Shown: in pieces, positions 1 to 64,000 of the stretch
Numbering within the stretch: position 1 is the first letter of the stretch
Layout: the number at the start of each line of letters is the position of its first letter
Source of the DNA: Burkholderia sp. IMCC1007
GTDB taxonomy: Bacteria > Pseudomonadota > Gammaproteobacteria > Burkholderiales > Burkholderiaceae
Direction: 5' to 3'
DNA: 64,000 bases
NCBI RefSeq assembly: GCF_027257875.1
Contig: NZ_JAPVQY010000009.1
Coordinates: forward strand, 108,119 to 172,118
Notes under the pieces: model-generated
Databases searched by the model: none
Told to the model about the DNA's origin: nothing
What the model saw: the letters and a program-made list of their open reading frames with translations, nothing else
Program-made: the position numbers and the translations under genes

Positions 1-326
1 TCGCTGCGCAGCCACGCCTGCACCTGCCGCGCCCGCGCGCGCTGGCGGGGATCGGCCGGATAGAGCCGCGTGCCCGGGAAGGTTTCGTCGAGATACTCGG
101 TAATCGCCGACGATTCCGACAGCGCGAAGTCGTCGTGCACGAGCGTCGGCACGCGCTGCGTCAGCGACGTCGCCGCATAGTCGGGCGCGAAATGCGCGCG
201 GTTGCCGAGATCGACGGTCACCAGTTCGTAGGGCCGCGATTTTTCTTCGAGCGCGACGAACACGGACATCGCGTAAGGGCTCGCGTATTGCGTATCCGCG
301 TAGAGACGGAGATGACCGGTTTGCAC
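1..326 (-). CDS. Glutathione S-transferase, YfcF-like (partial, C-terminus off window)
   Basis: Only the N-terminal 108 residues are in the window; the rest lies left of position 1. The protein starts with a thioredoxin-fold GST domain (LRLYADTQYASPYAMSVFVA) and carries the ALSESSAITEYL segment that in GST families contacts the gamma-glutamyl part of glutathione. The run RARARQVQAWLRS is very close to the E. coli YfcF family as I remember it. YfcF-type enzymes are cytosolic and have glutathione transferase or peroxidase activity in oxidative stress. The start is GTG at 326, chosen because GAGGAG lies just upstream and the next residues begin the fold. Family assignment is firm; the substrate is unknown. 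Confidence 0.85.
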   Translation of the reverse strand, partial: MQTGHLRLYADTQYASPYAMSVFVALEEKSRPYELVTVDLGNRAHFAPDYAATSLTQRVPTLVHDDFALSESSAITEYLDETFPGTRLYPADPRQRARARQVQAWLRS

Positions 327-423
327 TGCAGGCTCCTCATGGGTGGAGAACATGGGTAGGGAATTCGGGCGCGATGACCTGGCGCGCCGACGAACCCGGG
401 ATGAATCGATGCGGACGGCGCGT

Positions 424-885
424 TCAGCCGGCGTCGGGCCACCGGTATCCGATCACCTCGCCGACCGGATACGCGAGCTCGCGCACCGCTTCCAGCTGAT
501 TGCCGCCGAACAGATGCACGTGTTCGGCGTCGTGGCGCAGATAGAAGCCGACGTGGCCCTTCCAGCTCGCCGGGTCGTCGCGCGTCAGGACGGCGATGCA
601 GCCGTACACCGGGCGCTCGAGCGGGCGCCCCCATTCGAGCCACGAACGCGCGAGCGCGGAACCCGTGCCGCGAATCCCGGCATGCGTCATGCACCAGTTG
701 ACGAACGACGAACACCACGAAATCTTGTCGTCGTAGCCGACCAGGTTCGTGTGGTTGTTGTATTCGACGATGCGCGGGTTGATGCTGCCGGGCGGGAAAC
801 GGCGGATGCCCAGCTCGGCCAGCGCGACGGACATCCACGGCGGATGGCCGGCTTGCGGGTTGCCCTCGGGGTTCGGTCGGATCAC
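424..885 (-). CDS. TIGR02594 family protein (CHAP/NlpC-P60-like peptidase fold)
   Basis: The conserved core runs from PPWMSVALAELGIRRFPPGS through NPRIVEYNNHT, DKISWCSSFVNWCMTHAGI and ARSWLEWGRPL to a C-terminal HVGFYL...FGGNQ. The Cys in SWCSSFVN and the His in GHVGFYL fit the Cys-His pair of CHAP-type amidases and peptidases, a fold common in cell-wall hydrolases. There is no signal peptide, so if it is a peptidoglycan enzyme it needs another way out, or it is a toxin-like or phage-derived protein. The start is unresolved: GTG at 885 is used, and ATG 834 and TTG 933 are alternatives, none with a convincing ribosome-binding site. The upstream end faces the divergent LysR gene at 1046. Confidence 0.7.
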   Translation of the reverse strand: MIRPNPEGNPQAGHPPWMSVALAELGIRRFPPGSINPRIVEYNNHTNLVGYDDKISWCSSFVNWCMTHAGIRGTGSALARSWLEWGRPLERPVYGCIAVLTRDDPASWKGHVGFYLRHDAEHVHLFGGNQLEAVRELAYPVGEVIGYRWPDAG

Positions 886-1045
886 GACGGTCTCGATGGA
901 ATGCGGATGGAACGCAGGTTGAATGTCGCTCAATCTTCGCACGAATACGCGCCGGCCGGCAGCGCGTTGTCCGACATGCGGTTTCCGGCCCATACGCCCG
1001 TACGCCCGTATCATGTTGATAGCGACCTCGACCTTCACGCCCGCC

Positions 1046-1933
1046 ATGCGCATCACGCCCCTGCCGCCCCTTCAGTGCCTCGTCGCGTTCGAAGCCGCCG
1101 TGCGGCATGCCAGCTTCACGAAGGCCGCCTCCGAGCTGCACCTGACGCAAAGCGCGATCAGCCGCCAGATCCAGCAACTCGAGGAATTCCTCGGCCGCTC
1201 GCTGTTCGTCCGCGAACACCGTTCGCTGCGGCTCACGATCGCCGGCGAGCAATACGCGGCACAGGTCCAGCACCTGCTCACGCAGTGTGCGCAAGCCACG
1301 CACGACGTGATGAAGCCGTACGGCGACCTCGAACTGACGATCGCCTGCTCGTCCGGCGTCGCGGTGCTGTGGCTCACGCCGCGCCTGCCCCGATTCCGCG
1401 CCGCGTATCCGGACATCAAGCTGCGCGTGATCGTGCGCGACGGCCTCGCGTCGATGTCGCCGGCGGAGTTCGACGTCGGCGTGTACTACGTGCGCCAGCA
1501 GGCGCCGGCCGAGTACACCGCGCGCCGCCTGTTCGACGAGGAAGTCTTTCCCGTGTGCGCGCCGGACTATCTGGCCGGCCGTACGCTGAGCGCGGCCGAC
1601 CTCGCGAACGAGACGCTGCTGCGCCTGGAAGACGGCCAGCGCCAATGGATGTCGTGGTCCGAATGGTTCGACATGAACGACGTCGACCGGCAGAAGGCGC
1701 AGCCGCAGGACATCACGATCAACTCGTATCCGCAGATCGTGCAGATGACGATCCTCGGCCAGGGCGTGTCGCTCGGCTGGCGCTACATGATCGACGCATG
1801 CATCGAGGCCGGCCTGCTCGTGCGTGTGACGGAAGCCTCCGCGAGCCACGGCGGCGGCTACTACGTGATCTCGCCGCACGACCGCGCGCAGAACCAGGCC
1901 GCACGCCTGTTCTCGCGCTGGCTGTTCGAATAG
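1046..1933 (+). CDS. LysR-family transcriptional regulator (GcvA-like)
   Basis: A 295-residue LysR regulator. The N-terminal winged helix is at about residues 7-65 (FEAAVRHASFTKAASELHLT, then QSAISRQIQQLEEFLGRSLF). The effector-binding domain covers about 90-290 and contains the GcvA-like stretch FDVGVYYVRQ and a VSLGW loop. The length is typical. The ATG at 1046 starts the canonical MRITPLPPLQCLVAFEAA, and longer in-frame starts would add non-homologous sequence. It is followed 150 bp downstream by an MHS transporter and an amidohydrolase in the same direction. It may therefore control their uptake and breakdown of a small amide or cyclic metabolite, but this is inferred from position only. 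Confidence 0.9.
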   Translation: MRITPLPPLQCLVAFEAAVRHASFTKAASELHLTQSAISRQIQQLEEFLGRSLFVREHRSLRLTIAGEQYAAQVQHLLTQCAQATHDVMKPYGDLELTIACSSGVAVLWLTPRLPRFRAAYPDIKLRVIVRDGLASMSPAEFDVGVYYVRQQAPAEYTARRLFDEEVFPVCAPDYLAGRTLSAADLANETLLRLEDGQRQWMSWSEWFDMNDVDRQKAQPQDITINSYPQIVQMTILGQGVSLGWRYMIDACIEAGLLVRVTEASASHGGGYYVISPHDRAQNQAARLFSRWLFE

Positions 1934-2080
1934 GCGGAGCAGCAGACCGCGCCCTGAACGCGATCCATGCGCTCCGCGCATGCGTGCATGCAAATCTTTC
2001 GTTTCAAAAAATAACCCGGTTGTCCTTAGCATGGGGTTCACGCGGGACACCCGTCCCGCCTTCTGGCAAAGGAAGAGACC

Positions 2081-3397
2081 ATGCAAGGAACGCTTTCCCC
2101 GCGCGCCGCGCGTTCCGTCGATGCGGCCACGCAGCAGCGCCGCCGCGCCATCGTCGCGACCGTGATCGGCAACGGCCTCGAATGGTTCGACTTCACCGTC
2201 TACAGCTTTTTCGCGGTGATCATCGCGAAGCTGTTCTTTCCGACCGGCAATGAACTGACGTCGGTGCTGCTCACCGTCGCGACGTTCGGCGTCGGCTTCT
2301 TCATGCGGCCGGTGGGCGGCATCGTGCTCGGCGTGTACGCGGACAAGGTCGGCCGCAAGGCCGCGCTGTCGCTGACGATCCTGATGATGGCGTTCGGCAC
2401 CGCGCTGATCGGGCTCGCGCCGACCTACGAGCAGGCCGGCATCGCCGCGCCGCTCCTGATCGTCGTCGCGCGGCTGCTGCAGGGCTTCTCGGCCGGCGGC
2501 GAGATGGGCGGCGCCACCGCGTTCCTCACCGAGTACGCGCCGCCGCAGAAGCGCGCGTACTACTCGAGCTGGATCCAGTCGAGCATCGGCTTCGCGGTGC
2601 TGCTCGGCGCGGCGACCGGCACGTTCGTCACGACGTCGCTCGATGCGCAGGCGCTGCATAGCTGGGGCTGGCGCGTGCCGTTCCTGCTCGGCATCGTGGT
2701 CGGGCCGGTCGGCTACTTCATCCGCAGCCATCTCGACGAAACGCCCGCGTTCAGCGCGGTCGAAGCGCAGGTGAAGGAAAGCTCGCCGCTGAAGGAAGTG
2801 CTGTCCACCTACCCGCGCGAAACGTTCGCGAGCTTCTCGATGGTGATCCTGTGGACGGTGTGCACGTACGTGCTGCTGTTCTACATGCCGACCTATTCGG
2901 TGCGCACGCTGCACCTGCCGCAATCGACCGGCTTCACGGCCGGCATGGTCGGCGGGATGATGATCATGTGCTGCTCGCCGATCGTCGGCAAGCTCGCCGA
3001 CGCATGGGGCCGACGCGTGTTCCTGTCCGGCTCCGCGCTCGCGATCCTGGTGCTCGCGTGGCCGATGTTCGCGTGGATCAATCACGCGCCCGGCTTCACG
3101 TCGCTGATCGTGTTCCAGGCGGTGTTCGGCGTGCTGATCGCCACCTACACGGGGCCGATCCTCGCGGCGTTCGCCGAGCTGTTTCCGACCAAGGTGCTGT
3201 CGACGGGGCTGTCGGTCGCGTACAACTTCGCGGTCACGATCTTCGGCGGCTTCGCACCGTTCCTCATGACGTGGCTCATCGCCCGCACGGGCAGCAACAT
3301 GGCGCCCGCGCTCTACGTGAGCATCGCGGCCGCGGTCAGCCTCGTCGGCACGCGCTTCGTGAAGGACGCGCGGCGCAACGCGTCAACGATTCGATAA
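2081..3397 (+). CDS. MHS-family MFS transporter (metabolite:H+ symporter)
   Basis: A 438-residue inner-membrane protein with twelve predicted hydrophobic segments. The MHS (ProP/KgtP/ShiA) signatures are clear: GNGLEWFDFTVYSFF at the first helix, GFFMRPVGGIVLGVYADKVG at the loop 2-3 motif, and RLLQGFSAGGEMGGA in helix 4. This family couples proton influx to uptake of organic acids, betaines or aromatic acids. The gene ends 11 bp before the amidohydrolase ATG at 3409, so the two are surely co-transcribed, and the transporter probably imports that enzyme's substrate. A short AAGGAAGAGACC ribosome-binding site precedes the ATG. The substrate cannot be read from the sequence. Confidence 0.92.
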   Translation: MQGTLSPRAARSVDAATQQRRRAIVATVIGNGLEWFDFTVYSFFAVIIAKLFFPTGNELTSVLLTVATFGVGFFMRPVGGIVLGVYADKVGRKAALSLTILMMAFGTALIGLAPTYEQAGIAAPLLIVVARLLQGFSAGGEMGGATAFLTEYAPPQKRAYYSSWIQSSIGFAVLLGAATGTFVTTSLDAQALHSWGWRVPFLLGIVVGPVGYFIRSHLDETPAFSAVEAQVKESSPLKEVLSTYPRETFASFSMVILWTVCTYVLLFYMPTYSVRTLHLPQSTGFTAGMVGGMMIMCCSPIVGKLADAWGRRVFLSGSALAILVLAWPMFAWINHAPGFTSLIVFQAVFGVLIATYTGPILAAFAELFPTKVLSTGLSVAYNFAVTIFGGFAPFLMTWLIARTGSNMAPALYVSIAAAVSLVGTRFVKDARRNASTIR

Positions 3398-3408
3398 GGA
3401 TATTTCCC

Positions 3409-4650
3409 ATGACCATTACCGTGCTTCAGGGCGGCAACGTGCTCGACCTCGAACGGGGCGTGCTGCTCGAACATCATCATGTCGTGATCGACGGCGAGCG
3501 CATCGTCGAAGTGACCGACCGGCCCGTGGATTTTCCGAATGCGCGGGTGATCGATGTGCGCGGCAAGACCGTGATGCCGGGGTTCATCGATTGCCACGTG
3601 CACGTACTCGCGTCGAAGGCGAACCTGGGGGCCAACGCGACGCAGCCGAACATCCTCGCGGCCATCCGGTCGCTGCCGATTCTCGACGCGATGCTGGCGC
3701 GCGGGTTTACCAGCGTGCGGGACGCGGGCGGCGCCGACTGGAGCCTGATGCAGGCGGTCGAGACGGGGCTGGTGTCGGGGCCGAGAATCTTTCCGTCCGG
3801 GAAGGCGTTGTCGCAAACCGGCGGGCATGGCGATTTCCGGCCGCGCGGCGATGTGCTGGAACCGTGTTCGTGCTGCTTTCGCACGGGTGCGATTGCCCGC
3901 GTCGTCGACGGCGTCGACGCCGTGCGGCTCGCGGTGCGTGAAGAGATTCAGAAAGGCGCGACACAGATCAAGATCATGGCGTCGGGCGGCGTGGCCTCGC
4001 CGACCGACCCGATCGCGAACACGCAGTATTCGGAAGACGAGATTCGCGCGATCGTCGACGAAGCCGAAGCAGCCAACACCTACGTGATGGCCCATGCGTA
4101 CACGGGGCGTGCGATTGCGCGCGCGGTGCGGTGCGGGGTGCGGACGATCGAGCACGGCAATCTGGTCGACGACGCGGCGGCGAAACTGATGCACGAGCGC
4201 GGCGCATTCGTCGTGCCCACGCTCGTCACGTACGACGCACTGGCGAAACACGGCGCGCAGTACGGGATGCCGGCCGACTCGGTGGCCAAGGTCGCGTCCG
4301 TCCAGCAGAAAGGACGCGAGTCGCTCGAGATCTATGCGAACGCCGGCGTGAAGATGGGCTTCGGATCCGACCTGCTCGGCGAAATGCACACGTTTCAGTG
4401 CGGCGAGTTCCGGATCCGCGCCGACGTGCTGGGCAATCTCGAGGCGCTCCGGTCCGCGACGACGGTGGCCGCCGAGATCGTCGACATGGCGGGGCAACTC
4501 GGCGTGATCGCCGCAGGCGCGATCGCGGACGTCGTCGTGCTCGACGGAAATCCGCTCGACGATATCGGTGTCGTTGCTGGCGAAGGCGAAAACGTCGCGT
4601 ACGTGATGCAGCGCGGGACGATCGTGAAGACGCGCTCACCCTTGCGATGA
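3409..4650 (+). CDS. Metal-dependent amidohydrolase (imidazolonepropionase/Xaa-Pro dipeptidase-like subgroup)
   Basis: A 413-residue amidohydrolase-superfamily enzyme. Metal-binding landmarks in order: PGFIDCHVH (the HxH pair after strand 1), KIMASGGVAS (family position of the carboxylated Lys), VMAHAYTG, RTIEHGNL, and GFGSDLLGEMH holding the catalytic Asp. The C-terminal beta-sandwich ends with GAIADVVVLDGNPLDDI, normal for the cd01299-type subgroup that includes Zn-dependent carboxypeptidases and Xaa-Pro dipeptidases. It is cytosolic, with no signal peptide. AAGGA stands 8 bases before the ATG. The tight linkage to the MHS permease suggests a two-gene catabolic unit for an imported amide, N-acyl amino acid or cyclic compound. 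Confidence 0.9.
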   Translation: MTITVLQGGNVLDLERGVLLEHHHVVIDGERIVEVTDRPVDFPNARVIDVRGKTVMPGFIDCHVHVLASKANLGANATQPNILAAIRSLPILDAMLARGFTSVRDAGGADWSLMQAVETGLVSGPRIFPSGKALSQTGGHGDFRPRGDVLEPCSCCFRTGAIARVVDGVDAVRLAVREEIQKGATQIKIMASGGVASPTDPIANTQYSEDEIRAIVDEAEAANTYVMAHAYTGRAIARAVRCGVRTIEHGNLVDDAAAKLMHERGAFVVPTLVTYDALAKHGAQYGMPADSVAKVASVQQKGRESLEIYANAGVKMGFGSDLLGEMHTFQCGEFRIRADVLGNLEALRSATTVAAEIVDMAGQLGVIAAGAIADVVVLDGNPLDDIGVVAGEGENVAYVMQRGTIVKTRSPLR

Positions 4651-4708
4651 CCGCTCGCGCGGGCCGGTCGGCAAACGTCGACCGGGCCGCTTGCCGTTCC
4701 CCGTCCCG

Positions 4709-6526
4709 TCACTCGACCGTCACCGACTTCGCCAGGTTCCGCGGCTTGTCGATATCCGCGCCGCGCAGGCATGCGGCGTGATACGCGAGCAGTTGCAGCG
4801 GCACGACGTGCAGGATCGGCGACAGCAGCCCGTAGTAATCCGGCATCCGCAGCACCGAGATGCCTTCGCCGTTGTCGATCCGCGTATCGGCATCGGCGAA
4901 CACGTAAAGCTGACCGCCCCGCGCACGCACTTCCTGCATGTTCGACTTGAGCTTTTCGAGCAGCGCGTCGTTCGGCGCGATCGTCGCGACCGGCATCGCG
5001 TGCGTCACGAGCGCCAGCGGCCCGTGCTTCAGTTCGCCGGCCGGATACGCTTCCGCGTGGATATACGAAATCTCCTTCAGCTTCAGCGCGCCTTCGAGCG
5101 CGATCGGGTAATGCAGCCCGCGCCCGAGGAACAGCGCGTTCTCGTGCCGCGAGAATTCCGCTGCCCAGCGCTCGATCTGCGCCTCCAGCGCGAGCACGTC
5201 TTCGATCGCGGCGGGCAGCCTGCGAAGCTGCGTCGTATAGCGGGCGAGCTGCGCGTCGTCGACGTAGCCGCGCAGCCGCCCGAGCGTCACGGCGAGGATG
5301 AACAGCGCGACGAGCTGCGTCGTGAACGCCTTGGTCGACGCGACGCCGATCTCCGGGCCGGCCCGTGTCAGGAACCGCAGGCCGGTCTGCCGCATCATCG
5401 CGCTGGTCGGCACGTTGCAGATCGCCAGCGTGTCCATATGGCCGAGCGCCTGTGCATACTTCAGCGCGGCGAGCGTGTCGGCAGTCTCGCCGGATTGCGA
5501 CACGCTGACCACGAGCGTGTTCGGCAGCGCAAGCGCATCGCTGTAGCGGTATTCGCTCGCGATCTCGACCTGCGCGGGCACGCGGGCGATCGTTTCGAGC
5601 CAGCGGCGGGCGGTCAGCCCGGAATAGTGGCTCGTGCCGCACGCGAGAATCAGCACGTTGTCGATCTGCGCGAACGCGCGCGCGGCGTCCGGGCCGAATG
5701 TCGCCGGATCGAACAGCCCCGCATCGGGAATCGTCGCGGCGACGGCCTGCGGCTGCTCGAAGATTTCCTTCTGCATGAAATGCCGGTACGGGCCGAGTTC
5801 GACCACGCCCTGCGTCGACGTGATGGTCTGGATCGGGCGCACGACCGGCGTGCCTTCGCGTGCGAGCACCCGCACGCCGCCCGGCGTCAGTTCGACGATG
5901 TCGCCTTCCTCGAGAAAGATGAAGCGGTCGGTGATGCCGGCCAGCGCGAGCGCGTCGGACGCGAGAAAGCACTCGTCGTCCTTCAGGCCGACCACCAGCG
6001 GCGAGCCGGCGCGCGCGCCGATCAGCCGCTGCGGCTCGTGCTTGCTGAACACCGCGATCGCGTACGCGCCGTGCAGCTGCGACGTCGCATCGCGCACGGC
6101 GGCGAGCAGGTCGCCGCGATACTTGCTGTGGATCAGGTGCGCGACGACCTCCGTGTCGGTCTGACCGTCGAACTGGTAATTTTCGTCTGACAGTTGCCTG
6201 CGCAACTTTTCGTGATTCTCGATGATGCCGTTGTGCACGAGGGCGATTTCGTCGCGCGAGAAGATCGGATGCGCGTTGCAGGTGGCCGGCGCGCCGTGCG
6301 TCGCCCAGCGGGTATGCGCGATGGCGGTGCTGCCGGTCAGTCCGGCGCTGCGCACGTTCGCGTCGAGATCCGCGACGCGCGACACGCTGCGTTCGCGGCG
6401 CGCCTGACCGTCGACGACGGTCGCCACCCCGCACGAATCGTAGCCGCGATACTCGAGGCGGCGCAGACCTTCAATCAGTATCGGAATGATGTTCCGTTGC
6501 GCGACCGCGCCGACGATGCCACACAT
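4709..6526 (-). CDS. glmS: Glutamine--fructose-6-phosphate aminotransferase (isomerizing)
   Basis: The 605 residues match the usual GlmS length. The N-terminus [10 protein letters not shown] places the Ntn nucleophile Cys directly after the initiator Met. The glutaminase domain has [21 protein letters not shown] and HNGIIENH. Two SIS sugar-isomerase domains follow ([36 protein letters not shown]), and the C-terminus ends in [11 protein letters not shown] as in all GlmS. It makes glucosamine-6-phosphate, the first committed step to UDP-GlcNAc. It sits near wecB and the NfrAB-type genes, so it may be an extra copy that raises sugar-nucleotide supply for exopolysaccharide; whether another glmS exists elsewhere cannot be seen here. 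I found no glmS ribozyme. Confidence 0.97.
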
Positions 6527-7740
6527 GACACGTCTCCTTCCCTGGGTTCATTGATCGACCGTGCGCCGTCGTGTCGGCGCGATCCGGTCACCGTTGCAGT
6601 TGCCGTCGTCTCCCTTCGTCGCGCGTGTGCGACCGGCGATAGATAGTGGCCGATGCACGCTCGAACATGACCCATGACGCGCCGGATGCCGACCGGAAGC
6701 GGTCGCACCTTCGTCGTGCACGTGCGGCCGAGCTTCGCATCGGTCGCGTGTGCAGCCGCGGTTTCCGATTCATTGTTTCGGCATCCCTATGCTTTTTCCG
6801 CCGTTCCGGTGCGTTAAACGCACCTTTCCTCATGAAGCATGCAAGCAAGGGGTGAGCCATGGGCAGCCTCGCCCCGTGCGGCAAGGGCCTGCAGGCGCAC
6901 GATGAATCTCCCGTTACGCGGATCGCGCGTTTTTGATTCATCGGCGAATCAGCGCTCTCCCGCTATCGACTTCGCACCGTCCGCCCGCAGGCCGCGGGCG
7001 ACTTGCATCGCATCTCGCGCGAACGCCATCGGCCTCCGATAGCCGCCGCACGAACGGTGTGAGCAAAGCGCGTGCGCGCCGCTCCCGCCGCGCCGTTGCG
7101 AGCGAGCGTTTCAGATACGAAACGTTTCATACGCGCCGCTTCGGACGACGCAGGTGATGCCGCGCGCAGGCGCAATCGTGCACGTGCGAAGGGGCGCTGA
7201 GCGTCGCCGACGGCCCGCGCATTGCCCGGACAAAATTCGCGAACCGAAACGTTTGACGAGACCCGGAACGACGCACGTGTGCGGATCGAGGACCGCACGC
7301 AACGCGACTCGCGATTCTTCGGACGACGCGACCCGAGCGACTTGCGCGAACGATCGGACGTATCGCTGCGTCGCGACACCCCATCGACGTGCGCGTCGTA
7401 GCAATTGTGAAACGTTCCGCGGCGATCTACGTGTGCGGCGCGAACGGAGCCCGCTCACAGCGCCGTTGGTTTGAATATTGCTATATCGGCAGCAGGGACA
7501 GGTGCCCGAATGCAACGACAGTGAGGAGCGCTCATGACGTGATCGACGAGGTGCAAGAAGACGGCCGCGGCCCGACGGTTCCCCGGCGATGGGGGGTGGA
7601 GAAACGCGGAGCGACGCCTCGAACACGGTGGATGTCGCGCGGCCGACACAACCGCATGCGGGGGTGCCGAGGTCGGCCGAATGCCTGCTTGGTGCGAAAT
7701 GCCGGGTCTGCCGGCGCATGGAAGTCCAACGAGGATAATG
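6527..7740. promoter_or_regulatory. 1.2 kb intergenic regulatory region between glmS and wecB
   Basis: No ORF here looks coding: the candidates are short, arginine-rich and lack recognisable domains. What stands out is a palindromic element. AAACGTTT occurs at 7120-7127, inside the longer dyad GAAACGTTTC at 7119-7128, and again at 7247-7254. A near match GAAACGTTC lies at 7409-7417. The same 8-mer occurs twice between nfrB and the 20766 gene. The region is long enough for a distal enhancer-type promoter or a long leader for wecB. Direct evidence is the repeated motif; its role as an operator is inferred. Confidence 0.45.
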
Positions 7741-8958
7741 ATGAAAAAGATCTTGCTTGTGTTCGGCACGCGGCCGGAAGCCATCAAGATGGCGCCGCTC
7801 GTCCGCGCACTGAAAGCGCGCGCCGACGTCGAGGCGAGTGTCTGCGTGACGGCCCAGCATCGGGAAATGCTGGATCAGGTGCTCACCTTGTTCGACATCA
7901 AGCCGGACTACGACCTCAACCTGATGCGTCAGAGCCAGACGCTGACCGACGTGACGACCGGCATTCTTCAGGCGATCGGCGTGGTGTTCGACGACTTGCG
8001 TCCGGACGTCGTGCTGGTGCACGGCGACACGACGACGACGCTCGCCGTCAGTATCGCGGCGTTCTACCGCTATCTGCCGATCGGCCACGTGGAAGCGGGC
8101 CTGCGCAGCGGCGACATCTGGTCGCCGTGGCCCGAGGAATTGAATCGCCGCGTGACCGACGCGGTGTCGTCCTGGCATTTCGCGCCGACCGAGCAGGCGC
8201 GCGACAACCTGTTCGCCGAAGGCGTGTCGGTCGGCGGGGTCGTGATGACGGGCAACACCGTGATCGATGCGCTGCACGACGTCAAACGGATGCTCGATCA
8301 CGATACCGCCCTCAACGACGGGGTCGCCGCGCACTTTCCGTTTCTCGATCCGTCGCGCCGCGTCGTACTGATCACCGGCCATCGCCGCGAGAGCTTCGGC
8401 GAGCCGTTCCGGAATTTCTGCGATGCGCTGTGCACGCTTGCGAAGCGCTATCCCGATGCGCAGTTCGTCTATCCGCTGCACATGAATCCGAACGTGCGCG
8501 AGCCGGCGCGCGCACTGCTCGGCAGCGTGTCGAACATTTACCTGATCGAACCGCAGGAATATCTGTCGTTCGTCTACCTGATGTCGCGCGCGCATTTCAT
8601 CATCACCGATTCGGGCGGGATCCAGGAGGAAGGGCCGGCGCTCGGCAAGCCGGTTCTCGTCACGCGCGACACGACCGAGCGGCCCGAAGCGATCCGCGCC
8701 GGCACCGCGCGGCTCGTCGGCACGGATCGGGACCGGATCGTGCGCGAGGCGTCGCGCCTCTTCGACAACGAGACTGCGTACGACGAAATGTCGCGGGCGA
8801 GCAATCCGTATGGCGACGGCCATGCGAGCGAGCGAATCGTGCATGCGCTGATGCATACGGCGGCGGAGACCGCAACGGCGACGAGCTTTTCGATGGGCAC
8901 CGCGGAGATGCCGTTCAATGCGCTGACGATGGGGCTGCAGGTGATGCGTCCGCGTTGA
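7741..8958 (+). CDS. wecB: UDP-N-acetylglucosamine 2-epimerase (non-hydrolysing)
   Basis: A 405-residue WecB/MnaA-type epimerase that interconverts UDP-GlcNAc and UDP-ManNAc. Family hallmarks are [15 protein letters not shown] at the N-terminus, [34 protein letters not shown], and [15 protein letters not shown] with TTERPEA. The C-terminus is about 30 residues longer than E. coli WecB. Two adjacent ATGs exist (7738 and 7741); 7741 is better spaced from GAGGAT. In E. coli WecB is also NfrC, needed with NfrA and NfrB to make the phage N4 glycan receptor, so its presence beside NfrAB homologues here is telling. No O-antigen or common-antigen genes are in the window. Confidence 0.95.
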
Positions 8959-8968
8959 CTTCACCGGC

Positions 8969-8995
8969 GGGCGGCGACCTGTCGTGTCGCTGCCC
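8969..8995 (+). terminator. Stem-loop after wecB
   Basis: GGGCGGCGAC (8969-8978) pairs with GTCGCTGCCC (8986-8995), ten pairs with one G-T wobble and a seven-base loop, starting 11 bp past the wecB stop. Only a weak T-rich tail follows, so it may be an inefficient intrinsic terminator or an mRNA-stabilising hairpin. Confidence 0.5.
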
Positions 8996-9057
8996 GTCAT
9001 TCGTCTGATGCACACGCCCTGCGTCGCCGTCGCAACGCACCGGGCGCTCGACGAGCG

Positions 9058-9846
9058 CTATCGCACCACCGCGTCGGCCATCGCTTGCGCCTGTGCGACC
9101 AGCCGTTGATAGATCCGCTGCGACGGCACCTGTTTTGCGAAACACGCCTGCCGCGCACCCTCGGGCACGCGCGCCGCGCTGCACGCGGCGATCGGACGAA
9201 GCGTCACGTTCTTCCACAGCAGATACACGCGCTGGCCCTCGCGGACCGACACGGCGAGCGTGTTCGGCCCATCCGGCACGCCGTCCTGGCTTTCGCCGAG
9301 CAGCAACGCCTTCACCACGCCGTCGGCCGGCTGCCGCTTGACGGGCAATTCGGCGAAGCGAAACGCGGCGGCATCGTCGCCGAATACCTGCGTGTAGAGC
9401 GTTTCATTGTCGAACATCGCGGCGACGTCGTCGGTCGGCTTGATGCCCGCGTCGGCGGCAGCCGCCCACGCCTTCAACAGCGGAACCGTCGTCACGACGA
9501 GATTCGTCTTGCCGTCTTCCGACTTGAAGGCCAGCCCGTCCGGCCCCGGCTGCATCCCGTCGACGGGGCCGACGCTCTGCACCGTACCCTCCGGCGTCGC
9601 GGCAAACCCTCTCGCGCGGACCGTGCCGATCAGCTTGGCGAGCCGGGCATTCACGTCGGCCGTGTACTGTTTGTCGAGACCGGCGCGCTCTTCCGTCCGG
9701 GCCGCCGCCACGGCCGCCGCGACCTTCTTCCGGTAGGCGAGATACGAATCGGCCGGCGATGCGATCACCTTCACCCCGACCGCGGCGAGCACCGCCGCCA
9801 CCACCACCGCCCCCGCACCGACCTTCAATCTTGAAATGCGCTTCAT
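9058..9846 (-). CDS. Conserved hypothetical membrane-anchored or exported protein
   Basis: A 262-residue protein I do not recognise. The N-terminus has a basic start (MKRISRLK) and one hydrophobic stretch at about residues 10-29 (VGAGAVVVAAVLAAVGVKVI), read as a signal anchor or uncleaved signal. The remainder is soluble, with a helical, charged section at 38-75 and a mixed C-terminal part. The cysteines near the C-terminus (AACSAARVPEGARQACFAKQ) would suit a periplasmic disulphide. It lies 101 bp downstream of the chemoreceptor gene on the same strand, but a strong terminator hairpin at 9884-9911 separates them, so it is probably transcribed alone. No convincing Shine-Dalgarno sequence precedes the ATG. 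Confidence 0.75.
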   Translation of the reverse strand: MKRISRLKVGAGAVVVAAVLAAVGVKVIASPADSYLAYRKKVAAAVAAARTEERAGLDKQYTADVNARLAKLIGTVRARGFAATPEGTVQSVGPVDGMQPGPDGLAFKSEDGKTNLVVTTVPLLKAWAAAADAGIKPTDDVAAMFDNETLYTQVFGDDAAAFRFAELPVKRQPADGVVKALLLGESQDGVPDGPNTLAVSVREGQRVYLLWKNVTLRPIAACSAARVPEGARQACFAKQVPSQRIYQRLVAQAQAMADAVVR

Positions 9847-9880
9847 TTTTATGACGTCACCGAATCCCGCACCGATCGCT

Positions 9881-9911
9881 AAAACGGCTGCCGTGAACCC
9901 GCGGCAGCCGT
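9881..9911 (-). terminator. Intrinsic terminator of the chemoreceptor gene
   Basis: ACGGCTGCCG (9884-9893) and CGGCAGCCGT (9902-9911) form a perfect ten-pair stem with an eight-base loop. On the minus strand it is followed by TTTT (AAAA on the plus strand at 9881-9884). It lies 37 bp past the stop of the chemoreceptor gene and ends the FliG-fusion/mot/chemoreceptor unit. Confidence 0.85.
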
Positions 9912-9947
9912 CGCTCAGAAACGCGTCATTCTAACGTCGCGCGCAAT

Positions 9948-11810
9948 TCATTCGTCCACCTTGAACGCCGACACGAGCCGCGTCAGTTCCGCCGCCTGCT
10001 GCTTCAGGCTTTCCGCGGCCGCCGCACTTTCCTCGACCAGCGCCGCGTTCTGCTGCGTCATCTGGTCGAGCGACTGCACCGCGTCGCCGATCTGATCGAT
10101 GCCGGCGCTCTGCTCGACGCTCGCTTCGGCGATCTCGCTCATCATCGCGCTCACGCCCTGCACCTGCGACACGACATCGCGCATCACGCTGCCCGCCTCG
10201 GCGACGAGCCGCGATCCGGTATTCACGGTGCCCGCGCTGTGCTCGATCAGCGTCTTGATTTCCTTCGCCGCCTGCGCGCTGCGCTGCGCGAGATTGCGCA
10301 CTTCGGAGGCCACGACCGCGAACCCGCGCCCCTGCTCGCCGGCGCGCGCCGCCTCGACGGCCGCATTCAACGCGAGAATGTTGGTCTGGAACGAGATGCT
10401 GTCGATCATCACGATGATCTCGGAGATCCGCTGCGACGCGTCGCTGATCTGCTCCATCGTGGTCACGACTTCGCCGACCACCTGCCCGCCGCGCGCCGCC
10501 GTATCGGATGCACCGGTGATCAGCTTCGCGGCCGTGGTCGCCGTTTCGGTGTTGTTGCGCACGACGGCCGTGATTTCCTCCATCGACGACGCCGTGCGCT
10601 CGAGGTTGCCCGACTGCCCTTCGGTGCGTTCGCTGAGATCCGCATTGCCCGACGCGATCTGCGCCGAGCCGGTCGCGATCGACACGGACGCCGCGCGAAT
10701 CCGGTGAACGAGCGTCGACAGCGACGACACGAAGCGGTTGAACGCATCCGACAGCTGCCCGATCTCGTCCTCGCTCTCGACCGTCATCCGGCGCGTCAGG
10801 TCGCCGTGGCCGCTCGCGATCTCCGCCAGCAGCGTCGCCGCGCGCCGGATCGGCGCGGCGATCGCGCGGCCGACCAGCCAGATCACGATCAGCGCCACCG
10901 CGAGGCCCACTACCGCCGCGACCAGCGCCGCGCTGCGAATCGCGCGCGTCACCGGGCCGAGCAGCTCCGCCTGCGGCACCTCGACGACCACATACGCGGT
11001 CAGCTCCGGGATGAACGACGTCGCGATGAAACGCGCGCCGCCGTCGCCGTCGTAGCTCAGGTACGCATACGGCTTGCCGGCCAGCAGCGTCGACGATGCA
11101 TCGCCGGGCAGGCCCCGCGCGTCCTTCAGGAAGTGCTTGCCGTCGATCAGCGACGTATCGCGATGCATCATGATCGCGCCGTCGGGCCGCACGAGATACG
11201 CAAAGCCGGTCTCGCCGATCCGGTACGCGGCGATCCCTTTCGCGAGCGCATCGACGGACAGGCTCATGCTGGCCGCGCCGACCGGCACGCCGTCGCGCTC
11301 GACCCGGCTGTTGATGAACATCATGTAGCCGCCGACGGTGACCTCGTGATCCATGTTCACGTCGAACGGCTTGCCCGACGCGAGGAAGGCGGTCAGCCAC
11401 TGGTCGTTGTCGGTGACCTTGCGCTGCAGGCCGGCTTCGTTGTAGTAGTTGCCGCTCTTCACCGACACCCACTGCACCGACGCCGCCTTCTGCTCGTCCT
11501 TCACGTTCTTCGCGAGCTGGATCCAGTTGCGCGTGCCGGCGTCGGGTTCGCCGTCGGCTTCCCACTGCAGCAGGAACGCATCGCGCGCGAGCAGGCGCGA
11601 CGCCGCGATCGGGCCGGCCATCTGCCGTTGCACGTCGGCGCGAATGCCGTTCACGGCGGTCGGCAGTTCTTCGCGCACGACGCGGTCGCGCACCGCATCG
11701 CCGATCAGACGGATGCTCAGCCCGCTCGAAATTGCGACGAACACGAGCAGGCAACTCGTCATGCTGAGAATCAGCTTGTTCTGAATGGAAAGCTTGCGCC
11801 AGAAATGCAT
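9948..11810 (-). CDS. Methyl-accepting chemotaxis protein with periplasmic dCache-type sensor
   Basis: A 620-residue chemoreceptor. The first membrane helix is at about residues 13-37 ([20 protein letters not shown]). A periplasmic sensor of about 250 residues follows with dCache features ([32 protein letters not shown]). The second helix is at about 288-315, followed by a HAMP domain ([20 protein letters not shown]). The cytoplasmic hairpin tip is [20 protein letters not shown], then [19 protein letters not shown], the CheA/CheW contact region. There is no NWETF-type CheR tether. The start at 11810 follows GAGGGGACTCC. It lies 163 bp downstream of motB in the same direction. That neighbourhood suggests it may signal to the adjacent stator system as well as to the main chemotaxis array, but this is inference. 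Confidence 0.93.
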
Positions 11811-11973
11811 GGAGTCCCCTCGATAACCGCTCGGTCTGAGCCAGTTCGGGTTATCGGCACGCGAGCGCGGGAACCGCATCGCTGGTTTCGGATGTTCGTC
11901 ATACCGCATCCGATATATCGCGGATGAGCGGCGCCGGCAGGAGCGCGGCGCCGGCCCGTCAAGCTCGTGACGC

Positions 11974-12648
11974 TCAGTACGCGACGAAGATCGTCACGCG
12001 CCGGTTGCGCGCGCGCGCGGCGGCATCGTCGCCCGCGACGAGCGGCTGCGTATCCGCGCGGCCGATCGCCGCGAGCCGGTGCGGCGCCACGCCGCGATCG
12101 GCGAGATAGCGCACGACGCTGCCGGCCCGCGCGGACGACAGCTCCCAGTTCGATTCGTATTTCGCGGTCGCGATCGGCACGCTGTCGGTATGCCCTTCGA
12201 CGAGGATGTCGCCGGTCGCGTGCGCGCTCAGCGCTCGCGCGATCTCGCCCAGCACGGGCGCCGCATCCGGCAGCACGTGCGCATCGCCGACGTTGAACAG
12301 GATCTTCGCGTCGATGCCGATCTCGATGCCGTGCGGCGCCTTCACGAGCGAAATGCGGCCGCTGCGCTTCAACGCATCGAGCGCCGCGAGCCACGCGGGC
12401 GCGTCGCCTTGCGCAGCCGCGTCGCGGGTGCTCGCGGCACCGCCGTCGCGCCGCGCAAGCGTCTGATAGCGCGCGTCGAGCGCGTTGTATTTCGCGAGCT
12501 GCAGCACATACAACGCGAGAAACAGCACCATCAGCGTCGTGATGAGATCGGCGTACGAGATCAGCCAGCGTCCCGACTGCGCGCCGTCGGGATCGTCTTC
12601 GGGATCGGCGGCCGAACCGGCTCGCGCGGAATCAGTTCGGGTGGTCAT
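11974..12648 (-). CDS. MotB-like stator protein with OmpA peptidoglycan-binding domain
   Basis: A 224-residue stator B subunit. The single membrane helix [20 protein letters not shown] holds the proton-binding Asp (D34, aligning with E. coli MotB D32) in the invariant YAD context. The C-terminal OmpA/Pal domain has [38 protein letters not shown] and [10 protein letters not shown], which anchor the stator to peptidoglycan. It is shorter than E. coli MotB (about 308) and closer to MotD-type proteins. The gene follows motA by 18 bp, which is translational coupling distance. With no flagellar structural genes in the window, it may power flagella as an alternative stator or drive another machine. 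Confidence 0.92.
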
Positions 12649-12666
12649 GTCGCGGCTCCGTGTTCA

Positions 12667-13431
12667 TCATGCGAGCGACTCCGCCGCGCGGCCGCGCACG
12701 TCGCCGGTCAGCCGCGTTTCGATCGTGTGCGGCGACTCCTTGCGCGAGATCGCCAGCAAGCCGTCGAGATACAGCTTGCGGAAACGCAGCTCGCTGTCGA
12801 TCTGCGCGCGCAGCTTTCCGTACAGCGGCAGGAACACGAGGTTCGCGAACGCGAGGCCGTAGAGCGTCGCGATGAACGCCACCGCGATGCCCGGGCCGAG
12901 CTGCGCCGGTTCGAGCATGTGGCTCGTCACCTGCACGAGCCCGAGCACCGAGCCGAGGATGCCGAACGTCGGCGCGTAGCCGCCGGCCTGCTGCCAGACG
13001 CGCGCGGCGGCCAGCCGGCTGCGCTCGTACGCGTCGAGGTCGCGCTGCAGCGCATCTTCGAGCACCGCGGTCGACACGCCGTTCGCGAGCAGCTCCAGCC
13101 CGCGGCGCGCGAACGGATGAATGCCGCTCACGTCCATCGATTCGAACGCGAGCAGGCCGTCGAGCTTCGCGCGATCGCCCCACTCCAGCAGGTCGGCCAG
13201 GTGCTTGCGATCGACTTCCTGCGCGCGCACGAACGCGAGCCGCAACTGCTTCACCGCATCGAAGAAGCGCGCCCATGTGTTCTGGATCATCACCGCGCCG
13301 AGCGTGCCGCCGAGCACGATGACGAACGCCTCGAACTGGAACAGCATCGAGAAGTGTCCGCCTTCGAGCGCGAAACCGAATACGATGGCCGCGCCGCCGA
13401 GCAGCGCGCCGACCAGGGTCAACAGGTCCAT
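12667..13431 (-). CDS. MotA-like stator protein (MotC/PomA type)
   Basis: A 254-residue integral membrane stator A subunit with four predicted helices. The first two are in MDLLTLVGALLGGAAIVFGF and VIVLGGTLGAVMIQ; the last two contain GGYAPTFGILGSVLGLVQV and GIAVAFIATLYGLAFANLV. The Pro of YAPTFG and the glycine-rich third helix are the family's channel residues. In the cytoplasmic loop, K and E spaced by eight residues (in AKLDGLLAFE) align with torque residues R90 and E98 of E. coli MotA. GGAGACACC precedes the ATG. It starts 22 bp after the FliG-fusion gene and ends 18 bp before motB, so the three form an operon. Confidence 0.93.
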   Translation of the reverse strand: MDLLTLVGALLGGAAIVFGFALEGGHFSMLFQFEAFVIVLGGTLGAVMIQNTWARFFDAVKQLRLAFVRAQEVDRKHLADLLEWGDRAKLDGLLAFESMDVSGIHPFARRGLELLANGVSTAVLEDALQRDLDAYERSRLAAARVWQQAGGYAPTFGILGSVLGLVQVTSHMLEPAQLGPGIAVAFIATLYGLAFANLVFLPLYGKLRAQIDSELRFRKLYLDGLLAISRKESPHTIETRLTGDVRGRAAESLA

Positions 13432-13453
13432 GGTGTCTCCGTTCCGTTATCCG

Positions 13454-14710
13454 TCATGCATCGGACGAGGCCGACGGCGCGGCTGCCGCGCCCGCCGCGG
13501 GTGCCGCGGGTGCCTTCGCGGCACGCACGGCATCGAGCACGCGCCGCTCGATCTCCTCGATCTCGATCGGGTCGAGCTTCAGCTCGCGGCGCATCACCCA
13601 CGACACCTCGTTGCGCCGCGCCTCCGTCATCACGGAGAACAGCTTGTCGGCAACCGCGCGATCGTCGAGGCTCGCGATCAGTTTCGCGAGATCATACGTA
13701 TCGAATCCGCTGATCACGTCGAACAGCGTGCGCTGATCGACCCACACGATGTCCTCGAGGCCGCGCATGTCGCCGCCCGAGCGCGGGTTGCGCCGCGAGA
13801 AATACGCGACGCCCTTTTGCTCGACGTAGCCGAGCACCTTCGACTTGCGGAACGCGAACACCTCTTCGGCGATCTCGGCATGCGACAGCTTGTTGAGCAG
13901 GAGCTTGCGGTCGACGCCGATCAGCGCTTCGAGATCGGCCAGCTCGATGAGCTCGAGCTCGCTGTTGATCGACACGTCGAGGTCGCAATCGGCGACCTGC
14001 TGCGCACGATCGACCACGCGCGCTGCGTCGAACGTGACGACCTGGCGCGCGTCCGACGACGACGCATGGTCGGCTGCGCTGCCCGCATGGTTCGTCTGCG
14101 CGGCTTCGATCGTGACGAGATTGAGCTTCTCCATCCGGCGCAGCATCGCGAGCACGTGCGGCCGCGAATGGCCGGCGATTGCGCGGCAGCGGCGGATCAC
14201 GTCGGCGAGCGGCACCGACGTCTCGGCCGCATGCGTGTGCAGCGGCCGGCGGGCCCACGCGTCGCCGGACTCGCGCGTGTCGGGCGCCGCCATCAGCGAC
14301 AGCACATGCGCGTACGACAGCACGCCGGGCATGAAGTCGGCATGCGTATAGGTCGCGAGCTGGTCGTCCTTGCGCTTCACGCGCCGGATCATCGTGCGCA
14401 CGATATGGCGCAGCAGCGCGGACACCTGCTCGATTTCCTTGTCGAGCATCGCGGCCGGCACGACCGTGAGCTGACAGAACGACAGCGCCTTCGCGGTGTG
14501 CGCGCGCGGCTCGGACGCGAGCAGCGCCGATTCGCCGAAGAATTCGCCGCGGCCGAGCGTCGCGACCACGACGCGCTTGTCGTCGCATCGCGTGGACAGC
14601 TCGACCTTGCCGTCGGCGATGAGGAACAGGACGGGCTCGCCGGCGAAGCCCTCCGAATAGATGATCTCGCCGGGCGCGGCCGTGCGCGTCCAAGATTGCT
14701 GATGGTTCAT
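13454..14710 (-). CDS. Cyclic-nucleotide-binding / winged-helix / FliG C-terminal domain fusion
   Basis: A 418-residue protein with an unusual order of domains. Residues about 10-130 form a cNMP-binding jelly roll (GEIIYSEGFAGEPVLFLIADG) with a phosphate-binding cassette in FFGESALLASEPRAHTAKA that keeps the Arg. Residues about 165-205 look like a CRP-type winged helix (SRPHVLAMLRRMEKLNLVTI). Residues about 235-400 resemble FliG middle and C-terminal domains: SHAEIAEEVF, LEDIVWVDQRTLFDVISGFD at 318-337, then DDRAVADKLFSVM and a torque-helix-like segment to residue 400. An Ala/Pro tail ends the protein. It heads an operon with motA and motB (22 and 18 bp gaps). GGGGAACCAA precedes the ATG. A link between a second messenger and a stator rotor face is an inference. 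Confidence 0.85.
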   Translation of the reverse strand: MNHQQSWTRTAAPGEIIYSEGFAGEPVLFLIADGKVELSTRCDDKRVVVATLGRGEFFGESALLASEPRAHTAKALSFCQLTVVPAAMLDKEIEQVSALLRHIVRTMIRRVKRKDDQLATYTHADFMPGVLSYAHVLSLMAAPDTRESGDAWARRPLHTHAAETSVPLADVIRRCRAIAGHSRPHVLAMLRRMEKLNLVTIEAAQTNHAGSAADHASSSDARQVVTFDAARVVDRAQQVADCDLDVSINSELELIELADLEALIGVDRKLLLNKLSHAEIAEEVFAFRKSKVLGYVEQKGVAYFSRRNPRSGGDMRGLEDIVWVDQRTLFDVISGFDTYDLAKLIASLDDRAVADKLFSVMTEARRNEVSWVMRRELKLDPIEIEEIERRVLDAVRAAKAPAAPAAGAAAAPSASSDA

Positions 14711-15180
14711 TTGGTTCCCCTGCTGCGCTGGTTGTCGCGGACTGCGCGCCGCATGTCGGTTGCATGCGATCGACAGTCGTCCCCGTGACCGTTTAACGTC
14801 ATCGGCACCGGCTTTCTTTAGGGGATTTCTGCTAATTTTTATCGGAAATGAAGATGAAAGGGCCGCCGACGCGTCGGATCGACGAACGGCTATCGCGCAC
14901 GGCGCGCGGATTGTGTATGAACGGACGCGCGTCGCGCGCGACGGGAAACCGGTCCCGCGGGGGTGCGTGACGGCATGCCGACGGAAGGACCCGCCTTCTC
15001 GCGAGCCTTGCCCGAAGCGGCCGGATTCGTTTCGGGATGCTGCATTTATCTCGCCGCGGCACGCGGTAGCAACTTCCGCTCCCGCCCATCCGCCCCTCGT
15101 TTACCCGATATCGTCGGATAATTAGCTTTTATTTTCGCCTAAAATCGCGCTTCCCTTTAACCCGGAGCGGAAAGTACGTT
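14711..15180. promoter_or_regulatory. Divergent intergenic region between the FliG-fusion operon and the glycosidase gene
   Basis: 470 bp without a credible gene; the short ORFs here are Arg/Pro rich and featureless. It must hold both divergent promoters. The last 90 bp before the TTG start at 15181 is AT-richer (TTAGCTTTTATTTTCGCC near 15122), as expected for a promoter. GGAAAG at 15169-15174 is a plausible ribosome-binding site for the TTG start. I saw no palindrome as clear as those before wecB or nfrB. Confidence 0.4.
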
Positions 15181-16149
15181 TTGATTAAACTGACAAAAAC
15201 CATCTCGCGCACGGCCATCGCCGCCTGCGTCGCTTATGCCGGCCTGATGCCGGTTTCCCAGTTCGCCCAAGCCCAGGTCGAACCGCTGAAGAACCCGGTC
15301 TACGGCGTCACGCTCGATGATCTGACGAAACTGGATGCGATCGTCGCGTCGCTGCAGAACTTGCCTTACCGTCCGACCGTGCGTGTCGTGTTCGATCCGG
15401 GCACGTCGGCCGCCGACTACTACGCGCCGTTGCTGCGCCTGCATGCGGTCGCTTACGTGATGGGCGAAGTCTACGATTCGTACTATTTCCCGACGGATCT
15501 CGCGACCTACAAGGCACGCACGCAGGAACTGGTGTCGCAACTGAAGAATACGGTCGACGTGTGGGAGATCGCCAACGAAATCAACGGCGAATGGCTGCGC
15601 GCCGATCCGTCCGGCACCACCGCCACGGTCAATTCGGAAGAGCAGCAGATCGGCCAGATGGTTGCCGCGGCCAACACGATCGTGAAATCGAACGGCGGCA
15701 AGACCGCGATCACGCTGTACTACAACGACGACAGCAAGGGCACCAACTGCTGGGAGAAGCCGCAGGATTACTGGAAGACCTGGCCGACGACCTTCCTGTC
15801 GTCGACGGTTCGCCAGCAGGCCGACTACGCGCTGTTCAGCTACTACCCGTATCAGGATTGCCCGGGGCTGAATCCGTCGTGGAAAAACGATTTCGCGGCG
15901 CTGGAAAGCATCTTCCCGAACGCGAAGGTCGGCTTCGGCGAGATCGGCACGTCCAGCACCTCGGCGCCCGCATCGGTGCAGCAGAACCTGATCAAGACCT
16001 ACTACCCGATGGTCAACAGCATGACCGATCCGCGTTTCATCGGCGGCTTCTTCTGGTGGAACTACGCGGAACAGATGGTCCCGTATTCGACGAGCTCGTA
16101 CTTCCAGTTGCTGCGTCAGACGATCCTCCCGCTCAAGGCGCCGAACTGA
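15181..16149 (+). CDS. Secreted clan GH-A glycoside hydrolase-like protein
   Basis: A 322-residue exported protein. The signal peptide spans residues 1-32 (basic N-terminus, hydrophobic core, FAQAQ cleavage). The mature part reads as a TIM barrel: VWEIANEINGEW carries the Asn-Glu pair (N132, E133) typical of the acid/base residue of clan GH-A, and VGFGEIG offers E254 as nucleophile at the expected strand 7. FFWWNYAEQM follows as the strand 8 aromatic platform. The start is TTG at 15181, because no ATG or GTG fits the signal peptide and GGAAAG is well spaced. It faces the nfrBA operon tail to tail (37 bp apart), suggesting it trims or releases the exported polysaccharide. I cannot assign a GH family number. 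Confidence 0.8.
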   Translation: MIKLTKTISRTAIAACVAYAGLMPVSQFAQAQVEPLKNPVYGVTLDDLTKLDAIVASLQNLPYRPTVRVVFDPGTSAADYYAPLLRLHAVAYVMGEVYDSYYFPTDLATYKARTQELVSQLKNTVDVWEIANEINGEWLRADPSGTTATVNSEEQQIGQMVAAANTIVKSNGGKTAITLYYNDDSKGTNCWEKPQDYWKTWPTTFLSSTVRQQADYALFSYYPYQDCPGLNPSWKNDFAALESIFPNAKVGFGEIGTSSTSAPASVQQNLIKTYYPMVNSMTDPRFIGGFFWWNYAEQMVPYSTSSYFQLLRQTILPLKAPN

Positions 16150-16185
16150 TCGCCCGGCCATAGTCAACACCGTCAGCGCAGTCGC

Positions 16186-17874
16186 TCAGAACCACAATGT
16201 CGCGCGCACCACGAGACCACGTGCGCGGGCCGCTGACGTCACCCCGAACCGGTATTGCACCGTCACGTCGAGATAGCTTGCCGGCGCGGTATACCTGCCT
16301 TCGCGAAACCAGTACCGCACCTGGATGCCGGGCCCCGCACCGATTGCCGTTTGGTCCGACTCGCGATTGTCGTGATCGCCCGCCACCGCGACGTGCGGAT
16401 AGACGGTCAGCCGGTCGCTGATCATCGGCAAGCGCCACGTGTGCCCGTAACGCAGCTCCGAATAAATGATGTAGCGCCCTGCCTTGATGAAATACGCGCC
16501 TTCGACATACGCCTGCCAGCTGCGCCAGCTCGGTTCGGTGACCCTCAGGTCGGTGCCGCCCTCCGACGAATAGCCGAGCCGCATCAGCCAGTCCGTCATC
16601 GACAGGCTGCCGATGTGAAACAGCCGCTCGGCGGTCAACACTACGTTCTGGTCGGCCAGCGGCTTGTAGCGCGCCCCGACCGATCCCTGCACGGTCGGCA
16701 TGCCCGTCACGTTGCCGTTACCATCGTAGGCCGTGCCGTATCCGCGCACGAAGAACTGCAGGATGCGACCGTTCTGATAGCCGATCTTCGGCGGCTGCCA
16801 GTACGCCTCGACACCAGGCTGAAGGACGCTGATCGTGCCTTGCGGGCCGAACGCGGCCGACTGGTACGGCGCGCTCAGCACGAAACCCCACCTGCGCTCC
16901 AGTTGCTCGACTTCCCGCCGATAGCCGAACTTGCGCTGCGAGTCGAATGCATGTTCGTCTTCATCGGCGTCGAGACTGTGCTCGAAGAGCTGCACGGACT
17001 GCTCGTTCAAGCCGATCCGCTTGGCCGCATAGCCGGCGTCCGCGTAGTTCATCGCGTTGCCCGCGCCGCCGGCGAACCCCTCGTGAAATGCGTCGAGCGC
17101 CTCCTGATCCTTGTGTTCGCGAAGCAGGTCGTAGGCCTCCTGCAGTTTCCGCATCGCGGTGTCGTCCGCCGGCGCCGGCTGATCGGCTTGCCGCGCCTGC
17201 GCGACGATCGACGCGGCCATGTTGCGGTCGCCATCGGACGTCGCGTCGCCCGCCGCCAGCTCGGCCACGCGGATCGCGCTTTCGTTGTCGCCCGCCTGCA
17301 AGCTCATCTGCGCGATGCGCACCTGGATCGCGGCCGACTTTTCGCCGGCGAGGGGCGCCAGCGCCACGCCGGCTTCGTGCGGGCGCTTCGCCGCGAGCGC
17401 GCTGTCCGCCCACGCGAGGCGCAGGTTGCGCTGCTGCTCGCCGCTCCACTTTCCGGTCGTGACGGCCGCCGAGAAATCGCTGCACGCGACGTCGTAGCGC
17501 ATCTGCCGCTGCGCCATGTAGCCGTGTTGCGCGAGTACCGGCGCGCTTTTCGGAAACCGGGTGCTCAGCGATTCGACCACCGCGTCCGCTTCGTCGACCT
17601 TGCCTTCGCGCCGGTACACGTCGACGAGCAGCAGCCCGAGCTGCTCGCTTCCGGGCTGAATCCGCAACGCGCGCAACACGTTGTTTTCCGCACGCGGCAG
17701 GTCGCCTGCATTGATGGCCTTGTATGCGCCGTCGGCGAGCCGATAGGCTCTGGGTGTCAGTGGGCGGGCGGCGAATGCCGGCGCCTGCCAGACGAGCGAC
17801 ATGGCGACCGCCAATGCGCTCAGCCGTGCACAGCGCTGGAGGCTCGTCGCGATCGGGCGTGTCGCGCGTTTCAT
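16186..17874 (-). CDS. nfrA: NfrA-like outer-membrane polysaccharide export protein (TPR plus C-terminal NfrA_C domain)
   Basis: A 562-residue exported protein. The signal peptide ends near residue 35 (AMSLVWQAPAFA). Residues about 40-310 are TPR-like helical repeats (AYKAINAGDLPRAENNVLRA; NYADAGYAAKRIGLNEQSVQ). The C-terminal 230 residues are beta-rich with alternating aromatics and end in ATLWF, a typical outer-membrane C-terminus; they match the bacteriophage N4 adsorption protein A C-terminal family. E. coli NfrA is about 990 residues, so this is a compact form with fewer TPRs. Its ATG overlaps the nfrB stop by four bases (ATGA), so translation is coupled. Likely role: periplasmic scaffold and outer-membrane exit for the polymer made by NfrB. 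Confidence 0.85.
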   Translation of the reverse strand: MKRATRPIATSLQRCARLSALAVAMSLVWQAPAFAARPLTPRAYRLADGAYKAINAGDLPRAENNVLRALRIQPGSEQLGLLLVDVYRREGKVDEADAVVESLSTRFPKSAPVLAQHGYMAQRQMRYDVACSDFSAAVTTGKWSGEQQRNLRLAWADSALAAKRPHEAGVALAPLAGEKSAAIQVRIAQMSLQAGDNESAIRVAELAAGDATSDGDRNMAASIVAQARQADQPAPADDTAMRKLQEAYDLLREHKDQEALDAFHEGFAGGAGNAMNYADAGYAAKRIGLNEQSVQLFEHSLDADEDEHAFDSQRKFGYRREVEQLERRWGFVLSAPYQSAAFGPQGTISVLQPGVEAYWQPPKIGYQNGRILQFFVRGYGTAYDGNGNVTGMPTVQGSVGARYKPLADQNVVLTAERLFHIGSLSMTDWLMRLGYSSEGGTDLRVTEPSWRSWQAYVEGAYFIKAGRYIIYSELRYGHTWRLPMISDRLTVYPHVAVAGDHDNRESDQTAIGAGPGIQVRYWFREGRYTAPASYLDVTVQYRFGVTSAARARGLVVRATLWF

Positions 17875-19814
17875 GCTTGTTCTCCCAGCGGCTTCTCCGG
17901 CGGCGCGGCGTCGCCGCGGGTCCGCGCAAATTCGACGAAGCGCGAGTGCCGGGCCAGTTCGGCTGCGATCTCCGCATCGCTCGCGATGAAATAGGCAACC
18001 TTCGACCTGGCGCCGCGCCGCACGACGTCCTGCTCGTCCAGCGTGAGCGGACGTCCGACTGCAACGTTCAAGGTTCCGTCGTCCGCGGTCGAAAACGGGA
18101 CGGCGTGGTACGTGTACTGCACCTCGAAGGCGAGCGCATCCGCGAAGTGGCCCACCGCGACGTTGCCGAGGCTCACGCGGGGCAGTTCGGCCTGTTCGGC
18201 GATCGCATCAGCCAGCGATTCGGGCGACAGTGCGCAGTCTTCGAGCAACAGCTCGCCCAGCCGCCTGCCGCACGTCAGTTGCTTGTCGAGGGTTGCCTGC
18301 AGCTGCTCCAGCGTGACCACGCCCCAGCCGACCAGGATCTCGCCGATCTTCTGGCGAACCTTCCCGAGCGCTTCGTTCGACAGGTAGGTATGGCTGGTCT
18401 TGTCCCACGCGATCGGCTTGCCGCTCGCAAGATGGTTCAGATAAATGCGCCACGCGCGACACACCGCGCAGAAGTTGATCAGGTTGTTGACGAACATGCG
18501 CGGAATCGACAGCAGCCCCTGCAACCGGCCGTTCAACCTGCTGACGAAGTAGTAGCGCTGCCCGGCGCGCACGAACAGCATGATCGTGTTCACCCACAGC
18601 AGCGGCGCGAACCACGTGGCGGCCTCGGCGAGCGGCCCGCCGATGGGGCCGGCCAGCCCGGCGCTTTGCAACGCGGCAACCAGCAGGAAGTTGAGCAGCA
18701 CGGCATACGCGACCACCGAGAACAGCGATGTCACGACGCCCTTGCGATCGTGAAAGAACATGTACCGGGTGAGGAGGTCGCCCTTCCAGCCCAGTTGCTC
18801 CCAGCCCTGGAACGCGATGCCGAGGATCCAGCGCGCGCGCTGCCGATAGGCGGTCCGGAAGGTCTTCGGAAAATATTCGCGCGTGGCCAGCAGGTTTTGG
18901 TTGACGGCGCCGCCCGGTGCGCGCCGTGCATCGGTATCGCGCGTGCGATCCGACAGCGGAAAGCGCGCGAACGTCTCCTTCATCCCGAGGTCTCTCAGCC
19001 GGAAGCTGAAGTCGTAGTCCTCGGTCAGCGAAGCGGTGTTGAACGCGGAGCCGCCGCGCGCCTTCATCGCCGCTTCGATCGACCGCCGGCTGTAACACGA
19101 CGCGACGCCCGCACCCGGGACGACGCCCGTCAGGCGCCCGCGTACCGGCACATCCTTCTGGTGCGTTTCGCTGAAATCGTCGAGATAGCAGCCGGCGACG
19201 AACTCGTTCCATTTCCGCGGCAACGACAGCACGGGGAGCTGGACGAGGTCGCTGTCCGCTACCGCATGATTCAGATACTTGAGTTCCACCGGATGAATGA
19301 CGTCTTCGCAGTCGTGCATGACGACGCCGGCGAACTGGATATGGTGGGTCTCTTCGTAGCGCAGGATCGATCCGACGATCCAGTTCAGGCAGTCGGCCTT
19401 GCAGGTCGGCCCGTCGTTCATGACGGTCGCGCGCGTCACCCGCCCCGGATACCGGCGCACCATCCGTTCGACTTCCGCGGTGGTTTCGGCGTCGTTGTGA
19501 TAGGTCCCGACGAAGATGACGTAGCGCTCGTACTCGAGGGTCGCCAACGTGTTTTCGATCATTTTGGCGATCACGTCATACTCTTTCCAGGCCGGCACCA
19601 TGAGCGCCAGATAGCGCTCTTCCAGTGCACGCAGCGCGCCGACATCGATGGTCTGCGTTGGCTCGTGACGCAGCAGGCGCCCGATCTCGAACGACCAGTA
19701 ACAGGCGTCCAGCACGAGATCATCCAGCGTGCTGACCAGGATGATGACGGCCGTCATGATGGCGACGGCAGTCAATCCATTTATATACGTACTCCATATT
19801 AGTTGGCTCATCAT
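17871..19814 (-). CDS. nfrB: NfrB-like membrane glycosyltransferase with C-terminal MshEN c-di-GMP-binding domain
   Basis: A 647-residue inner-membrane family 2 glycosyltransferase. Helix one is at about residues 10-30. The catalytic region has VMNDGPTCKADCLNW, HDCEDVIHP (DxD-type metal site), SLTEDYDFSFRL (TED base) and QRARWILGIAFQGWEQ (QxxRW). Membrane helices follow at about 355-440. From residue 489 the protein carries two 24-residue MshEN repeats, 489-512 (KIGEILVGWG...LDKQ) and 518-541 (RLGELLLEDC...IAEQ), joined by the five-residue linker LTCGR, the spacing known for c-di-GMP binding. E. coli NfrB is likewise activated by c-di-GMP. It probably polymerises a ManNAc- or GlcNAc-derived glycan using products of wecB and glmS. 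Confidence 0.9.
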   Translation of the reverse strand: MMSQLIWSTYINGLTAVAIMTAVIILVSTLDDLVLDACYWSFEIGRLLRHEPTQTIDVGALRALEERYLALMVPAWKEYDVIAKMIENTLATLEYERYVIFVGTYHNDAETTAEVERMVRRYPGRVTRATVMNDGPTCKADCLNWIVGSILRYEETHHIQFAGVVMHDCEDVIHPVELKYLNHAVADSDLVQLPVLSLPRKWNEFVAGCYLDDFSETHQKDVPVRGRLTGVVPGAGVASCYSRRSIEAAMKARGGSAFNTASLTEDYDFSFRLRDLGMKETFARFPLSDRTRDTDARRAPGGAVNQNLLATREYFPKTFRTAYRQRARWILGIAFQGWEQLGWKGDLLTRYMFFHDRKGVVTSLFSVVAYAVLLNFLLVAALQSAGLAGPIGGPLAEAATWFAPLLWVNTIMLFVRAGQRYYFVSRLNGRLQGLLSIPRMFVNNLINFCAVCRAWRIYLNHLASGKPIAWDKTSHTYLSNEALGKVRQKIGEILVGWGVVTLEQLQATLDKQLTCGRRLGELLLEDCALSPESLADAIAEQAELPRVSLGNVAVGHFADALAFEVQYTYHAVPFSTADDGTLNVAVGRPLTLDEQDVVRRGARSKVAYFIASDAEIAAELARHSRFVEFARTRGDAAPPEKPLGEQA

Positions 19815-20765
19815 CGTCCCGATATGTGCGCTCGTTGGTATTGCTTCCCCCTCACACCCAACTCGGACGAAAAGCGCTCCGTCCTCGTCACCCCGTCACC
19901 CCGTCACGCCCCGCCCCCGCGGCTTGCACCACGACAACCGCCCGCGTTCGAATACGCCGTCGCCCGTGGCGCTTTCCGATTCACGCGCGCAACGTCGTTC
20001 AAAGATGCAACGTATTCGATGCGTGCCGTTCGACGCTACGCACTTGCGTGCCGGCTTGCGTCGTGCATCTCGATGCACGTTGAGATCATCGACGCATGCA
20101 GCCTGCTGTCGGGACAGCCGCCGGTCATGCAACGGCTTCGCGCTGCTCAGGTCGTGAAGCAAGTCATGCGCCATCGCCCGCGCAGCCCTTGATATTCAAG
20201 GCATCGACGTGTGCAAACAGGGATTTGGTCGACGAATCCGGGCCAAACGTTTCAGTGCTGCAACGTGCATCGGCCGATCGTGAGAAAAGCGCGTTTCGCG
20301 TCGCGTGCCGCGCAATCGGCACGCGATGACGACGGTCCCCGCACGAAAAAGCGCGGATCGACCGCGGGCAAGCGCGCACATCGGTCGTCTTCGCTCGCGC
20401 GCGCACCCACCACGAATTGCAGCGTGGCCTTATATCGAGCGTGACACGCAACTGGTTTTCCCTGAATCGTCCGAACACACTTCGACAGTAGCCAAACGAA
20501 TGCGCGAAAACAGCGCTGTTGCAAGCATGAAACGTTTATCGGGCCATTTTCGAGCCGCCGTGACGCGCCAATTCGGGTAGCGCGGCCCAGCATCCATTTG
20601 CGACGGATGGTACGTTTTTAGCTTGAAAACACTGCCATCCGGGGCACGATTTTTGTCCGGTGCCAGGCGAAAAACGCGACGCGGCATCCCGATTCTGAAG
20701 GGCATCGGGCCGTGGTCGTTTCGTTGCAGCGATGCAACCAATCTGCATATCAGAGGATGAAAATC
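19815..20765. promoter_or_regulatory. 950 bp divergent regulatory region between nfrB and the 20766 gene
   Basis: No credible ORF. The sequence is less GC-rich than the genes beside it. AAACGTTT occurs at 20245-20252 and 20530-20537, the same 8-mer as before wecB. GTTGCA-GCGA-TGCAAC at 20723-20738 is a perfect six-base inverted repeat 27 bp before the first in-frame ATG (20766), placed as an operator or upstream activator site. TGCAACG recurs at several points (for example near 20128 and 20260). The region drives nfrBA leftward and the 20766-22712 genes rightward. Confidence 0.5.
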
Positions 20766-21056
20766 ATGCCTTATCGTCGCAATCAATCTTTTCGAAACGG
20801 GTTGAGCACCGTCGCGCTACTCGCTGCTCTGGTTCCTGCGCTCGTCGTCATCGGCACGACGCAGCAGGCGAGTGCGGATCAGACCAAGCAGTCAGGCAAG
20901 ATCAAGCCGCCGCCACTGCCGATCGGTTCGGCCCAGGTCCAAATCAAGGCAGGCATGTCCGAAGAGGATTGGGAGAAGGCATACAAGGAGACGGGGCGTC
21001 CCAAGTTCGACCGGAAGCTCGTCAAGAAAAACAACGGCAACGTTGAACGCGACTAG
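20766..21056 (+). CDS. Small exported protein of the exopolysaccharide locus
   Basis: A 96-residue protein I cannot assign to a family. Residues 1-36 form a signal peptide (MPYRRNQSFRNGLSTVALLA, then a hydrophobic core ending ASA). The mature part of about 60 residues is hydrophilic with a Lys/Pro-rich section (SGKIKPPPLP) and an acidic-amphipathic segment (KAGMSEEDWEKAYKETGRPK). The start at 20766 is set by AGAGG nine bases upstream; an ATG at 20757 overlaps that site and is less likely. It is 12 bp ahead of the DUF2334 gene, so the two are one operon. It may be a periplasmic partner of polymer export or modification, judged from location only. Confidence 0.75.
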   Translation: MPYRRNQSFRNGLSTVALLAALVPALVVIGTTQQASADQTKQSGKIKPPPLPIGSAQVQIKAGMSEEDWEKAYKETGRPKFDRKLVKKNNGNVERD

Positions 21057-21068
21057 GGAGAAACGGCC

Positions 21069-22712
21069 ATGAAAAAGATCTTGATCGTCATCGCCCTGCT
21101 TGCCGGACTCGCGCAACTCACATTGCCGGGCACCGCGCACGCTCAGGCCACCACCGCCCATACGCTCGTGCTGTACGATAACCCGCCCAACAATGCGTAT
21201 TCGAAGCTCGGGCTGATGTACAGCATCATGTTGCGCAACCTGCTCGGCCACTTCAACACGACGGTCGACATGGTACCGATACAGAACTACACGGCCGGCA
21301 TGATCGGCAGCCACGATGCGACGTTCTACGTCGGCGACTACTACAACAATACGATCCCCGCTGCGTTCATGAGCGACGTGATGACCGCCACGAAGACCGT
21401 CGTCTGGTTCAAGTACAACCTGTGGCAGCTCGCGTGGAACACGGCCTACACGTTCAACCAGACCTACGGGATCAACTTCCTCGGCCTTGCCGGAATGAAC
21501 GCGGCGCCTTCGTCGAGCAATCCGAACCCGGGCTTCTACGACACCGTCTCGTACAAGAACCTGTCGATGGTCAAGTACTACGCGTATAACGCGTCGACCG
21601 GCGTCATCAGCGCGGACCCGGATGTCGGCCTGACCCAGGTGAGCGACGCCACGAAGGCCCAGACGCTCGTCACCATCAAGAACAGCAAGACCGGCGCCAC
21701 CGCGCCGTACGTGATTCGCTCTGGCAAGTTCTGGTACTTCGCCGACATGCCGTTCTCGTACATCGGCCCGACGGATCGCTACCTCGTGATCTGCGACATG
21801 CTGCACGACATCCTGCAGACCAATGCACCGGTGAATCATCGTGCGCTCGTCCGTCTCGAGGACCTCGACGCGTACACGACGACGTCTTCGATGAAACAGC
21901 TGACGGACTACCTGTACTCGAAGAACATCAAGTTCACGATGGCGACCATCCCGGTGTATACCGATCCGAACGGGTATTACAACGGCGGCGTCCCGGAGAC
22001 GATCCACCTCGCGCAGGCGACGGGCCTCAAGAGTGCGTTGAACTATGCGATCCCGCGCGGCGGCTCGATCGTCATGCACGGGCTTACGCACCAGTACGAC
22101 TCGACACCGAATCTGCTGACCGCGGTGAGCGGCAGCGACTACGAGTTCTGGTTCGCGGTGCAGAATCGTCCGGTCGATGAGGACTCCGTGCAATGGGCGA
22201 AAGGCAGAATGACCGATGGCATGCTCGAGTTCACGACCAACGGCTACAAGGTCGTCGGCTGGGCCGCGCCGCAGTACCAGATGTCGCCGAACGCAGCGGC
22301 GGCCACGGCGCAGACGTTCCCGACCACGTTCCAGCGGGCCGTCTACTACACGTCGACCAATCCGCAAATCGGTACAGGGGCCGCCAACCAGGACTTCTCG
22401 GCCGGGCAGTTCTTCCCGTACATCATCAACTCCGACTACTACGGTCAGCGGATCATTCCGGAGAACCTGGGCAGCATCCAGTACAACATCTGCAACGTCG
22501 ACCAGTTCTCGTGCATCGCGTACCCGTGGCAGACACTCGTCACCAACGCGCAGTATGGCCTCGCGGTGCGGGACGGTTTCGCGTCGTTCTTCTTCCATCC
22601 GTACTGGCTCGAACCTGACCTCGGATTGCCGGCGCTCCAGGACTTCCAGAGTCTCGTGACGGGCATCACGAACCTCGGCTATACGTGGGTGGACGGCACG
22701 ACGGCCAAGTGA
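21069..22712 (+). CDS. Secreted DUF2334 protein (polysaccharide deacetylase-like fold)
   Basis: A 547-residue protein with a clear signal peptide (MKKILIVIALLAGLAQLTLP to AHAQ, about 26 residues). The central part has the DUF2334 signatures RALVRLEDLDAYT, where the acidic pair replaces the metal Asp of NodB-type deacetylases, and GGSIVMHGLTHQYD, with the HGxTHQ metal-binding histidines. VDEDSVQWAKGRM and AAPQY follow, as in this family. A large N-terminal part (about 27-250) is needed before the domain. GGGAGAAA precedes the ATG. Located beside nfrBA and other secreted carbohydrate-active proteins, it is a good candidate for de-N-acetylating the exported glycan; deacetylase activity of DUF2334 is inferred from fold. 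Confidence 0.85.
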   Translation: MKKILIVIALLAGLAQLTLPGTAHAQATTAHTLVLYDNPPNNAYSKLGLMYSIMLRNLLGHFNTTVDMVPIQNYTAGMIGSHDATFYVGDYYNNTIPAAFMSDVMTATKTVVWFKYNLWQLAWNTAYTFNQTYGINFLGLAGMNAAPSSSNPNPGFYDTVSYKNLSMVKYYAYNASTGVISADPDVGLTQVSDATKAQTLVTIKNSKTGATAPYVIRSGKFWYFADMPFSYIGPTDRYLVICDMLHDILQTNAPVNHRALVRLEDLDAYTTTSSMKQLTDYLYSKNIKFTMATIPVYTDPNGYYNGGVPETIHLAQATGLKSALNYAIPRGGSIVMHGLTHQYDSTPNLLTAVSGSDYEFWFAVQNRPVDEDSVQWAKGRMTDGMLEFTTNGYKVVGWAAPQYQMSPNAAAATAQTFPTTFQRAVYYTSTNPQIGTGAANQDFSAGQFFPYIINSDYYGQRIIPENLGSIQYNICNVDQFSCIAYPWQTLVTNAQYGLAVRDGFASFFFHPYWLEPDLGLPALQDFQSLVTGITNLGYTWVDGTTAK

Positions 22713-22733
22713 CACGCGCCGGCGAAAGCCTCG

Positions 22734-22764
22734 TGCGACCCGCAGCAGTCAGGCGGGTCGCACA
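22734..22764 (+). terminator. Stem-loop after the DUF2334 gene
   Basis: GTGCGACCCGC (22734-22744) pairs perfectly with GCGGGTCGCAC (22754-22764), an eleven-base stem and nine-base loop, 22 bp past the stop and followed by ATTTGC. It is probably an intrinsic terminator with a poor T tract, so some read-through into the 22818 gene is possible. Confidence 0.65.
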
Positions 22765-22817
22765 TTTGCATGTGATCGGCTACGATGACGCGCGGGGATG
22801 CTTCCGGGGAGGCCGCG

Positions 22818-23786
22818 ATGATCACGTACGCCACCCGGGCCTTGCGCGGCATTCGACAGCGCGCGGCCCGGTTTCTGCACGCAAGCCGGGCGCGCCGGCG
22901 CTCGGCCGCACCGCATTCATCGCGCGCGGCGACGTTCGCCGCCGTCGGCTCATCGCTCGTCATGGCCGCGTGTAGCTGGACGCCGCACGACGTGCATGCC
23001 GACGGCATCGTCTGGCAGCTGGACAACGCGACGACCCATCCGGCCGGGAACTGGCAGATGCTCGGCATCCACGATCTGTTGATCCAGTGGAGCGTGGTCG
23101 ACGATACCGCTTACCTGCCCGGCACCAGCATCGGCGCCGCGGCGGACCTTCCGGACTGGGAGCGTATCGGCCGCGAGCCGTGGGCACAAAACGTCATTCT
23201 GGGCCTCGCCGGCTACCAGGACGAAAAGCGTGCGCGTACCCATCTGTCGACACTCGCGGAGCAGTCCGCGCAAGTCGCCCGCGTGCGCGTGCCGCTGCAT
23301 GTCGTCGGCTACTACTTCCCGGTCGAAATCGATCCGACCTGGCAGAACGCGCCCAAGCTCGCCGAGATCCTGCAGAAACTGCCGCGGCCGCTGTGGGTGA
23401 GCGTGTACGACCAGACCAATATCGGCGGGAAACCGCTGACCGACTGGCTCGCAGCGTGGCTTCCCGCTGACGTCGGCGTGTTTCTCCAGGACGGCTGCGG
23501 CGTCTATGCGCGCGAACCCTACGTCGCACGCAGTTACATCGACGCGCTGGCCTCGCGCCTGGGGAAACAACGTGTTCGGATCATCGCGGAGGCGTTCCGG
23601 CCGTCCGAACACGGCGGATTCCGTCCGGCCACCGCCGACGAACTGCGCCGGCAGCTGGCCGCTTACCGCGGCTACGAGGTCTATCTGTTCGATGGTCCGC
23701 ACTACGTGTCGAACGATCTCACCCGCGCCCTCGTCACCGGAACGCCCCCGGCGCCCGCATCCGCGCCCGCCGCACCCGCGCACTGA
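22818..23786 (+). CDS. DUF4434-like putative glycoside hydrolase, probable lipoprotein
   Basis: 322 residues from the ATG at 22818, chosen because GGGGAGG lies five bases upstream; an in-frame ATG at 22785 has no such site. The long N-terminal export signal is Arg-rich and ends in SSLVMAACSW, a lipobox-like sequence with Met at -3, so lipidation at the Cys is likely but not certain. The mature protein follows DUF4434: GIHDLLIQWSVVDD near the first strand, VILGLAGYQDEKR, then VSVYDQTNIGGK, LQDGCGVYA and RIIAEAFRPSEHGG. DUF4434 proteins are predicted TIM-barrel hydrolases. Position after the EPS genes suggests a surface enzyme acting on the same polymer. Confidence 0.7.
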   Translation: MITYATRALRGIRQRAARFLHASRARRRSAAPHSSRAATFAAVGSSLVMAACSWTPHDVHADGIVWQLDNATTHPAGNWQMLGIHDLLIQWSVVDDTAYLPGTSIGAAADLPDWERIGREPWAQNVILGLAGYQDEKRARTHLSTLAEQSAQVARVRVPLHVVGYYFPVEIDPTWQNAPKLAEILQKLPRPLWVSVYDQTNIGGKPLTDWLAAWLPADVGVFLQDGCGVYAREPYVARSYIDALASRLGKQRVRIIAEAFRPSEHGGFRPATADELRRQLAAYRGYEVYLFDGPHYVSNDLTRALVTGTPPAPASAPAAPAH

Positions 23787-23853
23787 CGATCCTGGCGCAC
23801 AGCGGCGGCAATGCTGACGGCCTGCGTCGGGTCGATCGACGGCAGATGGAAAA

Positions 23854-23878
23854 ACGCCCCGCTCGAACGGCGGGGCGT
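23854..23878 (-). terminator. Intrinsic terminator of the DUF3761 gene
   Basis: ACGCCCCG (23854-23861) pairs with CGGGGCGT (23871-23878), extended by an inner C-G pair. On the minus strand the hairpin is followed by TTTT (AAAA at 23851-23854). It lies 55 bp past the stop of the gene at 23933 and may also stop rightward transcripts from the 22818 gene. Confidence 0.8.
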
Positions 23879-23932
23879 GATAGCCGGCAGACAGCCGGCG
23901 GGCAATGCGCGAGCAGGACTCGCGCGGCCGGC

Positions 23933-24388
23933 TTACGAACAGGCCTTGCCGTGCGACGGATGGAAGCCCTTCGCCTTCGCATCGGCTTCCGACATGTAGC
24001 TGCCGTGCTTCGTCTTGCCGTAGTACTTGTCGGTCGAGCAGTGATAGACCTTGGTGCTGTCGTTGGCCCACACCTGGCCCGCGCCGCCGCCGGCTGCCGC
24101 GGTCTTCGCCGGCGCGGTCTTCGCGGTTGCTGCGGCGGAGGTCGAAGCCGCGGTGGCAGGCGCGGCTGCGGCCGGTGCGCTGGCGGCGGCTACCGCCGAC
24201 GCGCCGTACCACGTCTTCACACCCTTGTGACCCGCGCATGCGCCCTTCTTCGACGCGCCCGAGTAGAACGAGCCGTCCTTGCACAGGCCGGTCGTGCCGG
24301 CCGGCGCGCTGGCCGGAACCTGGGCGAACGCACCGAGCGACAGCCCCATGCCGGCAGCGAGCACGGCGATCAACATCGTCTTTTTCAT
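23933..24388 (-). CDS. Exported DUF3761 family protein
   Basis: A 151-residue secreted protein. The signal peptide is MKKTMLIAVLAAGMGLSLGAFA. Two conserved blocks surround a low-complexity linker. Block one is GLCKDGSFYSGASKKGACAG followed by HKGVKTWYG, the DUF3761 core. Block two is VYHCSTDKYYGKTKHGSYMS through FHPSHGKACS, often seen at the end of such proteins. The linker (about residues 65-100) is Ala/Thr/Lys-rich and probably flexible. The paired cysteines suit periplasmic disulphides. GGAGT precedes the ATG at 24388, and a longer upstream frame has no ribosome-binding site. The function of the family is unknown. Confidence 0.85.
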   Translation of the reverse strand: MKKTMLIAVLAAGMGLSLGAFAQVPASAPAGTTGLCKDGSFYSGASKKGACAGHKGVKTWYGASAVAAASAPAAAAPATAASTSAAATAKTAPAKTAAAGGGAGQVWANDSTKVYHCSTDKYYGKTKHGSYMSEADAKAKGFHPSHGKACS

Positions 24389-24450
24389 TTCCACTCCTGA
24401 TTTGCGTGAATGTGGACAGCGTCCCGGGGCGCGCCCGAGGAAAGTCGCGA

Positions 24451-24585
24451 CTACCGCACCCAGCGGCACATGCGGTGGTGGTGATCGAAATGGCACACAC
24501 GGTGCGAATGCGCTTCGGCGAGTGCCGGAACGAGAACGGCGCAAGCCAGTGCCGTGGCCGTCAGAATCTTCGCGATGCGGTTCAT
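24451..24585 (-). CDS. His-rich secreted mini-protein (HHHH-motif type)
   Basis: A 44-codon gene. It encodes a signal peptide (MNRIAKILTATALACAVLVP, then ALAEA) followed by an 18-residue mature tail, HSHRVCHFDHHHRMCRWVR, with two Cys and six His. The ATG at 24585 has GGGAGAG at good spacing and the TAG is at 24451. It is 62 bp ahead of the DUF3761 gene on the same strand, so co-transcription is likely. Similar tiny proteins are common in Burkholderia as far as I recall. The His/Cys density suggests metal binding in the periplasm, which is inferred from composition only. Confidence 0.8.
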   Translation of the reverse strand: MNRIAKILTATALACAVLVPALAEAHSHRVCHFDHHHRMCRWVR

Positions 24586-24800
24586 GGAACTCTCCCGGGT
24601 AGGCCAGCCGCTTGTCCGGCTGGTATCTCCTTAACGCCGGTCAACGGATCCCGGTGTACCGCCTCCACGCGGAATTGACGATCTTTGACATCGACCGCGC
24701 AACGTCGATAAAGCCGACCGTTGCGCACTCACAGGCTTTCGATGCTTTCAGTCGTTGCGCGTGCCGTCATCCCACTGCACGCGCGGCGGCAGCGCGGCGG

Positions 24801-25451
24801 TCAAAACTCCATGTCGAGTTCGTCGATGTCCTCGTGCTCCGCTTTCGCCGCATCGATCCATTCCGCGACGAACGGATGCGCGAGCATGCGCATGCAGTAG
24901 TCGGCGATATCGGGCGGGAGTTTCACGTCGTAGGTCAGGAACCGGGTGACGACCGGTGCGTACATCGCATCGGCGATACCGATCTGCGCGCCGAACAGCC
25001 AGGGGCCGCCGTACGCGGACAGACATTCGCGCCAGATCGTCACGATGCGCTCGATGTCGTGCTGCGCGCGCGACCAGATCCGGAAACCGGGAAAATGCGC
25101 ACGCAGGTTCATCGGCAGCGCGGAGCGCAACGCGCTGAAGCCGGAGTGCATCTCGCCGCAGATCGAACGGCAATGCGCACGCGCATGCCGATCGTCGGGC
25201 AGCAGCCGCGCCTGCGGCCGAATCTCGTTCAGGTATTCGGCAATCGCGAGCGTGTCCCACACCGTGCTGCCGTCGTGCGTCAGGCACGGCACGAGAATCG
25301 ACGGCGAGAGCAGCAGCAGCTCCGCGCGCGATGCCGCGTCGATCGGCACGCTCACCGTCTCGAACGCGAGCCCGCTCAGTTTCGCGAGCAGCCAGCCGCG
25401 CATCGACCACGACGAATAATTGCGACTGCTGATGGTCAATGTCGATTCCAT
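24801..25451 (-). CDS. Glutathione S-transferase family protein
   Basis: A 216-residue cytosolic GST. The N-terminal thioredoxin-like domain begins LTISSRNYSSWSMRGWLLAK, with serines and a tyrosine at the site that binds the glutathione thiol. It continues with ILVPCLTHDGSTVWDTLAIA, where the cis-Pro and the Asp-Thr pair bind glutathione. The all-helical C-terminal domain contains GGPWLFGAQIGIADAMYAPV, the N-capping box motif. GGGGAGCGAC precedes the ATG at 25451, so in-frame sequence further upstream is not used. It is divergent from phaZ (302 bp apart) with no evident functional link. The natural electrophile is unknown. Confidence 0.9.
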   Translation of the reverse strand: MESTLTISSRNYSSWSMRGWLLAKLSGLAFETVSVPIDAASRAELLLLSPSILVPCLTHDGSTVWDTLAIAEYLNEIRPQARLLPDDRHARAHCRSICGEMHSGFSALRSALPMNLRAHFPGFRIWSRAQHDIERIVTIWRECLSAYGGPWLFGAQIGIADAMYAPVVTRFLTYDVKLPPDIADYCMRMLAHPFVAEWIDAAKAEHEDIDELDMEF

Positions 25452-25753
25452 GTCGCTCCCCTGCTGATTGCCGTTTGCGCCCCCGCACCGAAAGCGCACG
25501 CCACGCCGCCCGAACCGCACCACACCTGTGCGGCGCATTCGCCGAAGTGGCGCAGCGCCGCACGATGCAGCCGCCGGATCGGCAGCCGCGCCCCGCGGCG
25601 GCCGTGTGTGGCGTGCGCGCATGCGGTGCCCGTGCCTGCATGATTCGCCGCGCTTCGCGCCGCGTTCGTAAACCGCGTGCAACGCCCGTGCCAGCGCAAT
25701 GCTGGCACACCCCTTGCCTCGCTAAACGCAACGTGACGCACCGAGCGACGGCC

Positions 25754-27112
25754 ATGAACCTGCTTGCCTATCCGCTTTACCAATGGTCTGCGGAATGCCT
25801 GCGCCCGGCGCGTGCATGGGCGGCCGCCACGCGCGCGACGATGTCGCTGTGGCCGCCCGCCGCGTCGACACCGACGGCCCGCATGGTCGACGCGCTGTGC
25901 GAACTGCTCGAATGCTGCGCGTTCTCGCACCGGCGTCCGCCGTTCGGCATCGCATCGATCACCGTCGACGGCAACACGATACCCATCGTCGAGGAAGCCG
26001 CCGCGGCGACGCCGTTCGGCACGCTGCTGCATTTCCGGAAGGCGCGCACGGTGGCACGCCAGCCGCGCGTGCTGATCGTCGCGCCGATGTCCGGGCACTT
26101 CGCGACGCTGTTGCGCGGCACGGTCAGCACGATGCTGGCCGATCACGACGTGTACATCACCGACTGGCACAACCCGCGCGACATCCCGCTGTCGGCCGGG
26201 CGCTTCGGCTTCGACGAATACGTCGCGCACGTGATCGATTTCATTCGGCACATCGGCCCGGACGCGCACGTCCTTGCGATCTGCCAGCCGACCGTCGCCG
26301 CGCTTTCGGCGGTCGCGCTGATGGCCGCCGCCGGCGATCCGGCACAGCCCGCGAGCCTGACGTTGATGGCGGGGCCGATCGACTGCCGCGTGAATCCGAC
26401 GAAGGTCAACGCGCTCGCGACGAGCCGGCCGATCGACTGGTTCGCGCGCCACCTGATCAGCGTGGTGCCGCCCGGCTTCGCCGGCGCGCAGCGTTGCGTG
26501 TATCCGGGCTTCGTGCAGGTCGGCGCATTCATGTCGATGAATCCCGACCGCCATGCGGCGTCGTTTGCCGACCTCTACTTCGAGCGTGCGAAAGGCGATC
26601 CGGCGAAAGCCGACACGCTGCGCCGCTTCTATGACGAATACTTCGCGACGACCGATCTCACTGCGGAGTTCTATCTGGAGACGGTCGAGAAAGTGTTCCA
26701 GCAGTACGCGCTGCCGCGCGGCGAATTGACGGTCGGCGGCCGGCTGGTGGAGCCCGCCGCGATCCACCGCACCGCGCTGCTGACGATCGAGGGCGAGAAG
26801 GACGACATCTGCGCGGTGGGCCAGACCGTGGCCGCGCAGGAGCTGTGTTCGGGGTTGCCGTCCTACCTGAAAACGCATCACGTGCAGACGGGCGCGGGCC
26901 ACTACGGCGTGTTCAACGGCAGCCGCTGGGAAACGCAGATCTATCCGATCGTGCGCGCGACGATTCACGACAACGAGCCGTACGACCGCACCGCCGATCC
27001 CGACCGCGACGTGAGCGGCGCGCACTACGTGACGCTGCGCGCGTTGCTCGATGCGCGCGCAACCCTTCGCGACGCGGCGACGCCCGACATGCAATCCGAT
27101 CACGTGCGCTGA
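25754..27112 (+). CDS. phaZ: Intracellular polyhydroxybutyrate depolymerase
   Basis: A 452-residue enzyme of the PhaZa/i-PHB depolymerase type first studied in Ralstonia. It releases 3-hydroxybutyrate from native intracellular granules. The catalytic nucleophile is a cysteine, C177, in AICQPTVAA, in place of the serine of a lipase box. The other two triad members are the Asp in IEGEKDDICAVG and the His in QTGAGHYGVFNG. There is no signal peptide, in keeping with a granule-bound cytosolic enzyme, and the N-terminus MNLLAYPLYQW is typical. The 3' end shows a 51-bp tandem duplication that repeats the last ten codons and the stop beyond the true stop. No PHA synthase or phasin gene is nearby. Confidence 0.94.
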   Translation: MNLLAYPLYQWSAECLRPARAWAAATRATMSLWPPAASTPTARMVDALCELLECCAFSHRRPPFGIASITVDGNTIPIVEEAAAATPFGTLLHFRKARTVARQPRVLIVAPMSGHFATLLRGTVSTMLADHDVYITDWHNPRDIPLSAGRFGFDEYVAHVIDFIRHIGPDAHVLAICQPTVAALSAVALMAAAGDPAQPASLTLMAGPIDCRVNPTKVNALATSRPIDWFARHLISVVPPGFAGAQRCVYPGFVQVGAFMSMNPDRHAASFADLYFERAKGDPAKADTLRRFYDEYFATTDLTAEFYLETVEKVFQQYALPRGELTVGGRLVEPAAIHRTALLTIEGEKDDICAVGQTVAAQELCSGLPSYLKTHHVQTGAGHYGVFNGSRWETQIYPIVRATIHDNEPYDRTADPDRDVSGAHYVTLRALLDARATLRDAATPDMQSDHVR

Positions 27113-27182
27113 ATCCGCGCTGCCGCGACGACGCCCGACATGCAATCCGATCACGTGCGCTGAATCCGCGCTGCCGCGACGA
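27078..27182. repeat. 51-bp tandem duplication across the phaZ stop codon
   Basis: Two adjacent copies of a 51-bp unit, offset exactly 51, run from 27078 to 27182 with no mismatch until 27183. The unit holds the last codons (TPDMQSDHVR), the TGA and about 20 bp of 3' flank. Because 51 is divisible by three, loss of the first stop would extend the protein by 17 residues. It looks like recent replication slippage. Confidence 0.95.
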
Positions 27183-27317
27183 GCATCGCGGCACCCGGCA
27201 TCGACGCGAATCCCCTCCGCGCCGGGGGCGCGGCGCGCGATGCCCGGCAATGCGCGGCCCGCCCGGAGGCGGCGTACCGCAGCCTTGCGGATGCGTCGCG
27301 CCCGACGCGACGAGGGC

Positions 27318-27752
27318 TTACGCGCCCGCGTCGCCCCACGGCGTCGGCGCAGGGACGTCGCATGGCCCTTCGACGTCGATCGACTTGAAATCGGCCGGCC
27401 CGACGATCTCCAGATACTCCATGTCGGGCGAGTAGTCGAACAGGTAATGCACGATTCCCGGCGCCTGGTGCACGCAGTCGCCGGCGTTCACCAGCGTCTC
27501 GCGCTCGCCGTACATGAAGCGCGCCCAGCCCTTCAGCATGATCACGATGTGGAAGTCGGCCTCGTGACGGTGCCAGCCGGTGCCCGCCGCCGGTGCATGA
27601 TTCGCCCTGACGAGTTGCGCGACGACCCGGCCGTTCGTCGCGCCCGCGATGCCGAGATCGCGATACAGGAAAAAGTCGCGCAGGCCTTCGCCTTGATACG
27701 GCGTGTCCTGCGGCTTCACGTGGGAAAAAGCGGTAGGGGTCGGCGTGCTCAT
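27318..27752 (-). CDS. Small cupin-domain protein
   Basis: A 144-residue single-domain cupin. The two conserved motifs are visible: TGWHRHEADFHIVIMLKGWA (metal-binding HxH and Glu of motif 1) and VNAGDCVHQAPGIVHYLFDY (motif 2 with the third His). QAPGIVHYLFDYSPDMEYLE is common in cupins that bind organic acids or act as small-molecule sensors. GGAGCG precedes the ATG at 27752. It sits 70 bp downstream of hisP on the same strand, so it might be the tail gene of the transporter operon. Whether it is an enzyme, for example a dioxygenase or isomerase, or a binding protein is open. Confidence 0.85.
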   Translation of the reverse strand: MSTPTPTAFSHVKPQDTPYQGEGLRDFFLYRDLGIAGATNGRVVAQLVRANHAPAAGTGWHRHEADFHIVIMLKGWARFMYGERETLVNAGDCVHQAPGIVHYLFDYSPDMEYLEIVGPADFKSIDVEGPCDVPAPTPWGDAGA

Positions 27753-27822
27753 CGTGGCGCTCCTCGCTCGAAAGAGTCGTCCGGGACAAGCATTTAGCGT
27801 TCCAGGTTGCGACCGCGCCCGC

Positions 27823-28590
27823 TTACTTGAGCCGCCCCGACAGGAATTGTCCGAGCCGCTCGCTCTTCGGGTTGACGAGGATCTCCTGCGGATCGCCCTC
27901 CTCCTCGATCTTGCCCTGGTGCAGGAAGATCACGTGATTCGACACGTTGCGCGCGAAGCCCATCTCGTGCGTGACGACGACCATCGTGCGCCCTTCCTCG
28001 GCGAGCTTCTGCATCACCTTCAGCACTTCGCCCACCAGCTCAGGATCGAGCGCCGACGTCGGTTCGTCGAACAGCATCACCTCGGGCTCCATCGCGAGCG
28101 CCCGTGCGATCGCCACGCGCTGCTGCTGGCCGCCCGACAGGTGCGACGGATACATGCTCTCGATGCGCGTCGGCAGGCCGACCTTCTCCAGATATTTGCG
28201 GGCCCGCGCGATTGCTTCGTCCTTGCCGACGCCGAGCACGGCCATCGGTGCCTCGATCACGTTCTCGAGCACCGTCATGTGCGCCCACAGGTTGAAGTGC
28301 TGGAACACCATCGACAGCTTCGTGCGCATGCGCTGCAGCTGCTTGTGGTCGGCCACGCGCAGCGACCCGTTGCGATCGCGCGCGGTCTGGATCGGCTCGG
28401 TGCCGATCGTGATCTGCCCCGAGCACGGCTGCTCGAGGAAGTTGATGCAGCGCAGGAACGTGCTCTTGCCGGAGCCGCTCGAGCCGATGATGCTGATCAC
28501 GTCGCCGGCCTTCGCCTTCATCGACACGCCCTTCAACACCTCGTTGTCGCCGAATTTCTTGTGGAGATTTTCAACGGTCAGCTTGTACAT
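27823..28590 (-). CDS. hisP: Histidine/basic amino acid ABC transporter, ATP-binding protein
   Basis: A 255-residue ABC ATPase. Walker A is [20 protein letters not shown], the signature is [16 protein letters not shown], Walker B is [14 protein letters not shown], and the switch His is in [10 protein letters not shown]. The extended loop after Walker A ([20 protein letters not shown]) is characteristic of HisP/ArtP-type amino acid importers. It energises the HisQ/HisM channel for uptake delivered by the periplasmic binding protein encoded upstream. Order of transcription is hisJ, hisQ, hisM, hisP. It lies 33 bp after hisM. A cupin gene follows on the same strand. Confidence 0.95.
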
Positions 28591-28623
28591 GCTTGGTCCT
28601 TCCTTGCGAATCTTGCGTATGCG

Positions 28624-29337
28624 TTAGTGGCTGCGCGGCGAGAGGTACGCGAGCCAGCGCGTCTCGAGCTTGCGGAATGCCCAGATGAGCGTGAACACGA
28701 CGGCGGCGTACAGCACGGCTGCGACGCCGTAGGCCTGGAACGACATGTACGTCGCGGAATTGACGTCGCGCGTGACCTTCAGGATGTCGGGCACCGTCGC
28801 GGTGAACGCGAGTGTGGTCGCGTGCAGCATCAGGATCACTTCGTTGCTGTAGCTCGGCAGCGAGCGGCGCAGCGCGGACGGCAGGATGATGCGCGTATAG
28901 AGCTTGAAGCGCGACATCCCGTACGCCATCCCTGCCTCGATCTCGCCGGCCGACGTCGCCTTGATCGCCCCCGCGAAGATCTCCGTCGCATACGCGCATT
29001 CGTTCAGCACGAACGCGAGCAGCGTGCAGTTCATCGCGTTGCGGAAGAACGTGTCGAGCAGCACGTGGTTGTGCACGACCTGCAGGCTGTAGATGCCGGT
29101 GTAGCACATCAGCAGCTGCACGTAGAGCGGCGTGCCGCGGAACACGTACGTATAGAGCCACACCGGGCCGGAGATCCAGCGGTTCGACGACGCGCGCGCG
29201 ATCGCGAGCGGCACCGCCAGCGCGAAGCCGAGCGCGATCGACACGACCAGCAGCCACAGCGTGATCGCGAGGCCGCTGAAGCGGTAACCGTCGGTGTACA
29301 GATAGTTCTGCCAGTACTGGCTGATGATTTCGATCAC
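28624..29337 (-). CDS. hisM: Histidine/basic amino acid ABC transporter, permease HisM-like
   Basis: A 237-residue inner-membrane permease with five predicted helices. The EAA loop is EIEAGMAYGMSRFKLYTRII followed by LPSALRR, the contact site for HisP. The family start (VIEIISQYWQNYLYTDGYRF) matches HisM. The start is GTG at 29337, preceded by GGAGG. Its GTGA overlaps the hisQ stop, so the two permease chains are translationally coupled, as suits a heterodimer. YVFRGTPLYVQLLM is the conserved region at helix 2. Confidence 0.93.
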   Translation of the reverse strand: MIEIISQYWQNYLYTDGYRFSGLAITLWLLVVSIALGFALAVPLAIARASSNRWISGPVWLYTYVFRGTPLYVQLLMCYTGIYSLQVVHNHVLLDTFFRNAMNCTLLAFVLNECAYATEIFAGAIKATSAGEIEAGMAYGMSRFKLYTRIILPSALRRSLPSYSNEVILMLHATTLAFTATVPDILKVTRDVNSATYMSFQAYGVAAVLYAAVVFTLIWAFRKLETRWLAYLSPRSH

Positions 29338-30065
29338 AGTGCAAGCCTCCGGACGCCGACGGAATAACGCTTCTCGAGGTGGTGCAGCACGACGTTCGAC
29401 ACCGTCGTGATCGCGAGATAGATCGCGCCGGCCGCGAGCGTGAAGAAGAAGAAATCGAGCGTGCTCTTGCCGGCGTCCTGCGACGCCTTCACCACGTCGG
29501 CGAGGCCGATGATCGATACGAGCGCAGTGGCCTTCACGAGCACCTGCCAGTTGTTGCCGATGCCCGGCAGCGCGAAGCGCATCATCTGCGGGAACAGGAT
29601 CCGATGGAACACGCGCCAGCCGCTCATCCCGTATGCGAAGCCCGCTTCGAGCTGGCCGCGCGGCACCGCGAGGAACGCGCCGCGGAACGTCTCGGTGAAG
29701 TACGCGCCGTAGATGAAGCCCAGTGTGACGACGCCGGCCACGAACGGGTCGATGTCGATCTGGTCCCAGCCGAGCAGGTCGGTCACGTTGTTCAGCAGGA
29801 TCTGGATCCCGTAGAACAGCAGCAGCATCAGCACGAGGTCGGGCACCGCGCGGATCAGCGTCGTGTAGAAGGTGCCGACCGATTTCAGCGCGCGGTTGGT
29901 CGACAGTTTCGCGGCGGCGCCGGCGAGGCCCAGTATCAGCGACGCGGCCAGCGACAGCACCGCGAGCTTCACGGTCTCGACCGTGCCGGCCCACAGCAGC
30001 GGGCCAAATCCTTGGAAAATCATGTAAGGGATCCAGAACGATGTGGCTGGAGTATCAATCGCCAT
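29334..30065 (-). CDS. hisQ: Histidine/basic amino acid ABC transporter, permease HisQ-like
   Basis: A 243-residue permease partner of HisM. The EAA loop is QLEAGFAYGMSGWRVFHRIL. Helices include VKLAVLSLAASLILGLAGAA and LVLMLLLFYGIQILL, with IRAVPDLVLM at the conserved position before helix 2. The ATG at 30065 gives a 14-residue extra N-terminus compared with many HisQ proteins; ATG 30023 (MIFQGFG) is an alternative, and neither has a strong ribosome-binding site. It follows the binding-protein gene by 134 bp, a gap that could hold an attenuating stem-loop since binding proteins are usually made in excess. Confidence 0.92.
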   Translation of the reverse strand: MAIDTPATSFWIPYMIFQGFGPLLWAGTVETVKLAVLSLAASLILGLAGAAAKLSTNRALKSVGTFYTTLIRAVPDLVLMLLLFYGIQILLNNVTDLLGWDQIDIDPFVAGVVTLGFIYGAYFTETFRGAFLAVPRGQLEAGFAYGMSGWRVFHRILFPQMMRFALPGIGNNWQVLVKATALVSIIGLADVVKASQDAGKSTLDFFFFTLAAGAIYLAITTVSNVVLHHLEKRYSVGVRRLAL

Positions 30066-30199
30066 TGACTGCGCATCGAGCGCGTTCTCCGCACGACCCG
30101 ATGCCGTCCGCGCGTCAGGCCGGACGCATCATGCGAAGCCAAGTGGCACCCAGTGACCGATGCGGCACGCATCGCAGCCGATGCGCGCCGCATCGACGG

Positions 30200-30973
30200 T
30201 CAGCCGCCGTAGACGTCGAACGCGAAGTACTTCTTCTCGAGCTTCTTGTACGTGCCGTCCTTGATGATGTCGGCGATCGCGTGGTCGATCTTCGCCTTCA
30301 GGTCGGCGTCGTCCTTGCGCAAGCCGATGCCGGCGCCGTTGCCGAGCGTCTTCGGATCGTCGATGTCCTTGCCGGCAAAATCGAAGTTCGCGCCGCGCGG
30401 CGTCTTCAGGAAGCCGAGGTCGGCCTGCACCGCGTCCTGCAGCGCGGCGTCGAGGCGGCCGGACATCAAGTCCTGGTACACGCCGTCCTGGTTCTGGTAA
30501 GGCACGACCTGCACGCCCTTCGGCGCCCAGTACGCCTTCGCGTAGGTTTCCTGAATGGTGCCCTGCTCGACGCCGACCGACTTGCCCTTCAGCGATTCGG
30601 CCGTCGGCTGCAGGCCCGTGCCCTTCTTCGCGACGAGGCGCGTCGGCGTGTTGAACAGCTTGTCGGAGAACGCGATCTGCTCGGCGCGCGCCGGCGTCAT
30701 CGACATCGACGACAGCACGCCGTCGAACTTCTTCGCCTTCAGCGCCGGGATCATCCCGTCGAAATCGTTCTCGACCCACACGCATTTCGCCTTCAGGCGC
30801 GCGCAGATTTCGTTGCCGAGATCGACGTCGAAGCCGACGACCTTGCCGCTTGCGTCCTTCGATTCGAACGGCGGATAGCTGGCGTCGACGCCGAACCGGA
30901 TCGTCGACCAATCCTTGGCGTGGGCACCGACCGCGATGCAGGCAAGGGCAATACTGAGCGCGAGTTTCTTCAT
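30200..30973 (-). CDS. hisJ: Periplasmic histidine/lysine/arginine-type binding protein
   Basis: A 257-residue solute-binding protein of the SBP family 3. The signal peptide is MKKLALSIALACIAVGAHA. The mature protein starts TIRFGVDASYPPFESKDASG, the conserved ligand-binding strand, and goes on with VGFDVDLGNEICARL, DGMIPALKAKKFDGVLSSMS and TPARAEQIAFSDK, all diagnostic. AVQADLGFLKT lies in the hinge region. Basic amino acid binders (HisJ, ArgT) share this pattern. A perfect HutC-type operator is 94 bp upstream, so histidine or its breakdown product urocanate is the likely inducer, and histidine a likely ligand. GGAACGCC precedes the ATG. Confidence 0.94.
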   Translation of the reverse strand: MKKLALSIALACIAVGAHAKDWSTIRFGVDASYPPFESKDASGKVVGFDVDLGNEICARLKAKCVWVENDFDGMIPALKAKKFDGVLSSMSMTPARAEQIAFSDKLFNTPTRLVAKKGTGLQPTAESLKGKSVGVEQGTIQETYAKAYWAPKGVQVVPYQNQDGVYQDLMSGRLDAALQDAVQADLGFLKTPRGANFDFAGKDIDDPKTLGNGAGIGLRKDDADLKAKIDHAIADIIKDGTYKKLEKKYFAFDVYGG

Positions 30974-31066
30974 GGCGTTCCTGTCATAGGCGAACTGGGC
31001 ACGGGTCCCGTCGGGCGTCGCCGCCGTGAACCCTTCCAACCGGGAGCCTTCCGTTTGCCGGCGCCC

Positions 31067-31084
31067 AAGTTGTACATACAACTT
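31067..31084. promoter_or_regulatory. Predicted HutC operator upstream of hisJ
   Basis: AAGTTGTACATACAACTT is a perfect eight-base inverted repeat around CA. It contains TGTA-N2-TACA, the core of HutC operators known in pseudomonads and enterics. It lies between hisJ and the divergent hutC gene, 94 bp before the hisJ ATG. HutC binding, relieved by urocanate, would couple histidine import to histidine breakdown. Confidence 0.85.
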
Positions 31085-31463
31085 TGCCTTTTCCACCCCG
31101 ATGCCAGCAATCCGTGTTTATCTCTAATTGTCGGCGGATTGTTTCCATGAGCGAATTTCCCTTATATTTCAATTCACTACACATTACGCGAGGCTGAAGG
31201 CGAGCTTTCGCCGCGTGACTCGGGTAGCGCCGGCACGGATTGATCTGTCTATACTTTTCGTTTTCCCGCACGTACCGGCCCGCGGACGGCGTCGCTGCAC
31301 GCACGTGGCGCGTCGATCCGGCGCTCGCATGCCTGCCGGGATAACCCGAACCGGCCGTCCGCAGTCGGGCCGCGCGGCGTCGAACCCGGTACACTCCGCC
31401 CGGACACCGCACGAAGGCCGACCGGCGACGGCACGCGGCCGCCGTCTCTTGAACAGCAACGCA

Positions 31464-32159
31464 ATGACCACACCGATCTATCAGGAAATCAAGGACTTCA
31501 TCCTCGCGCGCATCCATGCCGGCGAATGGGCGGAGGGCGACCAGGTGCCGTCGGAGAACGAGCTCGCGCGCGAATTCAACGTCGCGCGGATGACGGTCAA
31601 CCGCGCGCTGCGCGAGCTGACGGCCGAGCAAGTGCTCACGCGCACGCGCGGCTCCGGCACCTACGTCGCGTCACCGAAATACGAATCGACGCTGGTCGCG
31701 ATCCGCAGCATCTCGGACGAGGTCGCCGCGCGCGGCCACAGCTATCGCGCGCAAGTGCTGGAAGTCGGCGCGGCCGTCGCCGATGCGAAGCTCGCCGACG
31801 AGCTGCAGCTCGACACCGGCAGCGCGATCTTCCATTCGCGCGTGCTGCACTTCGAGAACCACACGCCCGTGCAGCTCGAAGAACGCTGGGTGAATCCGGC
31901 CTGCGCGCCGGAATACGCGTTGCAGGACTTCACGACGACGACGCCGAACCAGTACCTGACGCGCGTCGCGCCGCTGCAGCGTGTCGAATACCGGATCGAG
32001 GCCGCGATGCCCGACACGGCAACGCGCCGCCACCTGACGATGGACGAGCGCGAACCCTGCCTGTTGCTGCATCGGCGCACGTGGTCGCAGGGGATGGTCG
32101 CGTCGGTCGCCAATCTTTGGCATCCGGGCAGCCGCTATCGGTTCACCGGGCATTTCTGA
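31464..32159 (+). CDS. hutC: Histidine utilization repressor, GntR family
   Basis: A 231-residue GntR/HutC regulator. The winged helix at residues 1-70 has GDQVPSENELAREFNVARMT, VNRALRELTAEQVLTRTRGS and GTYVASPK. The UTRA effector domain has ESTLVAIRSISDEVAARGHS, RVLHFENHTPVQLEERWVNP and the HutC hallmarks DFTTTTPNQYLTRVAPLQ and CLLLHRRTWS through NLWHPGSRYRF. In HutC the UTRA domain binds urocanate. No hut catabolic genes are in the window, so this copy most likely serves the adjacent transporter. It is divergent from hisJ across about 490 bp that contains the operator. The ATG at 31464 begins the conserved MTTPIYQEIKDFI; sequence before it is not homologous. Confidence 0.93.
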   Translation: MTTPIYQEIKDFILARIHAGEWAEGDQVPSENELAREFNVARMTVNRALRELTAEQVLTRTRGSGTYVASPKYESTLVAIRSISDEVAARGHSYRAQVLEVGAAVADAKLADELQLDTGSAIFHSRVLHFENHTPVQLEERWVNPACAPEYALQDFTTTTPNQYLTRVAPLQRVEYRIEAAMPDTATRRHLTMDEREPCLLLHRRTWSQGMVASVANLWHPGSRYRFTGHF

Positions 32160-32220
32160 TTCAGGCGGGGGCGCAGGACGCCGCGGCCGGTGATGGGTGG
32201 TACGTCGTGCGTGGCGCGTG

Positions 32221-32280
32221 GTGCGGCGTGCGGCGTGCGGCGTGCGGCGTGCGGCGTGCGGCGTGCGGCGTGCGGCGTGC
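32221..32280. repeat. 7-bp tandem repeat (GTGCGGC), about 8.5 copies
   Basis: Sixty bases are an unbroken array of GTGCGGC between the hutC stop and the stop codon of the glycosyltransferase remnant on the other strand. A 7-bp unit shifts frame with each copy, but it lies just outside both frames. It is a probable variable-number site. Confidence 0.95.
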
Positions 32281-32281
32281 G

Positions 32282-32810
32282 TCAGCGTACACCCGAGCGC
32301 ACATGGCGCTCGATTGCATCGATCGCGATCCGCAACCCGTCCTCCTGCGCGATACGCGCACCCAGTTCGCCAGCACGTGCTCGCGTGTCGGCTCGCGCGG
32401 CGAATGCGATCGCGCGGGCTAGCGCGGCTGCATCCACCCGCCGCCCCGCAACCGGCGCACTCGCCACGCCGAGCCGCCGCAGCCGGTTCGCCCAAAAGAA
32501 CTGATCGCCCGCGAACGGCACGACGACGGACGGAATGCCAGCCCGTGCAGCCGAATGTGTGGTGCCCGATCCGCCATGATGAATCGCCATCGACGTGCGC
32601 GGAAACAGCCAGTCGTGCGGCGTCTCGCCGATCACGCACACGTGCGCCGGCAACATCGACGCATCGATACCGCTCCAGCCCGGATAGAACAATGCGCGCC
32701 GGCCGTCGAGCGCGCGCAGCAGCGCATCGACCATCGCGGCCCGGTCGAAACCGGTCATGCTGCCGAAACCGACATACGCGGGCGGCTCACCCGCTTCGAG
32801 GAAAGGCCGC
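32282..32810 (-). pseudogene. Truncated family 1 glycosyltransferase (C-terminal nucleotide-sugar domain only)
   Basis: About 175 codons match only the C-terminal half of UGT-like glycosyltransferases: EAGEPPAYVGFGSMTGFD, GWSGIDASMLPAHVCVIGET, PHDWLFPRTSMAIHHGGSGT and THSAARAGIPSVVVPFAGDQ. These are the donor-binding elements. The N-terminal acceptor domain of roughly 200-250 residues is absent. Homology stops near 32806, exactly where the TetR-coding sequence on the other strand begins. The remnant is intact in frame and ends with TGA at 32282. Such genes normally sit head to head with a regulator, so an internal deletion that fused the two 5' ends explains the arrangement. It is very unlikely to be an active enzyme. 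Confidence 0.8.
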
Positions 32811-33401
32811 CGCGCGCGCAAGCGCATCCAGATGCTCGCGCATCTTGCCGCGACGGGCGCACGCCTGTTCGACGCGCACGGCTACGACGCCGTCACGATG
32901 GAGCAGATCGCCGCGCAGGCCGACGTCGCGAAACGCACGCTGTACAACCACTTTCCGACGAAGGAAGCCGTGCTCGCGCACTGGCTGGAGGGTGAGCTCG
33001 CACGCGACCTCGCGCACCTGCAACGCGACGTTGCGCGACGCAAGCGCTTCACGTCGCGGCTCGCGTGCGTGCTCGATGCGTCGGCCGCGTGGTGCGAGCA
33101 GCATCCGGTCTACCTGCTCGCATATCTGCGGCATCGGTTCCTGAGCATCGGGGCGGCGCAGCCGGACGGCGGCGGGGAGAACGTCAGCGACATCGCGCTC
33201 GTGTGGCAGCAGCTGATCGCGGCCGGCCAGCAAGCCGGCGAGCTGGACGCCGCGCTGCAGGCCGACCAGCTCGCGACGTGGTTCCATCACCTGTATCTCG
33301 CGGCGATGCTGCGCTGGCTGACCGTGCCCGGGTTGTCGCTGAAACGGGAATTCCAGTCGATCGCGAAGCTGTTCGTCGAAGGCGCGCAAGCGAACGCCTG
33401 A
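32757..33401 (+). CDS. TetR-family regulator, 5' end probably altered by deletion
   Basis: The TetR helix-turn-helix is intact at about residues 22-70: ARKRIQMLAHLAATGARLFD, TMEQIAAQADVAKRTLYNHF, then FPTKEAVLAHWLEGEL. The ligand-binding part is alpha-helical through residue 210. The first about 16 codons from ATG 32757 (MLPKPTYAGGSPASRK) are antisense to the glycosyltransferase remnant and not TetR-like, so the native start was probably lost and the present start is uncertain. No ribosome-binding site is convincing. The regulator may still be made if this ATG or a nearby alternative works. Its original target was probably the divergent glycosyltransferase gene. Confidence 0.75.
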   Translation: MLPKPTYAGGSPASRKGRRARKRIQMLAHLAATGARLFDAHGYDAVTMEQIAAQADVAKRTLYNHFPTKEAVLAHWLEGELARDLAHLQRDVARRKRFTSRLACVLDASAAWCEQHPVYLLAYLRHRFLSIGAAQPDGGGENVSDIALVWQQLIAAGQQAGELDAALQADQLATWFHHLYLAAMLRWLTVPGLSLKREFQSIAKLFVEGAQANA

Positions 33402-33432
33402 GCGGCGGCCGCTGGCGCGACGGCCGTTGATC

Positions 33433-33460
33433 GCGATGCGCGATGCGCGATGCGCGATGC
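33433..33460. repeat. 7-bp tandem repeat (GCGATGC), four copies
   Basis: Four perfect copies of GCGATGC 32 bp after the TetR stop. A second 7-bp array lies 1.2 kb upstream (32221-32280) and a third near the window end, which points to slippage-prone short repeats in this genome. Confidence 0.9.
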
Positions 33461-33622
33461 GCACGCATTTTCGCAACGAATGCAGCGACGGGATGCCAAA
33501 TTTCCCGAGCCGCAGTATGCTGATGTCGTACGGCACGCACGATACATCGGGCAATCCCCTAGTCCGCACATCGCTGCGCCGCCGTCGAGTCCGCAATCAT
33601 GCATTGCAAGGAGGGCTTCGTG

Positions 33623-33976
33623 ATGGCTACTACGCATCAGCACTTCCACCTCGAACTACGGCACGCCACCGCGCCGACGTACTTCATCAGTTACCTGTTC
33701 CCCGCCTTGCTGTTCGTTTACGAACTGCTGCGCGTCGGCCAGTGGGTCCGCGATCACGGAATGCAATTCGCCGCATTCAAGCAGATGGGTTACGAGTACC
33801 TGCTGATGCTGCTGTTCGTCGGATTGCAGATCGTCGTCGAAGCGATCTTCCTGCTCGGCGCCGCGATGCGCCGGGATCATCGCGATTTCGAGCATCGCCT
33901 GCCGAACGTGATCCTCGGCATCGGCTGCTCGATCGCACTCCTCGCGATCGACCTCGCGATCCAGCTGTCGTTCTGA
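33623..33976 (+). CDS. Small integral membrane protein, unknown function
   Basis: A 117-residue protein with three likely membrane helices: PTYFISYLFPALLFVYELLR (about 17-37), YLLMLLFVGLQIVVEAIFLL (about 60-82) and VILGIGCSIALLAIDLAIQL (about 93-115). The N-terminus is His-rich (MATTHQHFHLELRHATAP). GGAGG stands at good distance from ATG 33623; an upstream ATG at 33599 overlaps that site. The second helix carries an internal Glu in VVEAIF and the third an Asp (AIDLA), charges that could serve ion or proton contact. I do not recognise the family. It is isolated, with no operon partner. Confidence 0.75.
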   Translation: MATTHQHFHLELRHATAPTYFISYLFPALLFVYELLRVGQWVRDHGMQFAAFKQMGYEYLLMLLFVGLQIVVEAIFLLGAAMRRDHRDFEHRLPNVILGIGCSIALLAIDLAIQLSF

Positions 33977-34018
33977 CTCGGCGGGCGTGCCCCGCCGGTC
34001 GTAGCAGCGCTCAGGCGC

Positions 34019-34867
34019 TCAGGCGCCCGCGTCGCGCAGGAACGTCGCGACGGCTGCCAGCACGTCGTCGGTCCGCTCGCGGTGCGGCATGTGCCCGCAT
34101 CCGTCAAGCAGCAGGAGCGACGACGGCCCGGCCACGCGCGCGGCGATGCGCTTCGGATGCACGTCCGAACCGTATTCGTCCTGCTCGCCGTGAATCGCGA
34201 GCGTCGCGCAGTGCACGTGCGGCAGTTCGTCGTCGAGACTCCAGTCGCGAAACGCCGGCGACAGCCACGTGTCGACCCACGCGCGCAGCACCCATTCGGC
34301 CCTGTCGCCGTGATAGCGCGCGAGCCGGTCGAGCTGGCCCGGCGCGTCGAACTGCTCGCCCGCTTCGCGAATGCCGTCGCGCGTGCGATCTTCGACGAAT
34401 GCCTGCGCGGCGACGGTCACCAGTGCACGGCAACGCGTCGGTTGCGCGGCCGCGCAGCCGACCGCCATGCCGCCGCCGACGCTGTGCCCGAACACGACGA
34501 ACGCATCGATGCCGAAGTGCTCGAGCACCGCACGAAACCCGTGGTCGGCTTCGTCGCGCACGAACGTCGTGCGGAGCCGGCCCGGATGACGATCCGAGCG
34601 GCCGAAGCCGAGCCGGTCGTACGCGATCACGTCGCGTCGCGTCGCGCGTGCCAGTTGCGCGGGGAAATCGCGCCACAGGTCGACACAGCCGAGCGAATCG
34701 TGCAGCAGCACGATCGGTGCGGCCGGCTTAGGTGCGGCCGGCTTAGGCGCGGCCGGCTCAGGCGCGCCAGCCCGCCGCCAGCGCTTCGCAAAGAGACGCC
34801 CTTGCGGTGTCTCGACGAAAGTCTCTTCGGTCACGATATCGGTCATCTGTCTGTCGTCGTTCTGCAT
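34019..34867 (-). CDS. Alpha/beta-fold hydrolase
   Basis: A 282-residue alpha/beta hydrolase. The nucleophile elbow is VFGHSVGGGMAV, the oxyanion region is VLLHDSLGCVDLWRDFP, the acid is in IHGEQDEYG and the catalytic His in LDGCGHMPHRE. The fold is of the esterase/haloperoxidase-like class, and the substrate is unknown. Near the N-terminus a PKPAA-type repeat, encoded by three copies of a 15-bp unit at 34716-34760, makes a short proline-rich linker between the first strands; its copy number probably varies between strains. ATG 34867 is used and ATG 34846 (MTDIV) is possible; neither has a strong ribosome-binding site. Confidence 0.88.
   Translation of the reverse strand: MQNDDRQMTDIVTEETFVETPQGRLFAKRWRRAGAPEPAAPKPAAPKPAAPIVLLHDSLGCVDLWRDFPAQLARATRRDVIAYDRLGFGRSDRHPGRLRTTFVRDEADHGFRAVLEHFGIDAFVVFGHSVGGGMAVGCAAAQPTRCRALVTVAAQAFVEDRTRDGIREAGEQFDAPGQLDRLARYHGDRAEWVLRAWVDTWLSPAFRDWSLDDELPHVHCATLAIHGEQDEYGSDVHPKRIAARVAGPSSLLLLDGCGHMPHRERTDDVLAAVATFLRDAGA
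34716..34760. repeat. 15-bp in-frame tandem repeat within the hydrolase gene
   Basis: Three copies of GGTGCGGCCGGCTTA (third copy with two changes), encoding PKPAA repeats on the minus strand. The unit is a multiple of three, so copy-number change keeps the frame. Confidence 0.9.
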
Positions 34868-34960
34868 GAAAACGGCGGCACGCCGGCGTGCCGCATCGAA
34901 TGCCGGTGATGGTGGCCCGGCGCCGCGCGCCGCGTCAGGCGAGCCCCATCGCGCGCCCGC

Positions 34961-35878
34961 TCATTCGGGCTGCGGCGGCAGGTATTCCATCTGCGCTTCG
35001 TCGTACAGCCGGTAGATCAGCGCCTGTATCGCGCGAATGTCCTCCGACTCGTCGAGCATCCGCATGCTCATGATGATCGGCGACACGAGGTTCGGGTCGT
35101 CGAGCGGCTTGTAGCTGATGTCGTCGCGCTTCAGGCCATATACGCTGTGCGGCACGACCGACACGCCCTCGCCCATTGCGACGAGTCCGAGCGCGATCTG
35201 CAGTTCGCGCGTCTCGTAGATGCGCCGCGGCTGCAGCGCGCGATCGTGGAAGGCCGCGAGCACCTGGTCCGCATAGCTCGGCCGCGGCTCCTTCGGGAAG
35301 ATGATCAGCGTGTCGTGCACGAGATCGTGCAGCGACAGCACCGACTTCGCGCCGTCGAGCGGATGGCCGACCGGCAGCGCGACGATCATCCGCTCCTCGC
35401 GCAGCACGACCCGCCGCACGCTCGGATCCTCGTGGCGGATCCGTCCGAACCCGACGTCGATGCGCCCTTCCTTCAGCGCCTTGATCTGGTCCATCGTCGA
35501 CATTTCATGCAGGGTCAACTCGACGGCCGGATACTCGCTGCGAAAGCGCCGGATGATCTTCGGCAGCATCCCGTACAGCGTCGAGCCGACGAAACCGACC
35601 GACATGCTGCGCTCGATCTTGCCGACGCGCTTCGTCATCGATTCGAGCTCGGTCGTCTGCGCGAGCAGTTGCACCGCGTGCGAATAGAAGAAGCGCCCGG
35701 CGTCGGTCAGCTTCAGCGGCCGCGCGTTGCGCTCGAACAGCGGCACGCCGAGTTCGTCCTCGAGCTGCTGGATCTGCCGGCTCAGCGGCGGCTGCGCGAT
35801 GTGCAGCCGCTCGGCCGCCCGCGTGAAATTCCGCTCCTCGGCAACCGCGACGAAGTAGCGGAGATGTCTCAACTCCAT
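34961..35878 (-). CDS. LysR-family regulator (CatR/BenM-like)
   Basis: A 305-residue LysR regulator. MELRHLRYFVAVAEERNFTR and AAERLHIAQPPLSRQIQQLE form a very typical winged helix of the CatR/BenM subgroup. The effector domain has SVGFVGSTLYGMLPKIIRRF, IDVGFGRIRHED and VALPVGHPL, all shared with the muconate-responsive regulators. No catabolic genes for benzoate or catechol lie beside it, so a regulon elsewhere or a different effector is likely. The C-terminus ends QMEYLPPQPE. It is transcribed toward the hydrolase gene with a 93 bp gap. Confidence 0.9.
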   Translation of the reverse strand: MELRHLRYFVAVAEERNFTRAAERLHIAQPPLSRQIQQLEDELGVPLFERNARPLKLTDAGRFFYSHAVQLLAQTTELESMTKRVGKIERSMSVGFVGSTLYGMLPKIIRRFRSEYPAVELTLHEMSTMDQIKALKEGRIDVGFGRIRHEDPSVRRVVLREERMIVALPVGHPLDGAKSVLSLHDLVHDTLIIFPKEPRPSYADQVLAAFHDRALQPRRIYETRELQIALGLVAMGEGVSVVPHSVYGLKRDDISYKPLDDPNLVSPIIMSMRMLDESEDIRAIQALIYRLYDEAQMEYLPPQPE

Positions 35879-36032
35879 TTCGATCCCTCCCGGACCGGCA
35901 CCGGACGCTCATCCGGCAGCGCGCCGGCCACGCTCGCGCCTTTCGTCCCGTGCGTGCCTGTCCCGATCCCATGACGATACCTCAGCCGGCGTCGGTACCG
36001 GTTCGAGCCGCATCGCGCAAAACGCAAAACAA

Positions 36033-36057
36033 AACGGGAAGCGCGCGGCTTCCCGTT
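36033..36057 (-). terminator. Intrinsic terminator of the DUF3717 gene
   Basis: AACGGGAAGC (36033-36042) pairs with GCTTCCCGTT (36048-36057) around a five-base loop. On the minus strand it is followed by TTTTGTTTT. It is 41 bp past the DUF3717 stop. The stem is nearly the same sequence as the lysP terminator at 36578. Confidence 0.85.
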
Positions 36058-36098
36058 CCTTCATCGACGCTGCACTGCGGCATCGGCGCGACCGCGCG

Positions 36099-36344
36099 TC
36101 ATGCCTCGGTCGCGTACAGCGCGTCGCGCTGCGCGTCGCTCAGCGAATCGAGCGGCACGTCCGGCAGCCGATAGCAGATCATCGCGCCGTACAGCTCGGC
36201 GAGACAATTGCTGCCGGCGTCCAGAACGTAGCCGTCCTCGCCGTCCGGGGCGGGCGGATACACTTCGCGCCACGCATTGATCGCGGCTTCGATTCGCACG
36301 ATGGAAACGGGTCCGGCCTTCCGCTCGGCGGGTGATGCGCTCAT
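36099..36344 (-). CDS. DUF3717 domain protein
   Basis: An 81-residue cytosolic protein of the small DUF3717 family, widespread in Burkholderia. VSIVRIEAAINAWREVYPPA covers the N-terminal helix, and NCLAELYGAMICYRLPDVPL is the conserved helix. AGAGGAATCC precedes the ATG at 36344, which fixes the start well inside a longer in-frame reading region. Function is unknown. It sits between two near-identical terminator hairpins, so it is its own transcription unit. Confidence 0.88.
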   Translation of the reverse strand: MSASPAERKAGPVSIVRIEAAINAWREVYPPAPDGEDGYVLDAGSNCLAELYGAMICYRLPDVPLDSLSDAQRDALYATEA

Positions 36345-36577
36345 GGATTCCTCTGGGTTGCGCTGCGCGGGCCATGCTGGCCGCGACGAAACGATGAAAA
36401 CGCCGGGCGCCGCCGGCCGTCGCAGGCAGCGCACACGCCGGATGCCGATCCGCGCCGCGCTCGTCGCGCCGGCCGGGCCGCAGCCCGGTAGGGTCGGGAA
36501 ATATAACCGGCTTTGACCCCGTGCAGGCGAAAGCCGACAAAAAAAGCGGGGTCGGCAAGCACGATCGCGCACAAAGA

Positions 36578-36605
36578 AAACGGGAAGCCCGCGGGCTTCC
36601 CGTTT
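36578..36605. terminator. Bidirectional terminator after lysP
   Basis: AAACGGGAAGCCC (36578-36590) and GGGCTTCCCGTTT (36593-36605) form a perfect 13-base inverted repeat 36 bp past the lysP stop. A- and T-rich ends on both sides suit termination from either strand. Confidence 0.85.
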
Positions 36606-36640
36606 CGTCGGAGCTCGCGCGGCGGCGTGCCGCGCCCGCA

Positions 36641-38176
36641 TCAGCCGGCGGTTTCGCGGTTCGTCACGCGCTGCGCTTGCGCGCCGCGATTCGCGGCGAC
36701 CCACGGCGCGATCTCCATGTCCTCGTAACGCACGAACCGGCTCTTGTTCATGAACCGGTAGCCGAGCCACACGACGACGAACAGCGGAATGCCGACGTAG
36801 GTCGCGGCGACGCCGGCCCAGTCGATCCGGTTCGCGAGGAACGCCTGATAGTCCTGCCCCAGCGCGATCACGAGACACAGCACGAACGCGAACAGCGGGC
36901 CGAACGGGAACCACTTCGACTGGTACGGCAGCTGGTCGACCGAATAGCCCTGCGTCACGTAACCCTTGCGGAACCGGTAATGGCTGATCGCGATGCCGAG
37001 CCACGCGATGAAGCCGGTCATCCCCGACGTGTTCAGCAGCCACAGGTACACCGTCTTGTCGCCGTAGAGCGACGTGAAGAAGCACAGCGCGCCGACGGCG
37101 GTGGTCGCATACAGCGCATTGCGCGGCACGCCGCCCGGCGACAGCTTCGCGAACAGCTTCGGCGCACGGCCTTCGGTCGCGAGGTTGTACAGCATCCGCG
37201 TGGATGCGTACATGCCCGAGTTGCCGGCCGACAGCACGGCCGTCAGGATCACCGCGTTCATCACGCCGGCCGCGAACGCGAGGCCCGCGTGGCGGAACAC
37301 GAGCGTAAACGGGCTCACGCCGATGTCGGTGACGTCGCTCTTCAGCAGGTTCGGGTCGGTGTACGGAATCAGCACGCCGATCACGAAGATCGCGAGCACA
37401 TAGAACAGCAGGATCCGCCAGAACACCTGGCGCACCGCGCGCGGGATCGTCGTGCGCGGGTTTTCCGATTCGCCGGCCGCGACGCCGATCAGCTCCGTGC
37501 CCTGGAACGAGAAGCCCGCGATCATCGCGACGCCCATCAGCGCCGGCAGGCCGCCGGCGAACGGCGCGTCGCCGATCGTCAGGTTGCCCCAGCCGTTGCT
37601 CGGCGCGCCCTTCAGAATGCCGAAGATCATCAGCAGGCCGACGCCGATGAACGCGACCACGGTGACGACCTTGATCAGCGCGAACCAGTATTCGGCTTCG
37701 CCAAAGCCGCGCACGGTCAGCGCGTTGAGCAGGAACATCACGCCGAGGAACGCGGCGCTCCACCAGACGCCCGGCACGTTCGGGAACCAGTAGTGCATCA
37801 CGAGCTGCGCGGCGACGAGTTCGACCGCGATCGTCACCGCCCAGTTGTACCAGTAGTTCCAGCCGAGCGCGAAGCCGAAGCCTTCGTCGACGTATTTCGC
37901 GCCGTAGGTCGCGAACGACCCCGACACCGGCATGAACGCGGCCATTTCGCCGAGGCTCGTCATCAGGAAGTAGACCATCAGGCCGATCAGCATGTACGCG
38001 ACCATCGCGCCGCCGGGGCCGGCCTGCGAAATCGATGCGCCGGACGCGACGAACAGGCCCGTGCCGATCGAGCCGCCGATGGCGATCATCGTCAGGTGGC
38101 GCGCCTTCAGCGCGCGATGAAGCTTGGGTGGGTTCGCGGACGAACCGGGTTGGTCGGAATTCGGGATTGCGGACAT
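36641..38176 (-). CDS. lysP: Lysine-specific permease
   Basis: A 511-residue APC-superfamily transporter with twelve predicted helices. It follows E. coli LysP almost block by block: ALKARHLTMIAIGGSIGTGL, SYxLIGLMVYFLMTSLGE-like helix 2, GSFATYGAKYVDEGFGFALG, WNYWYNWAVTIAVELVAAQL and GMYASTRMLYNLATEGRAPK. LysP imports lysine with protons and in E. coli also acts as a co-sensor of CadC. ATG 38176 (MSAIPNSDQPG) is chosen because sequence before it is Arg-rich and unlike the family; ATG 38221 is possible. It ends in a strong bidirectional terminator. No cad genes are nearby. Confidence 0.93.
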   Translation of the reverse strand: MSAIPNSDQPGSSANPPKLHRALKARHLTMIAIGGSIGTGLFVASGASISQAGPGGAMVAYMLIGLMVYFLMTSLGEMAAFMPVSGSFATYGAKYVDEGFGFALGWNYWYNWAVTIAVELVAAQLVMHYWFPNVPGVWWSAAFLGVMFLLNALTVRGFGEAEYWFALIKVVTVVAFIGVGLLMIFGILKGAPSNGWGNLTIGDAPFAGGLPALMGVAMIAGFSFQGTELIGVAAGESENPRTTIPRAVRQVFWRILLFYVLAIFVIGVLIPYTDPNLLKSDVTDIGVSPFTLVFRHAGLAFAAGVMNAVILTAVLSAGNSGMYASTRMLYNLATEGRAPKLFAKLSPGGVPRNALYATTAVGALCFFTSLYGDKTVYLWLLNTSGMTGFIAWLGIAISHYRFRKGYVTQGYSVDQLPYQSKWFPFGPLFAFVLCLVIALGQDYQAFLANRIDWAGVAATYVGIPLFVVVWLGYRFMNKSRFVRYEDMEIAPWVAANRGAQAQRVTNRETAG

Positions 38177-38773
38177 AAACGAGACGAACGTTGAGCGGGC
38201 CGGCATCCGGGGCCGGCGCATGCGGGATCGGGGCGCGCGATGCGCCGCCTGCCGTGCATTCGATGCGGCCCCGATACGCGTTGCGCGCCGGGCGCCTGCG
38301 GCGAAGCGCGGATTCTACCTGATTCGTCAGCGGGACAGCTCCGGTCCCGACGCGTCGCCATCGCATGCAGACGCCGCAGAATCAACGGGTTGGACGCAGC
38401 GCGCACGGCGCCGCGCCGACCGCGGCGGCGCCCGGACAGAAAGCCGTATTTTTTCAGGGCCGGTTCGCAATGCCAAAGCCGCAATACCCGAGCGGTATTC
38501 GATGCAGGGCCGGATCGCGCATTAATCCGACAAGGCAATCCGCATGCGCCCCATTATTCAGACAAAACACATGCACTCGCGATTGATTTAAATCAAATCG
38601 TTCACGCAGGACGCGGTAATCATGCGTAACGGTTCGGGATCGCCAGTCACGCATGCAGGTTTCGCATCGCCCGGCTAAAATTCAGGAATTCGCGAGATAA
38701 TACGGATTAATTCGAAATATTAGCGCGCGGCATCGTCTACGACGCAACTGCCCGTCGCCCCGCCCCCCCGAGG
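38177..38773. promoter_or_regulatory. Divergent region between lysP and the diguanylate cyclase gene
   Basis: About 600 bp without a credible gene. The part nearest the diguanylate cyclase (38560-38740) is clearly AT-richer (GATTTAAATC near 38582, AATACGGATTAATTCG near 38700) and probably holds its promoter. I saw no strong inverted repeat. Confidence 0.4.
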
Positions 38774-40306
38774 ATGAAGCCATACCCGCTGCCCGCCGCG
38801 CTGCGCCGCCATACCGCGGCGGCCGTCGCACGCGTTTTGTCGCCCCGCGGCGTACTCGTCGCGGGCATCGTGCTGCTGCTGTTCAGCTGGGGACTCTCCA
38901 CGTCGCTGTTAATCGAGGCGCGCCACGACGCATATGACCATGCGGTCCAAAATGCGCGCAACCTGATGCTGCTGATCGAGCGCGATATTTCGCGCAATAT
39001 CGAACTGTATGATCTGTCGCTGCAAAACGTCGTCGACGGTGTCGCCGATCCGGAGCTGATGGCACTGCCGCCGCGCCAGCGTCACCGGCTGCTGTTCGAT
39101 CGCGCGGCGACCGGCGCGTATCTCGGCGCCATTTTCGTGATGGATCCGCACGGCAATATCGTGATCGACTCGGCCGCGTCGCCGCCGCGGGGCGGCAATT
39201 TCGCCGATCGCGCGTATTTCGCCGTGCACCGCGACCGCCTCGCGCAGGGCCTCTACATCAGCCGGCCCTATGCATCCCGGCTGCGCGGCGGCGCACTGAC
39301 GATCGCGCTCAGCCGCCGGATCACGCTCGCCGACGGCCGCTTCGGCGGCATCGTCGTCGGCACGCTCAGCGTCGACTACTTCCGCGCGCTGCTCGACGGT
39401 CTCGCGGTCGGCCGGCACGGCAGCGCGGCGATCGTCGAGAACAACGGCGCGCTCGTGTCGCGCCTGCCGTACGACGCGCGGGTGGTCGGCCTCGACCTTC
39501 ACGACGCCCCGCTCTTCATCGAGGCGCAGCGCCGCAGCGAAGGCGCGCTCACCGGCGTCGGTACGATCGACGGCGTGCGGCGCATCTATGTTTACAAGCA
39601 TCTCGATAACCTGCCGCTCATCGTCGACGTCGCGCCGGCCGAGATCGACATCTACGCATCGTGGCGCAATCGCGCGATCTGGACCGCGGTGCTGATGGGC
39701 CTGTTCACCGCATTCATCGTCGGGGGCTCGCTCGCGCTGTCGCGCGAGCTCAAGCGTCGGCAGATGGCCGAGTCGAAGCTGTACCGGCTCGCGCACACCG
39801 ATTCGCTGACCGGCCTCGACAATCGCGGCACGTTCGACGCTGTGCTCGCGAAGGAAGCGCAGCGCGCGTCGCGCAGCGGCCGCCCGCTGTCGGTGCTGTT
39901 CGTCGACGTCGATCACTTCAAGGCGTTCAACGACTACTACGGCCATCTCGCCGGCGACGACGTGTTGCATCGCGTCGCGCAATCCGCATCGTGCTGCCTG
40001 CGCCGCGACGGCGACCACATCGCGCGCTACGGCGGCGAGGAATTCGTCGTCACGCTGCCCGACACCGATGCGCAGGGCGCGGCCACCGTCGCCGAAGCAA
40101 TCCGCCGGGCGATCGCCGGGCTCGCCATCGCGCATGGCGCGAGCCCGTACGGCCACGTGACGGCCAGCATCGGCGCCGCCACCGCCACCGGCGGGCGCGT
40201 GAATGCCGCGACGCTGCTGCGGCAGGCCGACGAGGCGCTGTACCGCGCGAAGTCAGGCGGCCGCAATCGCGTGTCAAGCCCGGAGCCGAGCGCGGCCGAC
40301 GCGTGA
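38774..40306 (+). CDS. Membrane diguanylate cyclase with periplasmic dCache-like sensor
   Basis: A 510-residue c-di-GMP synthase. Helix one at about 26-47 and helix two at about 300-325 bracket a periplasmic sensor with dCache features (GAIFVMDPHGNIVIDSAAS; FADRAYFAVHRDRLAQGLYI). The GGDEF domain starts at DSLTGLDNRGTFDAVL and has DVDHFKAFNDYYGHLAGDDV. The active site is GGEEF at 420-424, which is catalytically competent. The inhibitory site RDGD (RxxD) is at 411-414, five residues upstream, so product inhibition is expected. No EAL domain is present. The NfrB homologue 19 kb away has a c-di-GMP receptor domain, so this enzyme could feed it, among other targets. No ribosome-binding site is obvious. 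Confidence 0.94.
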   Translation: MKPYPLPAALRRHTAAAVARVLSPRGVLVAGIVLLLFSWGLSTSLLIEARHDAYDHAVQNARNLMLLIERDISRNIELYDLSLQNVVDGVADPELMALPPRQRHRLLFDRAATGAYLGAIFVMDPHGNIVIDSAASPPRGGNFADRAYFAVHRDRLAQGLYISRPYASRLRGGALTIALSRRITLADGRFGGIVVGTLSVDYFRALLDGLAVGRHGSAAIVENNGALVSRLPYDARVVGLDLHDAPLFIEAQRRSEGALTGVGTIDGVRRIYVYKHLDNLPLIVDVAPAEIDIYASWRNRAIWTAVLMGLFTAFIVGGSLALSRELKRRQMAESKLYRLAHTDSLTGLDNRGTFDAVLAKEAQRASRSGRPLSVLFVDVDHFKAFNDYYGHLAGDDVLHRVAQSASCCLRRDGDHIARYGGEEFVVTLPDTDAQGAATVAEAIRRAIAGLAIAHGASPYGHVTASIGAATATGGRVNAATLLRQADEALYRAKSGGRNRVSSPEPSAADA

Positions 40307-40310
40307 CGGG

Positions 40311-40373
40311 ACGTGACGTGACGTGACGTGACGTGGCGTGACGTGACGTGGCGTGGCGTGACCTGACGTGACG
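40311..40373. repeat. 5-bp tandem repeat (ACGTG) after the diguanylate cyclase gene
   Basis: About twelve imperfect copies of ACGTG/GCGTG start five bases past the diguanylate cyclase stop. It is non-coding on the plus strand. Copy number probably varies, and it could influence mRNA 3' stability. Confidence 0.85.
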
Positions 40374-40515
40374 GCTGGCCGCGTCGCGCCGCGACGGCGT
40401 GGACAGCCCGCACACCTTCAGCTAGCGTTACGTCAGCTGCGCATGCGGCGCGGCGCCGGCCCGCGCAGGCCGCCCGCGCGTATTCCGGCCGCCCGCCGGC
40501 CACCCTCGATCCGTC

Positions 40516-41595
40516 ATGACCGCCCAGCTCCCCTCCCGCCTGCCGCCGCTCGTGCGCCACACGCTTCGTCCGCTGCTGGACCCGTACCGGCGCTACCGGC
40601 ACGCGAAACTGATCCACGCGGCGCGCGTCGCGCTCGCGATTCTCGTGTCGATCGCGCTGTCCACCGGCCTGCGCGTGCCGCACGGCGAATGGTCGACGAT
40701 CACCGTGCTGATCGTCGTCGGCGGGCTGCAGCATCACGGCAACATCCGCAAGAAGGCGGCCGAGCGCGCGCTCGGCACGTCGATCGGCGCGCGCGCGGGG
40801 CGCGCGCTGATCCTGCTCTACTCGTTCCTGCACGCGCCGCTCGCGATCTATCTGCTGATGGCGATCGCGTGCGGCTTCTGCGCGTATCACGCGATCGGCA
40901 AGGCCGGCTATATCGCGCTGCTGTCGGCGATCACGATGGTGATCGTCGCCGGGCACGGCGACAACGAGATCGTCGACGGCCTGTGGCGCGCGGTGAACGT
41001 GCTGACCGGCATCGCGATCGCGCTGGCGTTCTCGTTCGCGCTGCCGCTCTACGCGACCTACTCGTGGCGCTACAAGCTCGCCGACGCGCTGCGCGCGTGC
41101 GCGGCCGTGCATGCGCGGCTCGCGGGCGACCGGCACGTGAGCGACGACGCGCACCTGAAGGAGATGGCCGCGCTGAGCACGCTGCTCGTGCAGTTGCGCT
41201 CGCTGATGCCGTCGGTGTCGAAGGAATGCGATATTCCGGTCTCGCAGCTCGAGGCGATCCAGCGCGGCCTGCGCCTGTGCATCGGCTATCTGGAGATCCT
41301 GTCGAGCACCGTGCCGGCCCGCGACGACGTGACGTCCCGCGAGTACGTGCGCACCGCGATGAAGGCCGTGAACCGGCGCATCCGCGACACGCTCGTCGGC
41401 GCGAGCCGCGCGCTGAAGTTCGGCACGCCGAGCCGGCTCACGCCGCGCCGCCGGCCGGCCGATCCGCCGCATGACGCGTCGCCGCTGCCGCCGCCGCAGT
41501 TGTCCGGCTACGTGTCGATCACGGTCAAGCTGGCCGGTGAAGTGGATCAGTTGCGCGAGAAACTGCTCGATACGGCGCGGGCGTGGAATATTTAA
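40516..41595 (+). CDS. FUSC-family inner-membrane protein
   Basis: A 359-residue protein of the FUSC/aromatic acid exporter-like superfamily. The N-terminal half has paired membrane helices: RVALAILVSIALSTGLRVPH, WSTITVLIVVGGLQHHGNIR, then AAERALGTSIGARAGRALIL and YIALLSAITMVIVAGHG. The pattern of an Arg-rich helix followed by a GT-rich segment is the FUSC hallmark. The C-terminal 170 residues are cytosolic and helical. Related proteins (YccS, AaeB) export aromatic acids or are linked to membrane stress. No membrane-fusion partner gene is adjacent. The ATG at 40516 fits the family start. Confidence 0.85.
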   Translation: MTAQLPSRLPPLVRHTLRPLLDPYRRYRHAKLIHAARVALAILVSIALSTGLRVPHGEWSTITVLIVVGGLQHHGNIRKKAAERALGTSIGARAGRALILLYSFLHAPLAIYLLMAIACGFCAYHAIGKAGYIALLSAITMVIVAGHGDNEIVDGLWRAVNVLTGIAIALAFSFALPLYATYSWRYKLADALRACAAVHARLAGDRHVSDDAHLKEMAALSTLLVQLRSLMPSVSKECDIPVSQLEAIQRGLRLCIGYLEILSSTVPARDDVTSREYVRTAMKAVNRRIRDTLVGASRALKFGTPSRLTPRRRPADPPHDASPLPPPQLSGYVSITVKLAGEVDQLREKLLDTARAWNI

Positions 41596-43272
<1,677 letters not shown>

Positions 43273-43288
43273 GCCGTTTTACCCGAAG

Positions 43289-43317
43289 CCGGCGCGCGTA
43301 GCCGATACGCGCGCCGG
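43289..43317 (+). terminator. Stem-loop after argG
   Basis: CCGGCGCGCGTA (43289-43300) pairs perfectly with TACGCGCGCCGG (43306-43317) around GCCGA, 16 bp past the argG stop. A very stable GC stem without a clear T tract; terminator or 3' stabiliser. Confidence 0.7.
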
Positions 43318-43409
43318 GCCGGGCCGCGCCGGGCAGGCCGTGTGTGCGTCGATGCATGCGCGGCCTGCCGGTTCTTCTGCTTGGCCCCTGCCTTTCTCCG
43401 CTTCTCGCG

Positions 43410-43478
43410 CTTTCCCCGCTTTCCCCGCTTTCCCCGCTTTCCCCGCTTTCCCCGCTTTCTCCGCTTTCTCCGCTTTCC
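43410..43478. repeat. 9-bp tandem repeat (CTTTCCCCG), 7.7 copies
   Basis: Seven full units of CTTTCCCCG/CTTTCTCCG and a partial eighth between argG and the kinase gene. In one frame it reads FPA/FSA tripeptides, but no gene start or ribosome-binding site supports translation. Confidence 0.95.
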
Positions 43479-43576
43479 TTCCGTGCTTTCACCCGCGATC
43501 GCGTCGCGCGCAAACGGCGCTGCAACGCTGCCGCGATCATGGCAAGCTGCGAGTCGTTCGATTTCCGACCCGGCTC

Positions 43577-44074
43577 ATGACTTCCCTCTTCGTCATTCAC
43601 GTGAACGGCCCAATCAACAGCGGCAAGACGACGATCGGTCGCGCACTCGCGCGCGTGCTGCCCGATGCGCGCTTCATCGACGGCGACGATCACGACGCGC
43701 CCGACGACGCCCCGTTCCACGAGCAGTGGGCGATCGCGCTGGCGCGCGTCGTCAACGAGATCGCGCATGCGCGCGAACGTCATCTGGTGATCGCCTATCC
43801 GATCGGCGACGCGGAATTCCGGCAGTTGCGCGCGGCCTGCGACGCACGCGATGCGCGCCTGTTCGTCGCGACGCTCGCGCCGCCCGAAGCGGTCGCCGCG
43901 TCGGATCGCGGCACGCGCACGCTGACGGACTGGGAGCGGCAGCGTATCGCCGAGATGTATCGGGAAGGGTATGCGGCGCGCGCGTTCAGCGACTGCTTCG
44001 TCGATACGTCGAGCGCGCCGGCCGATGCGTGTGCGGCGGAGATCGCGCGCCGCGCGGCGCTTCCGGCACCTTGA
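43577..44074 (+). CDS. P-loop kinase-like protein (shikimate/gluconate kinase fold)
   Basis: A 165-residue P-loop protein. Walker A is VNGPINSGKTTIGRALA, and ARFIDGDDHDAPDDAPFHEQ follows at the position where small-molecule kinases (shikimate kinase, gluconokinase) bind substrate through Asp. HLVIAYPIGDAEFRQL is the second nucleotide-fold strand. ERQRIAEMYREGY suits the lid. The substrate is unknown. The ATG at 43577 directly starts the first strand (MTSLFVIHVNG); longer frames run through the 9-bp repeat and are not credible. It has no operon partner. Confidence 0.82.
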   Translation: MTSLFVIHVNGPINSGKTTIGRALARVLPDARFIDGDDHDAPDDAPFHEQWAIALARVVNEIAHARERHLVIAYPIGDAEFRQLRAACDARDARLFVATLAPPEAVAASDRGTRTLTDWERQRIAEMYREGYAARAFSDCFVDTSSAPADACAAEIARRAALPAP

Positions 44075-44242
44075 TGCGCGCCGCCTGCAGCGCGTAGAAC
44101 CTCGCGGCCCTTGCGGATATATCCTCGGGGCTTTTCATCCGCCGGGCACTTCCTGCTCTGCATCCCGTGCTTGTGGTTCGGGCTCCGCGCATGAGCATGC
44201 GGCGTACGCGTCCGGATCCACGATCGCCGGCGCGCGCCGCCT

Positions 44243-45553
44243 TCAATGATGATGCTGCACGCGCGACACGACTGCGTCGCGCGCACCCTTGCGGCTCAGC
44301 AGCAGCGTGACGAGCGCCGACACCGCGAGCGTGCCGGCCACCACGTACAGCCCGGCCGCATAGCCGCCCGTCACGTGCTTGAGCCAGCCGATCGCGAATG
44401 GCCCGACGAACCCGCCGAGGTTGCCGATCGAGTTGATCATCGCGATCCCCGCGGCCGCACCGGCGCCCGACAGGAACGCGCTCGGCATCGCCCACAGCGG
44501 CGCCTTCGCGGCGCTGATCCCGACGTTGACGACCACCAGCGCGAGCACGGTCACGAGCGCCGTACTCGCCTGCCCCGCGAACACGAAGCCGGCGCAGGCC
44601 AGCACGCACGGAATCACCACATGCCACGTGCGCTCGCCGCTGCGGTCCGAATGGCGCGCCCACCCGATCATCGCGACGACGGCGGCAATGCTCGGGATGC
44701 CGGTCAGCAGGCCCGTCTGCAATGCGGTGAAGCCGAACTGCTTGACCATCAGCGGCGCCCACAGGCCGAGCGTATAGAGCCCCGCCGACGTGCCGAAGTA
44801 GATCAGCGCGAGCGCCAGCACACGCGGGTCGCGCAGCGCCTGCCACGCGCCGGCCGTATGCCCGGCGTGCGTGTGCCGCACGTCGGCTTCCGACTTCAGC
44901 TTCGCGATCAGCCAGTCGCGCTCGTCCGCCTTCAGCCACGCGGCCTTCGACGGCGCATCGGTCAGGCACTTCAGCACCACGAAGCCGAGCACGACGGCCG
45001 GCAGCGCCTCGACGACGTACAGCATCTGCCAGTCCGCGAGCCCGAACATCGGCGGCATCTGCATGATCGCGCCCGACAGCGGCGAGCCGATCGCGGTCGA
45101 GATCGGCGCGGCCGCCATGAACCATGCGGCGGCCACCGCGCGTTGCTTCGCAGGGAACCACAGGCTCAGGTACAGGATGATGCCGGGGAAGAAGCCGGCT
45201 TCCGCGATGCCGAGCAGGAAGCGCAACGCGTAGAAGCTCGTCGGCCCGGTCACGAATGCGGAGACCGCCGACACGATGCCCCACGTGATCATCACGCGCG
45301 CGATCCAGATGCGGGCGCCGACGCGGTGGAGAATCAGGTTGGATGGCACTTCGAACAGAAAGTAGCCGATGAAGAACAGGCCGCCGCCCAGTCCGAACGC
45401 GGTCGGCGACAGGCCGATCGCCTTGTTCATCGTCATCGCCGCGAAGCCGACGTTGACGCGGTCGAGAAAGCTGACGAAGTAAAGCAGCATCACGAACGGA
45501 ATGATGCGCCACATCAGTTTCCGCGCGACGCGGGTTTCCAGATCCGCTTGCAT
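44243..45553 (-). CDS. MFS transporter, anion:cation symporter (tartrate/phthalate permease type)
   Basis: A 436-residue transporter of the ACS (TtuB/phthalate permease) family. Signatures are MLLYFVSFLDRVNVGFAAMT at helix 1, FFIGYFLFEVPSNLILHRVG (the helix 2-3 motif), GIAEAGFFPGIILYLSLWFP in helix 4 and AGAAAGIAMINSIGNLGGFV in the second half. AAGGAGGAGACAC precedes the ATG. The C-terminus ends in VQHHH. It follows the tartrate dehydrogenase gene on the same strand by about 190 bp and is opposite a LysR regulator, matching ttuB-ttuC arrangements for tartrate or D-malate use. Confidence 0.92.
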   Translation of the reverse strand: MQADLETRVARKLMWRIIPFVMLLYFVSFLDRVNVGFAAMTMNKAIGLSPTAFGLGGGLFFIGYFLFEVPSNLILHRVGARIWIARVMITWGIVSAVSAFVTGPTSFYALRFLLGIAEAGFFPGIILYLSLWFPAKQRAVAAAWFMAAAPISTAIGSPLSGAIMQMPPMFGLADWQMLYVVEALPAVVLGFVVLKCLTDAPSKAAWLKADERDWLIAKLKSEADVRHTHAGHTAGAWQALRDPRVLALALIYFGTSAGLYTLGLWAPLMVKQFGFTALQTGLLTGIPSIAAVVAMIGWARHSDRSGERTWHVVIPCVLACAGFVFAGQASTALVTVLALVVVNVGISAAKAPLWAMPSAFLSGAGAAAGIAMINSIGNLGGFVGPFAIGWLKHVTGGYAAGLYVVAGTLAVSALVTLLLSRKGARDAVVSRVQHHH

Positions 45554-45741
45554 GTGTCTCCTCCTTCGAGGTCGAGCCGAGCTCCCTGCTTGCAGGTGCC
45601 CGGCGGGTGCTCAACGAGCGCTGACCGGCGCAGCGCCGAAGCGCGCGCACCGGCGCCCGGCTCGCGTCGAATGTGCGAGTCGCGGGCAATCAATTTCCGG
45701 TGGAGGCGAGCGGACGGCGATCGTCGCGCGCCTCGTTGCCG

Positions 45742-46824
45742 TCAGGCAGCGACCGCCGCGGTCGCGACGCGCTCGCAGACGGCCGCCGTCACCTGCGCGG
45801 TCGTGGCGCTGCCGCCGAGATCGCGGGTATGCAGCGACGGGTCGGCCGTGACGGCCTCGATCGCCTGCATTACGCGCGCGGCCGCCTCCGTCTCGCCGAG
45901 ATGCTCGAGCAGCATCACGACCGACCAGAACGTGCCGACCGGATTCGCGAGCCCCTTGCCCATGATGTCGAACGCGGAACCGTGGATCGGCTCGAACATC
46001 GACGGATAGCGGCGCTCCGGATCGATGTTGCCGGTCGGCGCGATGCCGAGGCTGCCGGCGAGCGCGGCGGCGAGGTCGCTGAGGATGTCCGCGTGCAGGT
46101 TCGTCGCGACGATCGTGTCGAGCGACGCCGGGCGGTTCACCATGCGCGCGGTCGCCGCATCGACGAGTTCCTTGTCCCACGTGACGTCGGGGAATTCCTG
46201 CGCGACCTGCTTCGCGATCTCGTCCCACATCACCATCGCGTGACGCTGCGCGTTGCTCTTCGTGATGACGGTCAGCAGCTTGCGCGGCCGCGATTGCGCG
46301 AGGCGGAACGCGAAGCGCATGATGCGTTCGACGCCGGCGCGCGTGAGGATCGACACGTCGGTCGCGGCCTCGATCGGATGACCCTGGTGCACGCGGCCGC
46401 CGACGCCCGCGTATTCGCCTTCCGAGTTCTCGCGCACGATCACCCAGTTCAGGTCGTCCGGGCCGCAGCGCTTCAGCGGCGCATCGATGCCGGGCAGGAT
46501 GCGCGTCGGGCGCACGTTCGCGTACTGGTCGAAGCCCTGGCAGATCTTCAGGCGCAGGCCCCACAGCGTCACGTGGTCGGGCACGTCCGGGTCGCCGGCC
46601 GAGCCGAACAGGATCGCGTCCTTGCCGCGCAGCGCGTCCAGGCCGTCGGCCGGCATCATCGCGCCGTGCTCGCGGTAGTAGTCGGCGCCCCAGTCGAAAT
46701 CCTCGAACTCGAACGCAAACCGGTCGCTGCCGCGAGCCAGCGCTTCCAGAACCTGCTTGCCGGCAGGCACCACTTCCTTGCCGATCCCGTCGCCGGGAAT
46801 GGTCGCGATACGGTAGGTCTTCAT
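45742..46824 (-). CDS. ttuC: Tartrate dehydrogenase / D-malate decarboxylating dehydrogenase
   Basis: A 360-residue member of the isopropylmalate/isocitrate dehydrogenase superfamily. IATIPGDGIGKEVVPAGKQV starts the fold. WVIVRENSEGEYAGVGGRVH holds the active-site loop of the TtuC/DmlA group. TVITKSNAQRHAMVMWDEIA has the catalytic Lys. NLHADILSDLAAALAGSLGI binds the divalent metal through Asp, and FEPIHGSAFDIMGKGLANPV binds NAD. The enzyme oxidises tartrate or decarboxylates D-malate to pyruvate. The ATG at 46824 follows GAGGATGTCAGC. The divergent LysR gene starts 108 bp away. Confidence 0.92.
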   Translation of the reverse strand: MKTYRIATIPGDGIGKEVVPAGKQVLEALARGSDRFAFEFEDFDWGADYYREHGAMMPADGLDALRGKDAILFGSAGDPDVPDHVTLWGLRLKICQGFDQYANVRPTRILPGIDAPLKRCGPDDLNWVIVRENSEGEYAGVGGRVHQGHPIEAATDVSILTRAGVERIMRFAFRLAQSRPRKLLTVITKSNAQRHAMVMWDEIAKQVAQEFPDVTWDKELVDAATARMVNRPASLDTIVATNLHADILSDLAAALAGSLGIAPTGNIDPERRYPSMFEPIHGSAFDIMGKGLANPVGTFWSVVMLLEHLGETEAAARVMQAIEAVTADPSLHTRDLGGSATTAQVTAAVCERVATAAVAA

Positions 46825-46932
46825 GCTGACATCCTCGATTGATCGTGAGCGTGAATGCACTTTACCTAACCTGCAGTACCGGAACCGGCGCTAGAATCAA
46901 AGCATCTTTAACTTCGGTTCATTAATCCAGAC

Positions 46933-47841
46933 ATGGCGGATACCGTGCAGCCGGCCGATCTCGGCTTCTTCTCGACGCTGGCCGCGTCGGGCAGCCTGAG
47001 CGCGGCCGCGCGCGAGCTCGGGCTGACCGCGGCGGCGGTCAGCAAGCGGCTCACGCAGATGGAACGGCGTGCGGGCGTGACGCTCGTCAACCGCACGACG
47101 CGACGCATGATGCTGACGCCCGAAGGCGACGTGTATCTCGACTACGCGCGCCGGATCCTCGATCAGATGGACGAGCTGGGCGAACTGCTCGGCAGCGCGA
47201 AACAGCGGCCGAAGGGGCTGCTGCGCGTGAACGCGACGCTCGGCTTCGGGCGTGGCCACGTCGGGCCGGCGATCTCGCGCTTCGTCGCGCGCTATCCGGA
47301 GGTGTCGGTGCAGCTGCAGCTGTCGGTGATGCCGCCGCCGCTGACCGACGACGCGTTCGACGTCTGTATCCGCTTCGGCGAGCCGCCCGACACGCGGGTG
47401 GTCGCGCGGCGCCTCGCGCCGAACCGCCGGCTGCTGTGCGCGGCGCCCGCGTATCTCGCGCGGCACGGGACGCCCGGCACGCCGCACGAGCTGACGCGGC
47501 ACAACTGCATCGGCATCCGGCAGGGCGACGAGGGTTACGGGATCTGGCGGCTGACGAGCGGGCGCGGTGCGGCGCGCCACACCGAAGCGGTGCGAATCAA
47601 CGGCAACCTGACGACGAACGACGGCGAGATCGCAGTGAAGTGGGCGCTCGACGGGCATGGGATCCTGATGCGCGCCGAGTGGGATATCCGCGACTATCTG
47701 GCCGACGGGCGGCTCGTCGTCGTGTTGCCCGACTACGAGACGCCGAGCGCGGACATCTATGCGGTGTATGCGCAACGGCATCAGATGTCGACGCGGATAC
47801 GGGCGTTCGTGGAGTTTCTGGCGGGGGAATTGGGCGGGTGA
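46933..47841 (+). CDS. LysR-family regulator of the tartrate/malate module (DmlR-like)
   Basis: A 302-residue LysR regulator. FFSTLAASGSLSAAARELGL and TAAAVSKRLTQMERRAGVTL form the winged helix. LRVNATLGFGRGHVGPAISR begins the effector domain, and FDVCIRFGEPPDTRVVARRL is typical for the TtuA/DmlR group. It is divergent from ttuC across 108 bp, the standard LysR arrangement for controlling the neighbour and itself. GCATCTTTAACTTCGGTTCA near 46905 is AT-rich and likely contains the overlapping promoters. D-malate or tartrate is the likely co-inducer, by analogy. Confidence 0.9.
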   Translation: MADTVQPADLGFFSTLAASGSLSAAARELGLTAAAVSKRLTQMERRAGVTLVNRTTRRMMLTPEGDVYLDYARRILDQMDELGELLGSAKQRPKGLLRVNATLGFGRGHVGPAISRFVARYPEVSVQLQLSVMPPPLTDDAFDVCIRFGEPPDTRVVARRLAPNRRLLCAAPAYLARHGTPGTPHELTRHNCIGIRQGDEGYGIWRLTSGRGAARHTEAVRINGNLTTNDGEIAVKWALDGHGILMRAEWDIRDYLADGRLVVVLPDYETPSADIYAVYAQRHQMSTRIRAFVEFLAGELGG

Positions 47842-48069
47842 CGGGGGCGCCCTGCTGGACGAAGTCGGACCGTAGGCCCTGCGCAAACCGCGTTCGGCGC
47901 TGACTCGACATGCCAGCGCAATGCCAATATTTCCACTATTTTCCTGCAATTTCGCCAGAATATTTACACAATCGGCCACCGAACCAGCATCGCACCATGC
48001 CGCCTGCAGGCCAAAGTGCTATTATTTTGGCGTTATCCTGCAAAAATCGATGAAATATTAGCTCCGATC

Positions 48070-48582
48070 ATGGCCAAGAAGACCGCCCCGCTCTTGCCGG
48101 CATCCAATCGGCTACTCGTCGACTTCGGCGAGCGGCTGAAGCTGGCGCGCCTGCGCCGAAAGCTGACGGCGAAACAGGTCGCCGAACGCGCCGGCATGTC
48201 GCCGATGACGCTTCGCTCCCTCGAAGCGGGCGGTTCCGGCGTAACGATCGGGGCCTATCTTTCCGTCATGCAGACGCTCGGGCTGCAGGACGATCTGGAA
48301 AAGCTGGCCGCCACGGACTCGCTCGGCCGCCAGCTTCAGGACGCCCGCCTCGCCACACCGCGGCGCCGGAAGGAAACAGCATCGCCTCCCGCGGCAGCGG
48401 CGCGCGCATCGGCCAACAGGCGCGCTCGCGCGCGGGTCGCCCCCGCGCCCCAGACCGGGGAAACAGCCGCGACGGCAGCCGGTCGCGCCCTGCCAGACGA
48501 CAATCGCGGTACGACCGCCGCGGATCTGGCCGCATTGCTGAAACCGGTGGGCAGGCGGCACGGGGGCCCAGCCAAGAAATGA
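48070..48582 (+). CDS. HipB-like XRE-family antitoxin/regulator with long basic tail
   Basis: A 170-residue protein. Residues about 15-75 are an XRE helix-turn-helix: [40 protein letters not shown] and [14 protein letters not shown]. The remaining 95 residues form an Arg/Ala-rich tail ([20 protein letters not shown]), disordered in appearance, which makes it about twice as long as E. coli HipB. The last bases overlap the hipA ATG (ATGA), so the pair is translationally coupled. The upstream 230 bp is notably AT-rich for this genome, which suggests transfer. In HipBA systems this protein binds the operon operator and neutralises HipA. ATG 48070 starts the HTH frame. Confidence 0.85.
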
Positions 48583-49850
48583 CGACCATCTCCGTCTATG
48601 CGGACTGGAACAGCCTGCCCGCTCCCCGAAAGCTCGGTGTTCTGCACGCGCGGCAGACGCGCGCCACCGAACGGTTCGAATACCAGTACGACGCGGTTGC
48701 GCTGGCTGCGCCCGAGTTCGCCGGTGTGCAGCTCGACCCCGGCATCGGCCTCTTCGAAGGACCGCAATATCCGGTTCCGCCGCGCAACACGTTCGGCGCG
48801 TTCGCCGATTCGAGCCCCGACCGGTGGGGCCGCATGCTGATGGATCGCCGGCTGGAGCGCGACATTCGCGCCGGACTGCGACCGAAGGGCACGCGACTGC
48901 ATGAGTCCGACTACCTGCTCGGCGTTCATGATCTCTATCGAGTCGGCGCATTGCGCTACAAGCTCGACGACACCGGAGAATTTCTCGACGACCGCATCGA
49001 TCTCGCCGCGCCACCGTTTGCGGAGATTCGTGAACTCGAGCAAGCCAGTCGAGCTCTGGAGGAAGACGTCGACAACATCGCGCCGGACGGTCGCGATTGG
49101 CTGTCGATGCTCATCGCGCCCGGCGGCTCGCTCGGCGGCGCAAGACCGAAAGCCAGCGTGGCCGACGATCGCGGGCATCTGTACATCGCAAAGTTCCCGA
49201 GCGCGCGAGACGACTACGACGTAGGTGGCTGGGAAATGGTTGTCAATGCACTGGCGCTCGGCTGCGGCTTGAACGTCGCCCATGCAGAAGCGCGGAAATT
49301 CGCCAGTGACCATCACTGCTTCCTTGTCCGGCGCTTCGATCGGACTGCCGATGGCCGCAGGCTGCATTTTGCGTCGGCCATGACGATGACCGGACATGTC
49401 GACGGCGACGATGCATCCACCGGCGCCAGCTATCTGGAACTGGCGGAGGTGCTCATCCGACACGGCGCGCGAGCGAATGCAGACCTGCGCGAACTATGGG
49501 CGCGCATCGTATTCAACCTTCTCGTCTCGAATACCGACGACCATCTTCGCAATCACGGATTCATTCTCGAGCCGGATGCGGGCTGGAGACTCTCCGCCGC
49601 GTACGACATGAACCCCGTCGCCGTGGCCGATTGTCTCAAGCTCAACATCACGGAAGCCGACAACGCGCTGGACCTCGAACTCGCCCGCGAGGTATGTGAA
49701 TATTTTCGGCTGAGCCTGAAAGACGCCGACGAGATCATCGACGACTTCCGCGGCGTCGTCGCCCAATGGCGCACGCTCGCGGCACGACTCGCGCTTTCCG
49801 CCCGCGAACAGGAGCGCATGGCCGACGCGTTTCGCCTGGCCGGCGCCTGA
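48579..49850 (+). CDS. HipA-like serine/threonine kinase toxin
   Basis: A 423-residue HipA-domain protein. [20 protein letters not shown] is the HipA N-terminal motif. [20 protein letters not shown] is the P-loop-like, autophosphorylated loop. [20 protein letters not shown] supplies the ATP-binding Lys. [20 protein letters not shown] contains the catalytic Asp and Asn, and [10 protein letters not shown] the metal-binding Asp. All catalytic residues are present. E. coli HipA phosphorylates GltX to cause persistence; other HipA proteins have other targets, so the target is open. The partner HTH gene overlaps by four bases. Confidence 0.9.
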
Positions 49851-49992
49851 GCACGTCATTCGACCATGCTCGTCGTCGACGCTGACCACGCCGTCGAGCC
49901 GATTTTGCGCACCGCGACGTCCATCGCGAAATCGAGGAACCGAATACAATGCGTCGATTCCCCGCCGCTGCGCCAACCTTGCCGGAGCCGCC

Positions 49993-50619
49993 ATGTTCGA
50001 CCTGACCACGCTGACCACCTTCACGGCCGTCGTCCTGGGCCTGTTCCTGATCCCCGGCCCCGCCGTGCTGCTCGTGCTGAGCCGCACCGTGCAGGGCGGG
50101 CGCAAGACCGGCATCCTGACCGGGCTCGGCGTCGCGAGCGGCGATTTCGTGCATGCGCTGTTCGCGGCCGTCGGCTTGTCCGCGCTGCTGATGACGTCGG
50201 CGCTCGCGTTCAACGTCGTGAAGCTGGTGGGTGCCGCGTACCTGATCTACCTCGGCGTGCGCGCGCTGCTCGACAGGCCGTCCGATCCGTCGCTGCCGAA
50301 GGTGTCGCCCGTCACGCCGCTGAAGGCGTACCTGCAGGCGATTCCCGCCGAAGTGCTGAATCCGAAGACCGCGCTGTTCTTCCTCGCGTTCATGCCGCAG
50401 TTCGTGCATCCGGAACGCGGCTCGACGTTCGTGCAGTTCGCGGTGCTCGGGCTGATCTTCGTCGCGCTCAGCTCGCTCTACACGACGCTGATCGCATGCT
50501 CGATCCGCCCGCTGGGCCGCCTCGTGAAGCGGCTCGCATGGCTCACGCGCTGCCAGGGGAAGATCATCGGGTCGATCTTCATCGCGCTCGGGCTGCGGGT
50601 GGCGGTGCAGCAGCGCTGA
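49993..50619 (+). CDS. LysE/RhtB-family amino acid exporter
   Basis: A 208-residue inner-membrane exporter with six predicted helices. VVLGLFLIPGPAVLLVLSRT is the conserved helix 1 with the GPA motif. GGRKTGILTGLGVASGDFVH and VVKLVGAAYLIYLGVRALLD follow, then EVLNPKTALFFLAFMPQFVH, the most conserved part of the family. It probably exports homoserine, threonine or related amino acids. The ATG at 49993 follows GGAGCCGCC. It is flanked by hipA and the convergent rtcR gene, with no functional link apparent. Confidence 0.92.
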   Translation: MFDLTTLTTFTAVVLGLFLIPGPAVLLVLSRTVQGGRKTGILTGLGVASGDFVHALFAAVGLSALLMTSALAFNVVKLVGAAYLIYLGVRALLDRPSDPSLPKVSPVTPLKAYLQAIPAEVLNPKTALFFLAFMPQFVHPERGSTFVQFAVLGLIFVALSSLYTTLIACSIRPLGRLVKRLAWLTRCQGKIIGSIFIALGLRVAVQQR

Positions 50620-50708
50620 ATGGGCACGGCCGCATGACGCGCGCCGACGTTGGGGGCCCGCGTCGAAGCGACTGACGCCGGCCGGCACGGGCGCGGTGCC
50701 GTCGGACG

Positions 50709-52328
50709 TCAACGCGCGACGTCGAGCGCCAGCCGCACCGCCTCCCAATCGAGCCCGAATCGCGCGAGGTACTTGCGCAACCGGTCCGCGTCGTTCGGCT
50801 GCTTCTTGTTCTGCCGCGACACCGCGAACAGCGTGCGCCCGGCTTCCGACAAACTCGCCGATACGCGGCACACGTCCAGCACGCGTTCGAGCTGCGCGCG
50901 GTCGAACAGGTCGAGTTCCGCCGCCCGCGCACCGAATACCGCGTCGACGTGCGCGTCCGGCGCCCGGCCGCTGCCCGGCGACGACCACGTGCGCGTCAAG
51001 CGCTCGACCTCCTGTTCGGCGATGCCCTCGGTAATCCGCCCGGCATCGGCCAGCGTCGCCATCCGCGTGATCGATGCGGACAGCTCGCGGAAGTTGCCGG
51101 CCCACGTCGCGCGCGGCGATGCGGCGAACGCGAGATAGCGCCGCTTCGCTTCCACGTTGAACCGCACCTGTTCGCCCTGCTCGCGGCCGAAACGATCGAG
51201 TTCGAATTCGAGGTTCGGCTCGATGTCCTCGCGGCGTTCCGCGAGCCCCGGCAATTCGTAAGTCCACAGGTTGATCCGCGCATACAGATCCTCGCGGAAC
51301 GTGCCGGCCGCCACCATCTGCCGCAGGTCGCGGTGGGTGCCGGCGATCAGCTCGAAATCGCTGGTCGCCTCGACGTCCGCGCCGACCGGCAGGAAGCGCT
51401 TCTCCTCGATCGCCTTCAGCAGCATCGCCTGCTCGTCGAGCCCGAGTTCGCCGATCTCGTCGAGAAACAGCAGGCCGCCGTCCGCCGCGCGCAGCAGGCC
51501 CGCGCGGGCGGACTGCGCGCCGGTGAACGCGCCCTTCACGTGCCCGAACAGCGTGGACATCGCGGCGTCGCCGCGCAGCGTCGCGCAGTTGATCTCGATG
51601 AACGGGCCCGCGAGCCGATGGCGGCCGCGCTTCAGTTCGTACACGCGCTTCGCGAGAAACGACTTGCCGGCGCCCGTCGGGCCGACCAGCAGCATCGGCG
51701 CGCGCGAACGCACGGCCACGCGCTCCAGCTGCTCGATCAGCGCGTTGAAGCGCGCGTTGCGCGTCGCGATGCCGGCCTTCAGGAACGACACCGTCTCGTC
51801 GCGCTCGTGCGTGAAGCGCTGCGCGATGCGGTTGTAGCGCGACAGGTCGAGATCGATCACCGACACCGTGCCCGGCCCGCTCGGCCCTTCGTCGGTCTGC
51901 TGCGGCGGCCCGGTTTGCACGAGGCGCGCGGGCAGGTAGCGCGCTTCCGCGAGCAGGAACCAGCAGATCTGCGCGACGTGCGTGCCGGTCGTGATGTGAA
52001 CCAGATAGTCCTCGCGGTCGAGATCGAACGGATAGGCGCGCGCGTAGTCGTGCAGCGTCGCGTAGACCTCCTCGAAATCCCACGGGTCGCGGATCGTGAT
52101 CGGCGTGAGGCGCACGTCGGTATGCGGCGACAGTTCCGCGAGATCGTCGCGCACCTGCAGCGCGAGGCGCGTGTAGCCCGGCGGATGCAGCAATTCGAGG
52201 CGATCGATCGCGAGATCCGGTTGCGCGCACAGCGACACGGTCGGGCGCCACTTGCGGAAACGGCGCGGCGCGCGGCCGCCCTGGTCGAGCACGGTGCCCA
52301 GAAAGCCGATGGCGACGGTTTTGCGCAT
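50709..52328 (-). CDS. rtcR: RtcR: sigma-54-dependent activator with CARF-like sensor domain
   Basis: A 539-residue enhancer-binding protein. Residues 1-185 are the RtcR N-terminal domain, a divergent CARF domain (KTVAIGFLGTVLDQGG; DYLVHITTGTHVAQICWFLL). The AAA+ domain has Walker A LLVGPTGAGKSFLAKRVYEL, the GAFTGA loop in FGHVKGAFTGAQSARAGLLR that contacts sigma-54, and Walker B GGLLFLDEIGELGLDEQAML. The C-terminal helix-turn-helix is near ASLSEAGRTLFAVSRQNKKQ. In Salmonella, RtcR responds to tRNA fragments ending in cyclic phosphate. A near-consensus sigma-54 promoter lies 149 bp upstream on the other strand, leading to the tRNA-like elements, slipin and rtcB. Confidence 0.95.
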   Translation of the reverse strand: MRKTVAIGFLGTVLDQGGRAPRRFRKWRPTVSLCAQPDLAIDRLELLHPPGYTRLALQVRDDLAELSPHTDVRLTPITIRDPWDFEEVYATLHDYARAYPFDLDREDYLVHITTGTHVAQICWFLLAEARYLPARLVQTGPPQQTDEGPSGPGTVSVIDLDLSRYNRIAQRFTHERDETVSFLKAGIATRNARFNALIEQLERVAVRSRAPMLLVGPTGAGKSFLAKRVYELKRGRHRLAGPFIEINCATLRGDAAMSTLFGHVKGAFTGAQSARAGLLRAADGGLLFLDEIGELGLDEQAMLLKAIEEKRFLPVGADVEATSDFELIAGTHRDLRQMVAAGTFREDLYARINLWTYELPGLAERREDIEPNLEFELDRFGREQGEQVRFNVEAKRRYLAFAASPRATWAGNFRELSASITRMATLADAGRITEGIAEQEVERLTRTWSSPGSGRAPDAHVDAVFGARAAELDLFDRAQLERVLDVCRVSASLSEAGRTLFAVSRQNKKQPNDADRLRKYLARFGLDWEAVRLALDVAR

Positions 52329-52329
52329 G

Positions 52330-52347
52330 TTTATCTCATGGGATAAA
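52330..52347. promoter_or_regulatory. Inverted repeat at the rtcR start
   Basis: TTTATC (52330-52335) and GATAAA (52342-52347) form a six-base inverted repeat directly before the rtcR ATG. TTTTATC recurs at about 52360. The sequence is AT-rich. It could be an RtcR binding site acting as enhancer for the divergent sigma-54 promoter about 130 bp away. Confidence 0.4.
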
Positions 52348-52476
52348 AGCCAATCCGATTTTATCTAAATTCGGCAGTCGAGCGACAACGACCTTCCCTT
52401 CGCTCGCCGCCCCAAAATAAACAATCCTCTTTTGTTTCAACCACTTGTCGACATTTTCAATGGCTGCGCCAGCCGC

Positions 52477-52492
52477 TGGCACGCTCCTCGCT
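52477..52492 (+). promoter_or_regulatory. Sigma-54 promoter of the tRNA-like/slipin/rtcB unit
   Basis: TGGCACG-CTCC-TCGCT matches the sigma-54 consensus TGGCACG-N4-TTGCW with a single change (C for T in the -12 element). The GG and GC of the -24 and -12 elements are at the right spacing, and transcription should start near 52503. RtcR, encoded divergently, is a sigma-54 activator, so the assignment is well supported. Confidence 0.88.
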
Positions 52493-52529
52493 AAATAAGA
52501 GGGGCCGGATGTCCCGCTGGCCCGCGAGC

Positions 52530-52548
52530 CAGGGTTCAAAAAGCCCTG
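52530..52548 (+). ncRNA. T-loop-like hairpin early in the rtcR-dependent leader
   Basis: CAGGG (52530-52534) pairs with CCCTG (52544-52548) and encloses TTCAAAAAG, which resembles a T loop (TTCRA). An overlapping alternative hairpin uses CTGGC and GCCAG at 52517-52532. It may be a third, degenerate tRNA-like module or simply part of a structured leader. Confidence 0.3.
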
Positions 52549-52603
52549 CTGGTGCGCCGCCGCCGAACCTCGTTCGTTGCGGCCGCGCATGCCGCCATGG
52601 ACA

Positions 52604-52662
52604 GACGAAGGCAAAGGGGCGCGCGAGGCAGCTTCGTCCGGGTTCGAATCCCGGGGCGCCCA
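52604..52662 (+). ncRNA. tRNA-like element 1 (T arm plus partial acceptor)
   Basis: CCGGG-TTCGAAT-CCCGG (52638-52654) is a perfect T arm with the canonical T loop. It is followed at once by a seven-base acceptor-like strand GGCGCCC and A (52655-52662). GGGCGC at 52617-52622 can pair with GCGCCC (52656-52661), leaving only a short hairpin in place of the D and anticodon arms; alternatively GACGAAG (52604-52610) pairs with CTTCGTC (52632-52638). A complete tRNA cannot be drawn. It is likely a tRNA mimic or remnant in the RtcR-controlled transcript. Confidence 0.5.
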
Positions 52663-52664
52663 CT

Positions 52665-52734
52665 GTTCGGAAGCTCAACAGGTAGAGCAGCCGGCGCAAG
52701 CCGGTGTGTGGCGGGTTCGAATCCCGTCCGAACG
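52665..52734 (+). ncRNA. tRNA-like element 2 with shrunken anticodon arm
   Basis: The acceptor strands GTTCGGA (52665-52671) and TCCGAAC (52727-52733) pair perfectly. The D arm is GCTC-AACAGGTA-GAGC with the conserved GG. The T arm is CGGG-TTCGAAT-CCCG. The anticodon arm is abnormal: GCCGG-CGCAAG-CCGGT gives a six-base loop, or CCGGC-GCAA-GCCGG gives a GNRA tetraloop, so no normal seven-base anticodon loop forms. CCA is not encoded. Two bases downstream, TTGTCC-GCAA-GGACAA forms another GNRA hairpin (52735-52750). It is probably a tRNA mimic rather than a decoding tRNA. Confidence 0.7.
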
Positions 52735-52991
52735 TTGTCCGCAAGGACAATTTCTGATGAAAGCAGTACCCGCCGGCGCGGGCCGACAGGCCCGCCGCGC
52801 GTCGAACCGGTTGCGGTTCCGCGCGATCGGCCGGGCGGCCGGACGGCCAGCGCGAACGCGCACGACGACGCGATGCAGGATGCGTCGCCGCGTGCTGCCG
52901 CGCCGGCCAACGCGCCGCCCGCCCGATCGCGTCGCACCCCGATCCGTACGAGGCATGTCGTCCGGCGGTCATTGAAGAAAAGGACAAGAAT
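52735..52991 (+). other. Structured leader between tRNA-like element 2 and slipin
   Basis: About 257 bases with no gene. It begins with the hairpin TTGTCC-GCAA-GGACAA, followed by TTTCTG, then GCGGGCC-GACA-GGCCCGC at 52778-52795. The part just before slipin (GAAGAAAAGGACAAGAAT at 52974-52991) contains the slipin ribosome-binding site AAAGGA. Confidence 0.5.
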
Positions 52992-54131
52992 ATGTGGAAG
53001 CGTCATGTAGTGAAAAAGAACGAACGCGCGCTGCTGATGAATGAGGGCGATTTCGTGAAGGTTCTCGAACCGGGCGTGTTCAAGGCCTTCGATCCGTTCA
53101 AGCGACTGTCGGTGCAAACCGCGCGTCTCGACGCGCCGCTCGCCGACGAAGCGTTGGCCGACTATCTGCGTCACGACGCACCGGACGTGCTCGCGCAGCA
53201 CTTCGTCGCGATGGACCTGGCCGACGACGAAGCGGGCCTGCGCTACGAAGACGACGTGCTCGTCGAGATCCTGCCGCCGGGCACGCGCCGGCTGTACTGG
53301 CGCGGCCTGATCGCGCACCGTCTGGAGCGCGTCGACCTCGCGCAGGACAGCATGCTGCCGGCCGCACTCGCGAAGCGCATCGCGCAACCGGCGCTGCGTG
53401 CGCGCGGCGTGGCGGGGCTGGCGGGCGTGCTGCTTGCGCAGGTGCCGGCGTATCACGTCGGGGTGCTGAAGATCGACGGCAAGATCGAGCGGCTGCTGGA
53501 CGCGGGCGTGACGGCGTTCTGGCGCTTCAACCGCGACGTGGCGGTCGAGCTCGTCGACCTGCGCCTGCAGCCGCTCGAAGTCGCGGGGCAGGAAATCCTG
53601 ACGCGCGACAAGGTCGCGCTGCGGCTGAACCTGTCGGCGACGTGGCGTTATGCGGACGTGCTGCATGCGTTCGCCCAGCTCCAGAAGCCGCTCGAACACC
53701 TGTATCGCGAGCTGCAGTTCGCGCTGCGTGCGGCCGTCGGCACGCGCTCGCTCGATGAACTGCTGGAGGACAAGCAGGCGATCGACGACGTCGTGATCGC
53801 GCAGGTCCGCACGCGCCTTGCGCAATCGGGCGTCGACGTGCGCAGCGTCGGCGTGAAGGATATCGTGCTGCCGGGCGACATGAAGACGATCCTCGCGCAG
53901 GTGGTCGAAGCCGAAAAGGCCGCACAGGCGAACGTGATCCGCCGCCGCGAGGAAACGGCGGCGACCCGCTCGCTGCTGAACACCGCGAAGGTGATGGAAG
54001 AGAACCCGACCGCGCTGCGACTCAAGGAGCTGGAAACGCTCGAGCGCGTCGCGGAACGGATCGACCGCATCTCGGTGTTCGGCGGTCTCGACCAGGTGCT
54101 GAACGGACTCGTCAGCATCAAGGGCGCATGA
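52992..54131 (+). CDS. Slipin / SPFH-domain protein of the RNA-repair locus
   Basis: A 379-residue SPFH/stomatin-family protein. The N-terminal half is unusual (VKKNERALLMNEGDFVKVLE, LEPGVFKAFDPFKRL). The SPFH domain proper covers about 150-330 with PLEVAGQEILTRDKVALRLN, LSATWRYADVLHAF and YRELQFALRAAVGTRSLDEL, then DIVLPGDMKTILAQVVEAEK and a charged coiled-coil region (ANVIRRREETAATRSLLNTA). There is no clear membrane helix at the start, so attachment may be peripheral. Slipins accompany RtcB in many RtcR loci. AAAGGA precedes the ATG at 52992. It is 88 bp before rtcB. A role in placing repair at membranes is speculative. Confidence 0.88.
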   Translation: MWKRHVVKKNERALLMNEGDFVKVLEPGVFKAFDPFKRLSVQTARLDAPLADEALADYLRHDAPDVLAQHFVAMDLADDEAGLRYEDDVLVEILPPGTRRLYWRGLIAHRLERVDLAQDSMLPAALAKRIAQPALRARGVAGLAGVLLAQVPAYHVGVLKIDGKIERLLDAGVTAFWRFNRDVAVELVDLRLQPLEVAGQEILTRDKVALRLNLSATWRYADVLHAFAQLQKPLEHLYRELQFALRAAVGTRSLDELLEDKQAIDDVVIAQVRTRLAQSGVDVRSVGVKDIVLPGDMKTILAQVVEAEKAAQANVIRRREETAATRSLLNTAKVMEENPTALRLKELETLERVAERIDRISVFGGLDQVLNGLVSIKGA

Positions 54132-54219
54132 TGCACGAAGCACACGAAGCGCATGAAACTGGATGAAACGGCGCGGCGCAGGGCCGCCGCGCCGCACGCA
54201 TGAACGAATGGTGAAGCCT

Positions 54220-55443
54220 ATGAGTAACGACGATTATCAACTGATGGAACTGGCGAACGGCAAGCCGGTGAAGATGTGGACGCAAGGCGTCGCCGTCGAG
54301 GACGACGCGCGCACGCAGTTGCGCAATACCGCACAGATGCCGTTCATCTTCCGGCACGTCGCGGTGATGCCGGACGTGCACCTTGGCAAGGGCTCGACGA
54401 TCGGCAGCGTGATCCCGACGAAGGGCGCGATCATTCCGGCGGCGGTCGGTGTCGACATCGGCTGCGGGATGATGGCTGCACGCACGACGCTGCGCGCCGC
54501 CGATCTGCCCGACTCGCTCGCGGGCCTGCGCAGCGCGATCGAACGCGCGGTGCCGCACGGCCGCGCGCCGGGCCGCCGCGATCCCGGCGCGTGGGGCGAT
54601 CGCACGCCGGCCGCCGTGACGGATGCATGGAAGTCGCTGCTGCCGGGTTTTCAGCGGATCGTCGACAAGTATCCGAAGCTGCAGAAGACGAACAACTACG
54701 CGCATCTGGGCACGCTCGGCACCGGCAACCACTTCATCGAAGTGTGCATCGACGAAGCCGATCGCGTGTGGTTCATGCTGCATAGCGGCTCGCGCGGCGT
54801 CGGCAACGCGATCGGCAGCCTGTTCATCGAACTCGCGCAAGCCGACATGCGGCAGCACATCGCGAACCTGCCGGATCGCAATCTCGCGTATTTCAACGAG
54901 GGCAGCCGGCACTTCGACGACTACGTCGAAGCGGTCGGCTGGGCGCAGGACTACGCGCGCCGCAACCGGCAGGCGATGATGGATGCGGTGATCGGCGCCG
55001 CGCGTGACGTGATCGCCAAGCCATTCGGGCTCGACGAGCACGCAGTGAACTGCCACCACAACTACGTGCAGCGCGAACGCCACTTCGGCGAGGACGTGCT
55101 CGTGACGCGCAAGGGCGCGGTGTCCGCGCAGAAGGGGCAACTCGGGATCATTCCGGGCTCGATGGGCGCGAAGAGCTTCATCGTGCGCGGGCTCGGCAAC
55201 CCGGAGAGCTTCTGCTCGTGCAGCCACGGCGCCGGCCGCTCGATGAGCCGGACCGAAGCGAAGCGCCGCTTCACGGTCGACGACCAGGTGAACGCGACGC
55301 GTGGCGTCGAATGCCGGAAGGACGCGGGTGTCGTCGACGAAATCCCGATGGCCTACAAGGACATCGATGCGGTGATGGCGGCGCAGCGCAGCCTCGTCGA
55401 AGTGGTGCACACGCTGCGCCAGGTGGTGTGCGTGAAGGGATAG
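54220..55443 (+). CDS. rtcB: RtcB RNA-splicing ligase
   Basis: A 407-residue GTP-dependent RNA ligase that joins 2',3'-cyclic phosphate or 3'-phosphate ends to 5'-OH ends. MPDVHLGKGSTIGSVIPTKG and AVGVDIGCGMMAARTT carry the metal ligands (D79, C82). TLGTGNHFIEVCIDEADRVW and HSGSRGVGN follow. The guanylylated nucleophile is H336 in CSCSHGAGRSMSR. Length and residue numbers match E. coli RtcB (408 residues, H337). The start ATG 54220 begins the homologous MSNDDYQLME. No rtcA gene follows, so the cyclic phosphate product is not regenerated by a neighbour. Broken tRNAs are the likely substrate. Confidence 0.96.
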   Translation: MSNDDYQLMELANGKPVKMWTQGVAVEDDARTQLRNTAQMPFIFRHVAVMPDVHLGKGSTIGSVIPTKGAIIPAAVGVDIGCGMMAARTTLRAADLPDSLAGLRSAIERAVPHGRAPGRRDPGAWGDRTPAAVTDAWKSLLPGFQRIVDKYPKLQKTNNYAHLGTLGTGNHFIEVCIDEADRVWFMLHSGSRGVGNAIGSLFIELAQADMRQHIANLPDRNLAYFNEGSRHFDDYVEAVGWAQDYARRNRQAMMDAVIGAARDVIAKPFGLDEHAVNCHHNYVQRERHFGEDVLVTRKGAVSAQKGQLGIIPGSMGAKSFIVRGLGNPESFCSCSHGAGRSMSRTEAKRRFTVDDQVNATRGVECRKDAGVVDEIPMAYKDIDAVMAAQRSLVEVVHTLRQVVCVKG

Positions 55444-55614
55444 CGGGCGCGTCGCCAAGACCCGCGCGCATCTTCGATCGCCGTCGCACGATTCGCGGCC
55501 GCAGCAGCGGTATACTCGTTGCTGTCCGGCCGCGCTCGATCCGCATCGCGCGCTTACGATGCGCTTTCAACCGGACGTCCGCCCTACTCCCCGTCATCGC
55601 CGATACGAACCGTC

Positions 55615-56769
55615 ATGTTTCGTCATCTCCCGCTTGCTGCCGCCGTCATCCTGCTCACCGTGTCGCTGTCCGCTGCCGCGCGCGACTCCGCGCAACATCC
55701 GGTCGCGCGCGATTTCAAGAACTGGTCGGTCGTCTGCGACAACGCGAACCGCTGCGTCGCCGAAGGCGGCAACGACGACATCGACGACACGCGCACCAGC
55801 CTGATCGTGCGGCTCGCGCGCGACGCCGGCCCGGATGCGCGACCGTCGCTGGAGATCTTCGCGTCGGCGCCGCTCGATCTGCGCACCGCGCGCGCGGACG
55901 GTCGACCGTTCGACGCAGTGCCGGCCGAGTGGCACGCGCTCGCCAAGAGCAACGAAAACGACGACGTCTATCCGTTCCATATTCGTACCGGCGATCCGAC
56001 GACGGTCGACGCATGGCTGACGATGTCGCACAACGCGCAGGTGCTGAGCTTCGGCGACCCGGCCGATACGCGCACGCCGCGGGTATCGCTGTCGGGACTC
56101 AATGCCGCGCTGCTGCTGATCGACGACACGCAAGGCCGCATCGGCACGGTCACCGCGCTGCTGCGCAAAGGTGCCAAGCCCGCATCGGCGGTGCCCGCCG
56201 CACCGGCGCTGCCGCCCGCGCCCGTTCCGGCGCCGCGCGTGGCCGATCTCACGCCGGCCGAACAACGCCCGCTCGTCGACGCGGTATTCGACAAGTTCGG
56301 CGCCAGCGTGAAGCGTTGCGCGGCCGATGCCGGCGACGAGATGTCGCTGGCCGATCGCCGCAAGGCCGCATCGGCCACCGCGATCTCGACCACCGACGCG
56401 ATCGTGTCGATCCCGTGCGAGACGAGCAGCGCGTACAACCATACGGACCTGTGGTATCGCGTGCACCGCAGCGCGCCGTATGCGCCGACGCCGCTCGACT
56501 TCGGCGAGAACGCCAGCGCGGGCCTCGACCCGGCATCGTTCTCGAACCAACTGACCGAAGCGATCTACGATCCCGCGCATGCGACGCTGTCGAGCCTCGA
56601 TCGCGTGCGCAGTGCCGGCGATTGCGGGTCGAGCGCGTCGTGGGTGTTCGACGGCCGGCGCTTCGTGCTGAACGACGTCGCGATGCACGGCGCGTGCAAC
56701 GGGTTGTTCCAGGCTCAGTGGCCGCGGCTGTATCGCACCGGTGGGTCGGTGGATACGCAGCAGCCCTGA
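55615..56769 (+). CDS. DUF1176 domain exported protein
   Basis: A 384-residue periplasmic protein. The signal peptide is MFRHLPLAAAVILLTVSLSA, ending near residue 22. The DUF1176 pattern is clear: VARDFKNWSVVCDNANRCVA near the N-terminus, and SIPCETSSAYNHTDLWYR and DCGSSASWVFDGRRFVLNDV near the C-terminus. A Pro/Ala linker (PAAPALPPAPVPAPR) at about 187-205 separates two halves. Conserved cysteines suggest disulphides. Function of DUF1176 is unknown. It follows rtcB by 171 bp but does not appear to be in its operon. The ATG 55615 is chosen because the signal peptide starts there. Confidence 0.88.
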   Translation: MFRHLPLAAAVILLTVSLSAAARDSAQHPVARDFKNWSVVCDNANRCVAEGGNDDIDDTRTSLIVRLARDAGPDARPSLEIFASAPLDLRTARADGRPFDAVPAEWHALAKSNENDDVYPFHIRTGDPTTVDAWLTMSHNAQVLSFGDPADTRTPRVSLSGLNAALLLIDDTQGRIGTVTALLRKGAKPASAVPAAPALPPAPVPAPRVADLTPAEQRPLVDAVFDKFGASVKRCAADAGDEMSLADRRKAASATAISTTDAIVSIPCETSSAYNHTDLWYRVHRSAPYAPTPLDFGENASAGLDPASFSNQLTEAIYDPAHATLSSLDRVRSAGDCGSSASWVFDGRRFVLNDVAMHGACNGLFQAQWPRLYRTGGSVDTQQP

Positions 56770-56985
56770 CGAAAACGCATCGCGGCGTCGCGGCCGGTGA
56801 TCGACAACGATACCGGGGCGCCGATCCATGCACCGTTCTTTCCTTGCGTCGACGCATCGACGCATCGACGCGACTCGGCTCTACGACCGTGTGCGCGTCG
56901 CGCAGACGCTCACGACCGGTGCGCAAGGCACCTGCCGTATTGCGCGGCGTACCGCGGAACCCACGTCGCCTCGCATCACCTCACA

Positions 56986-57654
56986 TCACTCGCCGACGAT
57001 CGAGATCGAGAACCCGTCCCAGCCCTTGAGCCCGACCGTCTGCACGGCGGTCGTCGTGACGTTCGGCTCCGCAACGATCCGCGCGAACCCGTTGCGCACG
57101 CCGACGACGTCCGGCTCGTGATTGTCGGGATCGGCGACGCGCCCGCGCCGCACGACGTTGTCGACGACGATCACCGTGCCGGGCCGCGACAGCTTCAGCG
57201 CGGCGTCCAGATAGACGGCGTTGTTGTCCTTGTCCGCGTCGATGAAGATGAAGTCGAAAGGCGCCTCGCCCGCATCGACGAGCCGCGCGAGGCTGTCCTT
57301 CGCGCTGCCGACGATCACCGACACGATGCCCGCGAAGCCGGCGCGCGCGATGTTCTGCGTCGCGACCTTCGCATGGTCGGGATTCAGTTCGAGCGTGACG
57401 AGTTGCCCGCCGGGCGGCAACGCACGCGCGAGCCAGATCGTGCTGTAGCCGCCGAGCGTGCCGACCTCGAGGATGCGCCGCGCACCGCGGATCGTCGCGA
57501 GCAGCTGCAGCAGCTTGCCCTGGTTCGGCGCGACGTTGATCGCGGGTAGCCCGGCCGCATCGCTCGCCGCGAGCGCGGCGTCGAGCGCGTCGTCGGACGG
57601 CACGAGCGTCGCCGAGAAATACGCATCCACCTTGTTCCACTGATCCTGATCCAT
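56986..57654 (-). CDS. SAM-dependent O-methyltransferase (class I, cation-dependent type)
   Basis: A 222-residue enzyme of the CCoAOMT/COMT-like group. GARRILEVGTLGGYSTIWLA is the glycine-rich SAM-binding motif I. PPGGQLVTLELNPDHAKVAT gives the acidic residue that binds the ribose. FDFIFIDADKDNNAVYLDAA holds the metal-binding Asp, and GTVIVVDNVVRRGRVADPDN has the second metal ligands. These enzymes methylate catechol-type hydroxyls. AAAGGACGCGCG precedes ATG 57654. It is divergent from metY (141 bp apart), which gives no clear link beyond methionine/SAM metabolism. Confidence 0.92.
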   Translation of the reverse strand: MDQDQWNKVDAYFSATLVPSDDALDAALAASDAAGLPAINVAPNQGKLLQLLATIRGARRILEVGTLGGYSTIWLARALPPGGQLVTLELNPDHAKVATQNIARAGFAGIVSVIVGSAKDSLARLVDAGEAPFDFIFIDADKDNNAVYLDAALKLSRPGTVIVVDNVVRRGRVADPDNHEPDVVGVRNGFARIVAEPNVTTTAVQTVGLKGWDGFSISIVGE

Positions 57655-57795
57655 CGCGCGTCCTTTGCCTGTCGTTCGTGGAAAAGGCATTCTATGCGCC
57701 GCCATCCCATAAGCAACAAACCATTCGTTCTAAGGACAGCGGCGCACGTGCTCCTATAATCGCTCGACGATCACAACAACAGACGGAGCACACCC

Positions 57796-59091
57796 ATGAC
57801 CGATCAGGCCTCTTCGAACTGGCGCCTCGAAACCATCGCCGTGCACGGTGGCTATCGCCCCGACCCGACCACGCGCGCGGTGGCGGTGCCGATCTACCAG
57901 ACCGTTGCGTACGCATTCGACGACACGCAGCACGGTGCGGACCTGTTCGACCTGAAGGTCCAGGGCAACATCTACACGCGGATCATGAACCCGACGACGG
58001 ACGTGCTCGAGCAGCGGATCGCCGCGCTCGAGGGCGGCATCGGCGCGCTGGCGCTCGCGTCGGGCCAGGCGGCCGTCACGTACGCGATCCAGACGATCGC
58101 GGAAGCGGGCGACAACATCGTGTCCGCGAGTTCGCTGTACGGCGGCACCTACAACCTGTTCGCGCACACGCTGCCGCAGTACGGGATCACGACGCGCTTC
58201 GCCGATCCGCGCGATCCGGCATCGTTCGAGCCGCTGATCGATGCGCGCACGAAGGCGATCTTCGCGGAATCGGTCGGCAACCCGCTCGGCAACGTGACCG
58301 ACATCGCCGCGCTCGCGGAAGTCGCGCATCGCCACGGGATCCCGCTGATCGTCGACAACACGGTGCCGTCGCCGTACCTGCTGCGTCCGTTCGAGCATGG
58401 CGCGGACATCGTCGTGCACTCGCTGACGAAATATCTCGGCGGGCACGGCACGAGCCTCGGCGGCGCGATCGTCGACTCGGGCAAGTTCCCGTGGGCGCAG
58501 CACGCGGACCGCTTCAAGCGGCTCAACGAGCCGGACGTCAGCTATCACGGCGTCGTCTACACGGAAGCGTTCGGGCCGGCCGCGTACATCGGCCGCGCAC
58601 GCGTGGTGCCGCTGCGCAACATGGGCGCGGCAATCTCGCCGTTCAACGCATTCCAGATCCTGCAGGGCATCGAAACGCTCGCGCTGCGCATCGAACGCAT
58701 CAGCGACAACGCGCTGAAGATCGCGCAGCATCTCGCGCGCCATGAAAACGTCGAATGGGTGAACTACGCGGGGCTGCCCGATCATCCGGACCACGCGCTC
58801 GTCGCGCGCTACCTGTCGGGCCGCGCGCCGGGCATCCTGACGTTCGGCGTGAAGGGCGGCCGCGACGGCGGCGCGAAGTTCCAGGACGCGCTGAAGCTGT
58901 TCACGCGGCTCGTGAACATCGGCGATACGAAGTCGCTCGCGACACATCCGGCATCGACGACGCACCGGCAGTTGTCGCCGGCCGAACTCGCGAAGGCCGG
59001 CGTGAAGGAGGAAACGGTGCGGCTGTCGATCGGCATCGAGCATATCGACGACCTGCTCGCCGATCTCGACCAGGCGCTCGCGCGGCTGTAA
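57796..59091 (+). CDS. metY: O-acetylhomoserine sulfhydrylase (PLP-dependent)
   Basis: A 431-residue Cys/Met metabolism PLP enzyme. It converts O-acetylhomoserine and sulfide to homocysteine. RLETIAVHGGYRPDPTTRAV begins the fold as in MetY. YTRIMNPTTDVLEQRIAALE and the AGDNIVSASSLYGGTYNLFA stretch bind PLP phosphate. The catalytic lysine is in VVHSLTKYLGGHGTSLGGAI. FQILQGIETLALRIERISDN and RQLSPAELAKAGVKEETVRL suit MetY over cystathionine enzymes. The length near 430 residues also favours MetY. GGAGCACACC precedes the ATG. Confidence 0.95.
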   Translation: MTDQASSNWRLETIAVHGGYRPDPTTRAVAVPIYQTVAYAFDDTQHGADLFDLKVQGNIYTRIMNPTTDVLEQRIAALEGGIGALALASGQAAVTYAIQTIAEAGDNIVSASSLYGGTYNLFAHTLPQYGITTRFADPRDPASFEPLIDARTKAIFAESVGNPLGNVTDIAALAEVAHRHGIPLIVDNTVPSPYLLRPFEHGADIVVHSLTKYLGGHGTSLGGAIVDSGKFPWAQHADRFKRLNEPDVSYHGVVYTEAFGPAAYIGRARVVPLRNMGAAISPFNAFQILQGIETLALRIERISDNALKIAQHLARHENVEWVNYAGLPDHPDHALVARYLSGRAPGILTFGVKGGRDGGAKFQDALKLFTRLVNIGDTKSLATHPASTTHRQLSPAELAKAGVKEETVRLSIGIEHIDDLLADLDQALARL

Positions 59092-59211
59092 CGGGAACGG
59101 GCGCGCGCCGCCGGTCGGCCGCGCCCGGTATCGGGGGGCGGCAACGATTCGCCAGTGCGAGGCGTGGCCGCGCATCGAAACGAAGACGTTCGGGAAATCG
59201 GCAAGCGCGCG

Positions 59212-60402
59212 TCAGGCGCCGCTCTGCTTCTCGCGTCGGCGTTGCACCAGCCAGTCGAGCAGTTGACGCCCGTCGCGTTCGCCGAACCATTGCGCATGCC
59301 CGATCAGGTAACCGTCGTACGCAACGTCGACGATATCGGGCGCGTTGACGATACAGCCGAAATACGCAACTTCCGACAGTGCGAACTCCGTATGCACGAT
59401 CGGCAGCAGCGCAACCAGCGCCGCGTGTGCAGCGTCGCTCAGCGGTTCGAGCGACTCGTAGCCGTCGAGCAGCGCGGCGATCTGTTCGTACTCCACACGG
59501 CGCGCATCGGCCGGCGCCATCCAGTCGATCGTGTTGCGCTCGATCGCAAGCGCGACGTCCATCACCGCGCAGGTGCAATCCGACAAACCGAAATCGAGCA
59601 ACGTCCGCACGTCTGCGCCGGGCCCGGCGTCGGTCCACAGCAGGTTCGACGCATGCCAGTCACCGTGCGTCCACAGCGGCGGCAATGCTGGCAGCAGCGG
59701 CACGAGGCGCGCATGATACGGGCCAATGACGTTCGCGACGTCGCCGCGCCAGTCGCGCGTACCGAGCGCGTTCACGAGCAACGGTTGCGCCGTGACCCAG
59801 CGTTCGAGCGCAGCGGCAAGATCATCTGACGACAGCACGCGAAAACTCGACAGCAGCGGGCGAACCGGCCGCGCCGGCGCGTCGTGGCCGGCCGACGCGC
59901 GATGCAATCGGGCCAGCGCGCGGCCGGCCGCATATGCGTGCGACGGATGCGTGAACGGCTTCCACGACATCACGCCGCGATACGCGTCGACACCGGGCGC
60001 GACCACGTGCACTTCATATGTCCAGTCGCCGGATGCGAACGCGGTTGCGCCGTTACGATCGGCCAGCACGTCCACCACCGGCATCCCGCGTTCGCGCAGA
60101 TGCGCGATGAAGCGATGCTCCTCCTCGAGCCCCGCGACATCGCGCAGGCTTGCGTGATGTCGCTTGACGAACAACCCGCGGCCGTCCGCCATCCGCACGA
60201 GCACGGCGGCCGCAAATTGCCGCGGGCTGTGCCACGTCAGCCGCACCGGTTCACCCGCGCCGTCGATCCGCGCGAGCACGGCCGCCACTTCGTCGTGCGT
60301 GATCAGCGGCCAGTCGCGTTCGGCCTGCTCGCCGTCCACGCCGAATTGCGGGGGCGCGACGTCGCGCGACAGGGGGCCGTCCGGCTCGAGGGGAAATGAC
60401 AT
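59212..60402 (-). CDS. APH-family small-molecule kinase (thiamine/homoserine kinase-like)
   Basis: A 396-residue phosphotransferase of the aminoglycoside phosphotransferase (APH) fold. GRGLFVKRHHASLRDVAGLE gives the ATP-binding Lys region. LWTHGDWHASNLLW is the catalytic loop (H-G-D-x-H-x-x-N), and LLDFGLSDC is the metal-binding Asp. These kinases act on thiamine (ThiK), homoserine, choline or drugs. It is the last gene of an operon with a TonB receptor and PnuC (60 and 36 bp gaps), so a role in trapping an imported vitamin by phosphorylation is likely, with thiamine the best guess. Antibiotic resistance is less likely in this context. Confidence 0.85.
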   Translation of the reverse strand: MSFPLEPDGPLSRDVAPPQFGVDGEQAERDWPLITHDEVAAVLARIDGAGEPVRLTWHSPRQFAAAVLVRMADGRGLFVKRHHASLRDVAGLEEEHRFIAHLRERGMPVVDVLADRNGATAFASGDWTYEVHVVAPGVDAYRGVMSWKPFTHPSHAYAAGRALARLHRASAGHDAPARPVRPLLSSFRVLSSDDLAAALERWVTAQPLLVNALGTRDWRGDVANVIGPYHARLVPLLPALPPLWTHGDWHASNLLWTDAGPGADVRTLLDFGLSDCTCAVMDVALAIERNTIDWMAPADARRVEYEQIAALLDGYESLEPLSDAAHAALVALLPIVHTEFALSEVAYFGCIVNAPDIVDVAYDGYLIGHAQWFGERDGRQLLDWLVQRRREKQSGA

Positions 60403-60438
60403 GAACGACGTTGCTCCGTAGTTGAATCGGTGCGCGAA

Positions 60439-61083
60439 TCAGCGCACGCCGCCGCCCGACGCGAGCGGCCCGCCGGCAGCCGCACGCAATGCGGCGGCGG
60501 TCCGGCTCCAGTCGCGCCAGCCGATCACGGCGAGCGCGATGAACAGCGCATAGAGGCCGGCCGTCAGATACAGTTCCTTGAACACGAACATCCCGACGTA
60601 CACGACGTTCACGACGATCCACAGCCCCCACGACGCGATGTAGCGCCGCGCGGTCCAGTATTGCGCGACGAGGCTGAACGCGGTCAGCGACGCATCGACG
60701 AACGGCAGCGCCGCGTCGGTCCAGCGCGCCATCATCCCGCCGAGCAATGCGCTGCCGACAACGGCCGCGATCAGGTCGGGCAGCATCTTCATCGGTCGTA
60801 CGCCGGTCACGGGCGCGACGTCGCCGGCCGGCGCCGCCTCGCCGCCCGCACCGCCGCCTGCCTCGCTCGCGCGCTGCGCGAGCCAGCGCTGCCAGCCGTA
60901 CACCTGCAGCACCGCGAACGCGCCCTGCAGCAGCATGTCGGAGTACAGCTTCGCATCGAAGAAGATCCAGCCGTACAGCGCGACCGACGCGAGGCCGACC
61001 GGCCAGCACAGCATGCGCCGCTTCGCGGTCAGCCAGATCGCGAGTGCGCTGACGATCACGCCGGCGATTTCGAGTGGGGACAT
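60439..61083 (-). CDS. PnuC-family vitamin transporter (nicotinamide riboside or thiamine)
   Basis: A 214-residue inner-membrane protein with seven predicted helices. PnuC features are IWLTAKRRMLCWPVGLASVA at helix 2, YGWIFFDAKLYSDMLLQGAF with its aromatic and Asp residues, and VLQVYGWQRWL. The later half has FSLVAQYWTARRYIASWGLW and VVNVVYVGMFVFKELYLTAG, both typical. A hydrophilic Gly/Ala loop (about 74-95) is an addition. PnuC proteins carry nicotinamide riboside; PnuT and PnuX relatives carry thiamine and riboflavin. The adjoining APH-type kinase favours thiamine, but no TPP riboswitch was seen. GGAGAGCCC precedes the ATG. Confidence 0.88.
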   Translation of the reverse strand: MSPLEIAGVIVSALAIWLTAKRRMLCWPVGLASVALYGWIFFDAKLYSDMLLQGAFAVLQVYGWQRWLAQRASEAGGGAGGEAAPAGDVAPVTGVRPMKMLPDLIAAVVGSALLGGMMARWTDAALPFVDASLTAFSLVAQYWTARRYIASWGLWIVVNVVYVGMFVFKELYLTAGLYALFIALAVIGWRDWSRTAAALRAAAGGPLASGGGVR

Positions 61084-61142
61084 CGTCTGGGCTCTCCTGG
61101 TGGGCCGCCGGGGCCGCGCGTCACGCCGCGGGATCCGATCGA

Positions 61143-63374
61143 TCAGAAATCATAGGTCAACGATACACGGGCGGTGCGCGGCGCACCGGCGAACAGGTAC
61201 GCATCGCCCTGCTGCTCGCCTGCATCGCGCCAATAGAACTTGTTGAACAGATTGTCCACCGACACGCGCAACACCGTGCGATGGCCGCCGATCTTCGTCG
61301 TATAGCGCGCGCCGAGATTGAACACGAACCACGACGGCACGCGCGCGGTGCCTTCCTCGTTCGCGTTGCGCGCGGCGCTGTATTCCACGCCGCCGACCAC
61401 GTTCAGGCCCGCGACGCCCGGCACCGCGTAGTCCGCGTACAGCGACGCGCGCAGCGCGGGCACGTTGATGATCTGGTGCCCTTCGTAGGCAGGCGAACCC
61501 GAATCGACGGCGCGCGCACGAATCGCCGCGACGCTGGCCGTCAGGCCCAGCCGCTCGGTCACGCGCCCGGCCGCGCCGAGTTCGATCCCTTGATGCCGCT
61601 GCGTGCCGCGCTGCACGAACGTGTAGGACGTGCCCGATGCGTCAGGATCGGCGAACTGGAACGGCTTGCTGATCGAGAACACGGCGGCCGTGAGGCTCAG
61701 ACGGTCGAGCCAGTCGTATTTCGCGCCGACCTCGATCTGGTGCGATTCGACCGGCGGCAGGAACGCATACGCGTTGGTCGCGCGCACCGGCGCCTGATCG
61801 CCGAGCGACAGCGCCTTGCTGTACGACGCATACAACGACAGTACGCTCACCGGCTTGTAGACGAGCGCGACCTGCGGCAGGAACACCGAACGGTCGGTAT
61901 GCGTCGCGTCGCCGTCGAGGCTGCTCCAGCTGCGCTGACGCAGCAGCACTTCCTTGCCGCCCGCAAGCACCTGCCAGTGTTCGCCGAGGCTGATGCGGTC
62001 GAGCCCGAACACGCCGTACTGCCACGAGTCGAGCTGCGGATACGACGGCCCGGGCGTGTTCGGCGACGGTGCAAACGCAACGTCGGGCCCGTAGATGTTC
62101 TCGCTGCCGACGTAGTCGTACACGGCAGTCGCCATATGCACGACGCGGCGCTGCACGCTCACGCCGAGCGTCAGCTCGTGGCGCAGCGGGCCCGTCGCGA
62201 ACTTGCCGGTCGTCACGGCGCGCAGATCGTCGTTGCGCCGGTATTCGCCGGGGCTGCGGAAGTCGTACACGTCGTAGTCGCCGTTCGCGCCGAAGAAGAA
62301 CGGCGACGTCGCGCCGGCCGCGCAGCTTGCCGCATACGAACAGCCATACGCGAACGCACTGTTGTCGTCGATCATCGTGCGGCTGCGGCCGGCAGCGATG
62401 TACGCTTTCCAGTCGTCGTTGAACTGGTAGTCGAAACGCGCGTTCAGGTTCAGCGCATCGGTCGTCACCGGTTTCGCCCACGGCTGCGTGCCGAGCGCCT
62501 TCGACGTCGTCTTCACCGACGGCACGACCGTGCCGCCGAGCAGCTGGTAGCCGGGCGCGGACCGCTGGATCCACTGCTGGAACTCGGCATTGAGCTGCAG
62601 GCTCGCGCGCGGGCTGATGTCCCAGTCGGCGGCGATCGAGCCGAACGTGCGCCGGCCGTTCGTACCGTCGATATAGGAGTGCATGTTCTCCTTCGCCGCA
62701 TTGATCCGGAAACCGAACTGATTGTCCGGGCCGAAGCGGCGGCCGAGATCGACGGCCGCCGACGTCGAGCCGCGGCTGTCGACGCCGCCCGTCACGCTCG
62801 CGACGTTCGCGGAGCGCTTCGTCACGAAGTTGATCACGCCGCCCGGCGCGACCACGCCGCTGTCGATGCCGGCCAGCCCCTTCAGGATCTCGACGCGCTC
62901 CTTGTTCTCGAGCGGCACGTTCTGTTCGCCGGATACCGTCAGCCCGTCGATCCGGATCGCGCTCGCGAGATCGACCGGGAAGCCGCGGATCGCGAAGCCT
63001 TCGTAGTAGCCGACCGGCGCATAGTCGTTGACGACCGATGCATCGTTGCGCACCACGTCGCTCAGACGCTTGGCCTGCTGATCGTCGATCACCGCGCGCG
63101 TGATGACGTTCACCGACGCCGGCGTGTCGCGCAGCGGCGCGCCGTCGAGCCCCGCGACCGATGCTTCGCGCGCGCGAAACGTGCTGCCGCGCTCGCCGCT
63201 GACCGTGATCGCCGGCAGCGTCGCGCTGCCGGACGCATCGCTGTCCGGCGCGGGCGCGTCTCCCTGTGCTGCGGCGCCCTGCGCCGCGAAAAGCGTGATG
63301 CCGAAGCCGACGCCAAGCCCGACCTTCGCGCGCCGCCGCCGTGCGGGCGACGCTGTTGTTCTATTTACCGTCAT
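61143..63374 (-). CDS. TonB-dependent outer-membrane receptor (siderophore-type fold)
   Basis: A 743-residue receptor. The signal peptide runs to about residue 32 (AKVGLGVGFGITLFAAQGAA). TLPAITVSGERG is a TonB-box-like region. The plug at about 65-190 has TPASVNVITRAVIDDQQAKR, GFAIRGFPVDLASAIRIDGL and VEILKGLAGIDSGVVAPGGV. A 22-strand barrel follows, ending in PRTARVSLTYDF with the expected C-terminal Phe. It lies 60 bp ahead of the PnuC gene and 97 bp beyond that comes the APH-type kinase region; co-transcription links this receptor to vitamin salvage rather than iron. Automated tools may label it a siderophore receptor. The ligand is unproved. ATG 63374 starts the signal peptide. Confidence 0.92.
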   Translation of the reverse strand: MTVNRTTASPARRRRAKVGLGVGFGITLFAAQGAAAQGDAPAPDSDASGSATLPAITVSGERGSTFRAREASVAGLDGAPLRDTPASVNVITRAVIDDQQAKRLSDVVRNDASVVNDYAPVGYYEGFAIRGFPVDLASAIRIDGLTVSGEQNVPLENKERVEILKGLAGIDSGVVAPGGVINFVTKRSANVASVTGGVDSRGSTSAAVDLGRRFGPDNQFGFRINAAKENMHSYIDGTNGRRTFGSIAADWDISPRASLQLNAEFQQWIQRSAPGYQLLGGTVVPSVKTTSKALGTQPWAKPVTTDALNLNARFDYQFNDDWKAYIAAGRSRTMIDDNSAFAYGCSYAASCAAGATSPFFFGANGDYDVYDFRSPGEYRRNDDLRAVTTGKFATGPLRHELTLGVSVQRRVVHMATAVYDYVGSENIYGPDVAFAPSPNTPGPSYPQLDSWQYGVFGLDRISLGEHWQVLAGGKEVLLRQRSWSSLDGDATHTDRSVFLPQVALVYKPVSVLSLYASYSKALSLGDQAPVRATNAYAFLPPVESHQIEVGAKYDWLDRLSLTAAVFSISKPFQFADPDASGTSYTFVQRGTQRHQGIELGAAGRVTERLGLTASVAAIRARAVDSGSPAYEGHQIINVPALRASLYADYAVPGVAGLNVVGGVEYSAARNANEEGTARVPSWFVFNLGARYTTKIGGHRTVLRVSVDNLFNKFYWRDAGEQQGDAYLFAGAPRTARVSLTYDF

Positions 63375-63885
63375 TGTTCTGGATGGAAAACTCGCCACTC
63401 GACCCTGTCGAAACACGTTACGAAGCTGCGAAGCGCGAACCCGCGCACGAATCCGCGACGGGCCCGGCAAATCTCTGCGGGCACGCGCGCGGACACGACA
63501 TTCATCAGACGAATCGGGCGACGCGGCCGCATGCGTGCCGATCGATCGGGAAACCGCAGGATGGGACATCGGATCCGGATGACGCGCCGGGCACCGACGC
63601 GGCCGCCGATTCGTTCGTCGGGTGCCTGTCGGGCGCGCCGGTTGCATCGCGCGACCTTGTGTTGCGGGGGACGCTTCGAACGCCCCGGTGCGGGCGCACG
63701 GCGCGGCGGTGCGCCGTTCGTCGGAATGGCGGCAGGCCCGGCGCGCGCGGCATCGCGGCGTGGCGCGCATTTTACCCCGCGGCGCGCGCGGCGGCGGGGA
63801 AAACCGCCCGGCGGGTGCGCGGGCAGACGCGGTGGGCGGTGGGCGGTGGGCGGTGGACGGCCTGGCGGCCGCCGCCGCTCGACAA
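63375..63885. promoter_or_regulatory. Region upstream of the TonB receptor gene
   Basis: About 510 bp with no credible gene. I looked for TPP, cobalamin and NAD-type riboswitch core motifs on the minus strand and for a Fur box, and recognised none. AT-rich bases just before the ATG (63361-63400) may hold the promoter. A 7-bp repeat lies at 63831-63856. Confidence 0.35.
63831..63856. repeat. 7-bp tandem repeat (GGTGGGC), 3.7 copies
   Basis: Three full copies and a partial fourth of GGTGGGC, 30 bp past the stop of the acyl-CoA synthetase gene. Third 7-bp array in the window. Confidence 0.85.
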
Positions 63886-64000
63886 CTACGCGGTATCGGC
63901 GGCTTTCAGCCCCCATGTGTCGATCATCTGCTGGCGCATCACGAACTTCTGCACCTTGCCGGTCACCGTCATCGGCAATTCGTCGACGAAACATACGTAC
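63886..64000 (-). CDS. AMP-binding acyl-CoA synthetase (partial, C-terminal end only)
   Basis: Only the last 37 codons are in the window. YVCFVDELPMTVTGKVQKFV followed by MRQQMIDTWGLKAADTA is the C-terminal subdomain of acyl-CoA synthetases; the Lys in VTGKVQKF aligns with the catalytic lysine of the A10 motif (PMTxTGKxxK). The TAG is at 63888-63886. The acyl substrate cannot be told from this part. Confidence 0.85.
   Translation of the reverse strand, partial: YVCFVDELPMTVTGKVQKFVMRQQMIDTWGLKAADTA

Follow-up and report, generated by a model that had tools for sequence, protein, structure and literature searches.

Predicted polysaccharide-processing enzymes and sigma-54-type elements at an extended nfrBA-ybcH-like locus of Burkholderia sp. 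IMCC1007

The nfr locus of Burkholderia sp. IMCC1007, analysed within a 64,000-nucleotide stretch of the genome (the window), probably represents a fuller version of the NfrBA-YbcH system, producing a c-di-GMP-responsive, ManNAc-based exopolysaccharide that would be deacetylated and cut, and switched by sigma-54 together with a VpsR-like activator. A glycosidase-like gene (GH), a DUF2334 gene and a gene for a small protein accompany the core genes, and close nfrB, GH and DUF2334 occur in exactly the same Burkholderia genomes. No description of this gene set was found in a literature search.

Gene content and protein families

The genes named in the initial annotation were recovered at or near their assigned positions (Table 1). 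As it had described, nfrB and nfrA, both on the minus strand, overlap by four bases (17871-17874), and the pair is flanked by four plus-strand genes for exported proteins: GH, a 99-aa protein, DUF2334 and DUF4434. These genes do not form a single operon, nfrBA being directed leftward and both GH and the small-DUF2334-DUF4434 group rightward. Signal peptides and the lipobox were assigned by eye, no prediction program being used.

Table 1. Genes and DNA elements of the nfr locus and the glmS-wecB region (window positions)
Feature	Positions	Strand	Basis or remark
glmS, glutamine-fructose-6-phosphate aminotransferase, amino-sugar supply	4709-6526	-	SIS and GATase domains
Sigma-54-type site, glmS side	6844-6859	-	TGGYNYRNNNNTTGCW match
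Dyad (CGTTTCAGATACGAAACG), glmS-wecB gap	7107-7124	.	weaker dyad at 7397-7414
Sigma-54-type site, wecB side	7467-7482	+	TGGTTTGAATATTGCT
wecB (nfrC)-like UDP-GlcNAc 2-epimerase	7681-8958	+	Epimerase_2, 3.1e-121
GH, exported GH-A-type glycosidase-like protein	15181-16149	+	TTG start; predicted fold, invariant residues
nfrA, TPR and outer-membrane barrel	16186-17874	-	NfrA_C, 5.5e-53
nfrB, inner-membrane glycosyltransferase with c-di-GMP motif	17871-19814	-	PRK15489; motifs kept relative to E. coli
Sigma-54-type site, nfrBA side	20158-20173	-	best-site scoring
Dyad 1, nfrB-small gap	20248-20265	.	
Dyad 2, nfrB-small gap	20517-20534	.	weaker third dyad at 20722-20739
Sigma-54-type site before small-DUF2334-DUF4434	20608-20623	+	
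Small exported protein, 99 aa	20757-21056	+	ATG at 20757; exported by eye
DUF2334, predicted periplasmic polysaccharide deacetylase	21069-22712	+	Pfam 1.1e-41; invariant residues; structural matches
DUF4434, YbcH homologue, probable lipoprotein	22785-23786	+	hhalign with YbcH set; lipobox-like Cys by eye

NfrB scored 1026.6 bits against the NCBIfam model PRK15489 (cut-off 537) and is 39% identical to E. coli NfrB; in the alignment of the two, the DxED, TED and QxxRW motifs are kept as MHDCEDV, LTEDYD and QRARW. Profile matches (NF053729, 50.8 versus a cut-off of 38; MshEN, 24.0 versus 23.1) indicate that it carries an MshEN-type c-di-GMP domain, for which binding is predicted; both MshEN glycines tested in E. 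coli are kept, with the leucine preceding the first replaced by isoleucine. Assignment to the PgaC-type synthases (PNAG, PgaABCD) was rejected, the score being 14.1 against a cut-off of 422.3. NfrA is shorter than its E. coli counterpart (562 versus 990 aa); its NfrA_C domain scored 179.5 bits (cut-off 25), TPR models matched below their own cut-offs, and the signal sequence was recognised by eye.

The DUF4434 protein matched Pfam DUF4434 weakly (17.6 bits, cut-off 30) and NCBIfam PRK09936 with an E-value of 1.1e-7 (31.6 bits, cut-off 344), while hhalign against a YbcH set gave 98.4% and an E-value of 9.1e-15; E181, D183, D236 and E269 are invariant in all 23 aligned sequences. By this profile comparison the protein is homologous to E. 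coli YbcH. The E. coli operon is nfrBA-ybcH, according to PMC8669469, which contradicts the earlier picture of the E. coli system as simply NfrA, NfrB and WecB, and DUF4434 is therefore part of the core and no addition to it. The proposal that putative processing enzymes were attached to this core agrees with GH and DUF2334 and fails for DUF4434; GH, DUF2334 and the small protein count as the true additions to nfrBA-ybcH.

In DUF2334, D265, H337, H341 and H510 are invariant (26/26 aligned). An Asp together with an HxxxH motif forms the metal-binding residues of polysaccharide deacetylases; both are present here, on a modelled NodB-like, CE4/CE18-like fold. The structural model, of middling confidence (pLDDT 70.9), matched Agd3, PelA and CE4-type structures, the top Foldseek match being the fungal deacetylase Agd3 (TM 0.39/0.34, rmsd 11.4), a CE18 enzyme whose substrate is galactosaminogalactan. 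A profile search of DUF2334 against solved structures gave no sequence match at E-values up to 10. DUF2334 is accordingly a predicted deacetylase with an invariant D-H-H set; four Burkholderia genomes also have paralogues (66-67%) away from nfr. The small protein matched no family above cut-off in Pfam or NCBIfam. In the Burkholderia loci read, as in most clusters of Trinickia/Paraburkholderia, its gene immediately precedes DUF2334; no such gene was seen in clusters of the Ralstonia type or of Dyella.

GH had no match above cut-off in Pfam or NCBIfam, so that its GH-A fold rests on the predicted structure (mean pLDDT 91.1). The model is a (beta/alpha)8 barrel with putative catalytic Glu residues after strands 4 (NE) and 7, as in clan GH-A, and N132, E133 and E254 are invariant in 54 of 54 aligned sequences; the closest solved relatives appeared only at E-values of 0.28 and 0.58.

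Conservation of the gene set

Co-conservation, the test proposed in the initial annotation, was found: of 65 Burkholderia genomes the same 24 have GH and DUF2334, and close NfrB (at least 77% identity) occurs in exactly these 24. All six genes keep their order and orientation in each of the 22 relatives (L003-L024) whose locus was read on one stretch, and the grouping is therefore more than chance. A further genome (G048) has the set on more than one contig, and there wecB lies between nfrA and GH. The GH and DUF2334 pair also occurs in Trinickia, Paraburkholderia, Ralstonia-type, Dyella and Rhodanobacter clusters, with wecB nearly always inside, and is associated with two distant NfrB lineages, the Burkholderia type and the E. 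coli-like Dyella type.

In a family sample of 398 genomes, GH was detected in 47, of which 46 are on the NfrB list; in the remaining one (G213) an NfrB end lies at a contig edge, beside nfrA-wecB-DUF2334-GH. Conversely, 76 of the 122 NfrB-bearing genomes of this sample are without GH, a sample of 20 loci chosen by NfrB first contained DUF2334 in three and GH in one, and one genome (G099) carries NfrB-DUF2334-DUF4434-wecB without GH. Divergence of NfrB, NfrA and DUF2334 is correlated across 35 chosen loci (r 0.97-0.99).

Of 80 named GH loci, those kept from 148 relatives, 40 contained NfrB, accompanied by DUF2334 in 36, NfrA in 36 and wecB in 30. NfrB was absent from the other 40 loci, and the 15 Ralstonia-type genomes have a second GH away from nfr (near a GH114 gene in the one annotated genome); the GH family therefore extends beyond nfr clusters. 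A comparison of Burkholderia with Dyella/Rhodanobacter clusters gave 69% identity for GH, against 36% for NfrB, 36% for DUF2334 and 23% for NfrA. This excess suggests transfer of GH from one nfr cluster to another, which would be expected of an enzyme that acts on the product of those clusters.

The wecB gene is present in all 24 genomes with the module, and homologues in 31 of the 41 without it, so that its presence alone is uninformative. Its distance from nfrB is about 12 kb or less in eight of the 24; in a ninth (G048) it is inside the cluster, and in the other 15 it lies elsewhere. Among the NfrB-first loci, 17 of 20 had it in the part read. The suggestion of a full surface-polymer pathway is partly supported by co-conservation, by wecB inside the cluster in the five other genera or types and by the common DNA elements described below, and weakened by the remote position of wecB in most module-bearing Burkholderia.

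Sigma-54-type sites, dyads and a candidate activator

Signs of sigma-54-type sites and a dyad common to the glmS-wecB and nfrB-small gaps were newly found. In the 24 Burkholderia loci scored, the best site on the nfrBA side reached 10-11 of 12 in every case (shuffled mean 7.3) and that on the small side 9-10 of 12 (shuffled mean 6.4), the GG and GC of the latter being invariant in 16 of 16 aligned. The promoter-like -24/-12 GG and GC elements and the dyad are common to glmS, wecB, nfrBA and small-DUF2334-DUF4434, but not GH, in the window and its relatives. In the other genomes with glmS-wecB sites printed (G009, G045 and G064), the glmS-side TGGYNYRNNNNTTGCW site recurs, located 1.6 kb from glmS in G009 (L069), and the wecB-side TGGTTTGAATATTGCT is identical over its 16 bases. 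Upstream of GH in Burkholderia, of nfrB and the small gene in Trinickia/Paraburkholderia, and of these genes in Dyella/Rhodanobacter, sigma-54-type sites scored at most slightly higher than the shuffled mean.

At least one dyad was found in all 24 nfrB-small gaps, an enrichment that is partly post hoc because the dyad was defined from these same sites. Among 11 Trinickia/Paraburkholderia-type loci none had the dyad within one mismatch, and three had two-mismatch sites. In all 20 of the other genomes examined, the dyad also lies upstream of a gene for an activator carrying a VpsR domain; this VpsR-like protein is the candidate activator of the locus.

Proposed pathway, alternatives and relation to known systems

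We propose that GlmS and WecB would supply UDP-GlcNAc and UDP-ManNAc, and that NfrB, with c-di-GMP bound at its MshEN-type domain, would polymerise an N-acetylhexosamine chain, probably of ManNAc, at the inner membrane. NfrA would pass the chain across the outer membrane, with DUF4434/YbcH as a conserved periplasmic or lipid-anchored helper. In this variant the chain would be deacetylated by DUF2334 in the periplasm and cut or trimmed by GH; the order of these steps is provisional. In this genome and its near relatives, glmS, wecB, nfrBA and small-DUF2334-DUF4434 would be co-activated by an enhancer-binding protein, most likely VpsR-like, that recognises GTTTCA-N4-TGAAAC and acts on sigma-54 promoters. 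A more specific version has rather less than even chances: a distinct, partly deacetylated and therefore positively charged poly-mannosamine-type exopolysaccharide, built by NfrBA with a dedicated deacetylase and glycosidase, under a sigma-54/VpsR-like switch and c-di-GMP gating of NfrB.

GH and DUF2334 could instead serve turnover, the Nfr polymer being cut and deacetylated for shedding (for dispersal, or so as to mask a phage receptor) and not for maturation. GH is transcribed separately from the other genes and missing in 19 of 20 NfrB-first clusters, and the extra GH copies of Ralstonia-type genomes, by GH114 in the one annotated, would suit such a role. Moreover, wecB-dependent E. coli phages have glycan deacetylase tailspikes (PMC8669472), so acetyl removal can affect phage binding. 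We nevertheless regard turnover as unlikely, since the divergence of DUF2334 tracks that of NfrB and NfrA (r 0.97-0.98) and its gene shares the biosynthetic promoter region, both of which fit a maturation enzyme better.

Somewhat less probable still is action of both enzymes on another glycan (peptidoglycan, another exopolysaccharide or a host glycan), with only place or regulation in common with nfr. The GH loci without NfrB and the DUF2334 paralogues elsewhere agree with this, as do the titles of the structural matches, which name peptidoglycan or chitin as the substrate of many deacetylases with this fold; it is opposed by the strict co-occurrence with close NfrB in the 65 Burkholderia genomes and by the association with two distant NfrB lineages. 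The polymer may also not be ManNAc-based, wecB serving another pathway and NfrB using UDP-GlcNAc or another nucleotide sugar. The remoteness of wecB from nfr in 15 of 24 module-bearing genomes, its presence in 31 of 41 without the module and the Agd3 match of DUF2334 (TM 0.39/0.34) favour this reading, yet it appears improbable given wecB in 17 of 20 NfrB-first and 30 of 40 GH/NfrB loci, and the same dyad and promoter type in the glmS-wecB gap.

The preferred ManNAc-based maturation pathway resembles the E. coli NfrBA-YbcH and WecB system, which makes the N4 glycan receptor (NGR), in its MshEN-type glycosyltransferase, TPR/barrel exporter, YbcH/DUF4434 protein and UDP-ManNAc supply, UDP-ManNAc being the precursor in E. 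coli according to PMC8669469 and PMC8669472. GH and DUF2334 genes are absent from the 16 kb around the E. coli nfrBA-ybcH operon. PMC8669469 counts that operon among the flagellar class 3 genes, unlike the sigma-54-type control predicted here, which would tie the Nfr pathway to sigma-54 cell-surface control in Burkholderia. According to PMC8669472, NGR serves several groups of E. coli phages as receptor, and its structure is postulated and not solved. Should GH and DUF2334 act on the Nfr polymer, they would be enzymes for cutting NGR and reading its acetylation, the mobile GH being a ready-made cutting tool.

Nfr clusters with O-acetylation genes are described for Achromobacter xylosoxidans and Simplicispira suum in PMC8669472 and PMC8669469. 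They likewise place nfrB and nfrA (with wecB in Achromobacter) beside polymer-modifying genes, but these are BcsB homologue and/or O-acetyltransferase genes, also carried by one locus read here (L155), in contrast to DUF2334 and GH in the window. Nfr polymers may thus be finished in either of two ways, by O-acetylation or by deacetylation with cutting. If correct, the Nfr-built pathway would parallel in logic the Pel (PelA) and fungal galactosaminogalactan (Agd3) systems, which have another polymerase and exporter, the glycosidase here being GH-A-type. In B. cenocepacia, RpoN and BerB control the c-di-GMP-linked Bep exopolysaccharide (PMC5552954); the predicted control here similarly combines sigma-54 and an enhancer-binding protein for a c-di-GMP-linked exopolysaccharide, but with other polymer genes and a candidate activator that has a VpsR domain.

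Gene content and conservation of the nfr locus

The nfr locus of Burkholderia sp. IMCC1007 represents a variant of the NfrBA-YbcH system that is conserved across several genera. It brings two predicted polymer-modifying enzymes, a DUF2334 protein and a GH-A-type glycosidase-like protein (GH), together with a predicted regulatory signature that genes of the pathway share in Burkholderia. A six-gene block carries the locus, and glmS and wecB lie upstream of it.

Genes of the nfr locus and associated precursor genes (window coordinates)
Feature	Coordinates	Strand	Remark
glmS	4709-6526	-	upstream of the six-gene block
wecB	7681-8958	+	upstream of the six-gene block
GH, glycosidase-like gene	15181-16149	+	
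nfrA	16186-17874	-	four-base overlap with nfrB
nfrB	17871-19814	-	homologue of E. coli NfrB
Gene for 99-aa exported protein	20757-21056	+	follows a 942-base gap after nfrB
DUF2334 protein gene	21069-22712	+	
DUF4434-like protein gene	22785-23786	+	

In alignment, the encoded NfrB is 39% identical to E. coli NfrB and keeps the catalytic motifs, and an MshEN-type c-di-GMP motif scored over the cut-off in a profile search. The initial annotation regarded the E. coli system as a simple one and the DUF4434 protein as an addition to it. This was mistaken: the E. coli operon is composed of nfrBA-ybcH, according to PMC8669469, and profile comparison identified the DUF4434 protein as a YbcH homologue (98.4% probability, E 9.1e-15, 204 columns), which rules it out as a Burkholderia-specific extra. 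Residues E181, D183, D236, and E269 are invariant in all 23 aligned sequences, including that of E. coli, while a lipobox-like cysteine, identified by eye in the window protein and many relatives, is missing from E. coli YbcH.

Among 65 genomes of the genus, NfrB was found in 26, and GH and DUF2334 in 24 each. The GH-bearing genomes are the same 24 that contain DUF2334 and the same 24 that contain a close NfrB (at least 77% identity), these three genes being referred to here as the module; the remaining two NfrB genomes have a 46% identical form alone. The order and orientation of the six genes are identical in 22 of the 22 relatives read on one stretch; in the 23rd, G048, the set is spread over contigs and wecB sits between nfrA and GH. 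A flanking gene for a cyclic-nucleotide-binding (cNMP) protein is nearby in some relatives and not in others, and the conserved block is therefore bounded by GH and DUF4434. Constant gene order beside a variable neighbour rules out a chance neighbourhood, and the co-conservation of nfrAB with GH and DUF2334, proposed as a check in the initial annotation, is borne out. The presence of wecB was rejected as a discriminating partner, since it also occurs in genomes lacking the module.

In 398 genomes of the family, GH was detected in 47 and NfrB in 122. All but one of the GH-bearing genomes (46 of 47) are also on the NfrB list, the exception being an 88%-complete assembly in which one end of NfrB lies at the edge of a contig; 76 genomes have NfrB without GH. 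One genome (G099) combines a 70% identical NfrB with DUF2334, DUF4434, and wecB, and lacks GH.

Several additional copies were observed. G048 contains further fragmentary nfr-type clusters (L063, L068) with copies of DUF2334, the 99-aa protein gene, wecB, and DUF4434; G063 and G064 have, besides the full module, a second, 50%-identical nfrB-nfrA-wecB cluster (L028, L029) without GH and DUF2334; and four Burkholderia genomes (L064-L067) encode DUF2334 paralogues, 66-67% identical to that of the window, and no nfr gene accompanies these on the stretches examined. In the window itself, an odd motor-like set of adjacent genes occupies positions 9948-14710 (minus strand): it encodes a chemoreceptor (dCache, HAMP, MCP), proteins resembling MotB and MotA, and a cyclic-nucleotide-binding protein whose end resembles FliG_C; the dCache and FliG_C matches are below their cut-offs. 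No RNA elements above the Rfam gathering score were found within the locus; elsewhere, at 52664-52735 (plus strand), a tRNA was called by Rfam (39.5 bits) and none by ARAGORN.

Occurrence in other genera and history of the glycosidase

Named genomes were scanned with the GH alignment, and 80 of 148 relatives were kept. Of these 80 GH loci, 40 contain NfrB, accompanied by DUF2334 in 36, NfrA in 36, and wecB in 30; the other 40 lack NfrB. Full clusters were found in Burkholderia, Trinickia, Paraburkholderia, Dyella, and Rhodanobacter, and partial ones in Bdellovibrio, Hyalangium, Ignavibacteria, and a Rokubacteria assembly. The cluster nfrB-nfrA-wecB-DUF2334-GH is present in all 15 Ralstonia-type GH genomes, and its GH is more distantly related; two of these clusters are interrupted by contig ends within nfrB. 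A solo GH copy was also seen in Ralstonia (L102:7255-10996), near a GH114 gene and with no nfr gene in the stretch read. When loci were instead sampled by NfrB (20 of the 21 matches from genomes other than the window's), wecB was present in 17 of 20, NfrA in 18, DUF4434 in 14, DUF2334 in 3, and GH in 1; wecB, NfrA, and DUF4434 therefore constitute the core, with DUF2334 and GH as markers of a variant.

Divergence was compared in 35 loci chosen for having NfrB, NfrA, DUF2334, and GH (11 Burkholderia, 7 Trinickia, 5 Ralstonia-type, 10 Dyella/Rhodanobacter, and 2 others). Pairwise divergences of NfrB, NfrA, and DUF2334 are correlated with r of 0.97 to 0.99, while that of GH follows the other three with r of only 0.43 to 0.53. 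Between Burkholderia and Dyella/Rhodanobacter, GH is 69% identical, versus 36% for NfrB, 36% for DUF2334, and 23% for NfrA; the GH of Ralstonia-type clusters is only 39% identical to that of Burkholderia, yet NfrB is 56% identical. Within Burkholderia and Trinickia alone, GH tracks the other proteins (r 0.945 to 0.963). The simplest reading of these identities is that GH was transferred between nfr clusters of different lineages, and such passage suggests that the polymers of both lineages could be cut by this enzyme.

A single origin of GH and DUF2334 together with NfrB is unsupported, as at least five state changes are needed on a quick NfrB tree (85 rows thinned to 70, several of the branches being long), on which the Dyella NfrB clusters with the E. 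coli form. A sign test on independent pairs of this tree was not significant (median p 0.5), so correlated gain is unproven by the tree alone.

The DUF2334 profile had no match among solved structures, and Agd3 was absent from the best 50 rows of one DUF2334 structural match list. For GH, the VIA-align list consists of tied rows, mostly GH1-type enzymes, and no particular GH-A family is therefore claimed.

Candidate regulatory sites

Sigma-54-type sites are located in the gap between nfrB and the 99-aa protein gene. One, facing nfrBA (20158-20173), matches 10-11 of 12 positions in all 24 Burkholderia loci scored (shuffled mean 7.3), and another, facing the genes for the 99-aa, DUF2334, and DUF4434 proteins (20608-20623), matches 9-10 of 12 in the same number of loci (shuffled mean 6.4). 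The glmS-wecB gap has one such site towards each gene in the four genomes listed (the window's, G009, G045, and G064). No site above chance precedes GH in the Burkholderia loci scored, nor the Trinickia/Paraburkholderia genes in the same scan. The plain sigma-54 pattern occurs 18 times across the window against 11 expected, with 3 of 100 shuffles as high; this excess is weak by itself, and the position and conservation of the sites carry the argument.

Each of the 24 nfrB-proximal gaps contains at least one copy of the inverted repeat (dyad) GTTTCA-N4-TGAAAC, and 21 of them contain two; the repeat is also present in five of the six glmS-wecB gaps in view. All five sites with up to two mismatches in the 64-kb window fall in these two gaps, while shuffled windows average 0.45; the motif was drawn from those same sites, and the counts are therefore descriptive rather than an independent test. 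In Ralstonia-type loci, the dyad lies upstream of nfrB within one mismatch in 4 of 4 scanned; it was found within one mismatch in none of 11 Trinickia/Paraburkholderia-type loci, three of which have two-mismatch sites, and in one of three Dyella/Rhodanobacter loci, inside wecB.

Across the entire 8.57 Mb genome, a degenerate dyad pattern has 17 matches, of which three are at this locus, seven inside six stretches that were read, and seven outside them. The dyad is also found at a glycosyltransferase cluster and at a fimbrial usher cluster; the latter (L191:105-4476) is of the chaperone-usher/spore-coat-U type, with a sigma-54-type site upstream as well. Half of the six stretches (L190, L192, L193) had no evident link to surface glycans. 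One further dyad precedes a gene that encodes a sigma-54 activator carrying a VpsR domain. All 20 of the other genomes examined, of which 10 have the module and 10 lack it, keep the dyad at this position (no mismatches in 19, one in the other). Matches to this activator (E up to 1e-120) are present in 64 of the 65 genomes, many of which have several, which rules it out as a module-specific partner; it is thus not specific to the nfr pathway. In B. cenocepacia, RpoN and BerB, a c-di-GMP effector, control the Bep exopolysaccharide (PMC5552954), a precedent that makes the idea of a shared switch plausible.

Proposed pathway and comparison with known systems

One could propose that GlmS and WecB supply UDP-ManNAc, from which NfrB would build the chain under c-di-GMP gating, with the DUF4434 protein as a putative helper; DUF2334 may take acetyl groups off the chain, GH may act as a chain cutter, and NfrA would be the exporter. 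For the DUF2334/GH variant, we infer all of this chemistry. In E. coli, the UDP-ManNAc precursor and c-di-GMP gating are reported in PMC8669469 and PMC8669472. Among the matches listed in a literature search covering few subscription journals, no description of the gene set was found, and DUF2334 is named in one of them, a marine-metagenome paper. The one GH-less NfrB cluster that was annotated (L155) contains BcsB, two AlgX-type genes, and one MBOAT gene instead, a content in the O-acetylation style reported in PMC8669472 and PMC8669469 for the nfr clusters of Achromobacter and Simplicispira.
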